Below, piece after piece: positions 1 through 64,000 of a DNA stretch of 64,000 nucleotides. The notes beneath the pieces were generated by a model. It was not told where the DNA came from. It worked only from the letters and a program-made list of their open reading frames with translations, and searched no databases. Position numbers and translations under genes: made by a program. Where the stretch lies: the NCBI RefSeq assembly GCF_000565195.1, contig NZ_CP006720.1, positions 930,001 through 994,000 of the forward strand. The letters run 5' to 3'. Source of the stretch: Spiroplasma mirum ATCC 29335 (GTDB lineage Bacteria > Bacillota_I > Bacilli_A > Mycoplasmatales > Mycoplasmataceae). Positions within the stretch are counted from its first letter, which is position 1, and each line of letters begins with the position of its first letter.

Positions 1-505
1 CTTTATTATTTTTGAAATTATAAACCGGATAGCGTTTATGATAATCAATCATCATTAAATCCCTTGTTACTTTAGCAAGGATCGAAGCGGCCCCAATTGA
101 TTGGGATAAATTATCACCATCAATAATATTTTGATAATTAAAATGGACTGATAATTTTTCCGCGTCAGTTAAATTTAGGTCAGGTTTTACTTTAAGCATT
201 TGAATTGTTTGTTCCATCCCAAAAATACTTGCCTGTTTAGGATTCATTTCTTCAACTTGTTCAACCGAAACCGTGTAAATTGCATAATCAAGGGCAACTT
301 TAGTAATTTCAGTAAATAATTGTTCTCGTTGGAGTGCTGTTAATTTTTTACTATCTTTAATCGCTGGATTAAAATAATCCAGTGGTAAGACAACGGTTGC
401 AACAACCAATGGTCCGGCTAAACATCCCCGCCCTGCTTCATCACTACCAGAAAAGATTTTAACTTGGGGATATTGTTTTAATAAATCTTGTTCAAACTGA
501 TTCAT
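1..505 (-). CDS. rnhB: Ribonuclease HII (3' end outside window)
   Basis: Cleaves the RNA strand of RNA-DNA hybrids and single ribonucleotides in DNA. The N-terminus carries the family motif SGSDEAGRGCLAGP (about residues 20-33), with the catalytic Asp and Glu of DEAGRG. A second conserved block, ASILAKVTRD, lies near residue 142. The ATG at 503-505 follows the stop of rbgA by three bases, so the two genes are transcribed together from rbgA. The gene runs off the left edge of the window, so the C-terminus is not visible. Family assignment is firm. Confidence 0.93.
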   Translation of the reverse strand, partial: MNQFEQDLLKQYPQVKIFSGSDEAGRGCLAGPLVVATVVLPLDYFNPAIKDSKKLTALQREQLFTEITKVALDYAIYTVSVEQVEEMNPKQASIFGMEQTIQMLKVKPDLNLTDAEKLSVHFNYQNIIDGDNLSQSIGAASILAKVTRDLMMIDYHKRYPVYNFKNNK

Positions 506-508
506 ACC

Positions 509-1387
509 TTATCTTGTCTCCTCGCTGGGAGTTTCAAACGAAAGCAAACCAAATTCATTATTCCATAATTTATTTAAAAAATCTTGCACAATATTATCAA
601 CATTATCGGCATTAACAATTTGGAAACGATTTTTTTGCATCAATAATAATAGATCAAATCACGTACTAGGAGTATCAGTTGTGATTTTATAATCATTAGG
701 GATTTGGTAGTTGCTAACTAGCACATTAAAATAATGCTCATAAATTCATTTAATTGCTGCTAAACAAATTTCTTCTTTTGGCAAAATTTCTTCTTTAATT
801 GACCGCGTAAAAACAAGACGCAGGGCAACTTGTGGATCGTCAATGTTTGGTCATAAAATTCCGGGGGTATCTAACAAAGCAATCTGATCATTGAGTTTTA
901 ATCATTGTTGGCCCTTCGTAACCCCTGGTTTATTACCAACTTTTGCTGAGGCTTTATTAATTAATGAATTAATAACAGTTGATTTTCCAACATTTGGAAT
1001 TCCTAAGATCATGATTTTTAACTGGGGGCTCTTAATTCCTTTCTTATAATCACGAGCTAACTTATCTTTTAAAATATCTAAAATTTTCGGAACAATAATT
1101 TTGGATATTTTATGATGTTTACTATCAACCAAAATAACTGGAATTTGTTGTTCTTGATAATAATTAAGCCACATTTTGGTAATTTTCGGGTCAGCTAAAT
1201 CTTTTTTATTTAATATTATTAGGCGCAGTTTATTATGGCTTAGTTTTGCAACAACTGGGTTTGCTGAGGAAAACGGAATCCGACAATCAACAACTTCAAT
1301 AACTAAATCAATTAATTTAATTTTTTCATCAATTTGCCGAATTGCCTTCGCCATATGACCAGGAAATCAGTTAATATTGGTTGTCAT
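509..1387 (-). CDS. rbgA: Ribosome biogenesis GTPase RbgA (YlqF)
   Basis: A 292-aa circularly permuted GTPase that acts late in 50S subunit assembly. It begins MTTNINWFPGHMAKA, the usual RbgA N-terminus. G4 (NKKD, about residues 60-63) precedes G1 (GIPNVGKST, about 128-136) and G3 (DTPG, about 173), the permuted order of the family. Four in-frame TGA codons are read as Trp. The ATG at 1385-1387 is preceded by GAGGAACG as ribosome-binding site. It sits just upstream of rnhB in the same direction, as in many Firmicutes. Confidence 0.95.
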
Positions 1388-1420
1388 GCTCGTTCCTCAT
1401 CTTTCTTTAATATTATATAA

Positions 1421-1452
1421 GAAAAACAATCTTTATTAATACAATAAAGATT
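1421..1452 (-). terminator. Rho-independent terminator
   Basis: A perfect 10-bp stem (AATCTTTATT / AATAAAGATT, 1428-1437 and 1443-1452) with a 5-nt loop, followed on the minus strand by GTTTTTCTT. It lies directly after the stop of the gene at 1462-2337 and before rbgA. Confidence 0.65.
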
Positions 1453-1461
1453 ATTTTAATT

Positions 1462-2337
1462 TTATAAATTATAGTCCTCAAATCATTCTAAGGTGATATT
1501 GGTGATCTTATCATTTTTAATATCATCTAAAAATGTCTCACACGCTAAAGTTAGGTCTGGCACTTCTTCATCAGGATTTAACATTCCTTTGACCGCCATA
1601 ATTTTTAAAAATTGACTAATAATATCATCAACTGTCATATTAACAGTTAGTTTAAGACTATATTTTTCTTCAAGTTTATCTTTATATTTTTTTAATAAAA
1701 GCTTAAATGCTTTAATTGCAACAATTTCGACATTATCTTTAATATCAAAAATTCCTAGCATTTGGGTATGTCAATATACTTTTAAATTGGTAAAATTAAC
1801 ACCAGTAATTGCCGGAGTATCAATAATTTCAATATTGTTGTTATATTTTGATACTCGCTGGCGACCAAACAAACCGGTTCCGCCTTTTTTAGTACCCTCA
1901 GTAGCACCAAAGAATAAACGGTCCACAAAAGCAGTTTTCCCTGATTTTGGCATACCAATTACAATAATTTTTTTATCTTCAAAGTTTTTTAGATAAGCAT
2001 CGCATTTTTCTCAGAAGCTAAGATTTTGTTGATCATTTGCTTCTTCAAGAGTTAATGCCATTAAAAGACAGATGATTCCTTTACTTTCAAAATAAGATGT
2101 TCATTCAACAGTTTTGCTTTCATCTGCTTGTAAACAATGAGTAAGAATAATCATTCGTTGCTTGTCTTTTAATTCGGGATCCTCATAATTTAATAAATTA
2201 GTTCCTGACGCCGGAATCCGCGCATCAGTTACCTCAATAATTAAATCAGCATCTTTTGCTAAATCATACACATTTTGGTTTGCTTTAACAAATTCTGGAG
2301 GAACCGAAACAATAATTTCTTCTCTCTCATCTTGCAT
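1462..2337 (-). CDS. Degenerate RbgA-like GTPase paralogue
   Basis: A 291-aa protein with the same circularly permuted layout as the neighbouring RbgA. The line TDARIPASGTN (about residues 37-47) matches VDCRIPFSSAN of RbgA, and a P-loop GMPKSGKTAF lies at about 128. The G4 motif, NKKD in RbgA, is replaced by THCLQAD (about 66-72), and G3 reads DTPAI rather than DTPGI. The P-loop therefore remains, but guanine specificity is doubtful. It lies between rplS and rbgA on the same strand. It looks like a tandem duplicate that has diverged; its present role is unknown. Confidence 0.8.
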
Positions 2338-2387
2338 AGTCTACACACCTCCTATTTATAAGATATTAAAAGACTATCTAAACTGAT

Positions 2388-2741
2388 TTACTTTTTAATA
2401 ACTTCTTTAATACGAGCTGCTTTACCATGACGATCTCTCATATAATAAATTCTTGCTCGACGTACTTTTCCGTATTTAACAACTTCAATTTTATCAATTA
2501 AAGGTGAATGTAACGGGAAGTTTCTTTCTACCCCAGCCCCATTGCTAACTTTTCTAATTGTCGCTGACTGGCTAATACCACTACCTTGGAGTTTAATTAC
2601 GACACCTTCAAAAATTTGGATCCGTGATTTATTTCCTTCTTGAATTTTAGCATGGACTTTAATTGTATCTCCTGATGAGAATTCAGGGTGATTATTACGA
2701 AGTTGATTTTCAACAACTTCTTCTACTAAACGCATGTTCAT
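2388..2741 (-). CDS. rplS: 50S ribosomal protein L19
   Basis: A 117-aa protein matching L19 in length and content (core line [14 protein letters not shown]-terminus rich in Arg and Lys). L19 lies at the 30S-50S interface. Start: the first ATG (2739-2741) has GAAAGGA about 10 nt upstream; a second in-frame ATG follows two codons later. It is the last ribosomal gene of the rpsP-khpA-rimM-trmD-rplS cluster, the classical order in Firmicutes. A strong hairpin separates it from trmD. Confidence 0.96.
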
Positions 2742-2792
2742 GTTGTTGTTATCCTTTCTATTAAATAATTAATCTATGTTATTGGATTGGAC

Positions 2793-2834
2793 AATGGTTC
2801 ATAGCAACTAACGAAGTAGCCTAGCGGAACCATT
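2793..2834 (-). promoter_or_regulatory. Structured rplS leader, candidate L19 leader RNA
   Basis: In the 93-bp gap between trmD and rplS, the minus strand has an 8-bp perfect stem AATGGTTC / GAACCATT (2827-2834 and 2793-2800). Inside it is a shorter stem, CTA / TAG, around a loop containing TTCG. There is no U-tract, so it is not a simple terminator. L19 leader RNAs upstream of rplS are known in Firmicutes; assignment to that family is my inference from position and shape. Confidence 0.45.
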
Positions 2835-3566
2835 TTATTTGTCATTGTTTTTAATTTCTGTTAACCAATTTTCCTCTTGCTTTGTTAAAGTTAAATTTTC
2901 TAACAAGTCGGGGCGACGAAGATAAGTTCTTTTCAAAGTTTGGTACTTTCTCCAATCGGCAATCTTTTGATGATGACCACTTAATAAAACATCTGGGACT
3001 TTTTTTCCCTCAAAACTAAATGGTTTCGTATACACGGGGTAATCTAACAGTTGGTTAGAAAACGAGTCATTTTGATGAGAATTTTCATTAATAACATCCG
3101 CACAAAGTCTTGTTACACTATCAATAATAACCATACTAGCTAATTCACCACCAGTTAAGACATAATCTCCAATTGATAGTTCTAAATCGACATAGTCACG
3201 GATTCGTTCATCAAATCCTTCATAATGCCCACAAATTAACATTAAATCATTGTTATTGCTTGCTAAAGATTGGGATAGTGATTGTTTTAAGGCTTGACCT
3301 TGTGGAGTTAATAAAATTACCGTCATCCCCGCGGTTTTATTTGCTTGAATTGCCTTAACCACGGGTGGGGCCATTAATACCATTCCTTCTCCACCACCAT
3401 ATTGATAATCATCAACTTGGCGATGCTTTAATTCACTATAATTTCTAATATCGACAATTTTAATTGTAATAATCTTTTTCTCAAGGGCTCTTTTAATAAT
3501 GGATATCCCCATAAAATCATTAAACATATTAGGAAATAAAGTTAGAATAATAAAGTTTTTTTGCAT
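2835..3566 (-). CDS. trmD: tRNA (guanine-37-N1) methyltransferase
   Basis: 243 aa, the usual TrmD length. It methylates G37 next to the anticodon of tRNAs reading CNN codons, using S-adenosylmethionine, and so prevents +1 frameshifting. The trefoil-knot segment is clear: GHYEGFDERIRDYV followed by LSIGDYVLTGGELA (about residues 113-141). The ATG at 3564-3566 abuts the rimM stop with no gap, consistent with translational coupling. Downstream comes the hairpin leader and rplS. Confidence 0.96.
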   Translation of the reverse strand: MQKNFIILTLFPNMFNDFMGISIIKRALEKKIITIKIVDIRNYSELKHRQVDDYQYGGGEGMVLMAPPVVKAIQANKTAGMTVILLTPQGQALKQSLSQSLASNNNDLMLICGHYEGFDERIRDYVDLELSIGDYVLTGGELASMVIIDSVTRLCADVINENSHQNDSFSNQLLDYPVYTKPFSFEGKKVPDVLLSGHHQKIADWRKYQTLKRTYLRRPDLLENLTLTKQEENWLTEIKNNDK

Positions 3567-4061
3567 TTAAATCACCTTATCTAATATGATTATTTTGTTT
3601 TTTTGATCAATTTTTTTTACATATTCATCAACATAGGGAATTAACATAATTTGGTTATTATGATGTAAAAAAACTTCAAAAATTGTATGAGCTTTGGTGG
3701 TAAAAGTATTTTTAAGAATCCCGATTTCGTGGTCATTATGTATTACCTTATAATCAACAAGATCTTCAATAATTGTTAATAACCCTGTTGGTAATTCTTT
3801 ATCTGGTAAATAAAGCACTGTTCCCCGGAGTTGAACAACTTCGTTAATACTATTAAATTCTTTAAATTTAATAATATACTGACTATTAGTTTTTTTTAGA
3901 TTCTTAATTGTTAATTGTTGATAAACACCTTGTTGTTTAAAAAAGAATACCTTATTAACTAACATTTCCAAGCTTCCTAGGAGAATTAACATTGTTGCTT
4001 TAACTTCACCTTTAATAGCATGCGGTTTATTAATTTTAAAAACTTTAGTTAACTCATTCAT
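3567..4061 (-). CDS. rimM: Ribosome maturation factor RimM
   Basis: A 164-aa protein acting in 16S rRNA 3'-domain maturation and binding S19. It has the N-terminal RimM line KVFKINKPHAIKGEVKA (about residues 6-22) and a C-terminal PRC-barrel-like half ending in LIPYVDEYVKKID. Its place between khpA and trmD in the rpsP cluster supports the call. Sequence conservation is modest, as usual for RimM in mollicutes. It begins two bases after the khpA stop. Confidence 0.9.
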   Translation of the reverse strand: MNELTKVFKINKPHAIKGEVKATMLILLGSLEMLVNKVFFFKQQGVYQQLTIKNLKKTNSQYIIKFKEFNSINEVVQLRGTVLYLPDKELPTGLLTIIEDLVDYKVIHNDHEIGILKNTFTTKAHTIFEVFLHHNNQIMLIPYVDEYVKKIDQKNKIIILDKVI

Positions 4062-4063
4062 AA

Positions 4064-4315
4064 TTATAATAATTCAAATGTTAAATTAACTTTTTTATAA
4101 TCAATTGCAGAACGCAAATTAATTAATTTTCGTAAGCTATTGGCAACTTGCCCATTTTTACCAACCACATGGCCAAAGATTTCTTGGTGACACATTACTA
4201 GTAAATTAACAATATCTTGTTCTAACGAAGGAAGTTGACGAATTTCATAAAATAAAATACTATCTTCCTTATTGATTAACGGCTCAATTAGTTTTGTTAA
4301 CTCATCAATATACAT
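4064..4315 (-). CDS. khpA: KH-domain RNA-binding protein KhpA (YlqC)
   Basis: An 83-aa single KH-domain protein. The GxxG loop is seen as VGKNGQVANSLRKLI (about residues 51-65). In Gram-positive bacteria KhpA partners KhpB and affects RNA turnover and cell elongation; which of these applies in a wall-less Spiroplasma is unknown. It sits between rpsP and rimM, its normal position. Start ATG at 4313-4315. Confidence 0.9.
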   Translation of the reverse strand: MYIDELTKLIEPLINKEDSILFYEIRQLPSLEQDIVNLLVMCHQEIFGHVVGKNGQVANSLRKLINLRSAIDYKKVNLTFELL

Positions 4316-4331
4316 TGCACTTTAACCTTAC

Positions 4332-4634
4332 CTATTTTTTAGGACTTTTTTGGGTTTTAACATTAGCTTTTTTAGCAGTTTGTTTGTCGTTGTGTAATCT
4401 AGTCATTAATCCTTCTTTACTTAAGATGTCACGAACAGTATCAGTTGGTTGTGCTCCTGTTTGCAATCATTTATAAGCAATTTCATTATCAATGTTTACT
4501 TCACCATTAATTGGATTATAAGTTCCAATTAATTCAATGTATTCACCATCACGTTTGACTCTAGCATCAGTTGCAACAATTCGATAAAAGGCTGCTTTTT
4601 TTCTTCCTGTTCGTTTTAAACGTAATTTAACCAT
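4332..4634 (-). CDS. rpsP: 30S ribosomal protein S16
   Basis: A 100-aa protein starting [20 protein letters not shown], the diagnostic S16 N-terminus, followed by [14 protein letters not shown]. An in-frame TGA is Trp in [15 protein letters not shown]. The C-terminal tail is lysine-rich (KTQKSPKK). It is the first gene of the five-gene rpsP-rplS cluster and lies about 55 bp downstream of a good promoter. Confidence 0.96.
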
Positions 4635-4691
4635 TCTTATATTCCTTTCTATTTTTCTAGTTGTTAAACAATATAACTTAGCACCTTAAAT

Positions 4692-4719
4692 ATCATATAA
4701 CATTATAAAAATATGTCAA
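4692..4719 (-). promoter_or_regulatory. Promoter of the rpsP-khpA-rimM-trmD-rplS operon
   Basis: Minus strand: a perfect -35 TTGACA (4714-4719), 16-bp spacer, and -10 TATGAT (4692-4697). It is one of the few promoters here with a consensus -35, fitting a highly expressed ribosomal operon. Confidence 0.65.
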
Positions 4720-4793
4720 GTAAAATAACTTAACATCAGTGTTAATGTAAATTAATTTAGAATTTTATTATTTATCAAACCATTTTTAATAAA

Positions 4794-4831
4794 ATTCATA
4801 AAAACCCTTTTTACTAAGGGTTTTTATGAAT
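4794..4831. terminator. Long hairpin, bidirectional terminator
   Basis: Perfect 16-bp arms (ATTCATAAAAACCCTT at 4794-4809 and its complement at 4816-4831) with a 6-nt loop. It lies directly after the stop of the pseudogene at 4833. The A/T-rich outer stem gives a U-run on either strand. Confidence 0.75.
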
Positions 4832-4832
4832 G

Positions 4833-5295
4833 CTAACTAAAGTTAATTGCTTGGATTTTACGACGCGAAATTTCTTGAATTTCATTCGTTAATAATTTAT
4901 AAATTAAATATTGAATATAAATAAAATCAATGTCTTGTAATCTATTGCCATAATTTTCAACGAGTTGACGTTCAGCTGTGATTAAAAATTTTTCTTTTTC
5001 CTGTTTTAGATTTAAATTTTTCCGAAAATGGTGATAATATTTTTCATGGTATTCTGCTCATAACGCATCACATCTTAATACTAAAATTTTATACATATCA
5101 GTTAACAAAAGATTTAATCGTTCAAGGAATCCATCTTCTGATAACACAATGGAACTATATTACTAATTATTTTTAAATCTGTTAATAACATATAAATGGG
5201 GTTGGTACTATCAATAATTTTTTCAGTTTGGACTACTATTTCCAACTAATTTTTGATATAGTGCAAATCAATGCTCATTGTTTTGATATGATTGC
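4833..5295 (-). pseudogene. Decayed hypothetical gene
   Basis: The 3' part is open from about 5165 to the TAG at 4833. It reads on through LSEDGFLERLN, ALWAEYHEKYYHHFRKN and YLIYKLLTNEIQEISRRK, with one TGA as Trp, but has no acceptable start. Upstream, coding-like sequence continues in other frames (TEKIIDSTNPIYMLLTDLK near 5170-5220; WFALYQKLVGNSSPNW near 5225-5270). At least two frameshifts are therefore needed. I do not recognise the family. About 215 bp further upstream, up to the gap terminator, hold nothing I can identify. Confidence 0.55.
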
Positions 5296-5470
5296 TACCT
5301 ACTCTCTACGAAAATTGCTATAAATTATCATAGTTTAATTATAATACATTTTATTTATTAACAAAGTATTTTTTTGTGTAATATTTTATTATTATAGATA
5401 ATTTTTATAATTTTTTGGATATAAAAAAGATTTGAAAAAGATAAACACTTAGAATAATAAAAACGACAAA

Positions 5471-5501
5471 TAAAAAATACTAAGGATAACCTTAGTATTT
5501 T
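5471..5501 (-). terminator. Terminator of gap
   Basis: 12-bp perfect arms AAAATACTAAGG / CCTTAGTATTTT (5474-5485 and 5490-5501) around a 4-nt loop. The minus-strand transcript ends in a run of U. It is 13 bp past the gap stop codon. Confidence 0.8.
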
Positions 5502-5514
5502 CTTAATTTAAGAA

Positions 5515-6564
<1,050 letters not shown>

Positions 6565-6626
6565 TTATTCATCCTCTATTCTTGCACTATAAAATAACGC
6601 TAAATTCTGAATACATCCTTAAATTT

Positions 6627-6654
6627 ATTTTACACTACCCTTACTATTTTACAA
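6627..6654 (-). promoter_or_regulatory. Probable gap promoter
   Basis: Minus strand: TTGTAA (6649-6654), 16-bp spacer, TAAAAT (6627-6632) preceded by TG. It leaves a leader of about 110 nt before the gap ATG. The assignment rests on consensus only. Confidence 0.4.
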
Positions 6655-6697
6655 TAAATATTTCAAAATAATTAATAATTTTAATCATTTTTTTAGT

Positions 6698-7231
6698 TTA
6701 AATTTTTGCGATTATATATTCATAAATTAAGAGCAAATAAACAGCAACTAAATAAAATAAATATAATCCAGCATAGCTAAGATAATGCTGTCATTTTGGG
6801 GAGTCAATTGTTCAATAACTATTATTTCATTTTAAAACTGTTCCGGTTGATAAATTAATTGCTGGTGCACTAAAACTATTTACGAAACCAGGTTGAACTT
6901 GGACATTAATTGAACTAAGTGGTGCTAAGATATAACCAGGATGATTAAACATCATTGCTCATTGTCCTCAAACATTTAAACTATTCATAATCATCATTGC
7001 TTTATTATATTGTGTTAAATAAGTTAACTCTTTTTTAATTGCAGTTTTAGGGGGTAATTTAATAAACTGTGATCTAACAACATTACTAATAATTTTAATA
7101 TAATTAATTAAATTAACAATTTCCCTGATAAATATAATTTCTCTCCAGATTGATGAAAACTATTTAGCAAAATATTAGCTAAACTAGCGGCCACTTTGAT
7201 ACCATTGCATATTCTTTGTCCATTATGTTCT
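6698..7231 (-). pseudogene. Broken membrane or surface protein gene
   Basis: A long frame ends at TAA 6698-6700 and reads through LPPKTAIKKELTYLTQYNK and NVWGQWAMMFNHPGYILAP. It finishes in a hydrophobic helix, GLYLFYLVAVYLLLIYEYII, which looks like a C-terminal membrane anchor. Several TGA codons are Trp. Upstream of about 7130 the coding sequence continues in another frame (GIKVAASLANILLNS), so at least one frameshift is present and no intact start exists. Family not recognised; it resembles the lineage-specific membrane proteins common in Spiroplasma. Confidence 0.55.
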
Positions 7232-7256
7232 CCCTTCTCAATGAAGTTAATCAAAA

Positions 7257-7285
7257 TAGATGCTAAATTATTAATTTAGCATCTA
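7257..7285. terminator. Hairpin terminator
   Basis: 13-bp perfect arms TAGATGCTAAATT / AATTTAGCATCTA with a 3-nt loop. It follows the 3' end of the pseudogene at 7331-7864 on the minus strand. Confidence 0.55.
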
Positions 7286-7330
7286 TAATTAACTACATTA
7301 ATCGGTAGCTAAAACATTATAAATTTTGTT

Positions 7331-7864
7331 TTAATCAAACAGTCCGTCAATTTCAATTCCATCAACATAATATACTTCACTTTCTTCATATCAAGATTTC
7401 CCGCTTTTTCATTCGTCATAAGTTCTTCCTTCTAAACTGATAAATAAGCCATTTGTGGCGGCAGAACTACTAAATCATTCTTTAGAATTATTAATATTTC
7501 ATTTAACAAAATCTTTAAAATAATTAGTAATGGCATTAATTCGGACTTGTTGCTTATCTCCTCACACTTAGGGATCTTTGGCATTATTTAATAATACATT
7601 TCACTCATTAATAAAATAGTTAATCTCTTCCATATCCTGCTCTTTTAATGCTCTTAAAAAATATTTAGCATCATGTCAACTAATATGTAGTTGAATATAA
7701 CTATATGATTCCTTTCAATAATTGTGTGATTCAAATTTATTTGAAACATTATCAATTGTTACTATTTCAACTTTTGAATTATTACTGTCTTGTTTAATTA
7801 GCGAAGCACTAAGAGTTGACATTCCAATGACAAAGGTATTTAAAATTACTTAAAATTTCGTCAT
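7331..7864 (-). pseudogene. Interrupted small secreted-type protein gene
   Basis: An ATG at 7862-7864 has a textbook ribosome-binding site (AGGAGGAT), but codon 5 is TAA. The same frame then runs on through a hydrophobic stretch (VILNTFVIGMSTLSAS) typical of a signal peptide. It later meets a second TAA after NNAKDP, then continues WGDKQQVRINAI to the final TAA at 7331. Many TGA codons are Trp in this frame. Two stops in an otherwise conserved frame indicate a recently inactivated gene. No family recognised. Confidence 0.6.
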
Positions 7865-7959
7865 TTTTTATCCTCCTAGTGAATAGATACCTATTCTTTA
7901 AAATATTAGCATTAAAAAAATAAAAGACAATAAAAATAATCTATAATTTAAAATTAATA

Positions 7960-8013
7960 ATATAAAAAATCTTGATTCTAATTCATAAGATTCTACGAAT
8001 TAGGAACAAGATT
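7960..8013 (-). terminator. Terminator after the dnaB-dnaI cluster
   Basis: 17-bp arms at 7968-7984 and 7997-8013 (AATCTTGATTCTAATTC against AATCTTGTTCCTAATTC, two mismatches), 12-nt loop, followed on the minus strand by TTTTTTAT. It is the first strong stop downstream of dnaI. Confidence 0.65.
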
Positions 8014-8020
8014 GGTATGA

Positions 8021-8639
8021 CTAATCTTTATCAACATTTATAAAAGTGTTTTGGTTAAAGGGAATACTTTCTTCATAAATAATGGGATTCCCATATAAAT
8101 CTAAGGCAATTGTTTCAAAACTTACTAATAACTGGACTTGGGTTAATTTATCAAACAAGGGCATTTTTGCCAAATATTCCTGGGCCATTTCATTTAACTC
8201 GTTAGTTAACACTGGTAATGATTTATGTTGTAATAAACTAAACGATGATAATAAACTGCGATATTCTAAACTATCTTTTGCCCCCCGGACCATTTGCTTT
8301 TAAAAACTCATCTAAAATATCTTGTTTTTGTTGTTTAATTTCTCGAAATTTTTCTTCGGAAATATAATGTTTTTGAATAAAAGCATCCTTATCAGTTGTC
8401 CATTCATTTAAAAACAAGATACGGTGTAAATTTCGTTCAAAACATTCAAATTTAAACTTATCATCGGAATCAGGTTAATAATTTTTGATTAAGTATTCTT
8501 GGCGATCACGGACAATAAACCTAATTCCGTGACCTTTTTCATGCCAATATTTTAGAATATCCAAGTATTTAATTTCACAAAACTGGTTATTTTGATTAAA
8601 ACATTTTACTTGATATTTATTAAAATCATAAGTTAGCAT
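8021..8639 (-). pseudogene. Frameshifted hypothetical gene after dnaI
   Basis: Begins MLTYDFNKYQVKCFNQ at ATG 8637-8639, where it overlaps no more than a base or two with the dnaI stop. It has an in-frame TAA (YLIKNY-stop-PDSDDKFKFE) near 8478. It then shifts frame in a run of six G (minus strand, near 8285); with five G the frame would continue through AKDSLEYRSLLSS to DLYGNPIIYEESIPFNQ and the TAA at 8021. The intact ancestor would be about 205 aa. I do not recognise it. Its position suggests co-transcription with dnaB-dnaI. Confidence 0.6.
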
Positions 8640-9530
8640 TTATTCTTCCATGCCTCTTCTACTATTTCCCAATAATTCAATTTCACTAGCTAAACCCCGA
8701 ATTCGATCAACAATCCGTAAGGCTTTAATTTGGTTCGTGGCACTATCATGTAAATCATTTTTAATATTACAATATAATAATATTAATTTTGTTAAGTTAA
8801 AGTTTGATGTGAAAAACACCGGCTTATTCTGACTAACCCGATCATTTAAAATTCGGAATAATAAATCATCGCGCACCCAAGCCGAGACGCTTTCACCACC
8901 AATGTCATCCAAAAATAAAACATCAGAGCTTAACAACTTTTCAACTAAAGAAGAATCATTGACAGATAAATTAAAGGATGCTTTAATTTTATTAATTAAA
9001 TTAATAACCGAAATAAAAGCAATTTTTTTGCCATTATTAGCAAGCGTATTCGCTAAGCGAATTGCTAAATAAGTTTTGCCAACCCCTGGATTACCATAAA
9101 TATATAATCCTTTTTTGCGGGTTCCTTTTACAAATTTAATCATTTGTTCAATAATTTTTTTTAAATTTTTAAAATTAAGATCCTGGTCAACATCGTTTAA
9201 ACGTAATTTAAATAATTCATCACTAAAGTCATAAACTACATAGTTATTTTTAACCCGGTGGAGCTCATTATAAGCAATTCGGTGATTACATTCAACCCGG
9301 GTTAAAACTAGTATATTATTTTCATAAATAAAATAATATTTATAACCTTGAAAGGACTGGGGACAAAGCGCTAAATTAGGATTATATTCACAAAGATGGT
9401 AGTTATCAAGATATTCAACAAAAAAATCTTGAAACTGTTGCCAGTGTCTTTGGTCAAAGTTAATATCTTTTAAATTTTGAATTAATTCTGCATTTGCTTT
9501 AATTTTTGCTAATAATCCTGATTGTCCCAT
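8640..9530 (-). CDS. dnaI: Primosomal protein DnaI, helicase loader
   Basis: A 296-aa AAA+ ATPase of the DnaI/DnaC group that loads the replicative helicase. Walker A is GNPGVGKTYLA (about residues 146-156) and Walker B is VLFLDDIGGES (about 209-219). A sensor-like line, PVFFTSNFNL, follows. The N-terminal Cys/His region that binds the helicase includes HLCEYNPNLALCP. It follows the DnaB-type gene in the same direction with 18 bp between them, the normal Firmicute arrangement. Confidence 0.92.
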   Translation of the reverse strand: MGQSGLLAKIKANAELIQNLKDINFDQRHWQQFQDFFVEYLDNYHLCEYNPNLALCPQSFQGYKYYFIYENNILVLTRVECNHRIAYNELHRVKNNYVVYDFSDELFKLRLNDVDQDLNFKNLKKIIEQMIKFVKGTRKKGLYIYGNPGVGKTYLAIRLANTLANNGKKIAFISVINLINKIKASFNLSVNDSSLVEKLLSSDVLFLDDIGGESVSAWVRDDLLFRILNDRVSQNKPVFFTSNFNLTKLILLYCNIKNDLHDSATNQIKALRIVDRIRGLASEIELLGNSRRGMEE

Positions 9531-9548
9531 GATTCCCTAACCTAATTC

Positions 9549-10808
9549 CTATAAATTTTTTAATTCCTCAATTAATTGCTTCTCATCAATTTTTTCCCCC
9601 GAAAAATCTGGTTTTGATTGTTCATATAACTGTACATACTCTAAATTTTTAATCTCACTTGCTTTTAAGTCTTGGCTAAAACTACGGGTTGCTTGACTAT
9701 TAGTTTTAATTGCATTTTTGGTTGTTTTTGCCCGTTGACTTTTAACATATGCTTCTTTCAGATGATCCATTGCTTTTTTAACCGTTATAATTTTTAACTG
9801 GTTAAAGGTATTTGCAATTTTTTCACAATAACTTCGTTCAATCCGTTTATTATTCTTAAATCAGACATATTCAATTAAACAATTAACAACTCCATTTTTT
9901 AATTGATAATTCAAAATTAAATCCCGAATAATATCAATTTCAATCGGTGTTGGTCGAACATTATCTCGTAATAATGTTAAATATTCAATTGGATCAATTG
10001 TGGCCATTTCCTTGATTTTAGCTTCTTTCATACTTGAAGGGTTAACAACATTTTCTTCATCAATAATTAAGTTTAACTGTTCACCGTTAATTTGTTTTTT
10101 CAAAGTTTCTTTTTGGTAAAAATCTGATAATAACATTTGGAATTTATGATAACTAAAAATTCTTGTTTTATTTTCAACACTGATTGCTTGATAAATAAAG
10201 TTAGCAATATCTTTTGTTAAAATATGATAATAATTTGCTAATTGGACAATCTTGTCCTTGTAAGGCAAATATAATTTACTATTGGCGTTTTTACCAGCTA
10301 AATACTTATCAATATAAATAAAATCAATGTTTAACAAAAGATTGGGATTTTGCAAGGCTGTTGATTCACTAGTAATATCAATATATTTATCATTTTTTAA
10401 AAACTTTTCCTTAATTAATAAGAAATTTTGATGTCCTAATTTATCCGATAAATAACTACATAACACCGGATTTGAAAAGAAAGCATCGGGGGTAATGGGA
10501 AGTTGTGGTTTTAAAATATAATAGGTTCCCTTTCCCCGTTTTAAAACTTTCAATAAGCCAATTATTTCCAATTGATGTTTTGATTTAATTAATTCATCAT
10601 ATGTCATTTGTAAGATTGCTAAGAAATGTTCTGAACCATACTTAGTGTTGATATCTAATTCAATGTCATCATATACTAACATTAAATATAGGGCATGAGC
10701 CTGGTGCCCAATAATTGGACGATACAAATATAATACAATTAAACGATCATAATTTGTTAAGTCGTAGTCTCGTTTTACTAAATACTTAACTTCTGATTCT
10801 ATCTTCAT
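9549..10808 (-). CDS. dnaB: Replication initiation / membrane attachment protein (DnaB of Firmicutes, DnaD-like)
   Basis: A 419-aa protein, whole only if a TGA (IEYVWFKNN) is Trp. It starts MKIESEVKYLVKRDYDL. Its C-terminal half carries the YxxxIxxxW-type DnaD/DnaB region (IEYVWFKNNKR, about residue 314). The last 100 residues are charged and probably flexible. In Bacillus, DnaB, DnaD and DnaI together load the helicase at the origin and at restarted forks. It lies directly upstream of dnaI. Assignment rests on this context as well as on sequence; this is not the replicative helicase also called DnaB. Confidence 0.85.
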
Positions 10809-10955
10809 ACTCTTAAATTCTCCACTATTCTGTTAATTTCACTTATTTAATATTTTAATGACACATTTTATAAATTAATTCACAATCCATTCTAATCTTA
10901 CAAATTAATTAAAAAAGTGTAAATATTAAATTAACAATTTTATTTTATTTGCGAC

Positions 10956-10964
10956 TTATCCACA
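10956..10964 (+). promoter_or_regulatory. DnaA box
   Basis: A perfect TTATCCACA sits in the 220-bp gap upstream of dnaB-dnaI. One perfect 9-mer could occur by chance in 64 kb, but it is in the leader of a replication-initiation operon, so autoregulation by DnaA is plausible. Apart from this box and the hairpin by folT I see nothing else in the gap. Confidence 0.35.
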
Positions 10965-11017
10965 TCTAAAAAGAGAATATTATGAGTATTTATGAGATAT
11001 TTTTAAGTTTTACACAT

Positions 11018-11043
11018 ATCAACAATTTTTAACTATTGTTGAT
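11018..11043 (-). terminator. Weak hairpin at the folT stop
   Basis: 9-bp arms ATCAACAAT / ATTGTTGAT (11018-11026, 11035-11043) overlap the folT stop codon. No good U-run follows, so it may be an inefficient terminator of uvrA-folC-folT. Confidence 0.35.
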
Positions 11044-11731
11044 TTAACTTTTGTTTACGAAAATTAAAGTAGTTTAAATTAAGTTCACCTGTTCGAATTA
11101 CCCACAAATCTAAGTTATGACGAAGCATAATTAGTTTGTACATTACCACAAATGATGATAAGGTAATTGGTAAGTAAATTACCATTTCAATTGGCATTTT
11201 AATTAATTTCGCTTGGAAAATTGGTCAGGCAATAATTTGGGTTCATCCAATTGCGTATAATCACAAGGTATTTAATCCAAATGAAATTAAACTAAAGGTT
11301 AGGATATATAAAATAACTGCTTTTCAATATCATCCTTTATTACTACGGAAAATAAACACTAAACTGCCCATAAAGCCATATAAAACAACATTAAAAGTAA
11401 ATCCTAAATTGAAACTTCCCAAAATATTAATTAATGATCCAATTAAGTCCGCAGCAATTCCCGATAAAACCCCCATAAAAGGACCAAATAACATCCCAAT
11501 CACAAAGATTAAAAAGTTACCTAGCGCTAATTTAATAACGCCAATCCCAGCAATTAAAATATTATACCCAATAAAATTAGTTAACACTGTTGATAGTGCT
11601 ACTAACATACTACTTACGGTAATTACTAAAATATTAATTTTCCGAATATTTTTACGATCTAACCAGCTGGCAAGACCTAAAAAAATAGCAATTAAAACCC
11701 CCGCACCAAAACTTGTCAAAATATAAAACAT
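11033..11731 (-). CDS. folT: ECF transporter S component, probably folate (FolT)
   Basis: A 232-aa very hydrophobic protein with about six membrane helices and the ECF S-component line LIFVIGMLFGPFMGVLSGI (about residues 73-91). Such proteins bind a vitamin and use a shared EcfA-EcfT energising module. Folate is inferred because folC lies immediately upstream, and its stop overlaps this ATG by one base (TAATG). I chose the ATG at 11729-11731 over a GTG three codons earlier because the AAAGGA site is about 10 nt from it. Five TGA codons are Trp. Confidence 0.8.
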
Positions 11732-12861
11732 TATTTTCACGTCCTTTCTAAATAAAAACTATAAACAAGCGGAACAAAATATAATGATCCACAGACCAAA
11801 ATATTTTTATCCTGATTTTGAATAATAAATTTTTTTCAATTATAAACTTTATTGTTAAAATTAACATCTTTAAGATTTCACGCCAATGGATGCTTAAATG
11901 TTGTAATATATAATTTACTATTAAAGTGGTTTTTTAGTAATTTTAAATTTTCAAGATAATTTTTTTTACTAGAAGAAGCAAATAAAACCATCGTTTCTTT
12001 ATCATTATCAATATCTAAAATATCAAACGTTTGAATTAAGGCGTTAATTCCTTCGGGATTGTGCGCTCCGTCAATAATAAAATAAGGATTTTTATTTAAA
12101 ATGGTAAACCGTCCTAATAACGGAATAATTTTAAAAATTTCATAATTAATTGTTAAGTTTAAAAACTCCATAATTTTAATAACTAACCCAACATTATATT
12201 GTTGATAGTAATTAATTGCTTTCAAATATTTATCACTAATGATAATTTGTTCTTTATTAACATATTTACTAATAGTTTTTAAATATTTTTTACAACTATT
12301 AGAAATAATTAAGGGATTATTATTTTTAACAATTTTGACTTTATTAGCAATAATTTCTTCAATCGTGGTTCCTAATACTTCGGTATGGTCAAAACCGATT
12401 GATGTTAAAGCTACTAATAATTGGTTCGCAAAAACATTCGTAGCATCGTGGGCCCCGCCAATGCCTGCTTCAATAATTGCAATTTTAACATCTTTTTCAA
12501 TAAAATAAAGAATCGCCATTAACGTTCAAATTTCAAAAAAAGTTAAGTGGTATGCTTGAACATCGGGGTGAATCTTTTTTAATAATCTTTTTAAATCATC
12601 ATCACTAATATAATCATTATTAACTTTAATTCGTTCATTATGGTTTAAAAACGCGGGGGATGTGAAAAGGCCCACTTGCTCATAATCAGGAATTAGTTGC
12701 TTTTGTAAATAATTCGAAGTTGAACCTTTTCCATTGGTTCCGACCACATTAATTACCTTAATTTTATTTTGCATATTATCATATTTTTCAGCTAGTAATT
12801 TACTGAGCTGATATTCATCTTGAAACGGTTGTACTTTAACAATTTTCTTCTGTACTTTCAT
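11731..12861 (-). CDS. folC: Folylpolyglutamate synthase
   Basis: A 376-aa Mur-ligase-fold enzyme adding glutamates to folates so they stay in the cell. Its P-loop is VVGTNGKGSTSNYL (about residues 40-53), and IEAGIGGAHDATN (about 132-144) matches the FolC line LEVGLGGRLDATN. FIIDGAHNPEGI is the second signature (about 263-274). It is a little shorter than the usual 420-430 aa. The frame needs TGA as Trp at several places, including the end (RTWK). It lies 8 bp after uvrA and is coupled to folT. Confidence 0.92.
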
Positions 12862-12869
12862 TTTCTCTC

Positions 12870-15710
12870 TTACTTCTCCAACATTTTTTTCAAATATTTC
12901 GCGGTATAACTAGCATCAGTTTTTTTGGCAACTTGTTCGGGCGTTCCGGTAGCAACAATTTTGCCACCACCAACCCCACCGTTTGGTCCTAAATCAATAA
13001 TATAATCGGCAACTTTAATAACATCTAAATTATGTTCAATGGTAACAACCGTATCACCATTATCCACAATCCGGTTTAAAACTTTTAGTAATCTTTTTAC
13101 ATCATCAATATGTAAACCGGTGGTTGGTTCATCTAATAGAAATAATGTTTTCCCAGTTGCTCTTTTTAATAAGAAGGTTGATAATTTTACCCGTTGGGCT
13201 TCTCCACCGGATAATTCTGTTGCTGATTGACCTAATTTAATATACCCTAAACCGACTTCTTGCATGGTTGTTAATTTTTGTTTAATTTTTGGTTGCTTTT
13301 CAAAAAAGGCACATGCTTGGTCAACGGTCATTTCCAGCACGTCATAAATATTTTTTTCTTTATATTTTACCATTAAAGTTTCATCATTATAACGTTTTCC
13401 TTCACAAACTTCACACTGAACAAAAACTGTCGGTAAAAAATGCATTGAAATTTTAATAATACCATCCCCTTGGCAATTTTCACAACGACCACCGGGAACA
13501 TTAAATGAAAATCGTCCTTTTAAATAACCACGGGCTTTGGCTTCCGGTGTTCCGGCAAATAAATCTCTAATATCATCAAAAACAGAAGTATAAGTGGCCG
13601 GGTTACTGCGAGGTGTTTTCCCAATTGGATCTTGGGAAATATTAATAACTTTATCAATATTATCAATTCCCACAATTTTATTATGAGCACCGGGACGTTC
13701 CGTTAAGTTACCAAGGTTCTTTTTAATTCCTTTTCATAAAATTTCATTCATTAAGGTTGATTTACCACTTCCCGAGACACCAGTTAAACAAATAAATTTA
13801 TTTAAGGGGATTGTCACATTAATATTTTTTAAATTATTTTCCCGGGCTCCTTTAATTTCCAACGTTAGACCATTCCCACCGCGACGGGTTTTCGGAACTT
13901 CAATGGTTTCTTCTCCTTTTAAATATTTACCAGTAATTGATTCAGGATTAGCCATGATATCATCCACGGTTCCAATGGCGACTACTTCACCACCATTAAT
14001 CCCGGCGGCTGGGCCAATATCAACAATATAGTCACTAGCCATGATAGTATCTTCATCATGTTCAACTACAATTAACGTGTTTCCTAAATCACGTAAACTT
14101 TTTAAAGTATCAATTAACATATCATTATCACGTTGGTGCAGACCGATGGAAGGCTCGTCCAAAACATATAAAACTCCTGTAAGCTGACTTCCAATTTGGG
14201 TTGCTAAACGAATTCGTTGGGCTTCTCCTCCAGATAAAGTTTGGGCGTTTCTTGACAATGTTAAATAACTAAGGCCAACACGGTTCAAGAAATCAAGACG
14301 GTTAACTAATTCATTAATAATTAGCCGGGCAATTTCTTGTTGTGTTTCGGTTAAGCTTACGTTTAAAACAAATTGTAGCTCATCTTCGACTGATAAATCG
14401 GTAAAATCAGCAATATTTAAATTATTAATTTTAACCGCTAAAGGTAGTTTATTTAACCGTTTGCCTTGACAAGTAGTACATTTTTTATCAGCCATAAATT
14501 GTTTATAGTACTCTCGGGCTGATTCACTAGTTGTTTCGGTATAACGGCGTTCAATTAACTGGCCAATTCCTTCAATATAATCATATCCCCGCATCGTGTT
14601 CCCACTGGCTGTGCGAATGTTATATTCAATTGGTTCATCACTACCGCGAATTAAATATTGCAATTGTTCTCGGGGTAAATTTTCAATTGGTTGGTCTAAA
14701 GGAATATTGTAGTGATTAGCTAATACTTTAAATTTTTGTCATTCAAGATTAGTTGTATTAACAATATTTTTTAAATAAACAATGCCCCCCTGTAAAATTG
14801 TTAAGCGGCGATTAGGAATTAATAACTCTTCATCAACTTCTAATTTAACTCCTAAACCTTTACATTCATAACAAGCACCCGTTGGGGAGTTAAATGAAAA
14901 CAATCGCGGTTCTAACTCAGGAATAACAAAACCACAAATACTACATGAATAATTTGTTGAAAATAATAATTCTTTGTTTTGATCAAGCAAATAAATTTTA
15001 ACTAACGAATCACCATATTTTAAAGCAATTTCAATTGCATCATGAATCCGACTAATCATATCTTCATTATCACGAAAAACAATCCGGTCAATAACAATGT
15101 CAATATTTTGACGTTTATTTTTATCTAATTCAATTTCATCATCTAAGGACTTAATTTCATCATTAACCTTTACACGTAAAAAGCTTTCTTGTTTTAATCG
15201 TAAAAAAAGATCTTTAAAACTTCCCTTTTTGTCACGCACAATTGGGGATAAAATCATTAATTTATCATCTGCTTTTACTTGTTGTTTTAAATTATTAATA
15301 ATTTCTTTGATTGTCACTGATTTAATAATCCCGTGACCATTAATACAATAAGGGGTTCCTACCCGGGCATATAATAATCTTAAGTAATCATAAATTTCTG
15401 TCACAGTTCCCACGGTACTGCGGGGATTATGACTAGTTGTTTTTTGATCAATCGAAATGGCGGGTGATAGCCCTTCAATTGCATCAACATCGGGCTTTTC
15501 ATTGCCTCCTAAAAACTGGCGCGCATAACTAGACAAACTTTCAATATATCTTCGTCGTCCTTCTGCATAAATCGTATTAAATGCTAAGGAAGATTTCCCA
15601 CTTCCTGATAATCCAGTAAAAACAACTAATTTATTTTTGGGGATTTCAACATTAATGTTTTTTAAATTATTTTCCCGGGCCCCTTTAACAATTATTTTAT
15701 CTTTGCTCAT
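12870..15710 (-). CDS. uvrA: UvrABC excinuclease subunit A
   Basis: 946 aa, the usual UvrA length, interrupted only by TGA codons read as Trp. The damage-recognition ATPase of nucleotide excision repair. N-terminal line [25 protein letters not shown] leads to Walker [13 protein letters not shown]. Two zinc-finger CxxC sets are seen ([12 protein letters not shown] near residue 256; [11 protein letters not shown] in the C-terminal half). Two ABC signatures, [17 protein letters not shown] and [16 protein letters not shown], each precede LDEPS/LDEPT. It is the first gene of uvrA-folC-folT. uvrB is separate, at 28.8-30.8 kb. Confidence 0.97.
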
Positions 15711-15800
15711 TTTTGATAGTTCTCCTCTTGTAAACTCATTCTATCTAATATTGTAATATAGAAAGTTAATTAAATAAATATTTTTTAAAAATAAAAATCC

Positions 15801-15838
15801 GAAAAGAAAAAAGAGTTATCAACTGAACACTCTTTTTT
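15801..15838. terminator. Bidirectional hairpin terminator
   Basis: 10-bp arms AAAAAAGAGT / ACTCTTTTTT (15807-15816, 15829-15838) with a 12-nt loop, between uvrA and the upstream small gene. The minus-strand U-run points to termination of the 107-aa gene. Confidence 0.7.
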
Positions 15839-15844
15839 GTTATT

Positions 15845-16168
15845 TTATTTTAATTCTTTTTTCATTTCTGATACTTTGGTATCAATGTATTGACTATAAC
15901 TACTTACCAGTTTTTCATCACCTTCTAAGTAAAATAGAATTTTCATGATTTTATCTTCTAAATCAGTTAGTTCTTCATCATCTTTATAAATTTCAATAAA
16001 ATAAATTTCTACTAGTTGCTCAGCAATTTCTTCATTAGCAACTGATTGTTCATAATAGTTATTATAATTTGCTTCATTAAGAATTTCACCTAAAAATGAA
16101 TCAAACAATTTCTCATCGTTCATTTTTAACTTAATTTCTTGTAATAATTGGATTAATTCTGGTTTCAT
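15845..16168 (-). CDS. Hypothetical acidic protein, 107 aa
   Basis: A small, very acidic protein (MKPELIQLLQEIKLKMN at the N-terminus; ELTDLEDKIMKILFYLEGDE near the middle), predicted all-helical with no signal peptide or membrane segment. Its ATG (16166-16168) has a GGAGGG site 6-7 nt upstream, and it has its own terminator, so it is probably a real monocistronic gene. I do not recognise the family. Confidence 0.7.
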   Translation of the reverse strand: MKPELIQLLQEIKLKMNDEKLFDSFLGEILNEANYNNYYEQSVANEEIAEQLVEIYFIEIYKDDEELTDLEDKIMKILFYLEGDEKLVSSYSQYIDTKVSEMKKELK

Positions 16169-16223
16169 TATATATCCCTCCGTATTTTTCTAAATATGAT
16201 ATATATTTAATTCTACTATACTT

Positions 16224-16880
16224 TTAGAAATTTGTCTTGTTTAATTGGTTATATCTTTCTAAATAGTTATCACAACTGGTAATTGTTGTTTCAAACTGGT
16301 TATTGAGTATCATAATTTTATCCTGGTAAATTTCTTTGTTCATGTTTAATGTTTTGATCAATTGTAAAACAATTAATTGTAAACGTAAAACCAACTCTGT
16401 AGAATCAAGCAACGTAATGGCATTAATTAATAGCTTTTGATATTTATAACCAACAACTGAATTATTTTCTGAACCAACTAACTTTGTTTTATTTTTAATA
16501 ATTGTACGGTTTAAGTGTCCATATTCTTCATCAAAATAATACCGGGTAATAAATTCTTCAATTTCGCTTTCAAATTCTAAGGGGTCTTTTTCTTCGCGGC
16601 GATAAAAAACGCTTCTTTTATCCCCATTGGCATAACCTTTCCCCACTAAATTGGATAAATCTGTTGTTAAATTCAATATTATCTTCTAATTTTGCTTTTA
16701 GAACATACATCATTCTTAAAACATAACCTGCAAATTTACGTTTATTATCATAATTAAAATCATAATACTTTAAAATGCCCAAACAAATCATAATATTATT
16801 TTATAAGCCTAAAATTTTATAAGTATTATAAATATTAATTAATTCATCAATTAAAAATAATACTTTAATATAGTTTCCAT
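16224..16880 (-). pseudogene. Frameshifted hypothetical gene
   Basis: The 3' part (16224-16676) is an open frame of 150 codons. It begins at a TTG immediately after a stop and has no ribosome-binding site. Upstream, coding continues in another frame (YDFNYDNKRKFAGYVLRMMYVLKAKLE and, earlier, LIDELINIYNTYKILGL) back to an ATG at 16878-16880. The break points are near 16670, a TAA near 16803, and a T-run near 16855. The content is charged and helical. Family not recognised. Confidence 0.55.
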
Positions 16881-16923
16881 TACTGTGACCACCTATACTA
16901 TTTTAATTTTATTAATTAACTTA

Positions 16924-17661
16924 TTATTTTACTAAACCTAAAAATGAACTTGGTTCTAAACTAGCACCACCAACTAAAGCACCATCAATGTCAGTTTGAC
17001 TTAATAATTCTTTAATATTGTCTGGTTTAACACTACCCCCATATTGAATACGAATATCATTAGCAACGACATCATCATATAAACTAGCTATTTTATCACG
17101 AATTACACGACAAACATCTTGGGCAATTTGCGCAGTGGCAGTTTTCCCGGTTCCAATTGCTCAAATTGGTTCATAAGCAATAACAATTGTTTTAACATCT
17201 TCTTCATTAATACCTTCTAAGGCTTTTTCAATTTGACGAGTAACAACTTCATTTGTTTGTTTTTTTTCATATTGAGTTAAGGTTTCCCCACAACAAATAA
17301 TTGGTACCATTCCCTTGGCTAATAGTTTTTTTGCTTTTTTATTAACAGTTTCATCAGTCTCGTTAAACATTTCACGACGTTCAGAGTGACCAATAATAAC
17401 ATGGGTAATGTTTAAATCTTGTAGCATTTCAACTGAGATTTCCCCGGTAAAGGCTCCTTGACTTTCAAAATGACAGTTTTGCGCAGCAATAATTAAATTT
17501 TTTGCGTTTTCCTTAGCAACCGCTAAACTAGTAAAGGGTACTCCCACTCCGGATTCCACCGTGATTCCGGCAACTTCTTTATCAACTTCTTGAATAAAAT
17601 CAACAGTTTCTCTCACTGTTTTATGCATTTTTCAATTTCCAATAATAATTTGTTTTCTCAT
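16924..17661 (-). CDS. tpiA: Triosephosphate isomerase
   Basis: 245 aa. Interconverts dihydroxyacetone phosphate and glyceraldehyde 3-phosphate. Key residues are visible: Asn and Lys of GNWKMHK (residues 8-14), catalytic His in [11 protein letters not shown] (about 95), catalytic Glu in AYEPIWAIGTG (about 166), and phosphate-binding YGGSVKPDN and LVGGASLEP. Two TGA codons are Trp (GNWKM, PIWAI). It is monocistronic. Confidence 0.97.
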
Positions 17662-17771
17662 TGTTTACCATCTCTTTCTATATTATTTTTAAATAACATT
17701 TTAATTATATACTTTTAATATTATTAAAGTAAATAACTAAATTTATTATTCCCATTTTTGTTAATTCTAAA

Positions 17772-17780
17772 TGCTATAAT
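17772..17780 (+). promoter_or_regulatory. Extended -10 promoter of the rhodanese-like gene
   Basis: TGCTATAAT, an extended -10 (TGnTATAAT), 27 nt before the ATG. No convincing -35 is present, as expected for extended -10 promoters. Confidence 0.55.
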
Positions 17781-17806
17781 AATATTAATTAGAAATGGAG
17801 GATACA

Positions 17807-18166
17807 ATGATGTTTTTTAGTTCTTTTCAAATGAAATATAATACTAAACAATTAAAAAAATTGCCCAAAATTATTATTTCCCCAAAATGATTAGTAGTTG
17901 ATGTGCGGCCAAAAGAAGATTGAAAAGAAAGTCACGTTGTTAATAGCATCAATGTTCCCCATCATTTATTTAAATTACTTTATCATAAAAAAATTGATAA
18001 AAATAAAAAAATCTTGTTTATTTCACAAGGGGGGCGTAGTCACTTAGATTTATATAAATTATTACGAAAACATAATTTTAAAGTTTATATTCTGGACGGG
18101 GGATGAAAAAAATTACATGAAACTCCTGAGTATGATGAGTATCTTACTTATTCTCCCATTGATTAA
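17807..18166 (+). CDS. Rhodanese-fold protein without the catalytic Cys
   Basis: A 119-aa single rhodanese-homology domain: VVDVRPKEDWKESHVVNSINVP (about residues 31-52) and GRSHLDLYKLL match the family. The active-site loop is normally CxxGxRS. Here the line reads FISQGGRSHLD, with Ser in place of Cys, so sulfur transfer is unlikely and a binding role is more probable. The ATG pair at 17807-17812 follows GGAGGATACA. Four TGA codons are Trp. Its stop is adjacent to the whiA stop on the other strand. Confidence 0.8.
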
Positions 18167-19102
18167 TTATTTTAAATTTTCATAATATATTTTTTTAATT
18201 TCCCGAAATAAATGGTTTACTCCTGATTTTGATAATTCTAAATTATATTTATCATATAAAAGATCAGATAATTCTTGTAAAGATGATTCCGGATTAGCAA
18301 GGCGTTGATAAGCTAATTTTTTGGTATTTTCGTTGAGTTCATCAAAAAGATCATGATCAACTAAATAGTTAATCATCATAACTTGTTCAATACCTGCCTT
18401 TGTTGATTTTTGCTGATTAGAAATTTCAATATTATTTAGGCGATTAATGCTATTGGTCATATCACGCGAAATTCTTGTGTCTTCAAACGTTAACACACTA
18501 TTAATTGCATCAATTAACTTTAAAAAATCAGAAACCAAAAAAGATTTCTTAATATAACAAACATATTTATCATGGCGTTTAGTAATTTTAAATAAAAAAC
18601 GGTATTTACTTAATAACTTTTTAAAATATAACACCGATGGTTCTTCGCTAAACTGAACTTCTAAATGGTAGTTACTAGTATTCGGTGAATTAACACTTCC
18701 ACAAGCAACAAAGATTCCGGCAATATAAGCCCGGTGGCAATGTTCTTCTCAATCATCAGGAATTTCAATAATTTTTTGGTGGTGGGCAAAATCATAAACA
18801 TGTAATGCTTCTAAAATATAACGAGAATTCTTTTTAATTTTTAAAATAAATGTTTTATGTTTTTTTAATTTATTAGATTGCACTATAATTGTTTCAATTT
18901 CCGCATCAAAAGAATGACGAAAAAAAGTATATATTGCACGGATTACGGGGTTGCTAATTGAACTAACTTCAAAATTAAAATAATGGTCACTAATATTTAA
19001 TTTCATATTATATTTAGTGAAACCTCCCAGAAAAGCTTTCTGGCAGCAAGGCGCAAATGATTTTTTAACAACTTCCTCTTTAACACTTAGAGCAAAACTC
19101 AT
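18167..19102 (-). CDS. whiA: DNA-binding protein WhiA
   Basis: A 311-aa protein combining a degenerate LAGLIDADG-homing-endonuclease fold with a C-terminal helix-turn-helix (SLQELSDLLYDKYNLELSKSGVNHLFREIKK, about residues 273-303, given in two parts: SLQELSDLLYDKYNLE and LSKSGVNHLFREIKK). The N-terminus SFALSVKEEVV and line CCQKAFLGG are typical. WhiA affects cell division and chromosome segregation in Bacillus. I start at ATG 19100-19102 because AAAGGGGTGG lies 6 nt upstream; two in-frame GTG codons precede it inside that site. It follows secA. Confidence 0.9.
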
Positions 19103-19132
19103 TTTCACCACCCCTTTACAATAATCTTGGTT

Positions 19133-21523
19133 CTAACCTTTTTGTTTAAATTCGCGAACTTCTTGTTCTGAGTCATTTAACGGCTCAACTTGTGCTTGAT
19201 TTTCTACTCTGCGAATAACAACATTTGCTAACTTAATAACCACATCATGGGCAATTGTTAATTGCATATGTTCAAATAATTTAGCCGCTTCTTCAACATA
19301 AGCATGTAATGGGTTAGTTTGGGCATAACTACGTAAATAAATTCCGCTTCTTAGTTTTGAAGCTTGGTCAATATGTTGGGTTCAATATTCATCAAAAGCC
19401 ATAATAATTACCCCCCGTTCAATTTGGATCATCACATCAGCGGGAACATCTTCTGTTCTTTTTAAATAAAACTCATACATTTTTTCACTAATTAGTTTAG
19501 CAACTTCTTGGCGGTTTAATTTTTCTAAATCCGCTTTTGTAATTGAATTTTCAACAACAACCTTCCCATTAATTCCTTTAATTAAATCATCATAGCGGAT
19601 AAACCACTCACCATGTGATTCATTAGCAAACATTCTGGTTAAATCATAAGCAGCCGAATACTGCATTTTTTTTATGATGGGTTTTAAATCACTAGCAGTT
19701 AAAATTTGATTTCTTCGTACATACATGGCTTCCCGGTGTTGGGCTAAAACATTATCATAATCTAAAATATTTTTTCGTTGATCAAAGTTCATTCCCTCTA
19801 CTTTTTTTTGGGCATTTGAAATCGCTTTTGTTAACATTCGTGATTGAATAAAATCACTACCTAAACGCCCAAAAATTTTTCTTAACCGTTCACCACCAAA
19901 ACGTAACATTAATTCATCATCCATCGCAACATAAAATCTCGAAAAACCAGGGTCACCTTGCCGACCTGAACGACCGCGTAACTGGTTATCAATTCGGCGG
20001 GCTTCATTTCGTTCAATACCAAAAACAGCTAATCCGCCTAACTCTACAACACCATCACCAAGTTTAATATCGGTTCCCCGTCCGGCCATATTGGTAGCTA
20101 AGGTAATGGCCCCTTTGACACCAGCCTTAGCAATAATGTCCGCTTCGCGCTCATGGTTTTTAGCATTTAACATTTCAAATTTTAAATTAGCATTTCTTAA
20201 ATAGTGCGAAACAATTTCAGAAGATTCCACAGAAGTTGTCCCAATTAAAATTGGTTGACCTTTTTCATGCAACGTTAAAATTTCTGCCATTAAAGCTTTC
20301 ATTTTAACATCGCGATTGGCAAACATATAATCTGGCTCATCTTTCCGAATTACTGGTTTATTAGTTGGAATCTGAACAACCCGCATATTATAAATTTTAA
20401 TAAATTCTTCTTCTTCTGTTTTTGCGGTCCCTGTCATCCCACTTAATTTATTATATAATCGGAAAAAGTTTTGGTAAGTAATGGTTGCCATTGTTACAGT
20501 TTCTTGTTCAATATTAACATTTTCTTTTGCTTGAATCGCCTGGTGTAACCCATCACTATATGCTCTTCCGGGCATTAACCGTCCCGTAAATTGATCAACT
20601 AACACAATTTCACCATTCTGAACAACATATTCTACGCCATTTTTAAAGACAAAATTAGCTTTTAACGCATTTAAAATTAAATGGTATAATTCAGTATTTT
20701 GAATATCAAATAACGAATTAATTGAAAACATTTTTTCTGCTTTTGTAATTCCCTCGGGCGTTAAATAAACTTGTTTAGTTTCTAAATCAATTTCAACATC
20801 ATCATCTTTTTTTAAAGATTTAGCAAATTGATTAGCTGCCATATATTGGGGAGTGCAATTTTTTCTTCCTCCCGAAATAATTAATGGGGTACGTGATTCA
20901 TCAATTAAAATAGAGTCAGCTTCATCAATAATTGCAAAATTTAGGCCCCGTTGAACTTTATCACCATATTCTTTCACCATATTATCACGTAAATAATCAA
21001 ATCCTAATTCGGCATTGGTTGTATAAGTAACATCACAACTATAGGCAGCTCGTTTTTCACTCTTGTTACCACTTCGTAAGTTTAACCCAACGGTTAAACC
21101 TAAGAAATTTAAAACTTGTCCATTAATTTCCGAGTCCCGTTTTGATAAGTACTCATTAACAGTAATAACATGAACTCCTTTGCCCTCTAAAGCATTTAAG
21201 TAGGTTGGCATTAACGCCGTTAAGGTTTTCCCTTCCCCGGTTTTCATTTCACCAACATCTCCCTCGTGTAAAACAATTCCACCAATTAATTGTACTCGAT
21301 ACGCATGTAACCCTAAAATTCGGCGGGCTGCTTCCCGAGCAACTGCAAAAGCTTCAATTAATAAATCATCTAATGTTTCATCTTCTGATAATCTTTTTTT
21401 AAACTCTGCTGTTTTTGCTTGTAATTGTTCATCTGACAATGCTTGCATCGCACTATCCATTGCGATAATTCGATCCGCTTTTTTACCATGTTTTTTGACA
21501 ATTCTTTTATCACTTGCCGCCAT
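19133..21523 (-). CDS. secA: Preprotein translocase ATPase SecA
   Basis: A 796-aa motor that pushes presecretory proteins through SecYEG. Walker A GEMKTGEGKTLTA (about residues 91-103), Walker B IIDEADSILIDE (about 199-210), and the helicase line NMAGRGTDIKLGDGVVELGGL are present, with GRSGRQGDPG. The last part follows a TGA Trp (DEYWTQHIDQASKLRSG). The C-terminal zinc-binding tail of many SecA proteins is absent, as in other mollicutes. AAAGGAG precedes the ATG. whiA follows 30 bp downstream. Confidence 0.97.
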
Positions 21524-21638
21524 TGTATTTCTCCTTTTTCCTTTTTAAATAAAACATTCATATTTATTCTATCATAATTTTTCCAGACCATTAGAATTAA
21601 TATGCTTATCATTAAGAAATCAGTAGTACATTGTCAGT

Positions 21639-21668
21639 AAATAAAAAGCAAAGAGTAATTTCTTTGCT
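21639..21668 (-). terminator. Terminator of the lipoprotein pseudogene
   Basis: 8-bp arms AGCAAAGA / TCTTTGCT (21647-21654, 21661-21668), then TTTTTATTT on the minus strand. Confidence 0.65.
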
Positions 21669-21677
21669 GATTAATAA

Positions 21678-22177
21678 CTATCTTGTGGCATTTAAATATA
21701 AATAATTTCAAAAGAAAGTTATTTGATTATTATAAATTGTTTTAATTGTAAAATGGCTAATATTAAAAGCAACATTTTTAACCTTAATTTGTTTTTTTAA
21801 ACCTTTAAAAACATCTTGGATTAATGGGTGTTTTCAGGGAAAAACAATTTTTGGGAATTTATTGTGACATATAAATCTTTTTGGGTGGGAAACGGAATAA
21901 TGTCATTAATTTTATCTTCTTGTACATTAATTCCTAACAGACGTGTCATAAAATCTAACATCTTATCATTGTCATGCAAAGAAATTATTTCACTAAAGTT
22001 TAATGAAACAAAAATTTGGTTCATTGGATCATAACGTAATTCACGAAAACCATCATTAATAGCAACAATTTCATCATTAATTTTGGTTAATGATTGTGGG
22101 TTGTGACAACTAACGAGCACTCCACTTGGTCCAGTAATAATACTTGCTAACGCAAAAAATGAAAGCATTTTTTTCAT
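21678..22177 (-). pseudogene. Frameshifted lipoprotein gene
   Basis: Starts MKKMLSFFALASIITG with a lipobox-like GVLVSC ending at Cys 24, and an ideal AGGAGGAAACTT site. The reading frame ends early after KLFFPENTH at 21821. In the next frame coding clearly continues (WKHPLIQDVFKGLKKQ, then NYLYLNATR and TAG 21678). One base lost or gained in the TTTTTCCC tract near 21838 explains this. The full protein would be about 165 aa, a typical small spiroplasma surface lipoprotein. The truncated product might still be made. Confidence 0.65.
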
Positions 22178-22291
22178 AAGTTTCCTCCTTATCTAATTAA
22201 ATTTTTAATAATTAATTAAGAAAGAATGCTCTCATTTTATTTATAAAATTTCTAAAATAAATTTTAGTAATTTTTGGTAAAATTGCGACAA

Positions 22292-24235
22292 TTATTTGGT
22301 TTGGTTACCAGCTTTATATAATTGTAAAAATGGTCCTTCTTTACTAATTAATTCTTTAAAGGTTCCTTGTTGAATAATTCCAGTTCCTTTTCCTAACACA
22401 AAAATTTGGTCTGCATTTTTGTTGGTACTTAACCGGTGGGCAATTGAAATTGTTGTTTTACCAACCATTAATTTTTCTAACTCAGCTTGAATTTCTTTTT
22501 CAACAATATTATCTAACGCACTGGTTGCCTCATCAAGAATTAAAACTTGTGGATTTTTTAAAATCATCCGGGCAATTACTAACCGTTGCTTTTGGCCTCC
22601 GGAAAGCATAAATCCCCGTTCTCCTAAAATTGTTTGATAACCATCTCTTCAACCCATTACTAAATCATGTAATTCCGCTTTTTTACAAGCAGCAATAACT
22701 TCTTCTTCGGTGGCATCAAATTTTCCATATTTAACATTATAAATAACATCACCATATAAAATTTTTGGTTCTTGTTCAACATAGCCAATATGTGATAGAT
22801 AACTTGGTAAATTCAAAGTTTTTAAATCAGTATTATTAACTAGGACTTCCCCGGTTGTAGGATCATAAAAACGTAACAATAATTTTGAAATTGTTGACTT
22901 TCCGCTACCAGTCTCTCCCACAAAGGCATAACTTTTGCCAGCTTTAAAAACAAGATTTGTTTTGGGTAAAATTGTAACCCCTGGTTTTTCGGGATATTCA
23001 AATGTAATATCTTTTAAAACAATATCTCCTTCAATACTTTCTACTTTGGGAGCATTTAAGTTAGGATTAATTGTTGAAGAAACACGAACTAAACGCATTA
23101 CACGTTTTGTTGATGCCGTTGCTCTTGCTAACCCCGGCACTAACCCTACTAATGTTCAAATTGGAAAGGCCAAAGTGTTAACTCCGGTAATAAAAGAAGG
23201 TAAAATTCGAATCATATGGTCAGTACTTTCTTTTCCTCCGTATAATCCAATACTAGCAACCAAGACAATAACTGTTAAAGCTAATGCACAAATAATAATA
23301 ATTGTGGTCATCCATGTTTGAATCCGGTTTAATTTTTTATTAACCCGGTAGTATTCCTTGTGAATTGTTTCAAAACAAACTCGTTCATATTCTTCAGTTC
23401 CGGTTGCTTTAATTAAAGCAACCGCCCCAATCCGGTCAGTAACATTCCCATTAACATCTGTAATGGTTGATTTAACATTTTCTGATTCAACTGCTTGTGA
23501 ACGGAAAGTTACCGAAATTGCGGTCATAAATACTAAAGTTGATCCCAAACAAATTAAAGCTAATTTTCAATCAATGTTTAACAATGAAATTGCACTTCCA
23601 AAGAAAATAATCGGAATGCTAATTAAATTGGCTGGTGTTAACTGGGACTCATCTCCAATTGTTTGGGTATCATTAATTAATTTGGTAATTGTTTCACCAA
23701 TTTTTTTATCAGAATAATAACCGATATTTAAATTAACTAAGTTATTTAAAACTGCATTCCGAATATCAATTTCAATAGTTCGCCCGAACATTCCCCCAAC
23801 TCGCTCACGAACATTGGTTGAAATTAAAGCAACAATTAAATCTACTATAATAATAATTAGTCAGACTCATCAACTAATCCCCGTGCTCTTTAAGTTTGAA
23901 TCATTACCAAAATAAAATAAAATTTCATCCATTAGTTTACCAATTAAGTAGGTAATTGCAACAATTGCCACTGCTGAAATTACCAATGCTAATATAATTG
24001 TGAATGATCGTAGCAAATATTTTTTATAATAAATCGCTACTAATTTAAAAAAGCCAATTTCTGGTTTTTTAATTCCCTTCATCATTTCTAATGGCGTTTG
24101 GTATTTTGGTTTTACTCTTTTTGGTTCGTTGGCATCCGCAGACAATTTATGTTCTAAAGCATTAATATCAATTATTTCATTTTTTTTTATTCATAAATAT
24201 CATCCCTTGTCTCCCCATTTTTTTCTCTCTTTCAT
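22292..24235 (-). CDS. ABC exporter, fused membrane and ATPase domains (start uncertain, A9 tract)
   Basis: A 647-aa half-exporter of the MsbA/multidrug type: six membrane helices (first about residues 75-100), then an ATPase with Walker A GETGSGKST, Q-loop YVEQEPKILYG, signature LSGGQKQRL, Walker B VLILDEATSALD and H-loop SIAHRLST. Substrate unknown. The frame stays open back to ATG 24233-24235, but that codon lies inside a TATAAT promoter element and has no ribosome-binding site. A better start, ATG 24201-24203 after GGGGAGACAA, is one base out of frame, across a run of nine A (24180-24188). Expression may need slippage, or the gene may be disrupted. Confidence 0.85.
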
Positions 24236-24239
24236 TATA
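24234..24239 (-). promoter_or_regulatory. -10 element of the ABC exporter
   Basis: Minus-strand TATAAT overlapping the upstream-most ATG. If transcription starts about 7 nt downstream, that ATG is not transcribed and the start must be one of the later ATGs. No clear -35 is seen. Confidence 0.45.
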
Positions 24240-24317
24240 TCAATAAAAACTAAATAAAAACACGAAAAAATTTATGTTTTAATTTCCCCATCTAGTATTA
24301 TTAATTATAATCAAATA

Positions 24318-24343
24318 ATAAAAACCACGCAAGTGGTTTTTAT
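24318..24343. terminator. pgk terminator
   Basis: 11-bp arms ATAAAAACCAC / GTGGTTTTTAT around GCAA, 4 bp past the pgk stop; minus-strand U-run present. Confidence 0.8.
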
Positions 24344-24347
24344 AAGA

Positions 24348-25583
24348 TTATTTATCTTGTACTGCTTCAATTCCTGGTAAAGTTTTACCTTCCATATATT
24401 CTAAACTAGCACCCCCACCAGTTGAAATGTGGGTAAATTTATCTTTATATCCTAATTGAATAGCTGCTGCTGCTGAATCACCACCACCAATTAAAGTAAA
24501 GGCATCTGGCAATTGGGCAATTGCTTCACAAACTGCTTTAGTTCCGTTACTATAATGACTAAATTCAAAAACTCCCATTGGTCCATTTCATGCCACAGTT
24601 TTTGCACCAGCTAATTCTTTTTTAAATAATTCAATTGTTTTTGGTCCAATGTCTAATCCCATATAACCTTCATCAATGTCAACACCATCGGTTACTTTGG
24701 CGGGAACATCGGCAAATTCCGGAGCTTCTAAAGCATCAACGGGTAAGATAATTTTACTGTTTGCTTTTGCTAAAAATTCTTTAGCAACTTCAATTTTATC
24801 TTCTTCTAATAATGAGTTTCCAATTTTATGACCTTGGGCAACAAAGAACGTATATGCCATTCCTCCCCCAATAATAATTTTGTCAGCTTTAGTTAATAAG
24901 TGATCAATGACTCCAATTTTATCAGAAACTTTTGCGCCCCCAATAATTGCCACAAAGGGTTTCACTGGATTATCAACCCCTTGGGCTAACATTTTAACTT
25001 CTTTTTCCACTAAGAACCCTAAACATGATAAGCCAATGTTTGTAGCAATTCCAACATTTGAAGCATGGGCACGGTGTGCAGTTCCAAACGCATCATTAAC
25101 AAAAACATCACCAAGACTAGCTCAGTATTTTCCTAAGGCAGGATCATTTTTACTTTCGCGTTTTGCTTTTGCATTACCATTTTCATCAACTTTTAGATTT
25201 CCGTTGGCATCCAAAATATCAGCAAAACGTGTATTTTGGAATAATATAATATCTTTATCTTTCATTCCAGCAATAGCTGCTTCTAATTCTGGTCCTTCAA
25301 AAGCATTTACAAATTTAACGGGCATTCCCAATTTATCACTAAGAGCTTTCGCTACTGGAGCAATGTCTCGTTTTTTTAAATCCGCTTCTGTTTTTACTTT
25401 TCCTAAATGTGAAAATAAAATAACTTTTGCATTATGATCAATTAAATATTTAATTGTTGGTAATGCAGCAGTTATTCTATTATCATCAGTAATTACACCA
25501 TCTTTCATTGGCACATTAAAATCAACTCTAACTAAAACCTTTTTTGAGCAAATTTCAACATCTTTTAATTCTTTTTTTGCCAT
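24348..25583 (-). CDS. pgk: Phosphoglycerate kinase
   Basis: A 411-aa glycolytic enzyme making ATP from 1,3-bisphosphoglycerate. N-terminal substrate site [14 protein letters not shown] (about residues 16-29) and IILFQNTRF (about 112-120), the [11 protein letters not shown] segment (about 215), and the C-terminal nucleotide site [12 protein letters not shown] with [15 protein letters not shown]. Two TGA codons are Trp. It has AAGAAGAGGAAAAC upstream and a strong terminator, so it is probably monocistronic. Confidence 0.97.
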
Positions 25584-25646
25584 AAAGTTTTCCTCTTCTT
25601 TCTAATGTTGTATCAACATATATATTTTATAACAAAATCAATAATT

Positions 25647-26594
25647 TTATTTTAAATTATCAATATATTCAATTGCAAACTGGGCTGCTTTCGCCCCATC
25701 ACTAACTGCTGTCGCAATTTGGCGAAGGGTAGTATTAGTTACATCACCAGCCGCAAATAATCCTGGTACTTTTGTTTCACAACGACTATTAGTAATAACA
25801 TAACCATTCTCATCTAACACATTTAAATCTTTTACAAAATCAGTAATTGGAATTGACCCAATATATGGGAAAACGGCACTCACTACTAATTTTTGTTCAG
25901 TATTATCTTTCACATTCTTGATCATAACACTTGTTACTTTGTTTTCTTTCGAATCATTAATTTTGGTAACGACACTGTCTAAGATAAATTCTATCTTCGG
26001 ATTTTTCTTCGCTTTGGCTAGTAAATTATCATCCGCACGAAACTCTTGGCGACGATGAACTAAATAAACTTTGTTAACAAATTTAGTTAAATATAGCGCT
26101 TCTTCTAAAGCTGCATAGCCCCCACCAACAATGACAATATCTTTATTTTTAAATAAAGCCCCATCACAAACAGCACAGTAAGATACACCATGCCCATATA
26201 ATTCTAATTCACCGGGAACACCAATTTTTCTTTCAACTGTTCCAGTTGCAATAATCACAACCTTACTTAATAAAATTTTGCCCGAAAATAATTTTAATTC
26301 AAATAAATTGGTATCCGTTTGTTTAGTTATGTTAACAACTTGGCCCCCAAGATAGGGAATATTTAAGTTTTGGGTTTGCATAAACATTTTCATTGCTAAA
26401 TCTGGTCCTTGAATACTATCAAACCCAGGATAATTTTCAATTTCACTTGTTTTTGTCATTTTCCCCCCCGGGGCTCCTTTTTCAATCATTGCAATTTTGG
26501 CCATTGCCCGGGCCCCATAAATGGCAGCTGTCATCCCCCCAGGTCCGGCTCCAATAATTAGAATATCATAAATATCATTAGTATTGTTTTTCAT
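25647..26594 (-). CDS. trxB: Thioredoxin reductase
   Basis: A 315-aa FAD/NADPH flavoprotein that reduces thioredoxin. FAD-binding LIIGAGPGGMTAAIYGARA (about residues 13-31), redox-active CAVCDGA (about 142-148), NADPH-binding IVIVGGGYAALEEA (about 156-169), and C-terminal GLFAAGDVTNTTLRQ. The ATG at 26592-26594 is preceded by AAGGAGGGTGATTGT. It overlaps the 3' end of lgt by 17 bp, so the two are probably translationally coupled. Confidence 0.96.
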   Translation of the reverse strand: MKNNTNDIYDILIIGAGPGGMTAAIYGARAMAKIAMIEKGAPGGKMTKTSEIENYPGFDSIQGPDLAMKMFMQTQNLNIPYLGGQVVNITKQTDTNLFELKLFSGKILLSKVVIIATGTVERKIGVPGELELYGHGVSYCAVCDGALFKNKDIVIVGGGYAALEEALYLTKFVNKVYLVHRRQEFRADDNLLAKAKKNPKIEFILDSVVTKINDSKENKVTSVMIKNVKDNTEQKLVVSAVFPYIGSIPITDFVKDLNVLDENGYVITNSRCETKVPGLFAAGDVTNTTLRQIATAVSDGAKAAQFAIEYIDNLK

Positions 26595-27786
26595 ACAATC
26601 ACCCTCCTTGTCGCCATTTATAAACAGAAATATATTGAGCAAAAATAATTAATAAAATTCCAAATAGAATAAAAAATCCAATTACTATAAAATCTAACAC
26701 TGGCATATTAGTTAGAAAGAGATCATCACCAGTTCGCTGGGTCTCGAGAATAATCCGAATTAAGTTATAACCCGCAACATATAAACCAGCTTGCACACCA
26801 CACCGTAAAATAATTAACCGGTGCGGGTTTTCAATTTTTTCTAACTCCCAATGGTTAGCTTTAATAATTTGCTGCAACCGTGCTCACTTATATTTAAAAT
26901 AATTAATGACAAGTTCTTTTTTTGTCATTCGACTTTTATTTTTAAAATAAATTTTTTTTAAGTTAACTTTGTTACTTAAATTTTTAACAACCATTGGGTC
27001 AATCTTAAGATCATAATATCATTTATCCCAAACGCCCTTATATGATAATGTTGTAAATGCTGGTTCTTCTTTTTTAAATTTTTGATAATAACTATATTTA
27101 AAAATTAACGGCACCAACACAATAATTAATCATAAAATAACATTGGCAAATGATTCATATAAGAAAATTGGTTGAAAATATTGCACATGGGCAAAATCGG
27201 TTGGGTCTACTCCCATATCAAATTCTGGAATTCCAACAGCTTTCGTTGGATAAAACAGATCTGGGATTGGGTTTGGAACATACCACTTAAACATATTATT
27301 ACGAATAAAGACTGGTAACCACATTAAACTTTCGCGCGAAGTTGGGGCACCCATTATTTCGTGGTTAAAAAAATTTCCTCATCTTCCTAAGGCTTGTGCT
27401 AATAAAATATGGGGAATAATTAAGTCAGCATAGACCCAAATTGAGATATTTGTGCGTCGTGATTCATAATAAAACCAACCTCAACCAGCAAAGAGACCAA
27501 ATAATAATCCCCCATGAATGCTCATTCCGGGCAATCAAAATTCTAATAACTCATAAAACGGCACTGGATGGTCTGGATCTAATTTCCCAAAAATACTAGC
27601 TCCAAATAAGGATAAGGGAACTAAAATAAAAATTCCAATATATAACCCCTGGGTTGGGATTTTTCGTTGGCGAAATTTTCACCAGGCTATTAAAATTACA
27701 ATTACAAAACCACAGAATATTAAAAATCAGTATGGTCGAAATCAATTAGCATATGTATCGCGAGCAATTCATGTACCTAAATTCAA
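26578..27786 (-). CDS. lgt: Prolipoprotein diacylglyceryl transferase
   Basis: A 402-aa membrane enzyme attaching diacylglycerol to the lipobox Cys of prolipoproteins. The signature GRWGNFFNHEIMGAPT (about residues 147-162) is intact, with MSIHGGLLFGLFAGW before it (about 98-112). Compared with the usual 260-300 aa it has extra sequence, mainly a charged stretch after YESFANVILW and a long C-terminus. The start is TTG 27784-27786, nine bases after AGGAGG; there is no in-frame ATG near. More than ten TGA codons are Trp. hprK lies 20 bp upstream, trxB overlaps downstream. Confidence 0.93.
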
Positions 27787-27806
27787 AAGTTAACTCCTCC
27801 TTAAAT

Positions 27807-28733
27807 TTATTTTGTTAGATTATTGTGTAAACGATTCTGCAGGATTTTAGTAGAAGAAATCCCCGCTTCTTCTAATTTTAACTTCGCAACGGCGGTTTCA
27901 ACAAGTTCACTAACATTACGCCCATAAGTAACGGGGATGGTAATGGTTGGGACTAAACTATCAAAGATTTTAACAAATTGATATTCAGAACCTAGACGGT
28001 CAATTGATTTATATTCTTCATCATCAAGATGAATTAGTTCAACAATTAAGTCAATTCTTGTTTCTTCTAATAAAACTTGGAGTCCATAAATTTTACTTAA
28101 ATCAATGATTCCTAATCCCCGCACTTCAATTAAATTTTTTAATATTTCATGCGAACGTCCATAAATCTTATTATTTTTTTGCATTAACAAAATGCGATCA
28201 TCACCAACAAATAAGTGGTTTTTCTTAACAAGTTCTAAGGTCATCTCTGACTTACCAATTCCCGACTTTCCTTTTAGTAAGACACCCTTCCCAAAAACAT
28301 TTACTAAAGAAGCATGTTCTTCGATAACGGGGGCAAAATATTCATCAAAAAATTCTAATAATAATTGATAAATCCGACTGGTTGGCATGTTTGGAGCTCT
28401 TACAATGGGGCATTGATATTCATTAGCAATTTTAATTAATAAATCATCATTAAACCTATCAGTTAAAATAATCATCGGGATATGTTCATTTAAAATAAAC
28501 TCATAACGTTGGGTTCTTGTTGATTGGTCTAATGTGGAAATATATAAATATTCTTTATGAGATAATAAAATTACTCGGCGATTAGTATTGTCTTTTTCAG
28601 GGTCAAAGCCGGAAAGTTCTAAGCCAGCCCGGTTAATTCCATAAACTTTAATTTCACGTTCTAAACTATTTTCACCAGCTAGAACTTGATAATTAAAATT
28701 CTTAATAATATCTTTAACCACTAATTTACGCAT
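27807..28733 (-). CDS. hprK: HPr kinase/phosphorylase
   Basis: A 308-aa bifunctional enzyme that phosphorylates and dephosphorylates HPr at Ser46, tuning PTS sugar uptake. P-loop GKSGIGKSEMTLEL (about residues 155-168) and the HprK signature EVRGLGIIDLSKIYG (about 205-219). It heads the hprK-lgt-trxB run, the Firmicute arrangement. Start ATG 28731-28733. Confidence 0.95.
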   Translation of the reverse strand: MRKLVVKDIIKNFNYQVLAGENSLEREIKVYGINRAGLELSGFDPEKDNTNRRVILLSHKEYLYISTLDQSTRTQRYEFILNEHIPMIILTDRFNDDLLIKIANEYQCPIVRAPNMPTSRIYQLLLEFFDEYFAPVIEEHASLVNVFGKGVLLKGKSGIGKSEMTLELVKKNHLFVGDDRILLMQKNNKIYGRSHEILKNLIEVRGLGIIDLSKIYGLQVLLEETRIDLIVELIHLDDEEYKSIDRLGSEYQFVKIFDSLVPTITIPVTYGRNVSELVETAVAKLKLEEAGISSTKILQNRLHNNLTK

Positions 28734-28810
28734 TTCGATTCCTCCGATATCCTTTAATTAATAATAACATATTCAATATTAATAATTTCGCTTTTTAAAA
28801 ATAGTTTTAA

Positions 28811-28838
28811 AGAAAAAATAAGTTATTAAACTTATTTT
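28811..28838 (-). terminator. uvrB terminator
   Basis: 10-bp arms AAAATAAGTT / AACTTATTTT (28815-28824, 28829-28838) overlapping the uvrB stop, followed on the minus strand by TTTTTTCTTT. Confidence 0.75.
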
Positions 28839-30801
28839 ATTGGGCTTCAATTTCAATAATAATATCCCGCAACTCTGCTGCTTTTGCAAAATCCAATTTT
28901 TCACTAGCCTGGTACATTTCTTTTCGTAAATCATTCAATAAGGCTTCTTTTGCTGTTTTGTATTCTTTGGAATTTTTATTTTTAATTTTATGTAATTTAT
29001 CATCGCGAATTTTAATGTTAGTGTAGTCACGAATTGGTTTAATAATAGTTTGCGGTTTAATTTCATTCATAATATTATAGTCATTTTGAATGCTACGGCG
29101 ACGAAGAGTTTCTTTCATTGCTTTTGCCATCGCATCAGAAATGCGATCCGCATATAAAATAACATGCCCATTAGCATTCCGTGCAGCTCGTCCAATCGTT
29201 TGAATTAAACTTCGCTCATTTCTTAAAAATCCTTGTTTATCAGCATCTAAAATACAAATTAACGAAACTTCAGGAATATCAATCCCTTCCCGAATTAAGT
29301 TAACTCCGACAATACAATCATAAACTCCCTTGCGAAGTTCTAGTAAAATTTGACTGCGTTCTAACGTTTTTAATTCACTATGAAGATAAGCCACTTTAAT
29401 ATTTTGTTCTTGTAAATAACTGGTTAAATCCTCTGACATCCGAATTGTTAAAGTTGTAATAAATACCCGTTCATTTTTTTCTCTTCGTAATTTAATTTGT
29501 GCAATAATATCATCAATTTGGCCAACAGTTGGTTTAACTTCGACAGTTGGGTCTAATAAACCAGTCGGACGAATAATTTGTTGGGTTACTTGGTTATTTA
29601 GTAATTCTAATTCATAATCACCCGGGGTGGCGGAAATATAAACAATATTTTTTAACTTTTGGTTAAACTCATCAAAGTTTAATGGACGATTATCCAAAGC
29701 ACTTGGTAGACGAAAACCATAATTAACTAAGGTTTCTTTCCGACTGCGATCAGTATTATACATTGCTCTAATTTGCGGAAGGGTCATGTGGGATTCATCA
29801 ATGATTGTTAAAAAATCAGTTCCAAAATAATCAATTAAAGTATATGGTGGTTCACCCGGTTGACGTAAATCCAAATGTCGTGAATAGTTTTCAATTCCTG
29901 AACAAATCCCGGTTTCGCGTAAGGCATCTAAATCATATTCTGTACGTTGTTCTAATCTAGTTGCTTCCAAAATTTTTCCCTGACTGCGTAACTCTGCCAA
30001 CCGTTCTTGGAGTTCTTTTTCAATATTTTCAATGGCAATTTTCATACGTTCGGGGCTCGTAATATAATCCTGGGCTGGAAAAATTGTTAAGTTTGTTAAT
30101 TTTTGAATAATATCGCCGGTTAACCCATCAACAACCGAAATATCATCAATTTCATCACCAAATAAATCTAACCGAATAAAATTTTTCATATTTCACCCTG
30201 GCGCAATTTTAATAATATCACCTTTTGCACTAAAAGTTCCGGGAATTAATTCAATGTCATTTCGCGTATATCCAGAGCCAACTAAATAAGCTGATAATTC
30301 TTTTTTACTTAAAATTTGATTCCGTTTTAATTCAAAAAATGATTTCCGATACTCACGGGGATCCTGGGCCCCATAAATTGCTGCTACTGAAGCAACAACA
30401 ATAACATCTTTTGTTGTTGAAAGTGCATTTAAGGCACTTAAGCGCATCATATCTAATTCCATATTTTGTTTAGCATCTTTATCAATATACAAATCTTTAC
30501 TGGGAACATAAGCTTCTGGTTGGTAAAAATCAAAGTTACTAACAAAGTATTCCACGCGGTTATCGGGAAACAACTCTTTTAGTTCAACATATAATTGCAT
30601 TGCTAACGTTTTATTATGAGCCATTACTAAAGTTGGTTTATTAATTTGATTAATAACATTGGCCATCGTAAAAGTTTTTCCGGTTCCCGTAGCTCCTAAT
30701 AAAACTTGATGACGTTTATTCGCAAGTATTCCCGCGGTAATTTCATTAATTGCAACTGGTTGGTCACCAGATGGTTTATAATCTGATACTAATTTAAACA
30801 T
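28837..30801 (-). CDS. uvrB: UvrABC excinuclease subunit B
   Basis: A 654-aa helicase-fold repair protein, whole only if TGA is Trp (KIAPGWNMKNFIR). Walker [16 protein letters not shown] (about residues 34-48), beta-hairpin [14 protein letters not shown] (about 90-103), [12 protein letters not shown] (Walker B), [15 protein letters not shown] and QTIGRAARN. The C-terminal UvrC-binding coiled coil is present ([19 protein letters not shown]). It stands alone with its own terminator. Confidence 0.97.
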
Positions 30802-30870
30802 TTTTTTCTCACCTGTTTCTTAATATTATTTTATACCAATTATAAAAAATTATCTCTTCCTTTAAAAATA

Positions 30871-30897
30871 TAAAAAGATGTTTATTGAAACATCTTT
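30871..30897 (-). terminator. Terminator of the lipoprotein at 30902
   Basis: 10-bp arms AAAGATGTTT / AAACATCTTT (30874-30883, 30888-30897) with a 4-nt loop, then TTTTTATA on the minus strand, directly after the TAA at 30902. Confidence 0.75.
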
Positions 30898-30901
30898 AAA
30901 T

Positions 30902-31495
30902 TTATAAAATATTCGAATTAATATTACTAATCGGTAAAATTGCTGCTGACCAAAAGAAATTAGCATAATCATCGGGGTTTGCTTTGGCTTTCGCAATCAT
31001 ACTTTCATTCATAAATTCATTAGTTGGCAAACTTGCTTGTTTTAATTGCAATAGTTCGCCATTCGGATTGGGCATAATCTGCGCAAAACATCCCTGAACC
31101 CCAGCCTATTCATGTTTAGTATTTCCAATTGTTGTCACAGCATAAACTGCTACTGCAATTTTATTAGCCGCTGTCGTACCAAAATCATCGTTTCCCCACG
31201 GATTTAATTTTTCCATTGAATCATACTTTAGTCATTGGCTTGGTTTTGGCTGATAGGGATCGGTTGGGTTATCTTGATAACTATATTCAAAGATAAACTT
31301 CCCATCTTTTTCTGTATATACAAAACTATATTGTAAAAAATTATTTACTTTAGTAATGACAACAGGAGAAGCGGTTTTTACAAATTGGTTATTACCAGGA
31401 AAATCAAATTGTTCTTTTTGCTTACAAGCAATTAAACTAGTAGCACTAGTAGCAATAATACTTAAATTCATTAATGATAATAAAATTCTTTTCAT
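30902..31495 (-). pseudogene. Lipoprotein gene with an internal TAG
   Basis: Starts MKRILLSLMNLSIIATSATS with a lipobox ending SLIACKQ, so a lipoprotein (Cys about residue 24). The frame runs to GNTKHE, meets TAG at 31106-31108, then continues in the same frame through AGVQGCFAQIMPNPNGELL to NINSNIL and TAA 30902. A single TGG/TGA to TAG change would explain it. The truncated 129-aa form may still be exported. An in-frame ATG ten codons upstream lacks a ribosome-binding site and is not preferred. Confidence 0.6.
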
Positions 31496-31531
31496 CGACA
31501 CTCTTCTGCTAATCTTCAATTGCATTTCGTT

Positions 31532-32146
31532 CTAATTTCCGTAGTTGTTGTTGTGATAATTTTGTGTATAAATTTTTTCGTTATGTGTTTTATTTAAAAT
31601 TTCTTTTACCTTAGCTTTAATTTGTTGTTTTTGCTCTTCTTTTAAAATCAAAAGATCACTTCGCTTTCGGGCATATTCTTGTGTTGATTCCACTTGGCCC
31701 ATCGCATCAAAGATAATTCCGATTTTTCTTGTTCCATAACAAGCATGTAAGAACCACACGTGCAGAACAACTAAAGAATATAGTAATTCCGAAGCAAAAG
31801 AATTACCAATAATTTTTATAGAACAGGAAACGGTGGAAACAAAAAAAGAGTTAATAAAACCAGCATCTAAAAATCCGTACATAAAGAAAAACAGAAAACT
31901 ACTTTTCAGCAAAAAGCACCTGTAAACAAGAAAAAAAATAAGGCCAGTTAAAATAGAAAATGTTGCAAGACAAACAAAACGTCCAACAACTTTAACTAAA
32001 AAAATCAGAAACTACTAATACTAATTGTAAAGTAATTCCCAGTCGCAGTCGGTTAAATAAACCAAAAGTGGAACCAAATAATTCGGAAACAAAAATTCTT
32101 AAAATTAAAACTCCTATGGCAACTCATAAAACAATTAATATATATT
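31532..32146 (-). pseudogene. Fragment of a membrane protein gene
   Basis: Reads as a membrane protein with at least four hydrophobic helices (ILIVLWVAIGVLILRIFVSE, TFSILTGLIFFLVYRC, ELLYSLVVLHVWFLHACYG) and a basic C-terminal tail (EEQKQQIKAKVKEILNKTHN). There is one frameshift in a T7 run near 32000. No start codon exists: the frame is blocked by TAA near 32147. The layout resembles ABC-type or other multi-pass membrane proteins, but I cannot name it. Confidence 0.5.
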
Positions 32147-32340
32147 ATTTAGATGAGAATGAACCTAATTTAAAATTGCGAGAAATTAAAAATTACAACC
32201 AAGACACAATTGCTGTTGTCAACAAAAATGATAGTTTAATTAAACCCGCTAGTTTCTTACCTTCTTTTACGAAAGAAAATTGTTTTAGTTTTAACTGATT
32301 TGTTAAAACTAATTATAAAACATGGAATAAAATAAAATAA
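32116..32340 (+). CDS. Possible small gene or gene remnant, 74 aa
   Basis: An open frame MATHKTINIYYLDENEPN, continuing EIKNYNQDTIAVVNKND and ending after two TGA Trp codons. Base and codon use look coding-like beyond 32150, and a strong hairpin overlaps its stop. There is no ribosome-binding site at the ATG, and the first 10 codons overlap a minus-strand fragment, so it may be the 3' end of a lost gene. Function unknown. Confidence 0.35.
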
Positions 32341-32372
32341 AAAGTCAATTTATTATTAATTGACTTTTTATT
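32336..32372. terminator. Strong bidirectional terminator
   Basis: 15-bp perfect arms AATAAAAAGTCAATT / AATTGACTTTTTATT (32336-32350, 32358-32372). It ends prs on the minus strand and the small plus-strand frame. Confidence 0.85.
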
Positions 32373-32374
32373 AA

Positions 32375-33403
32375 TTATTTACTAATTTTTTTAATTAAAG
32401 TTTTAATTTTTTCATTAAAAGCTTGGTAAACATCCGATAAACTTTTTTTAGCAACCATTGCTCCAATCATTGATGAAATTAATTCGGCAATTTTAATAAT
32501 TTCTAATCCCTCAAAACGGTGTTCTTCAGGAATATCAATAGTATTAGTTACAATAACTTTTTTCGCATATCCTTCTTTAATTAATTCAGTTAAGCGGTCC
32601 CGTGCGGGGTTTGAGAAAACCCCATGGCAAGCTAATAAATAGACATCTTTTGCCCCATGTTGTTTTAATGCTTTCGCAGCATTGCAAATTGTTCCCGCCG
32701 TATCAATCATATCATCAACAATAAAACAAACCTTGTCTTTAACATCTCCTAACACAAACTGTACTTCACTAACATTTGGTTTTGGTCTTCGCTTATCAAT
32801 AACCGCAATATTTGTTACTAAGTTACCAAGACTATCAGCAATTTCACGGGCGCGCACTAGTCCCCCGTGGTCTGGTGACACAATTGTAATTTCTTCTTTA
32901 ATATTATCTTCTTGAATTTTGCGAATGATGGTGCGCGCCATTTCTTGGGTTGTGCGTAAATCATCAACTGGGACATCAAAGAATCCCATTGATTGGGGAG
33001 AATGTAAATCAACAGTCATTACCCGGTTGGCACCGGCTGTTGTAATTAAGTTAGCTACTAATTTACAAGTGATTGGTTGGCGACCACGGGCTTTCCGATC
33101 TTGACGCGCATAACCAAAATATGGAATAATAACATTGATAGTTTGGGCACTCCCTCTTTTTAACGCATCAATGGCAATTAATAATTCCATTAAATTTTCA
33201 TTAACAGGATTTGATATTGATTGAATAATGTAAATATCTTTTCCCCGCACTGAATTAACAGCTCTTGTTAAAATTTCCCCATCCGCAAAGCGATTAATTT
33301 CCATTTCTTCTTTTTTAACACCTAATAATTTACAAATTTCATCGGTTAACTTATCCCCGGCTGTTAATCCATAAATACTATAGTTTTTTTCTTCCACTAT
33401 CAT
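32375..33403 (-). CDS. prs: Ribose-phosphate pyrophosphokinase
   Basis: 342 aa. Makes PRPP from ribose 5-phosphate and ATP for nucleotide and NAD synthesis. N-terminal NRFADGEI (about residues 36-43), the ATP-binding loop YARQDRKARGRQPITCK (about 97-113), and the PRPP signature VCFIVDDMIDTAGTI (about 228-242). About 25 residues longer than most homologues, mainly at the C-terminus (SDVYQAFNEKIKTLIKKISK). rpiB, which makes its substrate, is nearby at 35.2 kb. Confidence 0.96.
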   Translation of the reverse strand: MIVEEKNYSIYGLTAGDKLTDEICKLLGVKKEEMEINRFADGEILTRAVNSVRGKDIYIIQSISNPVNENLMELLIAIDALKRGSAQTINVIIPYFGYARQDRKARGRQPITCKLVANLITTAGANRVMTVDLHSPQSMGFFDVPVDDLRTTQEMARTIIRKIQEDNIKEEITIVSPDHGGLVRAREIADSLGNLVTNIAVIDKRRPKPNVSEVQFVLGDVKDKVCFIVDDMIDTAGTICNAAKALKQHGAKDVYLLACHGVFSNPARDRLTELIKEGYAKKVIVTNTIDIPEEHRFEGLEIIKIAELISSMIGAMVAKKSLSDVYQAFNEKIKTLIKKISK

Positions 33404-33512
33404 TTCTTCTTTCTATTCCTTATTATATCCATCTAACATAATGTTTTTTATAATTATATTATAAATAATATTCCTAAATAGTAAACAATGTTTTTTAAAT
33501 AGTTAAATAATG

Positions 33513-33521
33513 TGTTATAAT
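33513..33521 (+). promoter_or_regulatory. Extended -10 promoter of the NifU-like gene
   Basis: TGTTATAAT (TGnTATAAT) 18-20 nt before the ATG; no consensus -35. Confidence 0.5.
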
Positions 33522-33538
33522 TAAACAAATGCGGTGGT

Positions 33539-33769
33539 ATGATGGATTTAAATGAAAAAGCAAAAGAAATAATTCAAAATCTTCGCCCTTATATTAATCA
33601 GGATGGTGGAGATATTGAATTTGTTGAAGTGAAGAATAATATTGTCTATGTTCGCCTAGCTGGGGCATGTATTGGCTGTGGTTTTATTGACAGTACCATT
33701 AAAGATGGGGTTGAACAAATTGTCAAAGAAGAACTCAAAGAAATTGAAGCCGTAGAAGTTATTATGTAA
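33539..33769 (+). CDS. NifU C-terminal-domain protein, Fe-S carrier
   Basis: A 76-aa protein equal to the NifU/Nfu domain: LRPYINQDGGDIEFVEV (about residues 16-32) and the cluster-binding CxxC in LAGACIGCGFIDST (about 41-54). Nfu proteins hold and pass on [4Fe-4S] clusters. Two adjacent ATGs; GGTGGT is the ribosome-binding site. One of the few plus-strand genes in this half of the window. Its 3' end overlaps, on the other strand, the tail of a decayed permease gene. Confidence 0.9.
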   Translation: MMDLNEKAKEIIQNLRPYINQDGGDIEFVEVKNNIVYVRLAGACIGCGFIDSTIKDGVEQIVKEELKEIEAVEVIM

Positions 33770-35146
33770 CTTCTTTTTATTTTGATAAGTAGCATCTTTT
33801 CGTAATCATTCAGTTAAACTAACATCGTTATCATATTCTTGCTCTGTTAAATTTGCTGCTAAGACTTGACGAGCAACAAAATTATAATTGTGACGACTAA
33901 AATATTCACCACTAATATGTTTAATGGCAAAGAATACAAAAACCATTAAAACAAATCCCGGCACAAGTTGTATAAATTGTGTTCCAAATGTAGTTAATGC
34001 ATTTAAAGTCGAAAAACAACCCGTTACCGGATGGCGACTAATCCGGTAATTTCAAACTATTAATAATGAAAATAAAATTACAAAAATAATACCAAACGCC
34101 AAGCCACTTAATAATTGGCAAGTAATCCACAATTCAGGAATTTTCGTAAAAGCAACCACTAGAAAATATATTATTCAAATAGCAAAAGCTCCTAAAATTG
34201 TATTGCGAATCCCCATTTTTTAACAATAACTGGATAAAGTAGGATGCCAGGGATAATTTGGGGAATTCACCAAAATTCCTGGGTTAAATGTAAATATTTA
34301 GTTATTATAGGTAAGATTTTGATAAGTTTCTTAAATTTGTTGGGCTAATAAGAAATTATAAAAATCACCCTGGAGAAATTCGCGTATCACCCTCACAAAA
34401 AATAAAATTACCAAAATACCACTAACTTTTCATCAGGAAAACTTACTAGCTAATTTTAATTGTTGGCGATCAAACGCCCCAATATATTCTTTGCGTTCTT
34501 TTAGTTTAAAACAGCAAACAAAAGAAATTAGCATAAATCCTAAAATTAAGTCAAACAAAATATAATAATCCATTTCATAATTTTTATTAACACTCTTTAA
34601 AAAGTTCAAAATATTTAGTTCACTAAAATTAGCAATGATCACCACCGGAAATAATAATGAGACTGTTAAAAATGAATTAGTGCGGTATGAATAAACTTAA
34701 TTAAAACATAAGTATCAAATTGAATTTGAAGCAACGCCAAGCCCAAAACATAACGCACAAATAATGAAAATAGTTTGGCTGTGGGAAATTGCAAGCGCTA
34801 AAATAATCCCGAGAATAATTGTGGCATATGATAGTCAAACCAAAAACGCCGGGTTAATAAACCAGTAATTTACGAAGCAGGAATAAAAAAGATTGTCGCA
34901 TAAAAACTTGCACTAACGCCGACTAAAATTCCTAAGTTTTTTCAATTAATATTAGCAGTAAATAAAATGAAATTATAATTTAAATTTAAAATTGCTGATA
35001 ATATTAATCAAAAAAAGAAGTGTTGAATAATAAAAAAACCATTGTTTTTTAGTTTTAAAATGTCTTTTGACTAACAAGAAAACATATAAAACAATTACAA
35101 CAATAGTTAGCAATGGATATAAAATCAAACTATCTCAATCTTGCAT
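33770..35146 (-). pseudogene. Decayed multi-pass membrane permease
   Basis: From ATG 35144-35146 (MQDWDSLILYPLLTIVV) the sequence encodes about ten hydrophobic helices, but in alternating frames with several frameshifts and stops. Examples are NINWKNLGILVGVSASFYA, LFDLILGFMLISFVCCFKL and FAFGIIFVILFSLLIVW. The C-terminal part, KHISGEYFSRHNYNFVARQV, reads into the NifU-like gene on the opposite strand before any stop. It resembles a major-facilitator-type or other 12-helix permease; substrate unknown. Confidence 0.6.
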
Positions 35147-35209
35147 AATTACCCCACTTTATAATTCTTTAATAATTATATGATAATTATTCCAAAATTA
35201 ACCGGGATT

Positions 35210-35641
35210 TTAATAATTATCTAATTTGGTAACTCGCTTGGCATGGCGACCAGCATCAAATTGGGTATCCAGAAACTCTTGTACAATTCATAATGCTTTA
35301 TGGTTTGCAAGTAAACGGGCTCCTAAGGCTAGCACATTTGCATTATTATGTTCCCGAACTAGTTTCGCAACGGTTGTTTCATTACACAATGCTGCCCGAA
35401 TTCCTTTGACTTTATTAGCAGCAATTGAAATTCCAACCCCCGTTCCGCAAATAACAATTCCTAAATCAGCAGTTTTATTAACTACTAATTCCCCAACTTT
35501 AAAACCATAATCTGGATAGTCAACTGACTCAGGAGTATCAGTTCCAATGTTAATTACTTCATAGCCATTATCTTCTAAATATTCAACAATTGCATTTTTC
35601 ATCTCCACCCCAGTATGGTCATTTCCAATGGCAATTTTCAT
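35210..35641 (-). CDS. rpiB: Ribose-5-phosphate isomerase B
   Basis: 143 aa, RpiB/LacAB family. Interconverts ribose and ribulose 5-phosphate. N-terminal MKIAIGNDHTGVEMK with the active-site Asp and His, VDYPDYG (about residues 40-46) and the catalytic Cys region GIVICGTGVGISIAANK (about 62-78). IRAALCNE follows. The C-terminus (ALWIVQEFLDT) needs one TGA as Trp. Confidence 0.94.
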
Positions 35642-35731
35642 GTTCCTTCACCTTTCTTATGTTTTAACTATAACATACTTTCTTTTTAAAATTAAAAACC
35701 TGTACTTAATTAACCTAACCACAAAAAATAT

Positions 35732-36576
35732 TTAAAATAATTGTGGCATATTTAACGCGAGAGTTAGCTTTTGATCAGCATACTGTAATAATAAATACGC
35801 ACACTGATTATAATTTTGGTGTTCACTCATTTTAAAATGAATATATTGTTCATTTTTAATATATCATAATTTTAAACACTGAATAATAAAATTAAACTTC
35901 ACAATTAGTTTTAAATTACTTAGCGCCCGGTTTTTTTGGGCATCATACATATATGAAATTAAGCGATTATAAACATTCTTTTTATCTTGCGCTTTTTTAA
36001 ATTAAATTCAGCAATAATCGGATTGCCAATATACTGATTAAAAATTGTTTTAATAACTTCCTGATCTTGTAAATTAATAAATTTAATAGAAATTTCTGTT
36101 TTTTCCACAAATTGTAAGTAAGTTTTAATATTATTAATTAAAATATCATCATCAATTGATTTTGGTAACACTCAACGGTGGGGGTGGGTATTATGTAAAA
36201 TAATTGTTAAATAATATTTTAACTTGTTAATAATTAATTGCCTTAAAACCTTGTCAAAATTTAGTAAAGTTTGATCATCACGATAAACATCATTATTACA
36301 ACTAATTTGCAACGCAAAATCAAAATCAAAATATTTCATTTGCTTATTAATAATTCAGGCATCCGAATATAAACTAGGCTTCACCTTGGGAACTGTTAAA
36401 ATTCTAAATAATTTCATATATCGTGATAATTCCGGATATTGGCGAATATCTTCTAAAAACTGGTCGATAATATTTTTGCAAATAAAAGTTTTATAAGTGT
36501 GCTTAATTTTGATCACAATTAGCTTTCAATTTTTTGTCATTGCTAAAATTGAATCAATAATTTTTTTCTTTTTCAT
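35732..36576 (-). pseudogene. Frameshifted hypothetical gene, about 280 codons
   Basis: Starts MKKKKIIDSILAMTKNWK at ATG 36574-36576 and reads through YPELSRYMKLFRILTVP and VLPKSIDDDILINNIKTYL. A shift in an A6 run near 35995 is needed to continue as DKKNVYNRLISYMYDAQKN to MPQLF and TAA 35732. Soluble and Lys/Asn/Tyr rich. I do not recognise the family. It lies 75 bp downstream of the small gene at 36652 and may have formed a pair with it. Confidence 0.6.
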
Positions 36577-36651
36577 TTTCTTAAATCCATTAAAATATCT
36601 GTCTTATTTTCATAAATTTCTCAGTTGTATTATTCTTAGAAATAAGAAATA

Positions 36652-36939
36652 TTATTTCTCGTTTAATATCTCTAGTAATTTTTGGGGACTCATCAGTGTC
36701 ACAGTTACAATTAAATTATTATGCTTATTAATAACTACATATAGATTATTTTTAAAGTTATCTAATTTAATATAAAAATTCCGTGTGGTTTCAATTCGAT
36801 CAGTCGAATTATCAATCATTTTAATAATCTTTTCTTTAATAATTCATTCATCGACTGTTTTAAAAGCAGCGATTCGCTCTTTAATTCGTTGTAAGCTATG
36901 ATATGAAAAATTAAAGTTATGTTGATAATAATAGCCCAT
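36652..36939 (-). CDS. Hypothetical 95-aa protein, possible DUF4258/toxin-like fold
   Basis: MGYYYQHNFNFSYHSLQRIKERI is followed by a Lys-rich helix and the paired strands RNFYIKLDNF and NLYVVINKHNNLIVTVTL. The order of a His-x-x-x-Arg helix and two late beta strands recalls DUF4258 and BrnT-like RNase folds, but this is a visual resemblance only. Intact, with TGA Trp once. The gene following it is frameshifted. ATG 36937-36939; the upstream AGTGAGGT serves as ribosome-binding site. Confidence 0.55.
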
Positions 36940-37012
36940 GTTAAAAACCTCACTTACTCTTTATACCATTGTAATTATATATTAACAAATAAAAAAATAA
37001 TTTTTATCTTTT

Positions 37013-38387
37013 TTAGATTTTTTTGGTTATTATCACTTTTTTTTGCTTTTTAAGCATGACAAACATAAAACTACCAATAACCCAGTTAATAATTCAATAA
37101 ATAAACAGAATAATAGTAATATAACCCATAATTGTATTGTTTAACTGGCCACTAACCTGATGGTAGTTACTTAAACTATTAGTTGTAAATTTGGCAATTG
37201 TTACCACTAGTCACAACGCAAACGGAACCACTAGCCTTCTCTAGAATTAACTCTAATGATAACTCATCCGCTTTAAAAATATCCATTAAAGTAGCAATTA
37301 CATATAATAATAAAGCTGTTGATAAGACTAAATAAGCTAGGGATAGTAAATATGGTAAAGGACCAACTGCTAAAATACTCTCTCCAACATTTGGAACTGG
37401 ATAAGTGATACTTGACATAATACTAATTGTCAAACAAATGTTTAAAGTAATTAAGGCAATTAACGAATAGTAAACAAGAGCGGGAATAATTAAGTAATTC
37501 TTATTAATTAAGATTTTTATTTTGTAAGGTCTTTTATTAAATGAACAATTAACGCAATTGTCACACAACAAATAACAAAAATAATAGCGCCCCATTTTCT
37601 AAATTAATATTACTATAAATATTAAGAATGGGAAAAACAACAATTTCCAAAATGGTGTTAATTCCTAAGTCATATCCTAATAGATAAAAGTAAAAGCGAA
37701 ACATACTTAAGGAAAAGATTTTTCACCCTAAGGCTACCCGGTTTTTAACATGGTTATATAAAGTTTGGTAATAATGGGAAGCCATTTCATAACCTCTTTT
37801 AAAATCAAAGAAAGTTTCTTTTTTATTGGTATTTAAAATAACCTGGCGTTCTTTTTGGTAAATTTCTGTTAAAGCGCCAATAACCCCTCTCTATCAATAA
37901 CTTCTTTATAACGCGTAAAATCACCTTCAATTAAAGCGGTTTTTCTAAATCCCGCACTAGGTAACAAATTCTGGTTTAACCGGAGATTTTTCATATAATA
38001 ATAAATCCTTTTTAATTCCTGAAGTGTTATTTTTTAAAATATTAATTTTCATGTTCTCTAAAATAGTGTGTAACTTATTATAATTATACAATAAAAAATC
38101 AGATTTTGTTTTTTTATACTGGCGCATCCCAATGATTGTCGACATAAAAGTTGATTTAAAAGTCGGAATAATCATTGCAAATAACATTCCTAAAATAATT
38201 AACTTAAACGGACTTAAAATTTGTACTAAGTTACTATTCCCTTGGTTATCAATTAGTCAATTTACCCAACTTGAATAGGCAAAATAAGATAAAACAATAA
38301 AAACTAAAGTAACTAAATTTCTTGTAATTAAACGTATTATCCACCTGTTAACTTTCTAACTAATTTTTCACATCATAGTTTATTCAT
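37013..38387 (-). pseudogene. Decayed membrane protein gene
   Basis: Starts MNKLWCEKLVRKLTGG at 38387, shifts frame near 38340, and runs through RLITRNLVTLVFIVLSYF and LSPFKLIILGMLFAMII. After a stop near 37957 it continues in other frames (FFDFKRGYEMASHYYQT, ISIMSSITYPVPNVGES) to a final helix pair near GYITIILFIYWIINW and TAA 37013. At least four disruptions. About six membrane helices and a large charged cytoplasmic loop. Family not recognised. Confidence 0.55.
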
Positions 38388-38421
38388 TTCTTAATTTTAT
38401 TGTATCCTAAAAAATGATAAG

Positions 38422-38459
38422 AAAAAACATGTTTAGGTTATTTTTAATCACTAAACATG
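38422..38459 (-). terminator. Terminator of the nanE-PTS operon
   Basis: 9-bp arms CATGTTTAG / CTAAACATG (38428-38436, 38451-38459), then TTTTTTCTT on the minus strand. Confidence 0.7.
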
Positions 38460-38493
38460 CCCCATTTTAATCTGAATCCGTTAGTTAATATTT

Positions 38494-40257
38494 TTATAAT
38501 AATTTATTAATTTGTGCGCTTAAAACAACGACTTCCCCACCAAACACAACCTGGATGTTATCACCTTTGATAATTGAACCAGCAGCTCCTTCGTTGCGAA
38601 ATACTTGAGGATCTATTTTTGTTGCGTCTTTGACTGTTACCCGGAGTCTGGTTGCACAGGATGTGACAGAAATAATATTTTCTTTCCCACCAAATCCTTT
38701 AATAATATTAAGGATTCGTTGATCCGCATCACTAGTTGCGGAGGGTTGTTTTTTTAAGCTAAAATCTTTTTTACTTAGTAATCTCACTTCATTGTTTCCA
38801 CGGCCAGGAGTTGGTAAATCTCAATGTTTAATCGCAAAGTAGAAAGTACAAAAAGCGATGATACCCTCCCCGATGGCAAATAAAAAGGCATAATAGAACT
38901 TAGTTCCTTTCATTACTGGTAAGGCCCCATAGATCATTAAGTCAATAAAACCACGGGCAAACCCAACACCAACATGGGCACCTACTAATTGCATAAACAT
39001 ATATGAAAAACCTGATAACGGTACATAAATTAAATAATATAAATAGGGAACTATAAATAAGAAGGTAAATTCTAATGGTTCAGTAATTCCGGTTAGAAAA
39101 GCAACTACCATTGCTGAACCAATTACTGAAATAGTATTGCGGCGATTTGATTTATTAGCGGTTAAAATAAAGGCAATTCCAATTCCCATACACACTCCCA
39201 AATAAGTTGGATAGTCTTGGGTAAATCTTCCCGCATGAATATGTGCATACTTGGTAAATCATTCAAAAATTGGAATTGAACTAGCACCACCATTAATTGG
39301 TAAACTATTATAAGGCAGTCCATTAATAAAGTTTCAAATTGATTGATCGCCATTAATTGGATTATCTTTTAAAAGGTCTAAAATATGTTTAATCTGTTCA
39401 TTTGCAACATCAACATTTGCTTGTTGAATGGCATTCATAAAGATCTCAGTTGATAAAACTCCTCCAAACGGAGTAGTAAACGCCACCGCAATCACAATTT
39501 GGTGCAGACCAAATGGCATTAATGCTCTGGTAAAAATCCCATATGCTAAACCATCAACGCCAGCAGGTGCTTTGGCAATATTTTCGCCAATAATATTAAT
39601 TGCTTGACCAACCCATGGTCAAAAAATTAAAAAGATAATGGCAATTACAAAGCTTAACGGAATCATTACAAATGGTAAAAACCGTACGCCACTGAAAAAA
39701 CTAATTGCTGATGGTAATTTTAAGAGGTGTAAACGATTATAAACATAGGCAGTAACCGCTCCTATAATAATTCCTCCAAAAATAGATGTTTGTAAGGACC
39801 TAATCCCTAAATTACTAGTAATTAAGCTATTTAAGCCCTCACCGCTATGAAACCACATAATGTTTTTTAAAGTATTTCCTTCAAAATGAATGAATGGAAT
39901 TTGGGAAGAAGAAAAAACTAAATAAGATATTATTGCAATAAAAGCAGCGGCACCTGACTCACTAGTAAAAGTAATTGCCACAGCGACACAAAACATAATG
40001 GCAAAGTTAGCAAAAATAATTTCACTCATTCCTTTAAAAATGTTCGCGGCAATAACTCCACTAGCACTATAATCATTTGCCCCAATTGCTCCGCTAATTC
40101 CTAATAGTAGTCCGGCAAACGGCAATACGGAAATCGGTAACATTAGGCCGCGGGCAAATTTTTGCAAATTAGCTGATCACTTATTTTTACGTTGTTTCCA
40201 TCATTCTTTTACAAATGAAAAACTATTTTTATTATCTGTTTGATACTCTTTGTTCAA
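38494..40257 (-). CDS. PTS sugar permease, EIICB (glucose/N-acetylglucosamine type)
   Basis: A 587-aa membrane transporter: EIIC first (FARGLMLPISVLPFAGLLLG, about ten helices, ITEPLEFTFLF near residue 355), then a C-terminal EIIB with the phospho-Cys motif SVTSCATRLRVTV (about residue 532). No EIIA domain, so EIIA comes from elsewhere. nanE, 2 bp upstream, points to an amino sugar such as N-acetylmannosamine or N-acetylglucosamine. The start is TTG 40255-40257 after GAAGGTGA. Numerous TGA Trp codons. Confidence 0.88.
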
Positions 40258-40259
40258 TA

Positions 40260-40961
40260 TTATTCACCTTCATTCTTTGGTAATATTTTCATAAAATGTT
40301 CGGTAATTACTTGCGGACGCGTAATCGCACTTCCCACGACTACTGCTCAAACATGATCAAAACTTAATAAATCTTTAACTTGTTCTGGATATCAAATGCC
40401 ACCTTCAATAATTAGATGGCTTTTATTAATAACTGGCTTTAATTCTTTGACAAATTGATAATTATTATCTAAATTTCCTAATCCTACTGTTTGGGAAGTA
40501 TAACCACGTAAAGTTGTGGCAATAAAATCAAATCCTAATCTTTCAGCATTCTCAATATCACTAATTTCCGAACAATCAGCCATAATTAGCTGGTCAGGAT
40601 AATTTGTTCGTAAATATTCGACAATTTCTTCTAAACTTTCACGGGGACGATTACGGAAAGTGGCATCTAAAGCAATGACATCCACTTGTAATGCAATTAA
40701 TTGTTTAACTTCTGCTAAAGTCGGGGTAATAAATACTTCACTATTTTCATAATGTTTTTTAATTAGCCCAATAATTGGAACATTAACTACTTCTTTGATT
40801 GCTTTGATATGTTCAACTTGGCTTAATCGGAGCACTTCCGCCCCGCCTTGCACACATGCTAAAGCAATTTTTTGCAATACATAACTATCATTTAAAATTT
40901 CATCATCAACTGCTTGACATGATACTATAAGTTTTTTCCTAATTTCACTTGTAAAACTAAT
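40260..40961 (-). CDS. nanE: N-acetylmannosamine-6-phosphate 2-epimerase
   Basis: A 233-aa TIM-barrel enzyme converting ManNAc-6-P to GlcNAc-6-P. Family lines: LIVSCQAVDDEILND, GGAEVLRLSQVEHIKAIK, VPIIGLIKKHY (about 62-72), ALDATFRNRP, IMADCSEISDIENA and IIEGGIWYPEQV. No in-frame ATG precedes the conserved region. The site AAGGGGAGGAG is followed at 7 nt by ATT (40959-40961), which I take as the start; the alternative TTG at 40992-40994 lies upstream of that site. First gene of an operon with the PTS permease. Confidence 0.88.
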
Positions 40962-41013
40962 ATTATCTCCTCCCCTTTGATAAATATATTGCAATTTTTA
41001 CTTTTTTACAAAT

Positions 41014-41058
41014 AAATTTTATAATTATGAAAATTTTTTACATAAAAAGAGTTATAAT
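41014..41058 (+). promoter_or_regulatory. Divergent promoter region with candidate operator
   Basis: Between nanE and the RpiR-type gene. The plus-strand -10 TATAAT is at 41053-41058. A 23-bp A/T-only imperfect inverted repeat (AAATTTT ... AAAATTT, 41014-41036) could be the operator of the adjacent regulator. Low complexity makes this tentative. Confidence 0.35.
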
Positions 41059-41078
41059 AATTTCCAAGAGGTGACAAG

Positions 41079-41915
41079 ATGGGACAATTTAAAATTTTAG
41101 AAATTAATAATCCACAAAATACTCATAGTGATTTAACAATCATTGATTTTATTAATAATGAAACAGAGTATTTTATTAATAATAATATCCAAAAGATTGC
41201 CCAAAAATGCTATGTTTCAACAGCTTCAATTAGTCGCTTTGCTAATAAAAATGGGTTTCAAACCTTTCGAAAACTCCAACAGTATGTTCATGAAAAAAAC
41301 GAATGACAAAAAAAACATTATCGGTTATCAACCGGAACCCAACTCCAAGATAGCATTAATAATATTACTACTTATAATATCTATGCAATTAATGAAACAG
41401 TCCAAAATATTCAACACCAACAATTAGAAGTTCTTGTAAATGATATTATACAAGCAAACCGAATTCTCATTTTTGGTGTTGGTTCATCCTGAATTGCTTG
41501 TGAAGAATTAGCAAATAATTTGCAAAAAATTGGAGTTAATATAGCTTGTAATAAAGATTTTCATACCCAATTATTAACAATCCCCGGGTTAACAGCTAAT
41601 GACCAAATTATTTTATTTTCAAAATCTGGACGCACCAGAGAAATCTTAGAAATTCTTAAAATAGCTTTTAACTATAAAATTCCCGTTACTTTAATTACTT
41701 CAAATCTAAATTGCGGATATGAAAAATATTTACATAATAAAATTCTCTTTCGAACGCTTAAACAAATCTCACGCTATTCTGCTGTTTCTTCTAAAATTAT
41801 CCAGTTATTATTTGTAGACATTGTTTTTAACCAAATTATTGAAAAAAATAGTGATTATAAAAATTACATTATAAATGGTACTAAAATTGTTAAAAGTTGA
41901 AATAGTGCTAAATAA
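41079..41915 (+). CDS. RpiR/MurR-family transcriptional regulator
   Basis: A 278-aa regulator with an N-terminal helix-turn-helix (IQKIAQKCYVSTASISRFAN, about residues 37-56). The C-terminal SIS sugar-phosphate-binding domain has ILIFGVGSSWIACEELANN (about 128-146) and IILFSKSGRTREILE (about 176-190). Divergent from nanE-EIICB, so it very probably controls that operon in response to an amino-sugar phosphate. AAGAGGTGACAAG precedes the ATG. Three TGA codons are Trp. Confidence 0.88.
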
Positions 41916-41948
41916 TAAAACACAGATTCTAATGATCTGAGTTTTATT
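41914..41948. terminator. Bidirectional terminator between the regulator and mgtA
   Basis: 14-bp arms with one mismatch (AATAAAACACAGAT / ATCTGAGTTTTATT, 41914-41927 and 41935-41948), placed between two convergent genes. Confidence 0.7.
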
Positions 41949-41952
41949 ATTT

Positions 41953-44652
41953 TTATAGTCACCGGTGGTAAATTTTGATGTAAATAAACTTTGCCAGCTG
42001 ACTCAGCAAGCAATAGGATATAATAATCATCACCAAGAACGCAAAATAAATCCCTAGTAATGGACGCATTCCCAATTCAGTTCCAATAATGGTAAAGGGA
42101 ATCACAATTCCAATTGTAATAACTGCTAAGGTGGCGACATTTAGTTGCCAAGCAGCACGCGATTGGATAAACGGAATCCGACGAGTGCGGTACATTTGCA
42201 CCACTAAGGTTTGAGTTAGCAATCCTTCAACAAATCAGCCAGTATGGAATAAACTAATTTGTTCAGGGGTTGGGTTTCCTTGTGATAAAACCCCAAAATA
42301 ATAACCCATTATTGCAAAGGTAATAATATCAAAAATTGAGGAGACTGGTCCGTTAATAAAAACAAACGGAATAATGTCTTTGGTTGTCCAAGTTTGTGGT
42401 TTTGCTAAAAAATCAGCATCTACTTTATCAAAAGCCACAGCAAATTGCGACATATCATATAATAAATTTTGAAATAGTAATTGAATTGGTGCTAAAGGCA
42501 CAAAAGGTAACCATGCCGAGGCAATTAAAACACTTAAAACATTTCCAAAATTTGATGAAATTGTAATTTTAATATATTTCAAAATATTTCCAAAGATATT
42601 ACGTCCCTGAATAATTCCTTTTTCTAAAACTAATAAAGACTTTTCTAATAAAATAATATCAGAAGCTTCTTTAGCAATATCAGTTGCATTATCAACCGAT
42701 ATTGCGACATCACTTTGACGTAACACCGGAGCATCATTGATCCCATCCCCCATAAAACCAACAGCATGGTCATTAGCTTTTAACGCATCAATAATTTTAG
42801 CTTTTTGTAAGGGGTTTAATTTTACAAAAATATTATTTCGTTCCACCACATCTCGTAATTCATACTCACTTAATTTTTCTAAATCTTCGCCATTCACTAA
42901 GCCCTTAACATTCAAATCTACCCGGTCACAAATTGCTCTTGTTACTTGCTCATTATCTCCGGTTAAGATTTTTAATTCAACCCCATTTTGTTTCAATAAT
43001 TTAATCATTTTCGCAGCAGATGGTTTTGGTTTATCTAAAAAGGAGATAAAACCTAAAAAAATTAAATCATTTTCATCACTTGTTGTATAATAATCATTTT
43101 TTTCATGTCCTCGTGAGTAAGCAACTCCAATTACTCGCAGTCCTTCGGTGTTTAAACGATTAGTTGTTGCATTAATCATTCTTAAATGATCATCACTAAG
43201 GGGTACTAATTTCCCATCATATTCAATGCGGTTACAATTTTTAACAATTTCTTCAATTGCCCCTTTACAAATTAGGGTATGGTGGTTATCTTCACCTTTG
43301 ACAACAACTGTTAATTTTCGTCGGTTAAAATCAAACGGAATTTCATCAATTTTAACATAATCATTTGTCATTAATTTTAAATTATGTTGTTCAACATATT
43401 TAATAATTGCCTTATCCATCGGATTTTTTAAACCAGTTTGATAAAGGCTATTTAAATAAACATAATTTAATAATTTTTCATCTTGCTTATTATTTAATAA
43501 TGTATAGTCAATTAACTCAATATTATCATTTGTTAGCGTCCCGGTTTTATCCGTGCATAAAACATCAATGGCCCCTAAATTTTGAATTGCTTCTAGTTTT
43601 TTAACAACAACTTTGGCCTTACTCATTTTGCTAGCCCCGCGTGCTAAATTAGAAGTAACAATCATTGGCAACATCTCAGGCGTTAATCCAACCGCCACTG
43701 AAATTGCAAATAAGAGTGCCCCAACCCAATCATTTTTGGTAACACCATTAATAACAAAAACAATTGGCACCATCACAAACATAAAACATAATAACAACCA
43801 AGTTGTTCTTTTAATTCCCTTGTTAAAACTATTTTGTGGTCTTTTTTCAGTAATTGTTTTTGAAATCGTTGCATAATAGGTATTTTCTCCAACCCCAATT
43901 ACAATAGCAATCGCACTTCCTGACACCACACTTGTTCCAGTATAACAAATATTTTGTAATTCTAATAAATTTGATTTTTCCTTATTATAACTAGCATGTT
44001 TTTCGACTGGTAGTGACTCTCCCGTTAATGAAGACTGGTTAATAAATAAATCATTACTTCAGAGAATGCGAACATCAGCGGGAACCATATCACCACTTGA
44101 TAAATAAATTAAATCTCCCTGCACTAATTCATGAATTTCTAATTCTTTGGCTTCTTTTATTAATTCAGTATTATTACTTGCGACAACTTCATCAACTTTT
44201 TCATCCTCAGTTAGTCGAATAACCGTAATGGTGTTGCTAACTAAATTAGTTAATTTTTTTGTCACTAAATAACTGCGGACTTCTTGAATATAAGATACCG
44301 TCGTACTAATAAAAATCATCACTAAGACAATAACCGTTCCGACTAGCTCAAAACTATCACCATTCATAAAAAAATAACTTAGAAAATTATACAGGGCAAT
44401 ACATCCTAGCACAATGTTAAATGGATTTAAAAATACTTTTAATAACTCTAAAAATCATTGGAACCTAACTTCTTTTAAAGTATTATCACCGTATTCTTTG
44501 GCAATTTCTTTTGCTTGGTCAAAATCTAACCCAAATTTTGAAAGATGAAAATGATCTAAAATCGCCACTTGTCCAAGTTGGGCAATTCTTTTAATTTCAT
44601 CAGTTTTAGCAAACCCAATTTCTTTTTTACCTTTTCTTTTTTTTACCTGCAT
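41953..44652 (-). CDS. mgtA: Magnesium-transporting P-type ATPase (MgtA type)
   Basis: 899 aa, matching MgtA/MgtB. Motifs: actuator SSLTGESLPVEKH, phosphorylation CTDKTGTLTND, nucleotide-binding KGAIEEIVKNC, hinge MGDGINDAPVLR, and type IIIB membrane line SVAVGLTPEMLPMIV. About ten helices. A dozen TGA codons read as Trp. AGGAGGCTA precedes the ATG (44650-44652). It imports magnesium using ATP. Preceded by a long leader with its own promoter and a short ORF. Confidence 0.94.
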
Positions 44653-44728
44653 TCATTAGCCTCCTCTTAATTTATTATTAATTAAGAACAAAATTTTGAA
44701 ACCAGGCAAATATTATTAAAATTAATTT

Positions 44729-44800
44729 TTAACTAAAATTGCTGGTTAAAATATTCATTCTGTTAACTAGATTGTTCAGTTGGCACATCTGCTCGGACAC
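44729..44800 (-). promoter_or_regulatory. Possible mgtA leader peptide, 23 aa
   Basis: In the mgtA leader a GTG start with AAAGGAG at 8 nt opens a 23-codon frame (MSEQMCQLNNLVNRMNIL and five more), closed by TAA. Near its end begins one arm (AACCAG) of a possible hairpin with CTGGTT about 30 nt on. The layout recalls leader peptides that regulate mgtA in enteric bacteria, but the sequence is unrelated. Speculative. Confidence 0.4.
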
Positions 44801-44844
44801 TTTAACCACTCCTTTTATTTTTTTAATTAATCTTATTTATTTAA

Positions 44845-44873
44845 ATAATATCGTATAACAAGCGCTAAAACAA
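44845..44873 (-). promoter_or_regulatory. mgtA promoter
   Basis: Minus strand TTGTTT (44868-44873), 17-bp spacer, TATTAT (44845-44850). The leader to the mgtA ATG is about 185 nt. Confidence 0.55.
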
Positions 44874-44879
44874 GCATAA

Positions 44880-44911
44880 CAAAAAAAAGTTAATAACTTT
44901 TAGTTATTAAC
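44880..44911 (-). terminator. Terminator of the membrane pseudogene
   Basis: 9-bp perfect arms GTTAATAAC / GTTATTAAC (44889-44897, 44903-44911) followed by T8 on the minus strand; the pseudogene stop lies within the stem. Confidence 0.75.
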
Positions 44912-45157
44912 CGGATTTACTACTGGCTCAGTTAGAACTTTCGGGTTAGCAGTTGGTAAATTTAGCATTAACTTAAATTGTTTTTTCCATAGTTTATTAT
45001 AACCAACTGAAATTCCAAAAAAAGAAAGTAAATTGCAAGATATTTAAGAAGTGAATAAACTAAAGCAACCCAAATGCTTGCTGTTACAAAGTTTAGAACA
45101 TTTCAATATGTTGTTATCCCGTTAGTTAACCACCCAAAGATTAAGCGGAGCAACATT
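44904..45157 (-). pseudogene. 3' fragment of a membrane protein gene, cut by the inverted repeat
   Basis: Reads FGMLLRLIFGWLTNGITTY and ASIWVALVYSLLKYLAIYF. It then needs a frameshift in a T7 run near 45020 to continue GYNKLWKKQFKLMLNLP to PVNN and TAA. The 5' end is missing: the frame is lost exactly where the 212-bp repeat begins. Not recognised beyond being a membrane protein. Confidence 0.5.
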
Positions 45158-45369
45158 CCAAAAATAAATTAGTTATTTATTAGTTTTTGTTAGTTTGCTA
45201 AGATATCAGGGGATGAAAAAATTCCTACCAGTTAATTTTTACCAATATTTTATAAAAGATCTTTTAAATATCTAAAATATCATTAATATATTTAAGAGAT
45301 AAGTTATAATATGAGAGTAGTATAAAAAATTGAATTAAGTGGGTGAAAAAATGAATTTATACTTATTAG
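45158..45369 (+). repeat. 212-bp inverted repeat, copy A
   Basis: Reverse complement of 49483-49694 with a single mismatch (an A/T difference about 9 bp from the left end). It carries TATAAT (45305-45310), GGGTG and the codons MNLYLL, that is, the promoter, ribosome-binding site and first codons of the YtxG-like gene. Here they are joined to unrelated sequence at 45370. Genes on both sides are truncated. Confidence 0.92.
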
Positions 45370-46315
45370 TGTGGGCGCACTATCATATACTTTAATTCTA
45401 TCTGGAATAACTCCTGATTGCAAAATATCTTTTTTAGTATAAACAATTCAAGGAACCGTCATTTCCGGAATGTTTGGTCGTCCATGATATTGAGACAGTC
45501 CTCCATGATCACTATTAATAATAAATGGTGTGTCATCATACATTTGTTTAGCTTTTAACTTATTATAATTATCCCTATTTGCTGATCAGTTTTTGTTAAT
45601 GCTTGGTAGTATTCTTCAGAATTATATTCACGAGAGTGTCCAGTATCATCAGGATCTAAAAAATACATCCATGATAAACTAGGTTTGGTGGTATCAATTT
45701 GGTGTTCTAACACATCTAAATAACGCTCAATTGAATTTTTTTTGGTATTTGTTTGATAATAATAATCAATAAAATTCTGACCATATGCTTTAAAATCAAG
45801 ACTTAAAGCAATTGACTGTACACCTAATAAAGAAACAAACGCCGTTTGAATTCTTTCGTGAGTTACTCATCATCCCGCGTCAAGATTACTTTGATGAATT
45901 AAACCAAAAATTGAAGTTTGCTTGACTAACTTTGCTTCATCAATATAAATAGAATGGTGAATATTAGTTAATGGCTGATCAACAATCCCGTGGTTTTCGG
46001 GACCTGTTACCAATAAAATTGTTGCTCAATTTCCGGCAGAAGAATTTGACAACTCACTACGCACATCTAATTTATAAGCATCATGGTCCATCATGGGCAA
46101 AGATTTGGAATGGTTGCTTTTTGCAGCGCATACGCTGCTAACCCATCATTTGCCAAAACAACGATATGTTTGGGATGATAAGTAAGTTTATTTTTCATAA
46201 GAAACATATTTAATATATTTTTGTTGATACGATGGTATCCTGCAATTGCCGCAAGTTCCAGAACAGCTATGGAAACTGCTCTGGTTAATAAAAAACTGGC
46301 ATGTAATTTTCGCAT
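45370..46315 (-). pseudogene. Truncated alkaline phosphatase / phosphodiesterase family gene
   Basis: Begins MRKLHASFLLTRAVSIAVLE at ATG 46313-46315 with a signal-anchor-like helix. Family lines: HIVVLANDGLAAYAL, NSSAGNWATILLVTGPENHG, metal-site YFLDPDDTGHSREY and NSDHGGLSQYHG. Frameshifts lie near 46105 and near 45560. The 3' end is cut off at 45369/45370, where the inverted repeat starts. Intact relatives are about 500 aa, so roughly the last third is missing. Confidence 0.7.
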
Positions 46316-46456
46316 CTTAGACCCTCATCTTCTTTCTTCTAAGTTTACTTACAAATTAGTGTATGTTAAAAATCAAGAAAATTAAAAAAAATTATCTAAA
46401 AATAGATAAATTTTTAAAATTTTTTCAATTAATTATTTGCAGCCTTTGCTAATTAA

Positions 46457-46753
46457 TTAAATATTTGCCGTAAAATCAATGATTGAATTCGCATCATTTT
46501 TAACATACAAGTTTGAAGGAAGTACTTCCACTTTAATATCTTTATTTTCTGGTAACATTCCAATAATTTTATTTTTTAAGTATTCAACTTGTGGTGTTAA
46601 TAACACAATATCATAATCATTGATGTTTAAATTATTTACTGTTACAGCTTCAAATTTTCATTCTTTGTTGTCTTGGACCAAAACATTATTAATTTTTTCA
46701 ACAATTGTTTTTGTGCTAATTCCTGCAGAACATACTAAACAAATTTTTTTCAT
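46457..46753 (-). CDS. PTS IIB protein, lactose/cellobiose type
   Basis: A 98-aa stand-alone EIIB: MKKICLVCSAGISTKTIV with the phospho-Cys in CSAGIST (about residues 8-14), then DIVLLTPQVEYLKNKI (about 50-65), the usual fold. It passes phosphate from EIIA to sugar on a matching EIIC, none of which is in this window. The IIB ATG has TGGAGGAAAAA upstream. It lies upstream of the truncated phosphatase inside the repeat-bounded segment. Confidence 0.85.
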
Positions 46754-46860
46754 TTTTTCCTCCATTGGTCATATCGAAATCTATAGGTATAAGTTATACT
46801 AATAAAATAGTAATAACGTAATAATTTCGCAGGATTATTTTAGCATAATTTTACAATAAA

Positions 46861-46869
46861 TGATATAAT
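46861..46869 (+). promoter_or_regulatory. Extended -10 promoter
   Basis: TGATATAAT (TGnTATAAT), 74 nt before the ATG of the 113-aa gene. Confidence 0.45.
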
Positions 46870-46943
46870 TATAAAAGAATTTGTCCAATTATTTTTAAGA
46901 TAGTTCGGCAAATTACATATAACTTAAATTTAGGAGGATAAGA

Positions 46944-47285
46944 ATGCTACCAGAAAAAATTGATTCTTTTATTGAGGACCATGTCGATAAACCATTGTCA
47001 GAATATATTAAAGAAAATCCAAGATTTATTCTAGAATTTATTAATACATTATCATGAGAAGAAAAATTTGAGTTAATAAATGACTATGTAGCACAAGATG
47101 ATGAAATTGAACACGCAATTAATACGATTAATAAGAAAATTTCATTATTCATTGAAGATGAAATCAAAGAACGAGTAATTCAAAACATCTCAGAAGAAGA
47201 ATACTTAAGACATAAGGCAATTGTGGAAGTATACGAAAAAGCAAAGGCTGAGTATGAACAAAATAAAAAATCAAATATCAATTAA
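46944..47285 (+). CDS. Hypothetical acidic protein, 113 aa
   Basis: MLPEKIDSFIEDHVDKPLSE, then ENPRFILEFINTLSWEEKF; highly charged, helical, with no signal or membrane segment. TAGGAGGATAAGA is a strong ribosome-binding site, and a promoter and a terminator frame it, so it is a real gene. Function unknown. One TGA is Trp. Confidence 0.75.
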
Positions 47286-47301
47286 CTAAGGTCAAATATA
47301 G

Positions 47302-47339
47302 AAAAAAAGGATTTGAATAACATTATTCAAATCCTTTTT
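47302..47339. terminator. Bidirectional terminator
   Basis: Long hairpin built on GGATTTGAATAA / TTATTCAAATCC with flanking A and T runs, between the convergent 113-aa gene and tyrS. Confidence 0.85.
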
Positions 47340-47345
47340 CTTTAT

Positions 47346-48584
47346 TTATAAGTAAATAATATGGTATTTTCGCTTACCGCGACGAATAATTAAAAATTTA
47401 TTATGTAAAAAATCTGGTGGTGATAAAACTTTGGTTTCATCATTAACAACGTGGCCATTAATAGTAATTGCATTTTTGTTCAAAAACTCACGACCTTCAC
47501 GTTTCGAACTAACAACTTCACTAGCAACTAATAAATCTAACAAATTAAGATTTGGTGATTCTAATTGGTAGTGAGGAAGACTATGTTGAATGCTTGTTAA
47601 TTCTGATAATGATAATTCATGTAAATTACCATTGAATAAAGCATCCGAAATTTTAATTGCACGGGCTAACTCATCTTTCCCGTGAACAAATAATGTTAAT
47701 TCTTCGGCTAATCTTTTTTGCCCTAATCTTTTAAACGGTTCTTTTAAATGGTCTTGTTCTAATTGCTTAATTTCTGCTTCTGATAAAAAAGTTAAGAATT
47801 TTAATAGTTTAAAAGTTTCAATGTCTTCTTGATTATAAAAGAATTGATAAAACTCATATGGCGAAGTTTTCGTTGGATCTAACCATACAGCCCCTGATTC
47901 AGTTTTTCCAAATTTAGTCCCATCAGCCTTAGTTAATAAATTCATTGTTAACCCACAAGCTAAATTATCTTCTCCCAGTTGCTTACGAATATAATCCGTT
48001 CCCGAAGTAATGTTTCCTCATTGATCACTGCCCCCGGTTTGGACTGTACAGTCATACTTTTTATATAACTGGTAAAAATCATAAGCTTGTAATAAAGTAT
48101 AAGAGAACTCGGTATATGATAACCCACTCTCAATTCGCGAAGTAATGCTTTCTTTATTTAGTAAATAACTAATATTAAATTCTTTTCCCATGTCGCGTAA
48201 AAAATCAATTAATGAAATGTTATTTAGTCATTCACCATTATTAACAATTTTGACATTCGGAATTAGTTTTTCTACTTGTTGTTTGATGCTTTCCACATTA
48301 TGCAATACTGTCGCATTATTCAACAATACCCGTTCGCCTTTCTTTCCGCTGGGGTCCCCAATCATTCCGGTTCCTCCCCCAATAATTGTAATTGATTTAA
48401 AACCACATTTAGCAAAACGTTCTAACAAAATAATTTGAATTAAATGGCCAACATGTAAAGAATCTCCCGTCGGGTCAAAACCACAATATACTCCTTTTTG
48501 TAATTCTTGTGATTTTAATAGTTTTTCTTTGTTTGTTACCTGTTTTAATAGTCCTCTTCAAGTCAATTCTTTAATAATATTCAT
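47346..48584 (-). CDS. tyrS: Tyrosyl-tRNA synthetase
   Basis: A 412-aa class I synthetase. HIGH-like motif [16 protein letters not shown] (about residues 35-50), tyrosine-binding [12 protein letters not shown] and GGSDQWGNITSG (about 190-201), and the KMSKS equivalent KFGKTESG (about 231-238). The C-terminal S4-like domain ends [21 protein letters not shown] is Trp at four or more positions, including LTWRGLL near the N-terminus. No T-box leader is visible. Confidence 0.96.
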
Positions 48585-48638
48585 TGTAAATTCCTTTCTA
48601 TTAATCATCTTATTGAAAAAACTCTAAGTAAATAGAGT

Positions 48639-49145
48639 TTATTTTTTATTTTGATTCGATATTTTTTTAGTGGGTTTTGGGTATCCTTCTTCAATGATTT
48701 TTTCTGAAATTGAAGCAGAGGTTTTTTTCAAATCATCACTAACCTTGATTCCAGCGTAAATGGCAGAGACAGTAATTTTTGCTAAATCTTTGGCTACTGC
48801 CCGAACATTCGGAGATTTTGCGGCTGCTTTGATTAGTTTGACGGCACCTTGATCAAGTTTTTTCAGTGCTTTATAAGCCATCTCTTTGGTTGAAGCAGAA
48901 TCTAAAATATCAACTGCCCCCTTAACATTTTTAATTTTAACTTCAATATTAGTGGCAATTTCATCAGACTCAATTCCTTGTGATTTCTCCCAAACAATTT
49001 CAATTTTATTAACCATATCTTTTAACTGCGGATTATATTTTTTAACCATTTTAACAAAATCAGCGCGTAATTCAGAACCTTTTTTAGGGGCAATTAACAT
49101 TCCAACAACCATAATTGCTACTGTTTTTAATAATTTAAAAGCCAT
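48639..49145 (-). CDS. YtxH-like protein
   Basis: A 168-aa protein with a hydrophobic N-terminus and the YtxH line VVGMLIAPKKGSELRADFV (about residues 13-31), then a long charged, probably coiled-coil region. YtxH proteins are small membrane-associated stress proteins of unknown function in Bacillus. It begins two bases after the stop of the preceding YtxG-like gene, so the two are a unit as in Bacillus. Confidence 0.75.
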   Translation of the reverse strand: MAFKLLKTVAIMVVGMLIAPKKGSELRADFVKMVKKYNPQLKDMVNKIEIVWEKSQGIESDEIATNIEVKIKNVKGAVDILDSASTKEMAYKALKKLDQGAVKLIKAAAKSPNVRAVAKDLAKITVSAIYAGIKVSDDLKKTSASISEKIIEEGYPKPTKKISNQNKK

Positions 49146-49147
49146 AA

Positions 49148-49501
49148 TTAATCATCCTCAGAATTAGCAAAATCTTTTAGTTTGTCAACTAATCGATAAG
49201 CAACGTCCTTATTTCTTGAAATAACTTTAATTCAAGCTTTAACATTTCGTTTCGTAAATGCTTCAAAAACATCAACATAGTTTGATATTTTTACCACCGT
49301 ATCAACTGTTGAGTTTAGCATTTCTGATTTATATGTTAAGTCCTCAATAAAATAATCAAATTTTTTCGCCGCAATCGCAACTTTTCGCGCCGCAATAATT
49401 CCATATAAACAAAAAATAATTGCTAAACATAATAAAATAATAATTAAAATTGTTTCTGAGATTAAAAGATTATTGTCACTAGCTAATAAGTATAAATTCA
49501 T
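49148..49501 (-). CDS. YtxG/DUF948-like membrane protein
   Basis: 117 aa with one N-terminal helix (ETILIIILLCLAIIFCLYGII, about residues 17-36) and a charged cytoplasmic part (KKFDYFIEDLTYKSEMLN). Similar in layout to YtxG/DUF948. The start is ATG 49499-49501, six nt after GGGTG; an in-frame GTG upstream is part of that site. Its promoter, ribosome-binding site and first six codons are in copy B of the inverted repeat. Confidence 0.65.
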
Positions 49502-49694
49502 TTTTTCACCCACTTAATTCAATTTTTTATACTACTCTCATATTATAACTTATCTCTTAAATATATTAATGATATTTTAGATATTTAAAAGATCTTTTAT
49601 AAAATATTGGTAAAAATTAACTGGTAGGAATTTTTTCATCCCCTGATATCTTAGCAAACTAACAAAAACTAATAAATAACTAATTAATTTTTGG
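49483..49694 (-). repeat. 212-bp inverted repeat, copy B
   Basis: Matches copy A (45158-45369) in opposite orientation, 211 of 212 bases. It covers the gap between the 147-aa gene and the YtxG-like gene plus that gene's first codons. The flanking genes here are intact, so this is probably the parent copy. TATAAT is at 49542-49547 on the minus strand. Confidence 0.92.
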
Positions 49695-49711
49695 GCTAAA
49701 ATTAAATATTT

Positions 49712-50155
49712 TTAATATTTAATTTGATAAGATTCCATTTTATTATAATATTTTTTACTAAATTTTAATTTTAATAATTTACCTTTTTTCACTAAAAAAT
49801 CATTTTTAATTGTAACTCCCAATGAAGTAAGCCCCCTTTTTAAAGAATGGTTTTTAAAATTATTGATTAAATTAGCAAAAGAATAATTTTCTTGCAAACC
49901 AATCATAATTATTGCTTGAAAGTCAGAAAAACCTAACACTAATTCATCAAAATTAAGATCATAAAGCTCAACAGTTGGGGATTTAGTTGCTCTCGCTAAA
50001 AAATCGGTCAGTAATAATTGATGATTGCAGAAATTAATCGTAGAAGTTAATTCCGTTAATGACGGATGACTTGCTAGTAACCTTGAAAATAAATTATCTT
50101 CTAAATTAAAAATGTCATCTTTGATTAAAGAATCTGGTTGCTTATTTGTCTTCAT
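49712..50155 (-). CDS. Hypothetical protein, 147 aa
   Basis: Begins MKTNKQPDSLIKDDIFNLED; helical, mixed charge, with a basic C-terminus (KLLKLKFSKKYYNKMESYQ) and no membrane segment. It overlaps the 3' end of the upstream 338-aa gene by 14 bp, so the two are translated together and may work together. Family not recognised. Confidence 0.7.
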   Translation of the reverse strand: MKTNKQPDSLIKDDIFNLEDNLFSRLLASHPSLTELTSTINFCNHQLLLTDFLARATKSPTVELYDLNFDELVLGFSDFQAIIMIGLQENYSFANLINNFKNHSLKRGLTSLGVTIKNDFLVKKGKLLKLKFSKKYYNKMESYQIKY

Positions 50156-51158
50156 TATTATTTAATTCATTTTTAATTCGTTCACGACGACTTTCATCTG
50201 CTTCTTTAAGATTTTCTTCTTCAAGATTTAATTTCCTCATATAATAAGGATTCCGACTCGTGTAAAAATCAACAACTTGTTTTTTGGCTGAATTATCCTT
50301 AACATTTTTTAAATTCTCCATCATTTGTTGATGTTCCGAAGAGCCTTGAATAATTGGTTTTGGTCTTCGGAGAAATTGACGGTCAAGATTATTTTCTTTT
50401 AATTCACGAGCAATTTTATAACGCGTTGAACCCGCCGCAATTGAATTATGCATGATTTGTTTTTTCCGATCAAGTAACGACATGTCAGTTGGAAAATCAG
50501 TATTGATTTGATAAGTCTTACGAATAATATTGTGGAATTTACTATTAACCTCTTTTTGTTTTTCAATTCCTTCAAACATTGTTGTTTGTTCATAAATATC
50601 ATATAAATTTTTACGCGGATCAGTTTTTTTAATTTTTTCTTTCAATTGTTCTAACTCTACTGTTAATTCTTCGGTACGATCACCAAAAATATTCTCACCA
50701 TTTTTACGTGGCTTGAATAAAAAGGATTGGGTTTTTTCAGCTTGCTCAGATAATTTCTCTGGCTTTTTAACCATCGATTTAATTATTTGCTCATCTTGTT
50801 GCAGGTCATATTTTTTATAAATTGGTTGATAAGTTTTTGTTGTTGGTGTTGGTTTTTCTTCAACTCCATTATCCCCAATTTTTTGTTTAATTTCTGCTTC
50901 CACTATTTTGGCAATCGGAGAAGTATCATCACTAGTATAATTAATTATTGTTTGATAATGGGCAGAATTAAGATCTTTTCCAAATAATGGTGAAATTACT
51001 TCTGTTAATTTTGAAACTTGTTTTTCAGAACTTGCTGGTGGTACAGCGTCTGCTGGTTGTTTTTTTTCAGAAGTATTTTGTTTTGAATTATTATTTTCAA
51101 AAAAAGTGCCTTGGTGATTATAATAAGACGGGATTTTTTGATTATCTTTACTATTCAT
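50142..51158 (-). CDS. Hypothetical protein, 338 aa, largely disordered
   Basis: MNSKDNQKIPSYYNHQGTFF at the start; low-complexity Asn/Ser/Lys/Pro sequence for 130 residues, then charged helices (RTEELTVELEQLKEKIKK, about 160-177) and a conserved-looking block SIAAGSTRYKIARELKE (about 237-253). The C-terminus is rich in Glu and Lys. No signal or membrane segment. Family not recognised. GGAGGAGAATTAG lies before the ATG. Confidence 0.7.
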   Translation of the reverse strand: MNSKDNQKIPSYYNHQGTFFENNNSKQNTSEKKQPADAVPPASSEKQVSKLTEVISPLFGKDLNSAHYQTIINYTSDDTSPIAKIVEAEIKQKIGDNGVEEKPTPTTKTYQPIYKKYDLQQDEQIIKSMVKKPEKLSEQAEKTQSFLFKPRKNGENIFGDRTEELTVELEQLKEKIKKTDPRKNLYDIYEQTTMFEGIEKQKEVNSKFHNIIRKTYQINTDFPTDMSLLDRKKQIMHNSIAAGSTRYKIARELKENNLDRQFLRRPKPIIQGSSEHQQMMENLKNVKDNSAKKQVVDFYTSRNPYYMRKLNLEEENLKEADESRRERIKNELNNNEDK

Positions 51159-51212
51159 AACTAATTCTCCTCCAAATATATCTTAATTATACCTAAATTA
51201 TTTGTTGTTAAC

Positions 51213-52235
51213 TTATTTTTTTTGTAATCGGGTTGACTCGATATTATGGCGTCCATATTTTGCCTGGGGTTGACCGTTTATTAAGACCGCATCACCAGTA
51301 AAACCAATTGTTAACTTTGCTAAACTTTGGCCAACCCCATAAAAATCAACGGGAATATTTTCTTTTTCAAAATCTTCAATAATTTTTGCCGTAAAACCAG
51401 AAGAAACAATAATCTTGACATTTGTAAAATAATGGCGATCTAGTTCTTGACGCAAGGCTTTGATCAAATGTTTATTAACCCCATGAATATCTTCACCTTT
51501 AAACTCCGCTTCTTTTCCAATAAAATACTTATCAACTAAGGCTTTTGAAGTGTCAATGCGAACGGCAAATAAATCAGGAAATTCCTTAGCAATTTTTAAA
51601 GTATCATTAATAACATCATTATTATAATCAACCAAAGCAACTAATTTTTCCGTTGGAAAATGTTTTTTGTAGGCATGTAAAGCAGCAATTAAATCACCAT
51701 TAAATGCTTGGATTAATGCATGGGGAACAGTTCCAATTGGTTCCGCATTAGGATTAACTTTTGCTAACTGCGCTTGTGTTACAAAATTGCTAATCCCACC
51801 CACATTAGCAGCATAACCATCATTTTCCTGCGTATAATAATAATCATTACGATCATTCATATAAATAATTGGCTTATTATTAGCAACTTGGATTAAACGA
51901 TAACAATTAGTTGCAATACTTGTTTGACGAGCAAGAATTCCATCAATAATACCTTCTAAATAACCAAATTGATAATAATGACCGGTAATTTTTAGAACTG
52001 GCTCAAAAGCATTAATAAGATCACCATCTGTTAAAGCATAAATTTCCAAACTTGCTGGATCAATCGCTTCTGCTTTAATTAATTTGACACATTCATTAAC
52101 CCCTGCTAATTTAACATTATTTTCTCTTTGAAAAAATTGGATGGTAATTATATCGTCTGGCCGTTCATTTTTTAAAATGGCGGCTGTTTTTAAAAAATAA
52201 ATAGCACTATAGTAACCTTCTTTTATTTTACTCAT
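51213..52235 (-). CDS. pncB: Nicotinate phosphoribosyltransferase
   Basis: A 340-aa enzyme making nicotinate mononucleotide from nicotinate and PRPP, the first step of NAD salvage. Lines GGISNFVTQAQLAK, IGTVPHALIQAFNGD with the His of the active site (about residue 180), LVALVDYNNDVIND, VRIDTSK, and VKIIVSSGFTAKII with FYGVGQSLAK. I start at ATG 52233-52235 (MSKIKEGYYSAIYFLKT), with AAAGGAC upstream. It lies just downstream of the ytpR-like gene. Confidence 0.9.
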   Translation of the reverse strand: MSKIKEGYYSAIYFLKTAAILKNERPDDIITIQFFQRENNVKLAGVNECVKLIKAEAIDPASLEIYALTDGDLINAFEPVLKITGHYYQFGYLEGIIDGILARQTSIATNCYRLIQVANNKPIIYMNDRNDYYYTQENDGYAANVGGISNFVTQAQLAKVNPNAEPIGTVPHALIQAFNGDLIAALHAYKKHFPTEKLVALVDYNNDVINDTLKIAKEFPDLFAVRIDTSKALVDKYFIGKEAEFKGEDIHGVNKHLIKALRQELDRHYFTNVKIIVSSGFTAKIIEDFEKENIPVDFYGVGQSLAKLTIGFTGDAVLINGQPQAKYGRHNIESTRLQKK

Positions 52236-52251
52236 CTTTATAGTAGTCCTT

Positions 52252-52854
52252 TCAAAAGCTATCTCCAATTTTATATTTATTATCCGTTAACACCATAATA
52301 ACTTTCCCCGCTTGGGTAATTGGTAAACCAAGTTCTTGTTCGGAACAAATCATTCCATCGGATTTTTTACCCCGTAATTCTGAAGGAATAATTTGTAATA
52401 AGTTTGGCATTCGTGCACCAATATTAGCAACAACAACTCTTTGCTGATGATTAATATTAGTAGCTCCACAAATTATTTGTCGTTGTTCATCACCAAGATT
52501 AACTTCGCAAATATTTAACTTATCTGAATTTGGGTGTTTTTTAACAGTTAATACTTCTCCCACTATAAATTGGGTTGTTAAATTAATATTTGCCAAATTA
52601 TAGCCATACTGTTGAAATAAAGTAATTATTTCCGCAATTAAATCTTTATTGTCACTATTAATGCCACTAGTTAACTTATTTTTAAGCATTGTTTTGGCAT
52701 TTAAAATATTAAAACCAACTAGTTGTTGTTTATCATTACGGAAGAAAACTAAGTTATCTTGGATTATCCGTTCGGGATTATTAACAACTTGTAAGTAACC
52801 AAATAATGTATCAAAATTTTCATTATAAAATAAACCAACTGTATTATTTTTCAT
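52252..52854 (-). CDS. ytpR: tRNA-binding-domain protein (YtpR type)
   Basis: A 200-aa protein whose C-terminal half is the EMAP II/PheT-type domain: IVGEVLTVKKHPNSDKLNICEVN (about residues 105-127, in parts IVGEVLTVKKHPNSD and KLNICEVN), then IICGATNINHQQRVVVA and ELRGKKSDGMICSEQELGL. It is separate from PheT, as YtpR is in Bacillus. ATG 52852-52854 overlaps the upstream aminopeptidase by 11 bp. Exact role unknown. Confidence 0.88.
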   Translation of the reverse strand: MKNNTVGLFYNENFDTLFGYLQVVNNPERIIQDNLVFFRNDKQQLVGFNILNAKTMLKNKLTSGINSDNKDLIAEIITLFQQYGYNLANINLTTQFIVGEVLTVKKHPNSDKLNICEVNLGDEQRQIICGATNINHQQRVVVANIGARMPNLLQIIPSELRGKKSDGMICSEQELGLPITQAGKVIMVLTDNKYKIGDSF

Positions 52855-53950
52855 CTTTTTTCTCCTTACTAGTAAAATTAAACTGACAGATTTTTTCATG
52901 ATTTAAATCCTTAATGATAGTAGTCACTAATTTAATTGTTTCATTAAAATCATCTAAATCAATCACCCCACCAGTAGTGTGCAGGTTGCGAGCAATCAAA
53001 CAAGCCTGAATGGTAGGTACTCCATAATCATGTAAATGCACAGCTCCAGCGTCTGTTCCACCTGACGAAATATAAAACTGATTTTTAATATTATATTTTT
53101 TCATTAAAGCAATTTGGTATTGAATCAAATCATATCTTGTAATATATTCGCGGTCCATTCCTCTTAAAATTACACCATTCCCAAGTTGACCAAATTCACT
53201 ATTTGAATAATAATCTTGGCCGGGAGACACATCAGTAACAATTGCAAAATCAGGTTTAATTAAATTAGTTGCTGTAACAGCACCTCGGGTTCCAACTTCT
53301 TCTTGAACACTAAAACCAATATATAAATCAAAGTCTAATGCTAAATCTTTAATGTTTTCTAAAACTTCTAATCCTAAAATAACTCCCATCCGGTTATCAA
53401 TGGCTTTTGATAATAATCGCTTTCCATTTAATAAGACTGTCTCTCCTTCGCAAATTAAAAAATTACCCAAACGGATTCCATTAGCATAAGCATCTGCTTC
53501 AGAAGTAAATCCAAAATCAACTAGCATCGTATCAATTTGAGCTGGTTTATTACGAGCTTCTGGTGATAATAAGTGCGGTGAAATCGCTGAAATTGTTCCT
53601 TTAATAAAAGTCCCATCATCTTTTAAGAGTTTCACGCGATTTGCTAATAAAGTTTGTTCTCAAATTCCACCCAGGGGATTTATTTTAACTAAACCCTTAG
53701 GATTAATTTGGCGGACCATAAAACCAACTTCATCACCATGGGCCATCAGCATTACTTTTTGAGGGTTAACAATATTTTTTTTATTTCTAATAACAGCAAA
53801 GCAACTACCTAAATTATCTTGAATAATTTCATTAGTATATTGCTGATAATATTTCTTCATTAGTTCAATAACCCGAAATTCACAGCCACTTGGTCCAAAC
53901 TCTTGCAAAATTGCTTCATACATTTTAAATTTTTCTGGATTAATTTTCAT
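52844..53950 (-). CDS. M42-family aminopeptidase (glutamyl aminopeptidase/endoglucanase M type)
   Basis: A 368-aa di-metal peptidase. Metal ligands and catalytic residues in order: His and Asp of VMLMAHGDEVGF (about residue 71), Asp of SKAIDNRMGV (about 180), Glu-Glu of SVQEEVGTRGA (about 210), Asp of VTDVSPG (about 233) and His of ARNLHTTGG near the C-terminus. Trims peptides in the cytoplasm. One TGA Trp (GGIWEQ). First gene of the peptidase-ytpR-pncB run. Confidence 0.92.
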
Positions 53951-54057
53951 AATAACACCTTCTTGTTCTTGAAAATATTATATCAAAGTTTATAATTAAT
54001 TTATTGTTAACAAATTAACAATTTTATTAAATTTGTAGAATTAAACGAGGGATAAAT

Positions 54058-54900
54058 ATGAAAAAAGTAGCAATAATAGTTGACTCCTCATCAGGAATCA
54101 AAAGAAAAGACTTAGAAAAATATGATGACATGTATTGAATGCCATTACTATTAACCTTCCCCGATGGTAGTGAAGTTGATGACGATGATGAAATTATTTC
54201 ATTCGACGAATTTTATGATATTTTGGATCAGCAAGTTATTAAGACAAGCCAAATCCCAATGGGAAAAATAATTAACAAGTGAGATGAACTGTTAAAAACT
54301 TACGAAAAAATTGTTTTTGTTGGTTTATCAAAAGGTTTATCTGGTCAACATGAAAATATTTATATGCTTTCACAGCAAGATAAATATAAAGATCGTGTTT
54401 TTGTTATCGATACTGATGGTGTTAGCGAAGTATTAAAACATATGATTGACCATATTTATCAGTGTTTAAACGAAGGAGTGGTTCCTGAAGAAATACAAGC
54501 AAAAGTTGATGAATTAAAAAAACAATTTTCTGCTTTTATTATTTCAAAAAGTTTAGAAACTTTAAAACGTGGCGGAAGGATTACCCCTGCCGCGGCCGCT
54601 CTTGCTTCGCTTTTAAAGATCACACCGATTTTAAGATATGATGGAAAAATTGATAAATTTGAAAAAACAAGAACTTTTAAAAAAGCAATTGAATTAACAT
54701 TACATCAAATTAAGAAAGAACGTACAAATTGAAAAGAAATTATTTTAATTCATTCAAAAACAGATGAAGAAGCATTAAATGATGTTAAAAAAATCATTAC
54801 TGACTATGGTTGTGAAATTAAAAAAACAGTAATTTTAGCCAATGTCATAGCAGCCCATACCGGACCTAATACTGTTGTCCTAGTATGTTGAGAAAAATAA
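54058..54900 (+). CDS. DegV family protein (fatty-acid-binding fold), first copy
   Basis: A 280-aa protein: N-terminal AIIVDSSSGIKRKDL (about residues 5-19), KTSQIPMGKI (about 63-72), SLETLKRGGRITPAAAALASLL (about 162-183), all DegV landmarks. DegV proteins of the FakB group bind fatty acids for FakA kinase; whether this one does is inference. GAGGGATAAAT precedes the ATG. The second degV starts 12 bp downstream. Confidence 0.9.
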
Positions 54901-54912
54901 GAGGTGAAAAAA

Positions 54913-55773
54913 ATGAGCAAAAAAATTGCAATCTTAACTGATTCATCAGCAGGATTTACAGAGGAAGAAATTAAAAAATATCAAATTCATGTTTTACCAC
55001 TACACATTATTTTAAATGGTGAAACAGATATTTTAGATAATGAACAAGAAGTTGCAGCTAATAATTTCTATGAAGTTGTTAGAACTGGCATTACCAAAAC
55101 TAGTCAAGCATCAACCGGGGAAGTTATTAATATGTATCAAGAATTACTAAAAACGCATGATGAAATAATTCATTATCCAATTGCTGAAAAATTATCTAGT
55201 CAATATTCAACAGCTTATATGATTGCTCAAGATGACGAATTTAAGAAAAAAGTTACTGTTGTTCGTAACCATACAGCAGCTTATTCTTTAAAACAACTAA
55301 TAATTTTAGCAAAAGATTTGGCTGATAAAGGAATGGATAGCAAAGATATCATTGCCGAAACAACAAAATTTGAAAACTCAACCTTAATGACAATGATTCC
55401 TGGTAGTCTTGATCGTTTATCAAGCGGGGGAAGAGTTAAAAAAGTTTTACTTTCCTTAATTAATTTATTAAAAATTAAAATCTTATTACAATGAGGAGAA
55501 AACCCCAAAAAAGTTGCCTCATCCCGAACAATAAACTCATTAGTAGAGAGCTTTATTGATCTATTAAAAAACTTTACTAAAAAAGTTAAGTTAAAATATG
55601 AATTATTTGTTTTAAAAACTTCAGAATGTTCAGCAAAAGTTTGAGATGCAATTGTTGGTGTTCTAAATAAACATAAAATTAATTATCATGTTGAAAAATT
55701 ACCAAATGTATTTGTTGCTCATGCGGGATTAGATACAGTTGCTTTTGTAACAATTCCGAAACTTGATAAATAA
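54913..55773 (+). CDS. DegV family protein, second copy
   Basis: 286 aa, tandem to the first: KIAILTDSSAGFTEEEI (about residues 4-20), KTSQASTGEVINMYQ (about 66-80) and SLDRLSSGGRVKKVLLSL (about 166-183). Start ATG 54913-54915 with GAGGTG seven nt upstream; an earlier GTG overlaps that site. The two copies differ strongly, so the duplication is old, as in other mollicutes where paired FakB-like proteins bind different fatty acids. Confidence 0.9.
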
Positions 55774-55776
55774 AAT

Positions 55777-55805
55777 AAAAATCCATTCTTAATAAAATGG
55801 ATTTT
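55777..55805. terminator. Bidirectional terminator
   Basis: 10-bp arms AAAATCCATT / AATGGATTTT with an 8-nt loop. It ends the degV pair on the plus strand and the tRNA cluster on the minus strand. Confidence 0.8.
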
Positions 55806-55832
55806 CTTTTTTTGATGTAAAACTTAAAAATA

Positions 55833-55925
55833 TGGCGGAAGTAAAGAGATTCGAACTCTTGCGTGACTTTCATCACCTAACGGTTTTCGAGACCGGCCCC
55901 TTCAACCAGACTTGGGTATACTTCC
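55833..55925 (-). tRNA. tRNA-Ser (anticodon CGA)
   Basis: 93 nt including an encoded CCA. Acceptor GGAAGTA / TACTTCC, anticodon loop CTCGAAA giving CGA, long variable arm typical of tRNA-Ser, and T-loop TTCGAAT. Reads UCG. Confidence 0.92.
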
Positions 55926-55943
55926 TTATTTTTTATTTTGTTA

Positions 55944-56018
55944 TGGCAGGGGTGACAGGACTTGAACCCACAGCATACGGTTTTGGAGACCGTTGTTCTA
56001 CCATTGAACTACACCCCT
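55944..56018 (-). tRNA. tRNA-Trp (anticodon CCA)
   Basis: 75 nt with encoded CCA. Acceptor AGGGGTG / CACCCCT, anticodon loop CTCCAAA giving CCA, reading UGG. Nearly identical to the neighbour outside the anticodon arm. Confidence 0.95.
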
Positions 56019-56102
56019 AGTTTCTTTAAAATAATAACATAAAAAAAATAAAATCTTGGGTAAAAATAAAAAAGTATTTTTTAAAATACTACTTTTAAAA
56101 TA

Positions 56103-56177
56103 TGGCAGGGGTGACAGGACTTGAACCCACAACACTCGGATTTGAAGTCCGATGTTCTACCATTGAACTACACCCCT
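56103..56177 (-). tRNA. tRNA-Trp (anticodon UCA), reads UGA
   Basis: 75 nt with encoded CCA. Anticodon loop CTTCAAA gives UCA, which decodes UGA (and UGG) as Trp. It shares acceptor, D and T arms with tRNA-Trp(CCA) 85 bp away; only the anticodon arm and a few nearby bases differ, which marks a tandem duplication. This gene is the basis of the altered code used throughout the window. Confidence 0.97.
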
Positions 56178-56283
56178 AATTTTATTGTGCTAAATTAACA
56201 CTTATTTATTTTAACAAATAAATTCTTAAAATTAAATAATTAAATCTTAAATTTATATTTTTTAAAGCACAAAAAATCTGAAA

Positions 56284-56760
56284 CTAATCTAAATCATCAT
56301 CAAAATGAGTATGTTCCGTACGGTTTAACCGTTGACATTCTTCACACAAACCATGTCCTTCAATTTTAAAATGAATTGGTTTTCAGTAAATTTTTTCTAA
56401 AGCTTTCCCTAAACTAACAATATCAATTGATTTTAAAACTGCTTCATCTTTAATATGAAGAACTTTCTTACATGAGTCACAAATGGCATGAAACGAAGGA
56501 TTCTCAGCGAGGTCATATCAAATTTGTTTACCATCAAAAGTATTGCTAAAAAGTATATGTTCTTTTAAGAGCATATCAATAGTATTGTATACTGACATTA
56601 AATTGACATTTTGGTATTCTTTTTCTAAATATTCAACAATTACGGACAAAGTTAAGTGTTTTTTATCAGTTAAAATTTTAATAATTGATAAGCGAATATC
56701 CGTTAACCGATAGTTTTTATCTTTTAAAATTTGAACAATCTTATCGTACGATAAAGCCAT
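56284..56760 (-). CDS. fur: Fur-family metal-dependent regulator (Fur/PerR)
   Basis: 158 aa. Winged-helix part YRLTDIRLSIIKILTDKKHLTL, in two parts YRLTDIRLSIIKI and LTDKKHLTL (about residues 17-38), with SVYNTIDMLLK (about 56-66). Metal-binding C-terminal half HAICDSCKKVLHI and GHGLCEECQRL give two CxxC pairs for structural zinc. Ends in an acidic tail HTHFDDDLD. Which of Fur, PerR or Zur applies cannot be told. It follows acpP by 9 bp. Confidence 0.85.
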
Positions 56761-56769
56761 AAAAATTCC

Positions 56770-56994
56770 TTATTTCTTTAAATTATCAATAATTTTAACT
56801 AAGTCATTTAATGTTTTAATTTCTGTTAACTTATCATCTGGAATGCGAATTGATAATTTTTCTTCAGCTAAAATAACCAAATCCATTAAATCTAATGAAT
56901 CAAGACCAAGATCTTTAAAATTAGTATTCAAATCAACTGTTTTACTAATCCCCCTTTGTTTTAAAACTTTCTTTAGTTCTTCCATAATATTCAT
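56770..56994 (-). CDS. acpP: Acyl carrier protein
   Basis: A 74-aa helical acidic protein. The phosphopantetheine Ser is in LGLDSLDLMDLVILAEE (Ser about residue 33). Carries acyl chains for phospholipid synthesis. ATG 56992-56994 has GAGGTGATA upstream. Downstream, fur appears co-transcribed. Confidence 0.95.
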   Translation of the reverse strand: MNIMEELKKVLKQRGISKTVDLNTNFKDLGLDSLDLMDLVILAEEKLSIRIPDDKLTEIKTLNDLVKIIDNLKK

Positions 56995-57098
56995 AATGCA
57001 ATATCACCTCTATTTATTACTATATTTATAATTATAACAAATAAAATTAAAAATAAATCTTTTCCACTTTTTTAAATGAAATCTTAAATTTTAATACG

Positions 57099-57586
57099 CT
57101 AAGAATTAATTATTATGTTAGCTAACGTATAATGAATAATTGTATTTACTTTTGATAACCCATAATATTCATTACTGCAATCAAAAACGAGATAACTATC
57201 TTCATTATTAATAGTTGGAAAGACATTAATTCACTGCGCTAAAAATATTTTTTTAACGCGCAAGTTTAAAAAAATAGTCATTATGTTGGAAAGTAAAAGC
57301 ATTATTAAATTGGTAACTAGCTAAAGCCAGTTCATAAGAATAATCATTTGTTGGGTGGGGGTTGGTGTTGCTTAATAATAAGATTTTGGTAAATTAAAAC
57401 TCCGAGACAAGTTAGAAAAGCTAAAATAACAATAATAAAAAAACTGACAATAATTTGGCGCTTAAATTTTCATTGTTTAAACTTGGTAACACTTTTCTTG
57501 TCATAAGTAACTTCCATTTGCTTATTATCTTTTGCCTTTAAAAAGGATTTAATTTTGGAAATAAAATTCTTAAACAAAGTTAGCAT
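57099..57586 (-). pseudogene. Frameshifted membrane-anchored hypothetical gene
   Basis: Starts MLTLFKNFISKIKSFLKAKD, with a single helix QIIVSFFIIVILAFLTCLGV (about residues 47-66). It then needs a shift near 57370 (C-run) to continue NDYSYELALASYQFNNAF, and another near 57250 to read WINVFPTINNEDSYLVFD to TAG 57099. Not recognised. It overlaps the stop of the small membrane ORF upstream by 4 bp. Confidence 0.5.
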
Positions 57587-57741
57587 TGCTCGTCATCAAA
57601 AGGCTGATTATAATAATAAGAAAGTTGATTATTATTAATTAAAAATATAGTTGCCTGGGGATTAATAAAATTATTAAAAAAGATTTTTTCTGATATAGCA
57701 TATACTAATAGTAACCAAGTTATGAAAATTATGATTATCAA
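57583..57741 (-). CDS. Possible small membrane protein, 52 aa
   Basis: An open frame from TTG 57739-57741: LIIIIFITWLLLVYAISEK, then FINPQATIFLINNNQLSYY, ending DDEQC. One hydrophobic N-terminal helix. Overlaps the next gene by ATGCTAA-type coupling. Start uncertain, no clear ribosome-binding site; the neighbours are broken, so it may be a fragment. Confidence 0.35.
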
Positions 57742-57751
57742 AAACTATTTT

Positions 57752-58547
57752 TTAATTAATAATAATTCCTGATGTTGGAATAACCGTTTGCAAAACTAAT
57801 TCCTCGTGGGCCAGAAAGGGATCTATTAATAATCTATTATTAGTCAACATATTATCTGTGATTTCAACTCGCTGTTTTTGGAAATTATACATAGTAGTAT
57901 TATTACTAAAATAGTGGTAAAAATGCCGATCATGATATTTTAAATAACCGTTTATTTTATCAAAATTATATTTGGTAGTACTGCTTAAAATATAAGTTGT
58001 AACTGGTAAAGTTAAATTTGGGTTTGGCAATTTGGTGCGAAGTTTATTAATCTTTGTAATAATATCATTAGGATATTTTTTGTAATCTTCTAAATTATAG
58101 TTAAAATTATTATCAAAGTAAAACAGACTGGGAAGACTAGGATTATTAATTTTATTTATTATAATAAGTAAAAACTAGTTCATTTTTTAGTAAACTTTTT
58201 TGATAATCAAATTGCTGATTATTTTCGTTAAAATTCTTATATTCAAAAAGAGCATTAATTACAAGATTAGGAGCATCAACCGGCTGAGGGGCGAGATTTC
58301 AATAAATTTCTTGGTATGAATTTTTGGCAACTAACGCATTATTATCATTATAATCTAAGCTAACGACAACTGCGATTTGGTTTAAATTATCATTATTTAA
58401 GCAAGTTGTTGGAATACCCTCTTTTGCTCAATTACCATAACTTAAATAGTGATTTTTAGTAGCTAATAAAGTTTCAGAACTAGTTGCTAAAAATTCACGG
58501 GAATTTTCAACATATAATGAATCTGTAAATAAATTAGTGCCCAACAT
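57752..58547 (-). pseudogene. Frameshifted hypothetical gene, about 264 codons
   Basis: Starts MLGTNLFTDSLYVENSREF at ATG 58545-58547 with AGGGAGG upstream. It runs to NELVFTYYNK, where TAA stops it near 58155; a one-base shift restores NPSLPSLFYFDNNFNYN and LPVTTYILSSTTKYNFD to GIIIN and TAA 57752. Soluble, Asn/Tyr rich, no signal peptide. Not recognised. It heads a run of three small genes, two of them broken. Confidence 0.6.
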
Positions 58548-58602
58548 AAAAAACCTCCCTCAATTAAGATTTACCTAATTAAAATAAGGTTTCCTTTATT
58601 TT

Positions 58603-60027
58603 TTAATAAGCTCTGGCAAAATATACTAAATATTGGGCGGGATTATCACAGCGGAAACACTGTTCTGATACGTCTTGGGAAATATCAAACGGAATACAAC
58701 GAGAAACGGTTTGAGTTTCTTCTTTAATAATATTTTCACAAGCAAGCGCCCCACAAAATGGTACTAAAAATAACGCATTTTTCTGTTTTAAAATTTCTTT
58801 ATATTCTTCATAACTATTAACTTTAATAGTTCGCTGTTGACGATTTGCAAGTGCCCGGTTGAAAAGATTAGCACTAATTTCTGTAAATAATTTATTAACT
58901 GTTGCTAAAACTTCTGAAATTTTAACTTGGACTTTTTCAAAAGTATCACGGCGAGTGATTATTACACTTTCTTGTTCTAAGTCCCGCGGACCAATTTCAA
59001 TACGCACGGGAATTCCTTTAATTTCCGCATTTGCTAATTTATAACCAAATGACTTTTCCGATTCATCAATGACCACTCGGAAATTTCCTAATTGTTTTTT
59101 AATTTGTTCAGCAACTGTTAATAAGGTGTCATCATTTTTAACAGGAACAATCATTACTTGCGTTGGAGCAATCATTGGGGGTAATACTAACCCGTGATCA
59201 TCACCATGGGTCATAATAATTGCCCCAATTGTGCGGGTTGATACACCTCACGAAGTTGAGTAAGCATATTCTAATTGGTTATCTTGGTTTGTAAATTTAA
59301 TATCAAATGGTTTTGCAAAGTTTTGCCCAAAATAATGGCTTGTTCCACATTGTAGAGCTTGCCCATCATACATTAAAGACTCAATGGTATATGTTTCTAA
59401 CGCACCAGCAAATTTTTCGCGTTCTGTTTTTTGGCCACGAATAACTGGTAGCAATAAGGCTTCTTCGGCAAATTTACTATACACATCCAAAATTTTTAGC
59501 GTAAAATCTTTAGCTTCTTGGGCGTTCGCATGAATAGTGTGTCCTTCTTGTCACAAAAATTCACTGGTGCGTAAAAACGGGCGCGTTGTTTTTTCTCATC
59601 GTAAAACATTTACCCATTGGTTATATAACAATGGTAAGTCACGATAACCTTGGATTTCTTTCGCAAAAAAAGTTCCGAATAATACTTCCGAAGTGGGGCG
59701 AATATATAATTCTTCTTCTAATTTTTTGTCCCCCACTTTAGTAACCGTTGCAATTTCGGGGGAAAATCCTTCAATATGTTCTTTTTCTTTATCAAATAAT
59801 GATTTAGGAATTAATAAGGGAAAATAAACATTAGTTACTTTTAATTCCTTAAATTTTTGGTCTAAATATTTTTGAATATTTTCTCAAATGGCATAACCAT
59901 ACGGTTTAAAAATCATCGTTCCCTTCGCTGGTCCATAACTAATTAAATCAGCATTAACAACAATATCAGTATATCATTGGGCAAAATTCTCATCGCGAGG
60001 AGTAATCTTCTCTAATTTTCTACTCAT
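58603..60027 (-). CDS. proS: Prolyl-tRNA synthetase (short, archaeal/eukaryotic-like type)
   Basis: A 474-aa class II synthetase lacking the editing insertion found in the long bacterial type. Motif 2 line [19 protein letters not shown] (about residues 106-124), [17 protein letters not shown] (about 154-170), TSHYFGQNF, and motif 3 region [22 protein letters not shown]. The C-terminal zinc-type segment has CENIIKEE and CFRCDNPAQ. Five or more TGA Trp. It follows the 229-aa gene by 3 bp. Confidence 0.95.
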
Positions 60028-60030
60028 AAC

Positions 60031-60720
60031 TTACTTCTTTCTATTTTTATTAGCAACTTGTTCAATATTTCCTTTTTCACCTTGGAAAACTTTAATTTTT
60101 AAATTAGTGCTTTTGACATAATTCTGAATCCGGTTTAAATATTCATTATTTTTCATTAAAATTCATTTAATACATTCTGGCTTCACATCTTCAAATAAGT
60201 GAACACGCCGCGTTGTTTCTTCATAATACCAATCAGTTTTTGTATTTTCAAATAATTTTTTAATATTAATTGCAATCACGGCAATTTGATTAGGGTCAAT
60301 TTTTTGATCAGCAATTCAACTTCAAAAATAATGGCGGGTTGAATTATCTAGTTCAAATTCAATATGATCAGGTTTTTCCAGGTATGTTCATACAATATAT
60401 TCGCTATCTTTAGCTAGGTGAATATTTTTAATGGGTTGGATTCCAAACTCTAACTGACGTAGAACATTACTTACATCCGTATAAAATAATAACGTACGAA
60501 TTTTTTGGGCATTTAAATTCTTAATAATTTTATGGCTTTTTCTTCTTTTAAAACTAAACCCAGTTTTAATATCTTTACTGTCTTCTTCATCGTCAAAAAA
60601 ATCACTCGGTTCTAGTTCCTGTGGTTTTGCCTTTTTTTCATCTTGTAATAAATTATGTTTGCCTGGTTTTTGTTTTTTATCTTCTTCCGGAGTTTTATTT
60701 TTTAATTTATTAAATAACAT
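60031..60720 (-). CDS. Hypothetical protein, 229 aa, upstream of proS
   Basis: An acidic, Lys-rich N-terminal third (MLFNKLKNKTPEEDKKQKPG, PSDFFDDEEDSKDIKTG), then a globular part: IRTLLFYTDVSNVLRQLEFG (about residues 77-96), WTYLEKPDHIEFEL, RHYFWSWIADQKIDPNQIAV. The FYTDVSNVLRQLEFGI line weakly recalls DarT/DUF4433 and related ADP-ribosyltransferase folds, but I cannot confirm it. Forms a two-gene unit with proS. Several TGA Trp. Confidence 0.65.
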
Positions 60721-60781
60721 TGCTTCACCTCATCTTTTACCACTTAAATATACCATTATTATACTTGATTTTTAAAAGATA

Positions 60782-62320
60782 TTATAAAATTGGACTAACT
60801 AATTTTAAGCATTGGAGTCCCACCCGGTATTTTAATGGTTTGTACTTAATTGGTCATTCGCGTCATAAAATTGCATGGTTATAATCTCACTTTCAGCGGG
60901 TTAAAAATGTTTTCACAACTTCCTTATCATAAATAATGGCGGTTGTTTGGTGGTCTGAGAAAAAACTGCGGTAATCTAAATTACATGTGCCAACAATCGC
61001 AATTTCATCATCAAAAATAGCTATTTTATTATGGCAAAAGACATTATTCATTTCATAAATCTTAACACCAGCCGCTAGTAATTCTTTACAATAAGTTTTA
61101 GTAATATCTAACACAAAAATTTTATCAGTTAAGCCGGGAATCGTTAACCGCACATCAATACCTGCTTGAGCCGCTGTTTTAAGGGCTAAAATTAATTCTC
61201 CGGGAGCAATAAAATAAGGTGTTGATAACCAAATTCTTTTTTTTGCATTATTAATTAATGAAATATAAACATCACGATTTAACGATTCTGAAAAACTAGG
61301 ATAGTCATTAAAAATTTGCACTAAAGTATTATTAGTTTGACGATGATCTTTTTTGGTAAAGATATCATTTTCTAACTCACTAATGCGCTCACGTTGTTTG
61401 CTGGCAAAATACCAATCATCAGCAAAAATAACTTCCAAGGCACGGACCCCATCACCTTCAATTCGCAATTGGACATCATGAAAAAGACCAAATTTTGGAG
61501 ATTGGTTAACATATAAATCAGATAAATTAATTCCGCCGGTATAGCCAATTTTTCCATCAATAATAGCATCCTTGCGATGGTTACGATAATTAGCATTCCC
61601 ATTTAAGAACGGCGTAATAATCGGTAAAAATTTATACATTTTGACTCCAATTTTTTTTAGTTTGCGCAAACTCTTTTCACTAATTTTAAAATAACTTCCT
61701 ACATGATCATAAATTAAATAAACTTTCACGCCAGCTTTCAAACGTTCTTTAATAATTTCGGCAAATGCTTCAAATAACTCCCCATCCGCAATAATAAAAT
61801 AAGTTAAGAGAATGTATTTTTTGGCTTTTTGTAAATCAGAAAGAATCCGGTAAAAAGCAATTGTCCCGTTTGGCAAAATTTCAACAGTACTATTACCATA
61901 GACTGGTTTTTCCGCTTTATGATTAAGTAGTTCAAAAGTTCTTGTAAAATTAGGACTTAACGTATTAATCTTTGCTAAGTTTGCAAGATTATCTTCTTGA
62001 AATTGTTGGTATTCATTTTTATTAATTGCTTCATAATAAATTGTTCTTTTATTGGAAAAATGATATTTTCGTCCAAAAAAAATGTATGAACAAAGACCAA
62101 TAAAGGGAACAAAAATAACAAAAATTATTCATGACAACTTAACTTCATATCTTCTTTTTGAAAAAAATATTCAAAATGCCATTAAGAAGTCAATAATTAA
62201 GATAGAAACAAAAATTCAGATAAAAGCAATATTAAAAATGATTGCTACAACCACAACAGCCGCAACTGCTAGTCCGAATAAAAATATCATTGATAAAATT
62301 ATTTTTAATCAATTTTTCAT
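60782..62320 (-). CDS. cls: Cardiolipin synthase
   Basis: A 512-aa phospholipase-D-family enzyme. Two N-terminal helices (about residues 5-60), then two HKD motifs: HRKDAIIDGKIGYTGG (about 247-262) and CHNKIAIFDDEIAIVGTCN (about 430-448), each HxKxxxxD. Makes cardiolipin from phosphatidylglycerol. TGA is Trp in many places, including seven in the N-terminal membrane part and the tail RWKWDYNHAILW. Stop at 60782. Confidence 0.92.
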
Positions 62321-62365
62321 TAATTTTTCCCTTTCGTTGTTTTGACTATAATATTATTTTACCAA

Positions 62366-62394
62366 TAAAAAAAGTTATATTACTACATATAACT
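62366..62394 (-). terminator. Terminator of tRNA-Ser(GCU)
   Basis: 8-bp arms AGTTATAT / ATATAACT (62373-62380, 62387-62394) and T7 on the minus strand. Confidence 0.7.
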
Positions 62395-62414
62395 AAGTTT
62401 TTCTTTTAAATTAA

Positions 62415-62505
62415 TGGCGGAACAGGAGAGACTCGAACTCTCGCGCCGGTTGCCCGACCTAACACCTTAGCAGGGTGCCCTCTTTACCAACTTGAGTACT
62501 GTTCC
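62415..62505 (-). tRNA. tRNA-Ser (anticodon GCU)
   Basis: 91 nt with encoded CCA. Acceptor GGAACAG / CTGTTCC, anticodon loop CTGCTAA giving GCU, long variable arm, T-loop TTCGAGT. Reads AGU and AGC. Confidence 0.92.
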
Positions 62506-62577
62506 AATTGGTATTTTCCACTCCTATATTATATACAAAATCGCATTAATATAACAAGTATTTTTAATAATTAATTT

Positions 62578-62604
62578 AAAAAACGAATTTTAAATTCGTT
62601 TTAT
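62578..62604 (-). terminator. Terminator of the 423-aa gene
   Basis: Arms AAAACGAA / TTCGTTTT around an A/T loop that overlaps the stop codon, with T6 following on the minus strand. Confidence 0.65.
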
Positions 62605-63872
62605 TCTATGACATGTACTTCAGTTAAATCACTATTAACTGAAGCATCGTCTTGCGATAATTGAGATTGTTGCGCAAGATTTTGTTGATGCTTTTGAAGA
62701 TTTTGTTGACGACGATTGGAAAGTAGTCTTTGCTGTGTCCTCGATGATTTGGGGGTATTATTAAAAAGAGGAGTATTTTCATTAATTTCTTCGGGACGAT
62801 TTCAATAAGAAGTCATTAAATTTGTAATTTTTTTAATAATACTAAAAGCACCCCGGGTACTATCAACAATTGAAGAAAATGCTGCTGGTAAAACAGCTTC
62901 TAAAATTGTTTTCAAAGAATTTGTTAATCCTTGGGCCGTAATTAGGTTTCTTGTTAAAACACCATAAGTCATTAAATTTAATCCCGGTGATACTAGCCCC
63001 GTTATATTATTAATAACTTGCACCCCTAAATTTTCTTTTTTTGAACAAATTGTGGCAATTAAGTTTAATATTTCCATTCCCTGGGTCATTGTTGATCAGA
63101 AGTTAGTTCCCTTGAAATAAATTTCTTTAAATAGTTCAAATCCCCCATCATGTTCATAAGCTTCATAGGTAGTTTCATAAGTATGAACTAATTGTATTAA
63201 AATATTGCAACCAACTGATAAGTAAATACTAGTTGCGAGAACTTTTTGGGCATATTTTGTTAAGTTATGCTTTTCATTATTAAGATACTTTTCCACTAAT
63301 GGTTTAATTGATAAATAAGCAATATCATAGTAATAAAAATATAATCCTTCTGGTTTTCATAAATTAAAATTAGGCATTGTGTATTTTGCAACACAAATAC
63401 TTGCCGATTCTAAAAAGTTTAGAAAGGTATCTATAAGTTCTTCTTTTTTAAAACCGTTTTGGACAATTGCTTTGACATGCATAAAAAATGATCTAACATC
63501 CGGTTCAGAAATATGTTCATTAACAATTTCATCAATTTGCGCAATAAAATCAGTAGTTTCTGAATTTACCGAATGGTTAGGTTCAACACCAACTTCTAGG
63601 TTAGTGGCACTTGCTGCTCTTGAAATAGTTGGTTCTGATGAGTTAATTTCTGCGGTGTCCTTTGTTTCTGTGGAGTTTGTTAAGTCAGATGTATCTTGGG
63701 CTGTTAGTAAAGGAGAATCTTCGTGGAAAAGAAATTCGGGGATGATATTTTCATCTGGTTCAGAAATTTCACTAGTTTCTGAGAAAGTTTCAAGATCTAA
63801 AGAAGAATCATTTCTTGGAAGATCATTAGGTTTTGATAAATTTTCAGTTGAATTATTTTGCGATTTTGGCAT
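62601..63872 (-). CDS. Hypothetical protein, 423 aa
   Basis: N-terminal 120 residues are low-complexity Ser/Glu/Asp/Thr (MPKSQNNSTENLSKPND, FSETSEISEPDENIIPEF). A helical middle follows (KYAQKVLATSIYLSVGCNIL), with Gly/Leu stretches (GVLTRNLITAQGLTNSLKTI), and a Gln/Arg-rich tail (RRQQNLQKHQQNLAQQSQ). No signal peptide; possibly membrane-associated through the middle. Whole only with two TGA Trp. GAAAGGAAAAAAACT precedes the ATG. Not recognised. Confidence 0.7.
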
Positions 63873-63960
63873 AGTTTTTTTCCTTTCATAATAAATTAAT
63901 TATAAAAAAGCATTTTAAGTTTGAAAACTTAAAATTAAATATTAAAAAATAATTTTAAAC

Positions 63961-63998
63961 AAAAAACACCTAATAAAATATACTTTATTAGGTGTTCT
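63961..63998 (-). terminator. Terminator of a gene beyond the right edge
   Basis: 13-bp perfect arms AACACCTAATAAA / TTTATTAGGTGTT (63965-63977, 63984-63996), followed by T6 on the minus strand. Confidence 0.75.
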
Positions 63999-64000
63999 TG

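Follow-up and report, generated by a model that had tools for sequence, protein, structure and literature searches.

A near-perfect inverted repeat in Spiroplasma mirum, best read as a deletion scar filled with an inverted copy of a nearby upstream region

Inverted repeats that flank a gene segment and carry a promoter are known from invertible switches such as Vpma in Mycoplasma agalactiae (PMC2268961) and PsrA-mediated inversion (PMC7096588). In models of template switching and microhomology-mediated break-induced replication (MMBIR), joints at microhomology are followed by nearby, sometimes inverted, sequence, and a deletion arises if the end returns ahead of the point of collapse, in recombination-deficient cells (Hastings, 2009, PMC2621351; PMC3161906). 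Within the Mirum clade of Spiroplasma, Lo et al. (2015, PMC4607517) report that the sister species S. atrichopogonis has lost the repair genes recO, recR, recU and ruvB. The recA gene is said to remain complete in S. mirum (PMC9666726).

The locus described here lies in a 64-kb window of S. mirum (the whole stretch of DNA that was analysed), read with genetic code 4. Two arms, 45158-45369 and 49483-49694, each of 212 nt, match as reverse complements at 211/212 positions and are separated by a spacer of 4,113 nt; their identity ends abruptly on both sides, and a chance origin of the match is excluded. The sole mismatch sets 45166 (A) against 49686 (T on the reverse complement). Each arm holds the hexamers TTAATA-16-TATAAT (45283-45310 on the plus strand and 49569-49542 on the minus strand), a ribosome-binding-like GGGTG stretch and the codons ATG AAT TTA TAC TTA TTA (MNLYLL), with the promoter-like hexamers and MNLYLL of both arms facing inward, toward the 4.1-kb segment. 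An earlier sequence-only reading had described a near-perfect 212-bp inverted repeat with one mismatch, an inward-facing TATAAT promoter, ribosome-binding site and MNLYLL in both copies, and a truncated phosphatase; these features are all present in the sequence, the promoter and ribosome-binding site as promoter-like and ribosome-binding-like stretches. The phosphatase further differs by four single-base indels from that of G003, the nearest relative compared (about 93% identical, and the only close relative in the comparison). The features of the locus are listed below.

44900-45170, minus strand: 3' remnant of an ORF for a membrane protein, about 400 codons long in G003; the 5' part is deleted here
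45158-45369, plus strand: left arm, read as an inverted extra copy in a deletion scar; absent from G003, which has 1,031 bp there instead
45158-45166, 45167-45170 and 45171-45369: parts of the left arm, read as old flank, ambiguous junction (AATT) and copied tract
45158-45170, plus strand: left-junction microhomology CCAAAAATAAATT, 12/13 with the donor CCAAAAATTAATT
45283-45310, plus strand: orphan ytxG promoter-like hexamers TTAATA-16-TATAAT, a consensus match only
45351-45395, plus strand: dead 14-codon ORF (MNLYLLVWAHYHIL, then a stop) formed from the left copy and its right junction
45369-45370, unstranded: right junction, where the arm ends in TTATTAG and the phosphatase resumes with TGTGGGCGCAC
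45370-46315, minus strand: truncated type I phosphodiesterase/nucleotide pyrophosphatase pseudogene, its 3' end deleted and with the four indels
46457-46765, minus strand: PTS lactose/cellobiose-type IIB gene (PF02302)
46944-47285, plus strand: conserved 113-codon hypothetical gene
47346-48608, minus strand: tyrS, tyrosyl-tRNA synthetase (PF00579, PF22421)
48639-49145, minus strand: ytxH-like gene (PF12732, E 2e-8, below the curated cut-off)
49148-49501, minus strand: ytxG-like gene, starting inside the right arm
49483-49694, minus strand: right arm, read as the native donor, comprising the ytxG-like upstream region/promoter and first codons; single copy at the same place in G003

The name ytxG-like is taken from the sequence-only reading and from the position of the gene beside ytxH; Pfam gives no match for it. 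A contig scan with the ytxG protein returned five loci, all in other Spiroplasma records and none in S. mirum or its nearest kin. The only RNA families found in the window are four tRNAs; the tRNA genes at 55942-56023 and 56101-56182 are 90% identical to each other, lie about 160 bp apart and occur also in G003.

The genome of G003 is collinear with the window over 42304-45170 and 45370-58498. It carries only the right copy, upstream of and extending into the ytxG-like gene, and the right arm is 97.6% identical to this single copy. At the site of the left arm, the 1,031 bp of G003 consist of the 5' part of the membrane-protein ORF and the 3' end of the phosphodiesterase gene, and both ORFs are open in G003 and cut at the ends of the left arm in S. 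mirum. Two open genes could not plausibly be regained from two truncated ones, which makes the G003 arrangement the ancestral state by sequence comparison and the change in S. mirum a deletion with inverted filler. This comparison supports the right arm as the donor and the left arm as the filler within a deletion of about 1 kb. Among 60 family genomes, the two arms together were found only in S. mirum, whose closed genome of 1,132,608 bp holds these two copies and none further; the 58 genomes other than S. mirum and G003 gave no arm match at E <= 1e-20. A mobile element or dispersed repeat was rejected on these counts, and no plasmid match was found. A shared regulatory element elsewhere was also rejected: other spiroplasmas give only weak matches to the arm, which are short and either A+T-rich or promoter-like, and those examined adjoin unrelated genes.

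The junctions place the limits of the copied sequence. Base 45166 is A, as in the old left flank of G003; the donor base is T in both genomes. The left junction was set at 45167-45170 because 45166 bears the flank allele and not the donor allele. The first nine bases of the apparent repeat are thus old flank, resembling the donor through the chance likeness of CCAAAAATAAATT and CCAAAAATTAATT. Within this microhomology, four bases are exact at the junction itself; among 13-mers of the window paired at random, a 12/13 match is expected at a frequency of about 2e-5. The copied tract is 199-203 bp long and 100% identical to the donor. No microhomology is visible at the right junction, as judged against the proxy of about 93% identity that G003 provides.

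The left arm is very probably a templated insertion at a deletion junction, produced by one accident of repair or replication. The inserted sequence copies a nearby locus that was left in place at 49483-49694 and is present in G003, and it is coupled to the loss of 1,031 bp at the target relative to G003. In this scheme, a 3' end lying within the membrane-protein gene, where the left flank ends in CCAAAAATAAATT, would anneal to its 12/13 counterpart CCAAAAATTAATT, which lies upstream of ytxG on the other strand at a distance of about 4.5 kb. Copying would then proceed for about 200 nt, across the ytxG promoter and the first six codons of the gene, before the end rejoined its original region within the phosphatase gene, 1,031 bp ahead of where it had left. 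The net result is about 1 kb lost, about 200 bp gained in inverted orientation, two genes truncated and one orphan promoter. The product suggests RecA-independent template switching, either fork switching or MMBIR, as the route; it does not itself reveal which way the copying ran or which enzymes took part, and recA, now a pseudogene, may have broken before or after the event.

Several genes of recombination and repair, all outside the window, bear on this route. The recA gene of S. mirum (about 843290-844003 in the genome) is a pseudogene with an open frame, in which the Walker A stretch has been shifted out of frame, 81 bp have been deleted and the original 3' end has been lost or replaced. 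Its description as complete (PMC9666726) disagrees with this sequence and probably reflects the frame staying open across the damage. The ruvB gene is split into short frames (about 456315-456749 in the genome); both genes are intact in G003, in which ruvB is a 328-codon ORF. No match to PF00589 (Phage_integrase) or PF00239 (Resolvase) was found in the S. mirum genome, with positive controls. The broken recA and ruvB and the lack of a recombinase match argue against inversion or gene conversion and fit RecA-independent template switching.

The age of the duplication was estimated with 9.4% as the neutral rate, 50-69% of change assigned to the S. mirum lineage and gene conversion assumed absent; the 69% share was borrowed from branch lengths given for the sister species by Lo et al. 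(PMC4607517). The left and right arms differ at 0/199 positions and share all four of their differences from G003. Divergence from G003 is 9.4% in the phosphatase remnant and 1.9% in the right arm, and most neighbouring sequence differs by 6-13%. If the duplication were as old as the split from G003, 11-16 arm differences would be expected and none is observed, which fits an upper bound for its age of 19-26% of the time since that split, a rough figure resting on one close relative. The true neutral rate may exceed 9.4%, and the bound may be tighter, since 57/313 third codon positions of the phosphatase differ from G003. By codon position, the changes in the remnant number 20, 12 and 57; their concentration at third positions indicates that selection acted on the phosphatase over much of the divergence and that the gene became inactive fairly recently. 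This inactivation could have been caused by the deletion of about 1 kb or could have preceded it.

The sequence-only reading had proposed that recombination between the arms would invert the segment, and two near-identical inverted copies of about 200 bp, 4.1 kb apart, are indeed a possible substrate for an inversion device, whether constantly or only occasionally at work, that relies on homologous or site-specific recombination, with ytxG retaining a promoter in either orientation. The order and orientation ATPase gene, IIB gene, 113-codon gene, tyrS, ytxH, ytxG and 338-codon gene are nevertheless the same in G003 and in the more distant G001 and G013, all three without the left arm (G013 has a longer gap after the ATPase gene and is otherwise equal). 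No alternative orientation was found among S. mirum (G000), G003, G001 and G013, and the sequence comparison indicates that no net inversion of the 4.1-kb segment occurred. As the ytxG promoter would be identical either way, flipping would not switch ytxG expression. With recA and ruvB as pseudogenes and neither recombinase family matched, an inversion device is highly improbable, and the proposed inversion is not supported. The same reading had offered a recent duplication or ongoing gene conversion as the source of the arm identity. The duplication is upheld by the absence of the left arm from the nearest relative and by the 100% identity of the copied tract; conversion is not needed. An older duplication held identical by conversion would explain 0/199 arm differences amid neighbouring sequence that differs from G003 by 6-13%, but a recent duplication accounts for the same value. 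A gene-converting pair also needs working homologous recombination, for which recA and ruvB are broken here, and the mismatch at 45166, which falls beyond the copied tract, gives no sign of incomplete conversion. This older origin is therefore considered very unlikely.

An equal final structure could have been reached in two steps, by a break or deletion of about 1 kb followed by end-joining capture of a separate 200-bp fragment, and the right junction without microhomology is in its favour. Conversely, the 12/13 microhomology on the left suggests that copying was primed by annealing, a single event is simpler, and Ku gave no match in 14 genomes of the genus, a search in which only 1/14 controls carries Ku; the two-step course is distinctly unlikely. 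Inverted chimeras are known to occur in amplified libraries, and the left arm might in principle be such an artefact of library or assembly. This would, however, require two junctions and a 1-kb loss in a closed genome, together with a left junction that bears the allele of the old flank. At 1,132,608 bp, the genome is also within 17 bp of the length of a published S. mirum assembly (1,132,591 bp; PMC9666726), which is perhaps not independent. An artefact is thus exceedingly improbable, and templated insertion at a deletion junction is the preferred reading.

Besides the left-arm scar, five structural differences separate the window from G003: four deletions and one insertion of about 1 kb. 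Deletions of 69 bp and 282 bp lie between direct repeats of 15-18 bp (window 30971-30985 and 58481-58498), as expected of RecA-independent slippage. At the deletions of about 8 kb and 149 bp, the diverged flank spans only 16-17 bp and no filler can be recognised; apart from the scar, the window has four deletions larger than 50 bp, all of them without filler. The roughly 8 kb of G003 is missing at window 31753-31770. At window 6883-7934, about 1.05 kb is absent from that place in G003, and short minus-strand frames lie inside it. A 147-codon ORF adjoining ytxG (window 49712-50155) differs from G003 at 13% of its bases and by small indels, an unusually strong divergence. The inverted filler is a single event in the window, and no habit is demonstrated by it. 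That loss of RecA and RuvB shifted repair in the S. mirum lineage to template switching, with deletions patched by inverted copies of nearby sequence recurring in genome erosion and this scar as one example, is considered unlikely.

Upstream of ytxG, eight aligned Spiroplasma genomes all have the core ATAAGTTATAAT without any change, which makes it reasonable to read the hexamers of the right arm as the ytxG promoter. The left copy faces antisense into the phosphatase remnant, and transcription from this orphan promoter is possible; its MNLYLL start runs into the 14-codon ORF listed above. By default, the product of the rearrangement is probably neutral. The scar is best read as a known, ordinary kind of mutation that is well resolved, and not as a switch. 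It provides a clean, recent and fully resolved natural deletion with inverted-copy filler in a bacterium with broken recA, and illustrates that near-perfect inverted repeats can form by other means and need not be switches. Should scars of this type prove common in mollicutes deficient in recombination, the share of template switching in genome reduction would be measurable.

Compared with invertible switches such as Vpma and the PsrA-mediated inversion (PMC2268961; PMC7096588), the S. mirum locus likewise has inverted repeats that flank a gene segment and hold a promoter-like sequence; unlike them, it has no recombinase match in its genome and no alternative orientation in the relatives compared, and its repeat is a deletion filler. 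The closer likeness is to templated insertions by MMBIR or long-distance template switching (Hastings, 2009, PMC2621351; E. coli lac, PMC3161906), in which microhomology at a junction, inverted copying of nearby DNA and deletion on return are also seen and are compatible with RecA independence. The S. mirum case differs in being a fixed evolutionary change in a mollicute and in having a right junction without visible microhomology. The many small deletions and pseudogenes of genome erosion in the Mirum clade, as the available text of Lo et al. (2015, PMC4607517) describes them, are shared by this locus; that study concerns a genome-wide pattern, whereas here one deletion with inverted filler is resolved.
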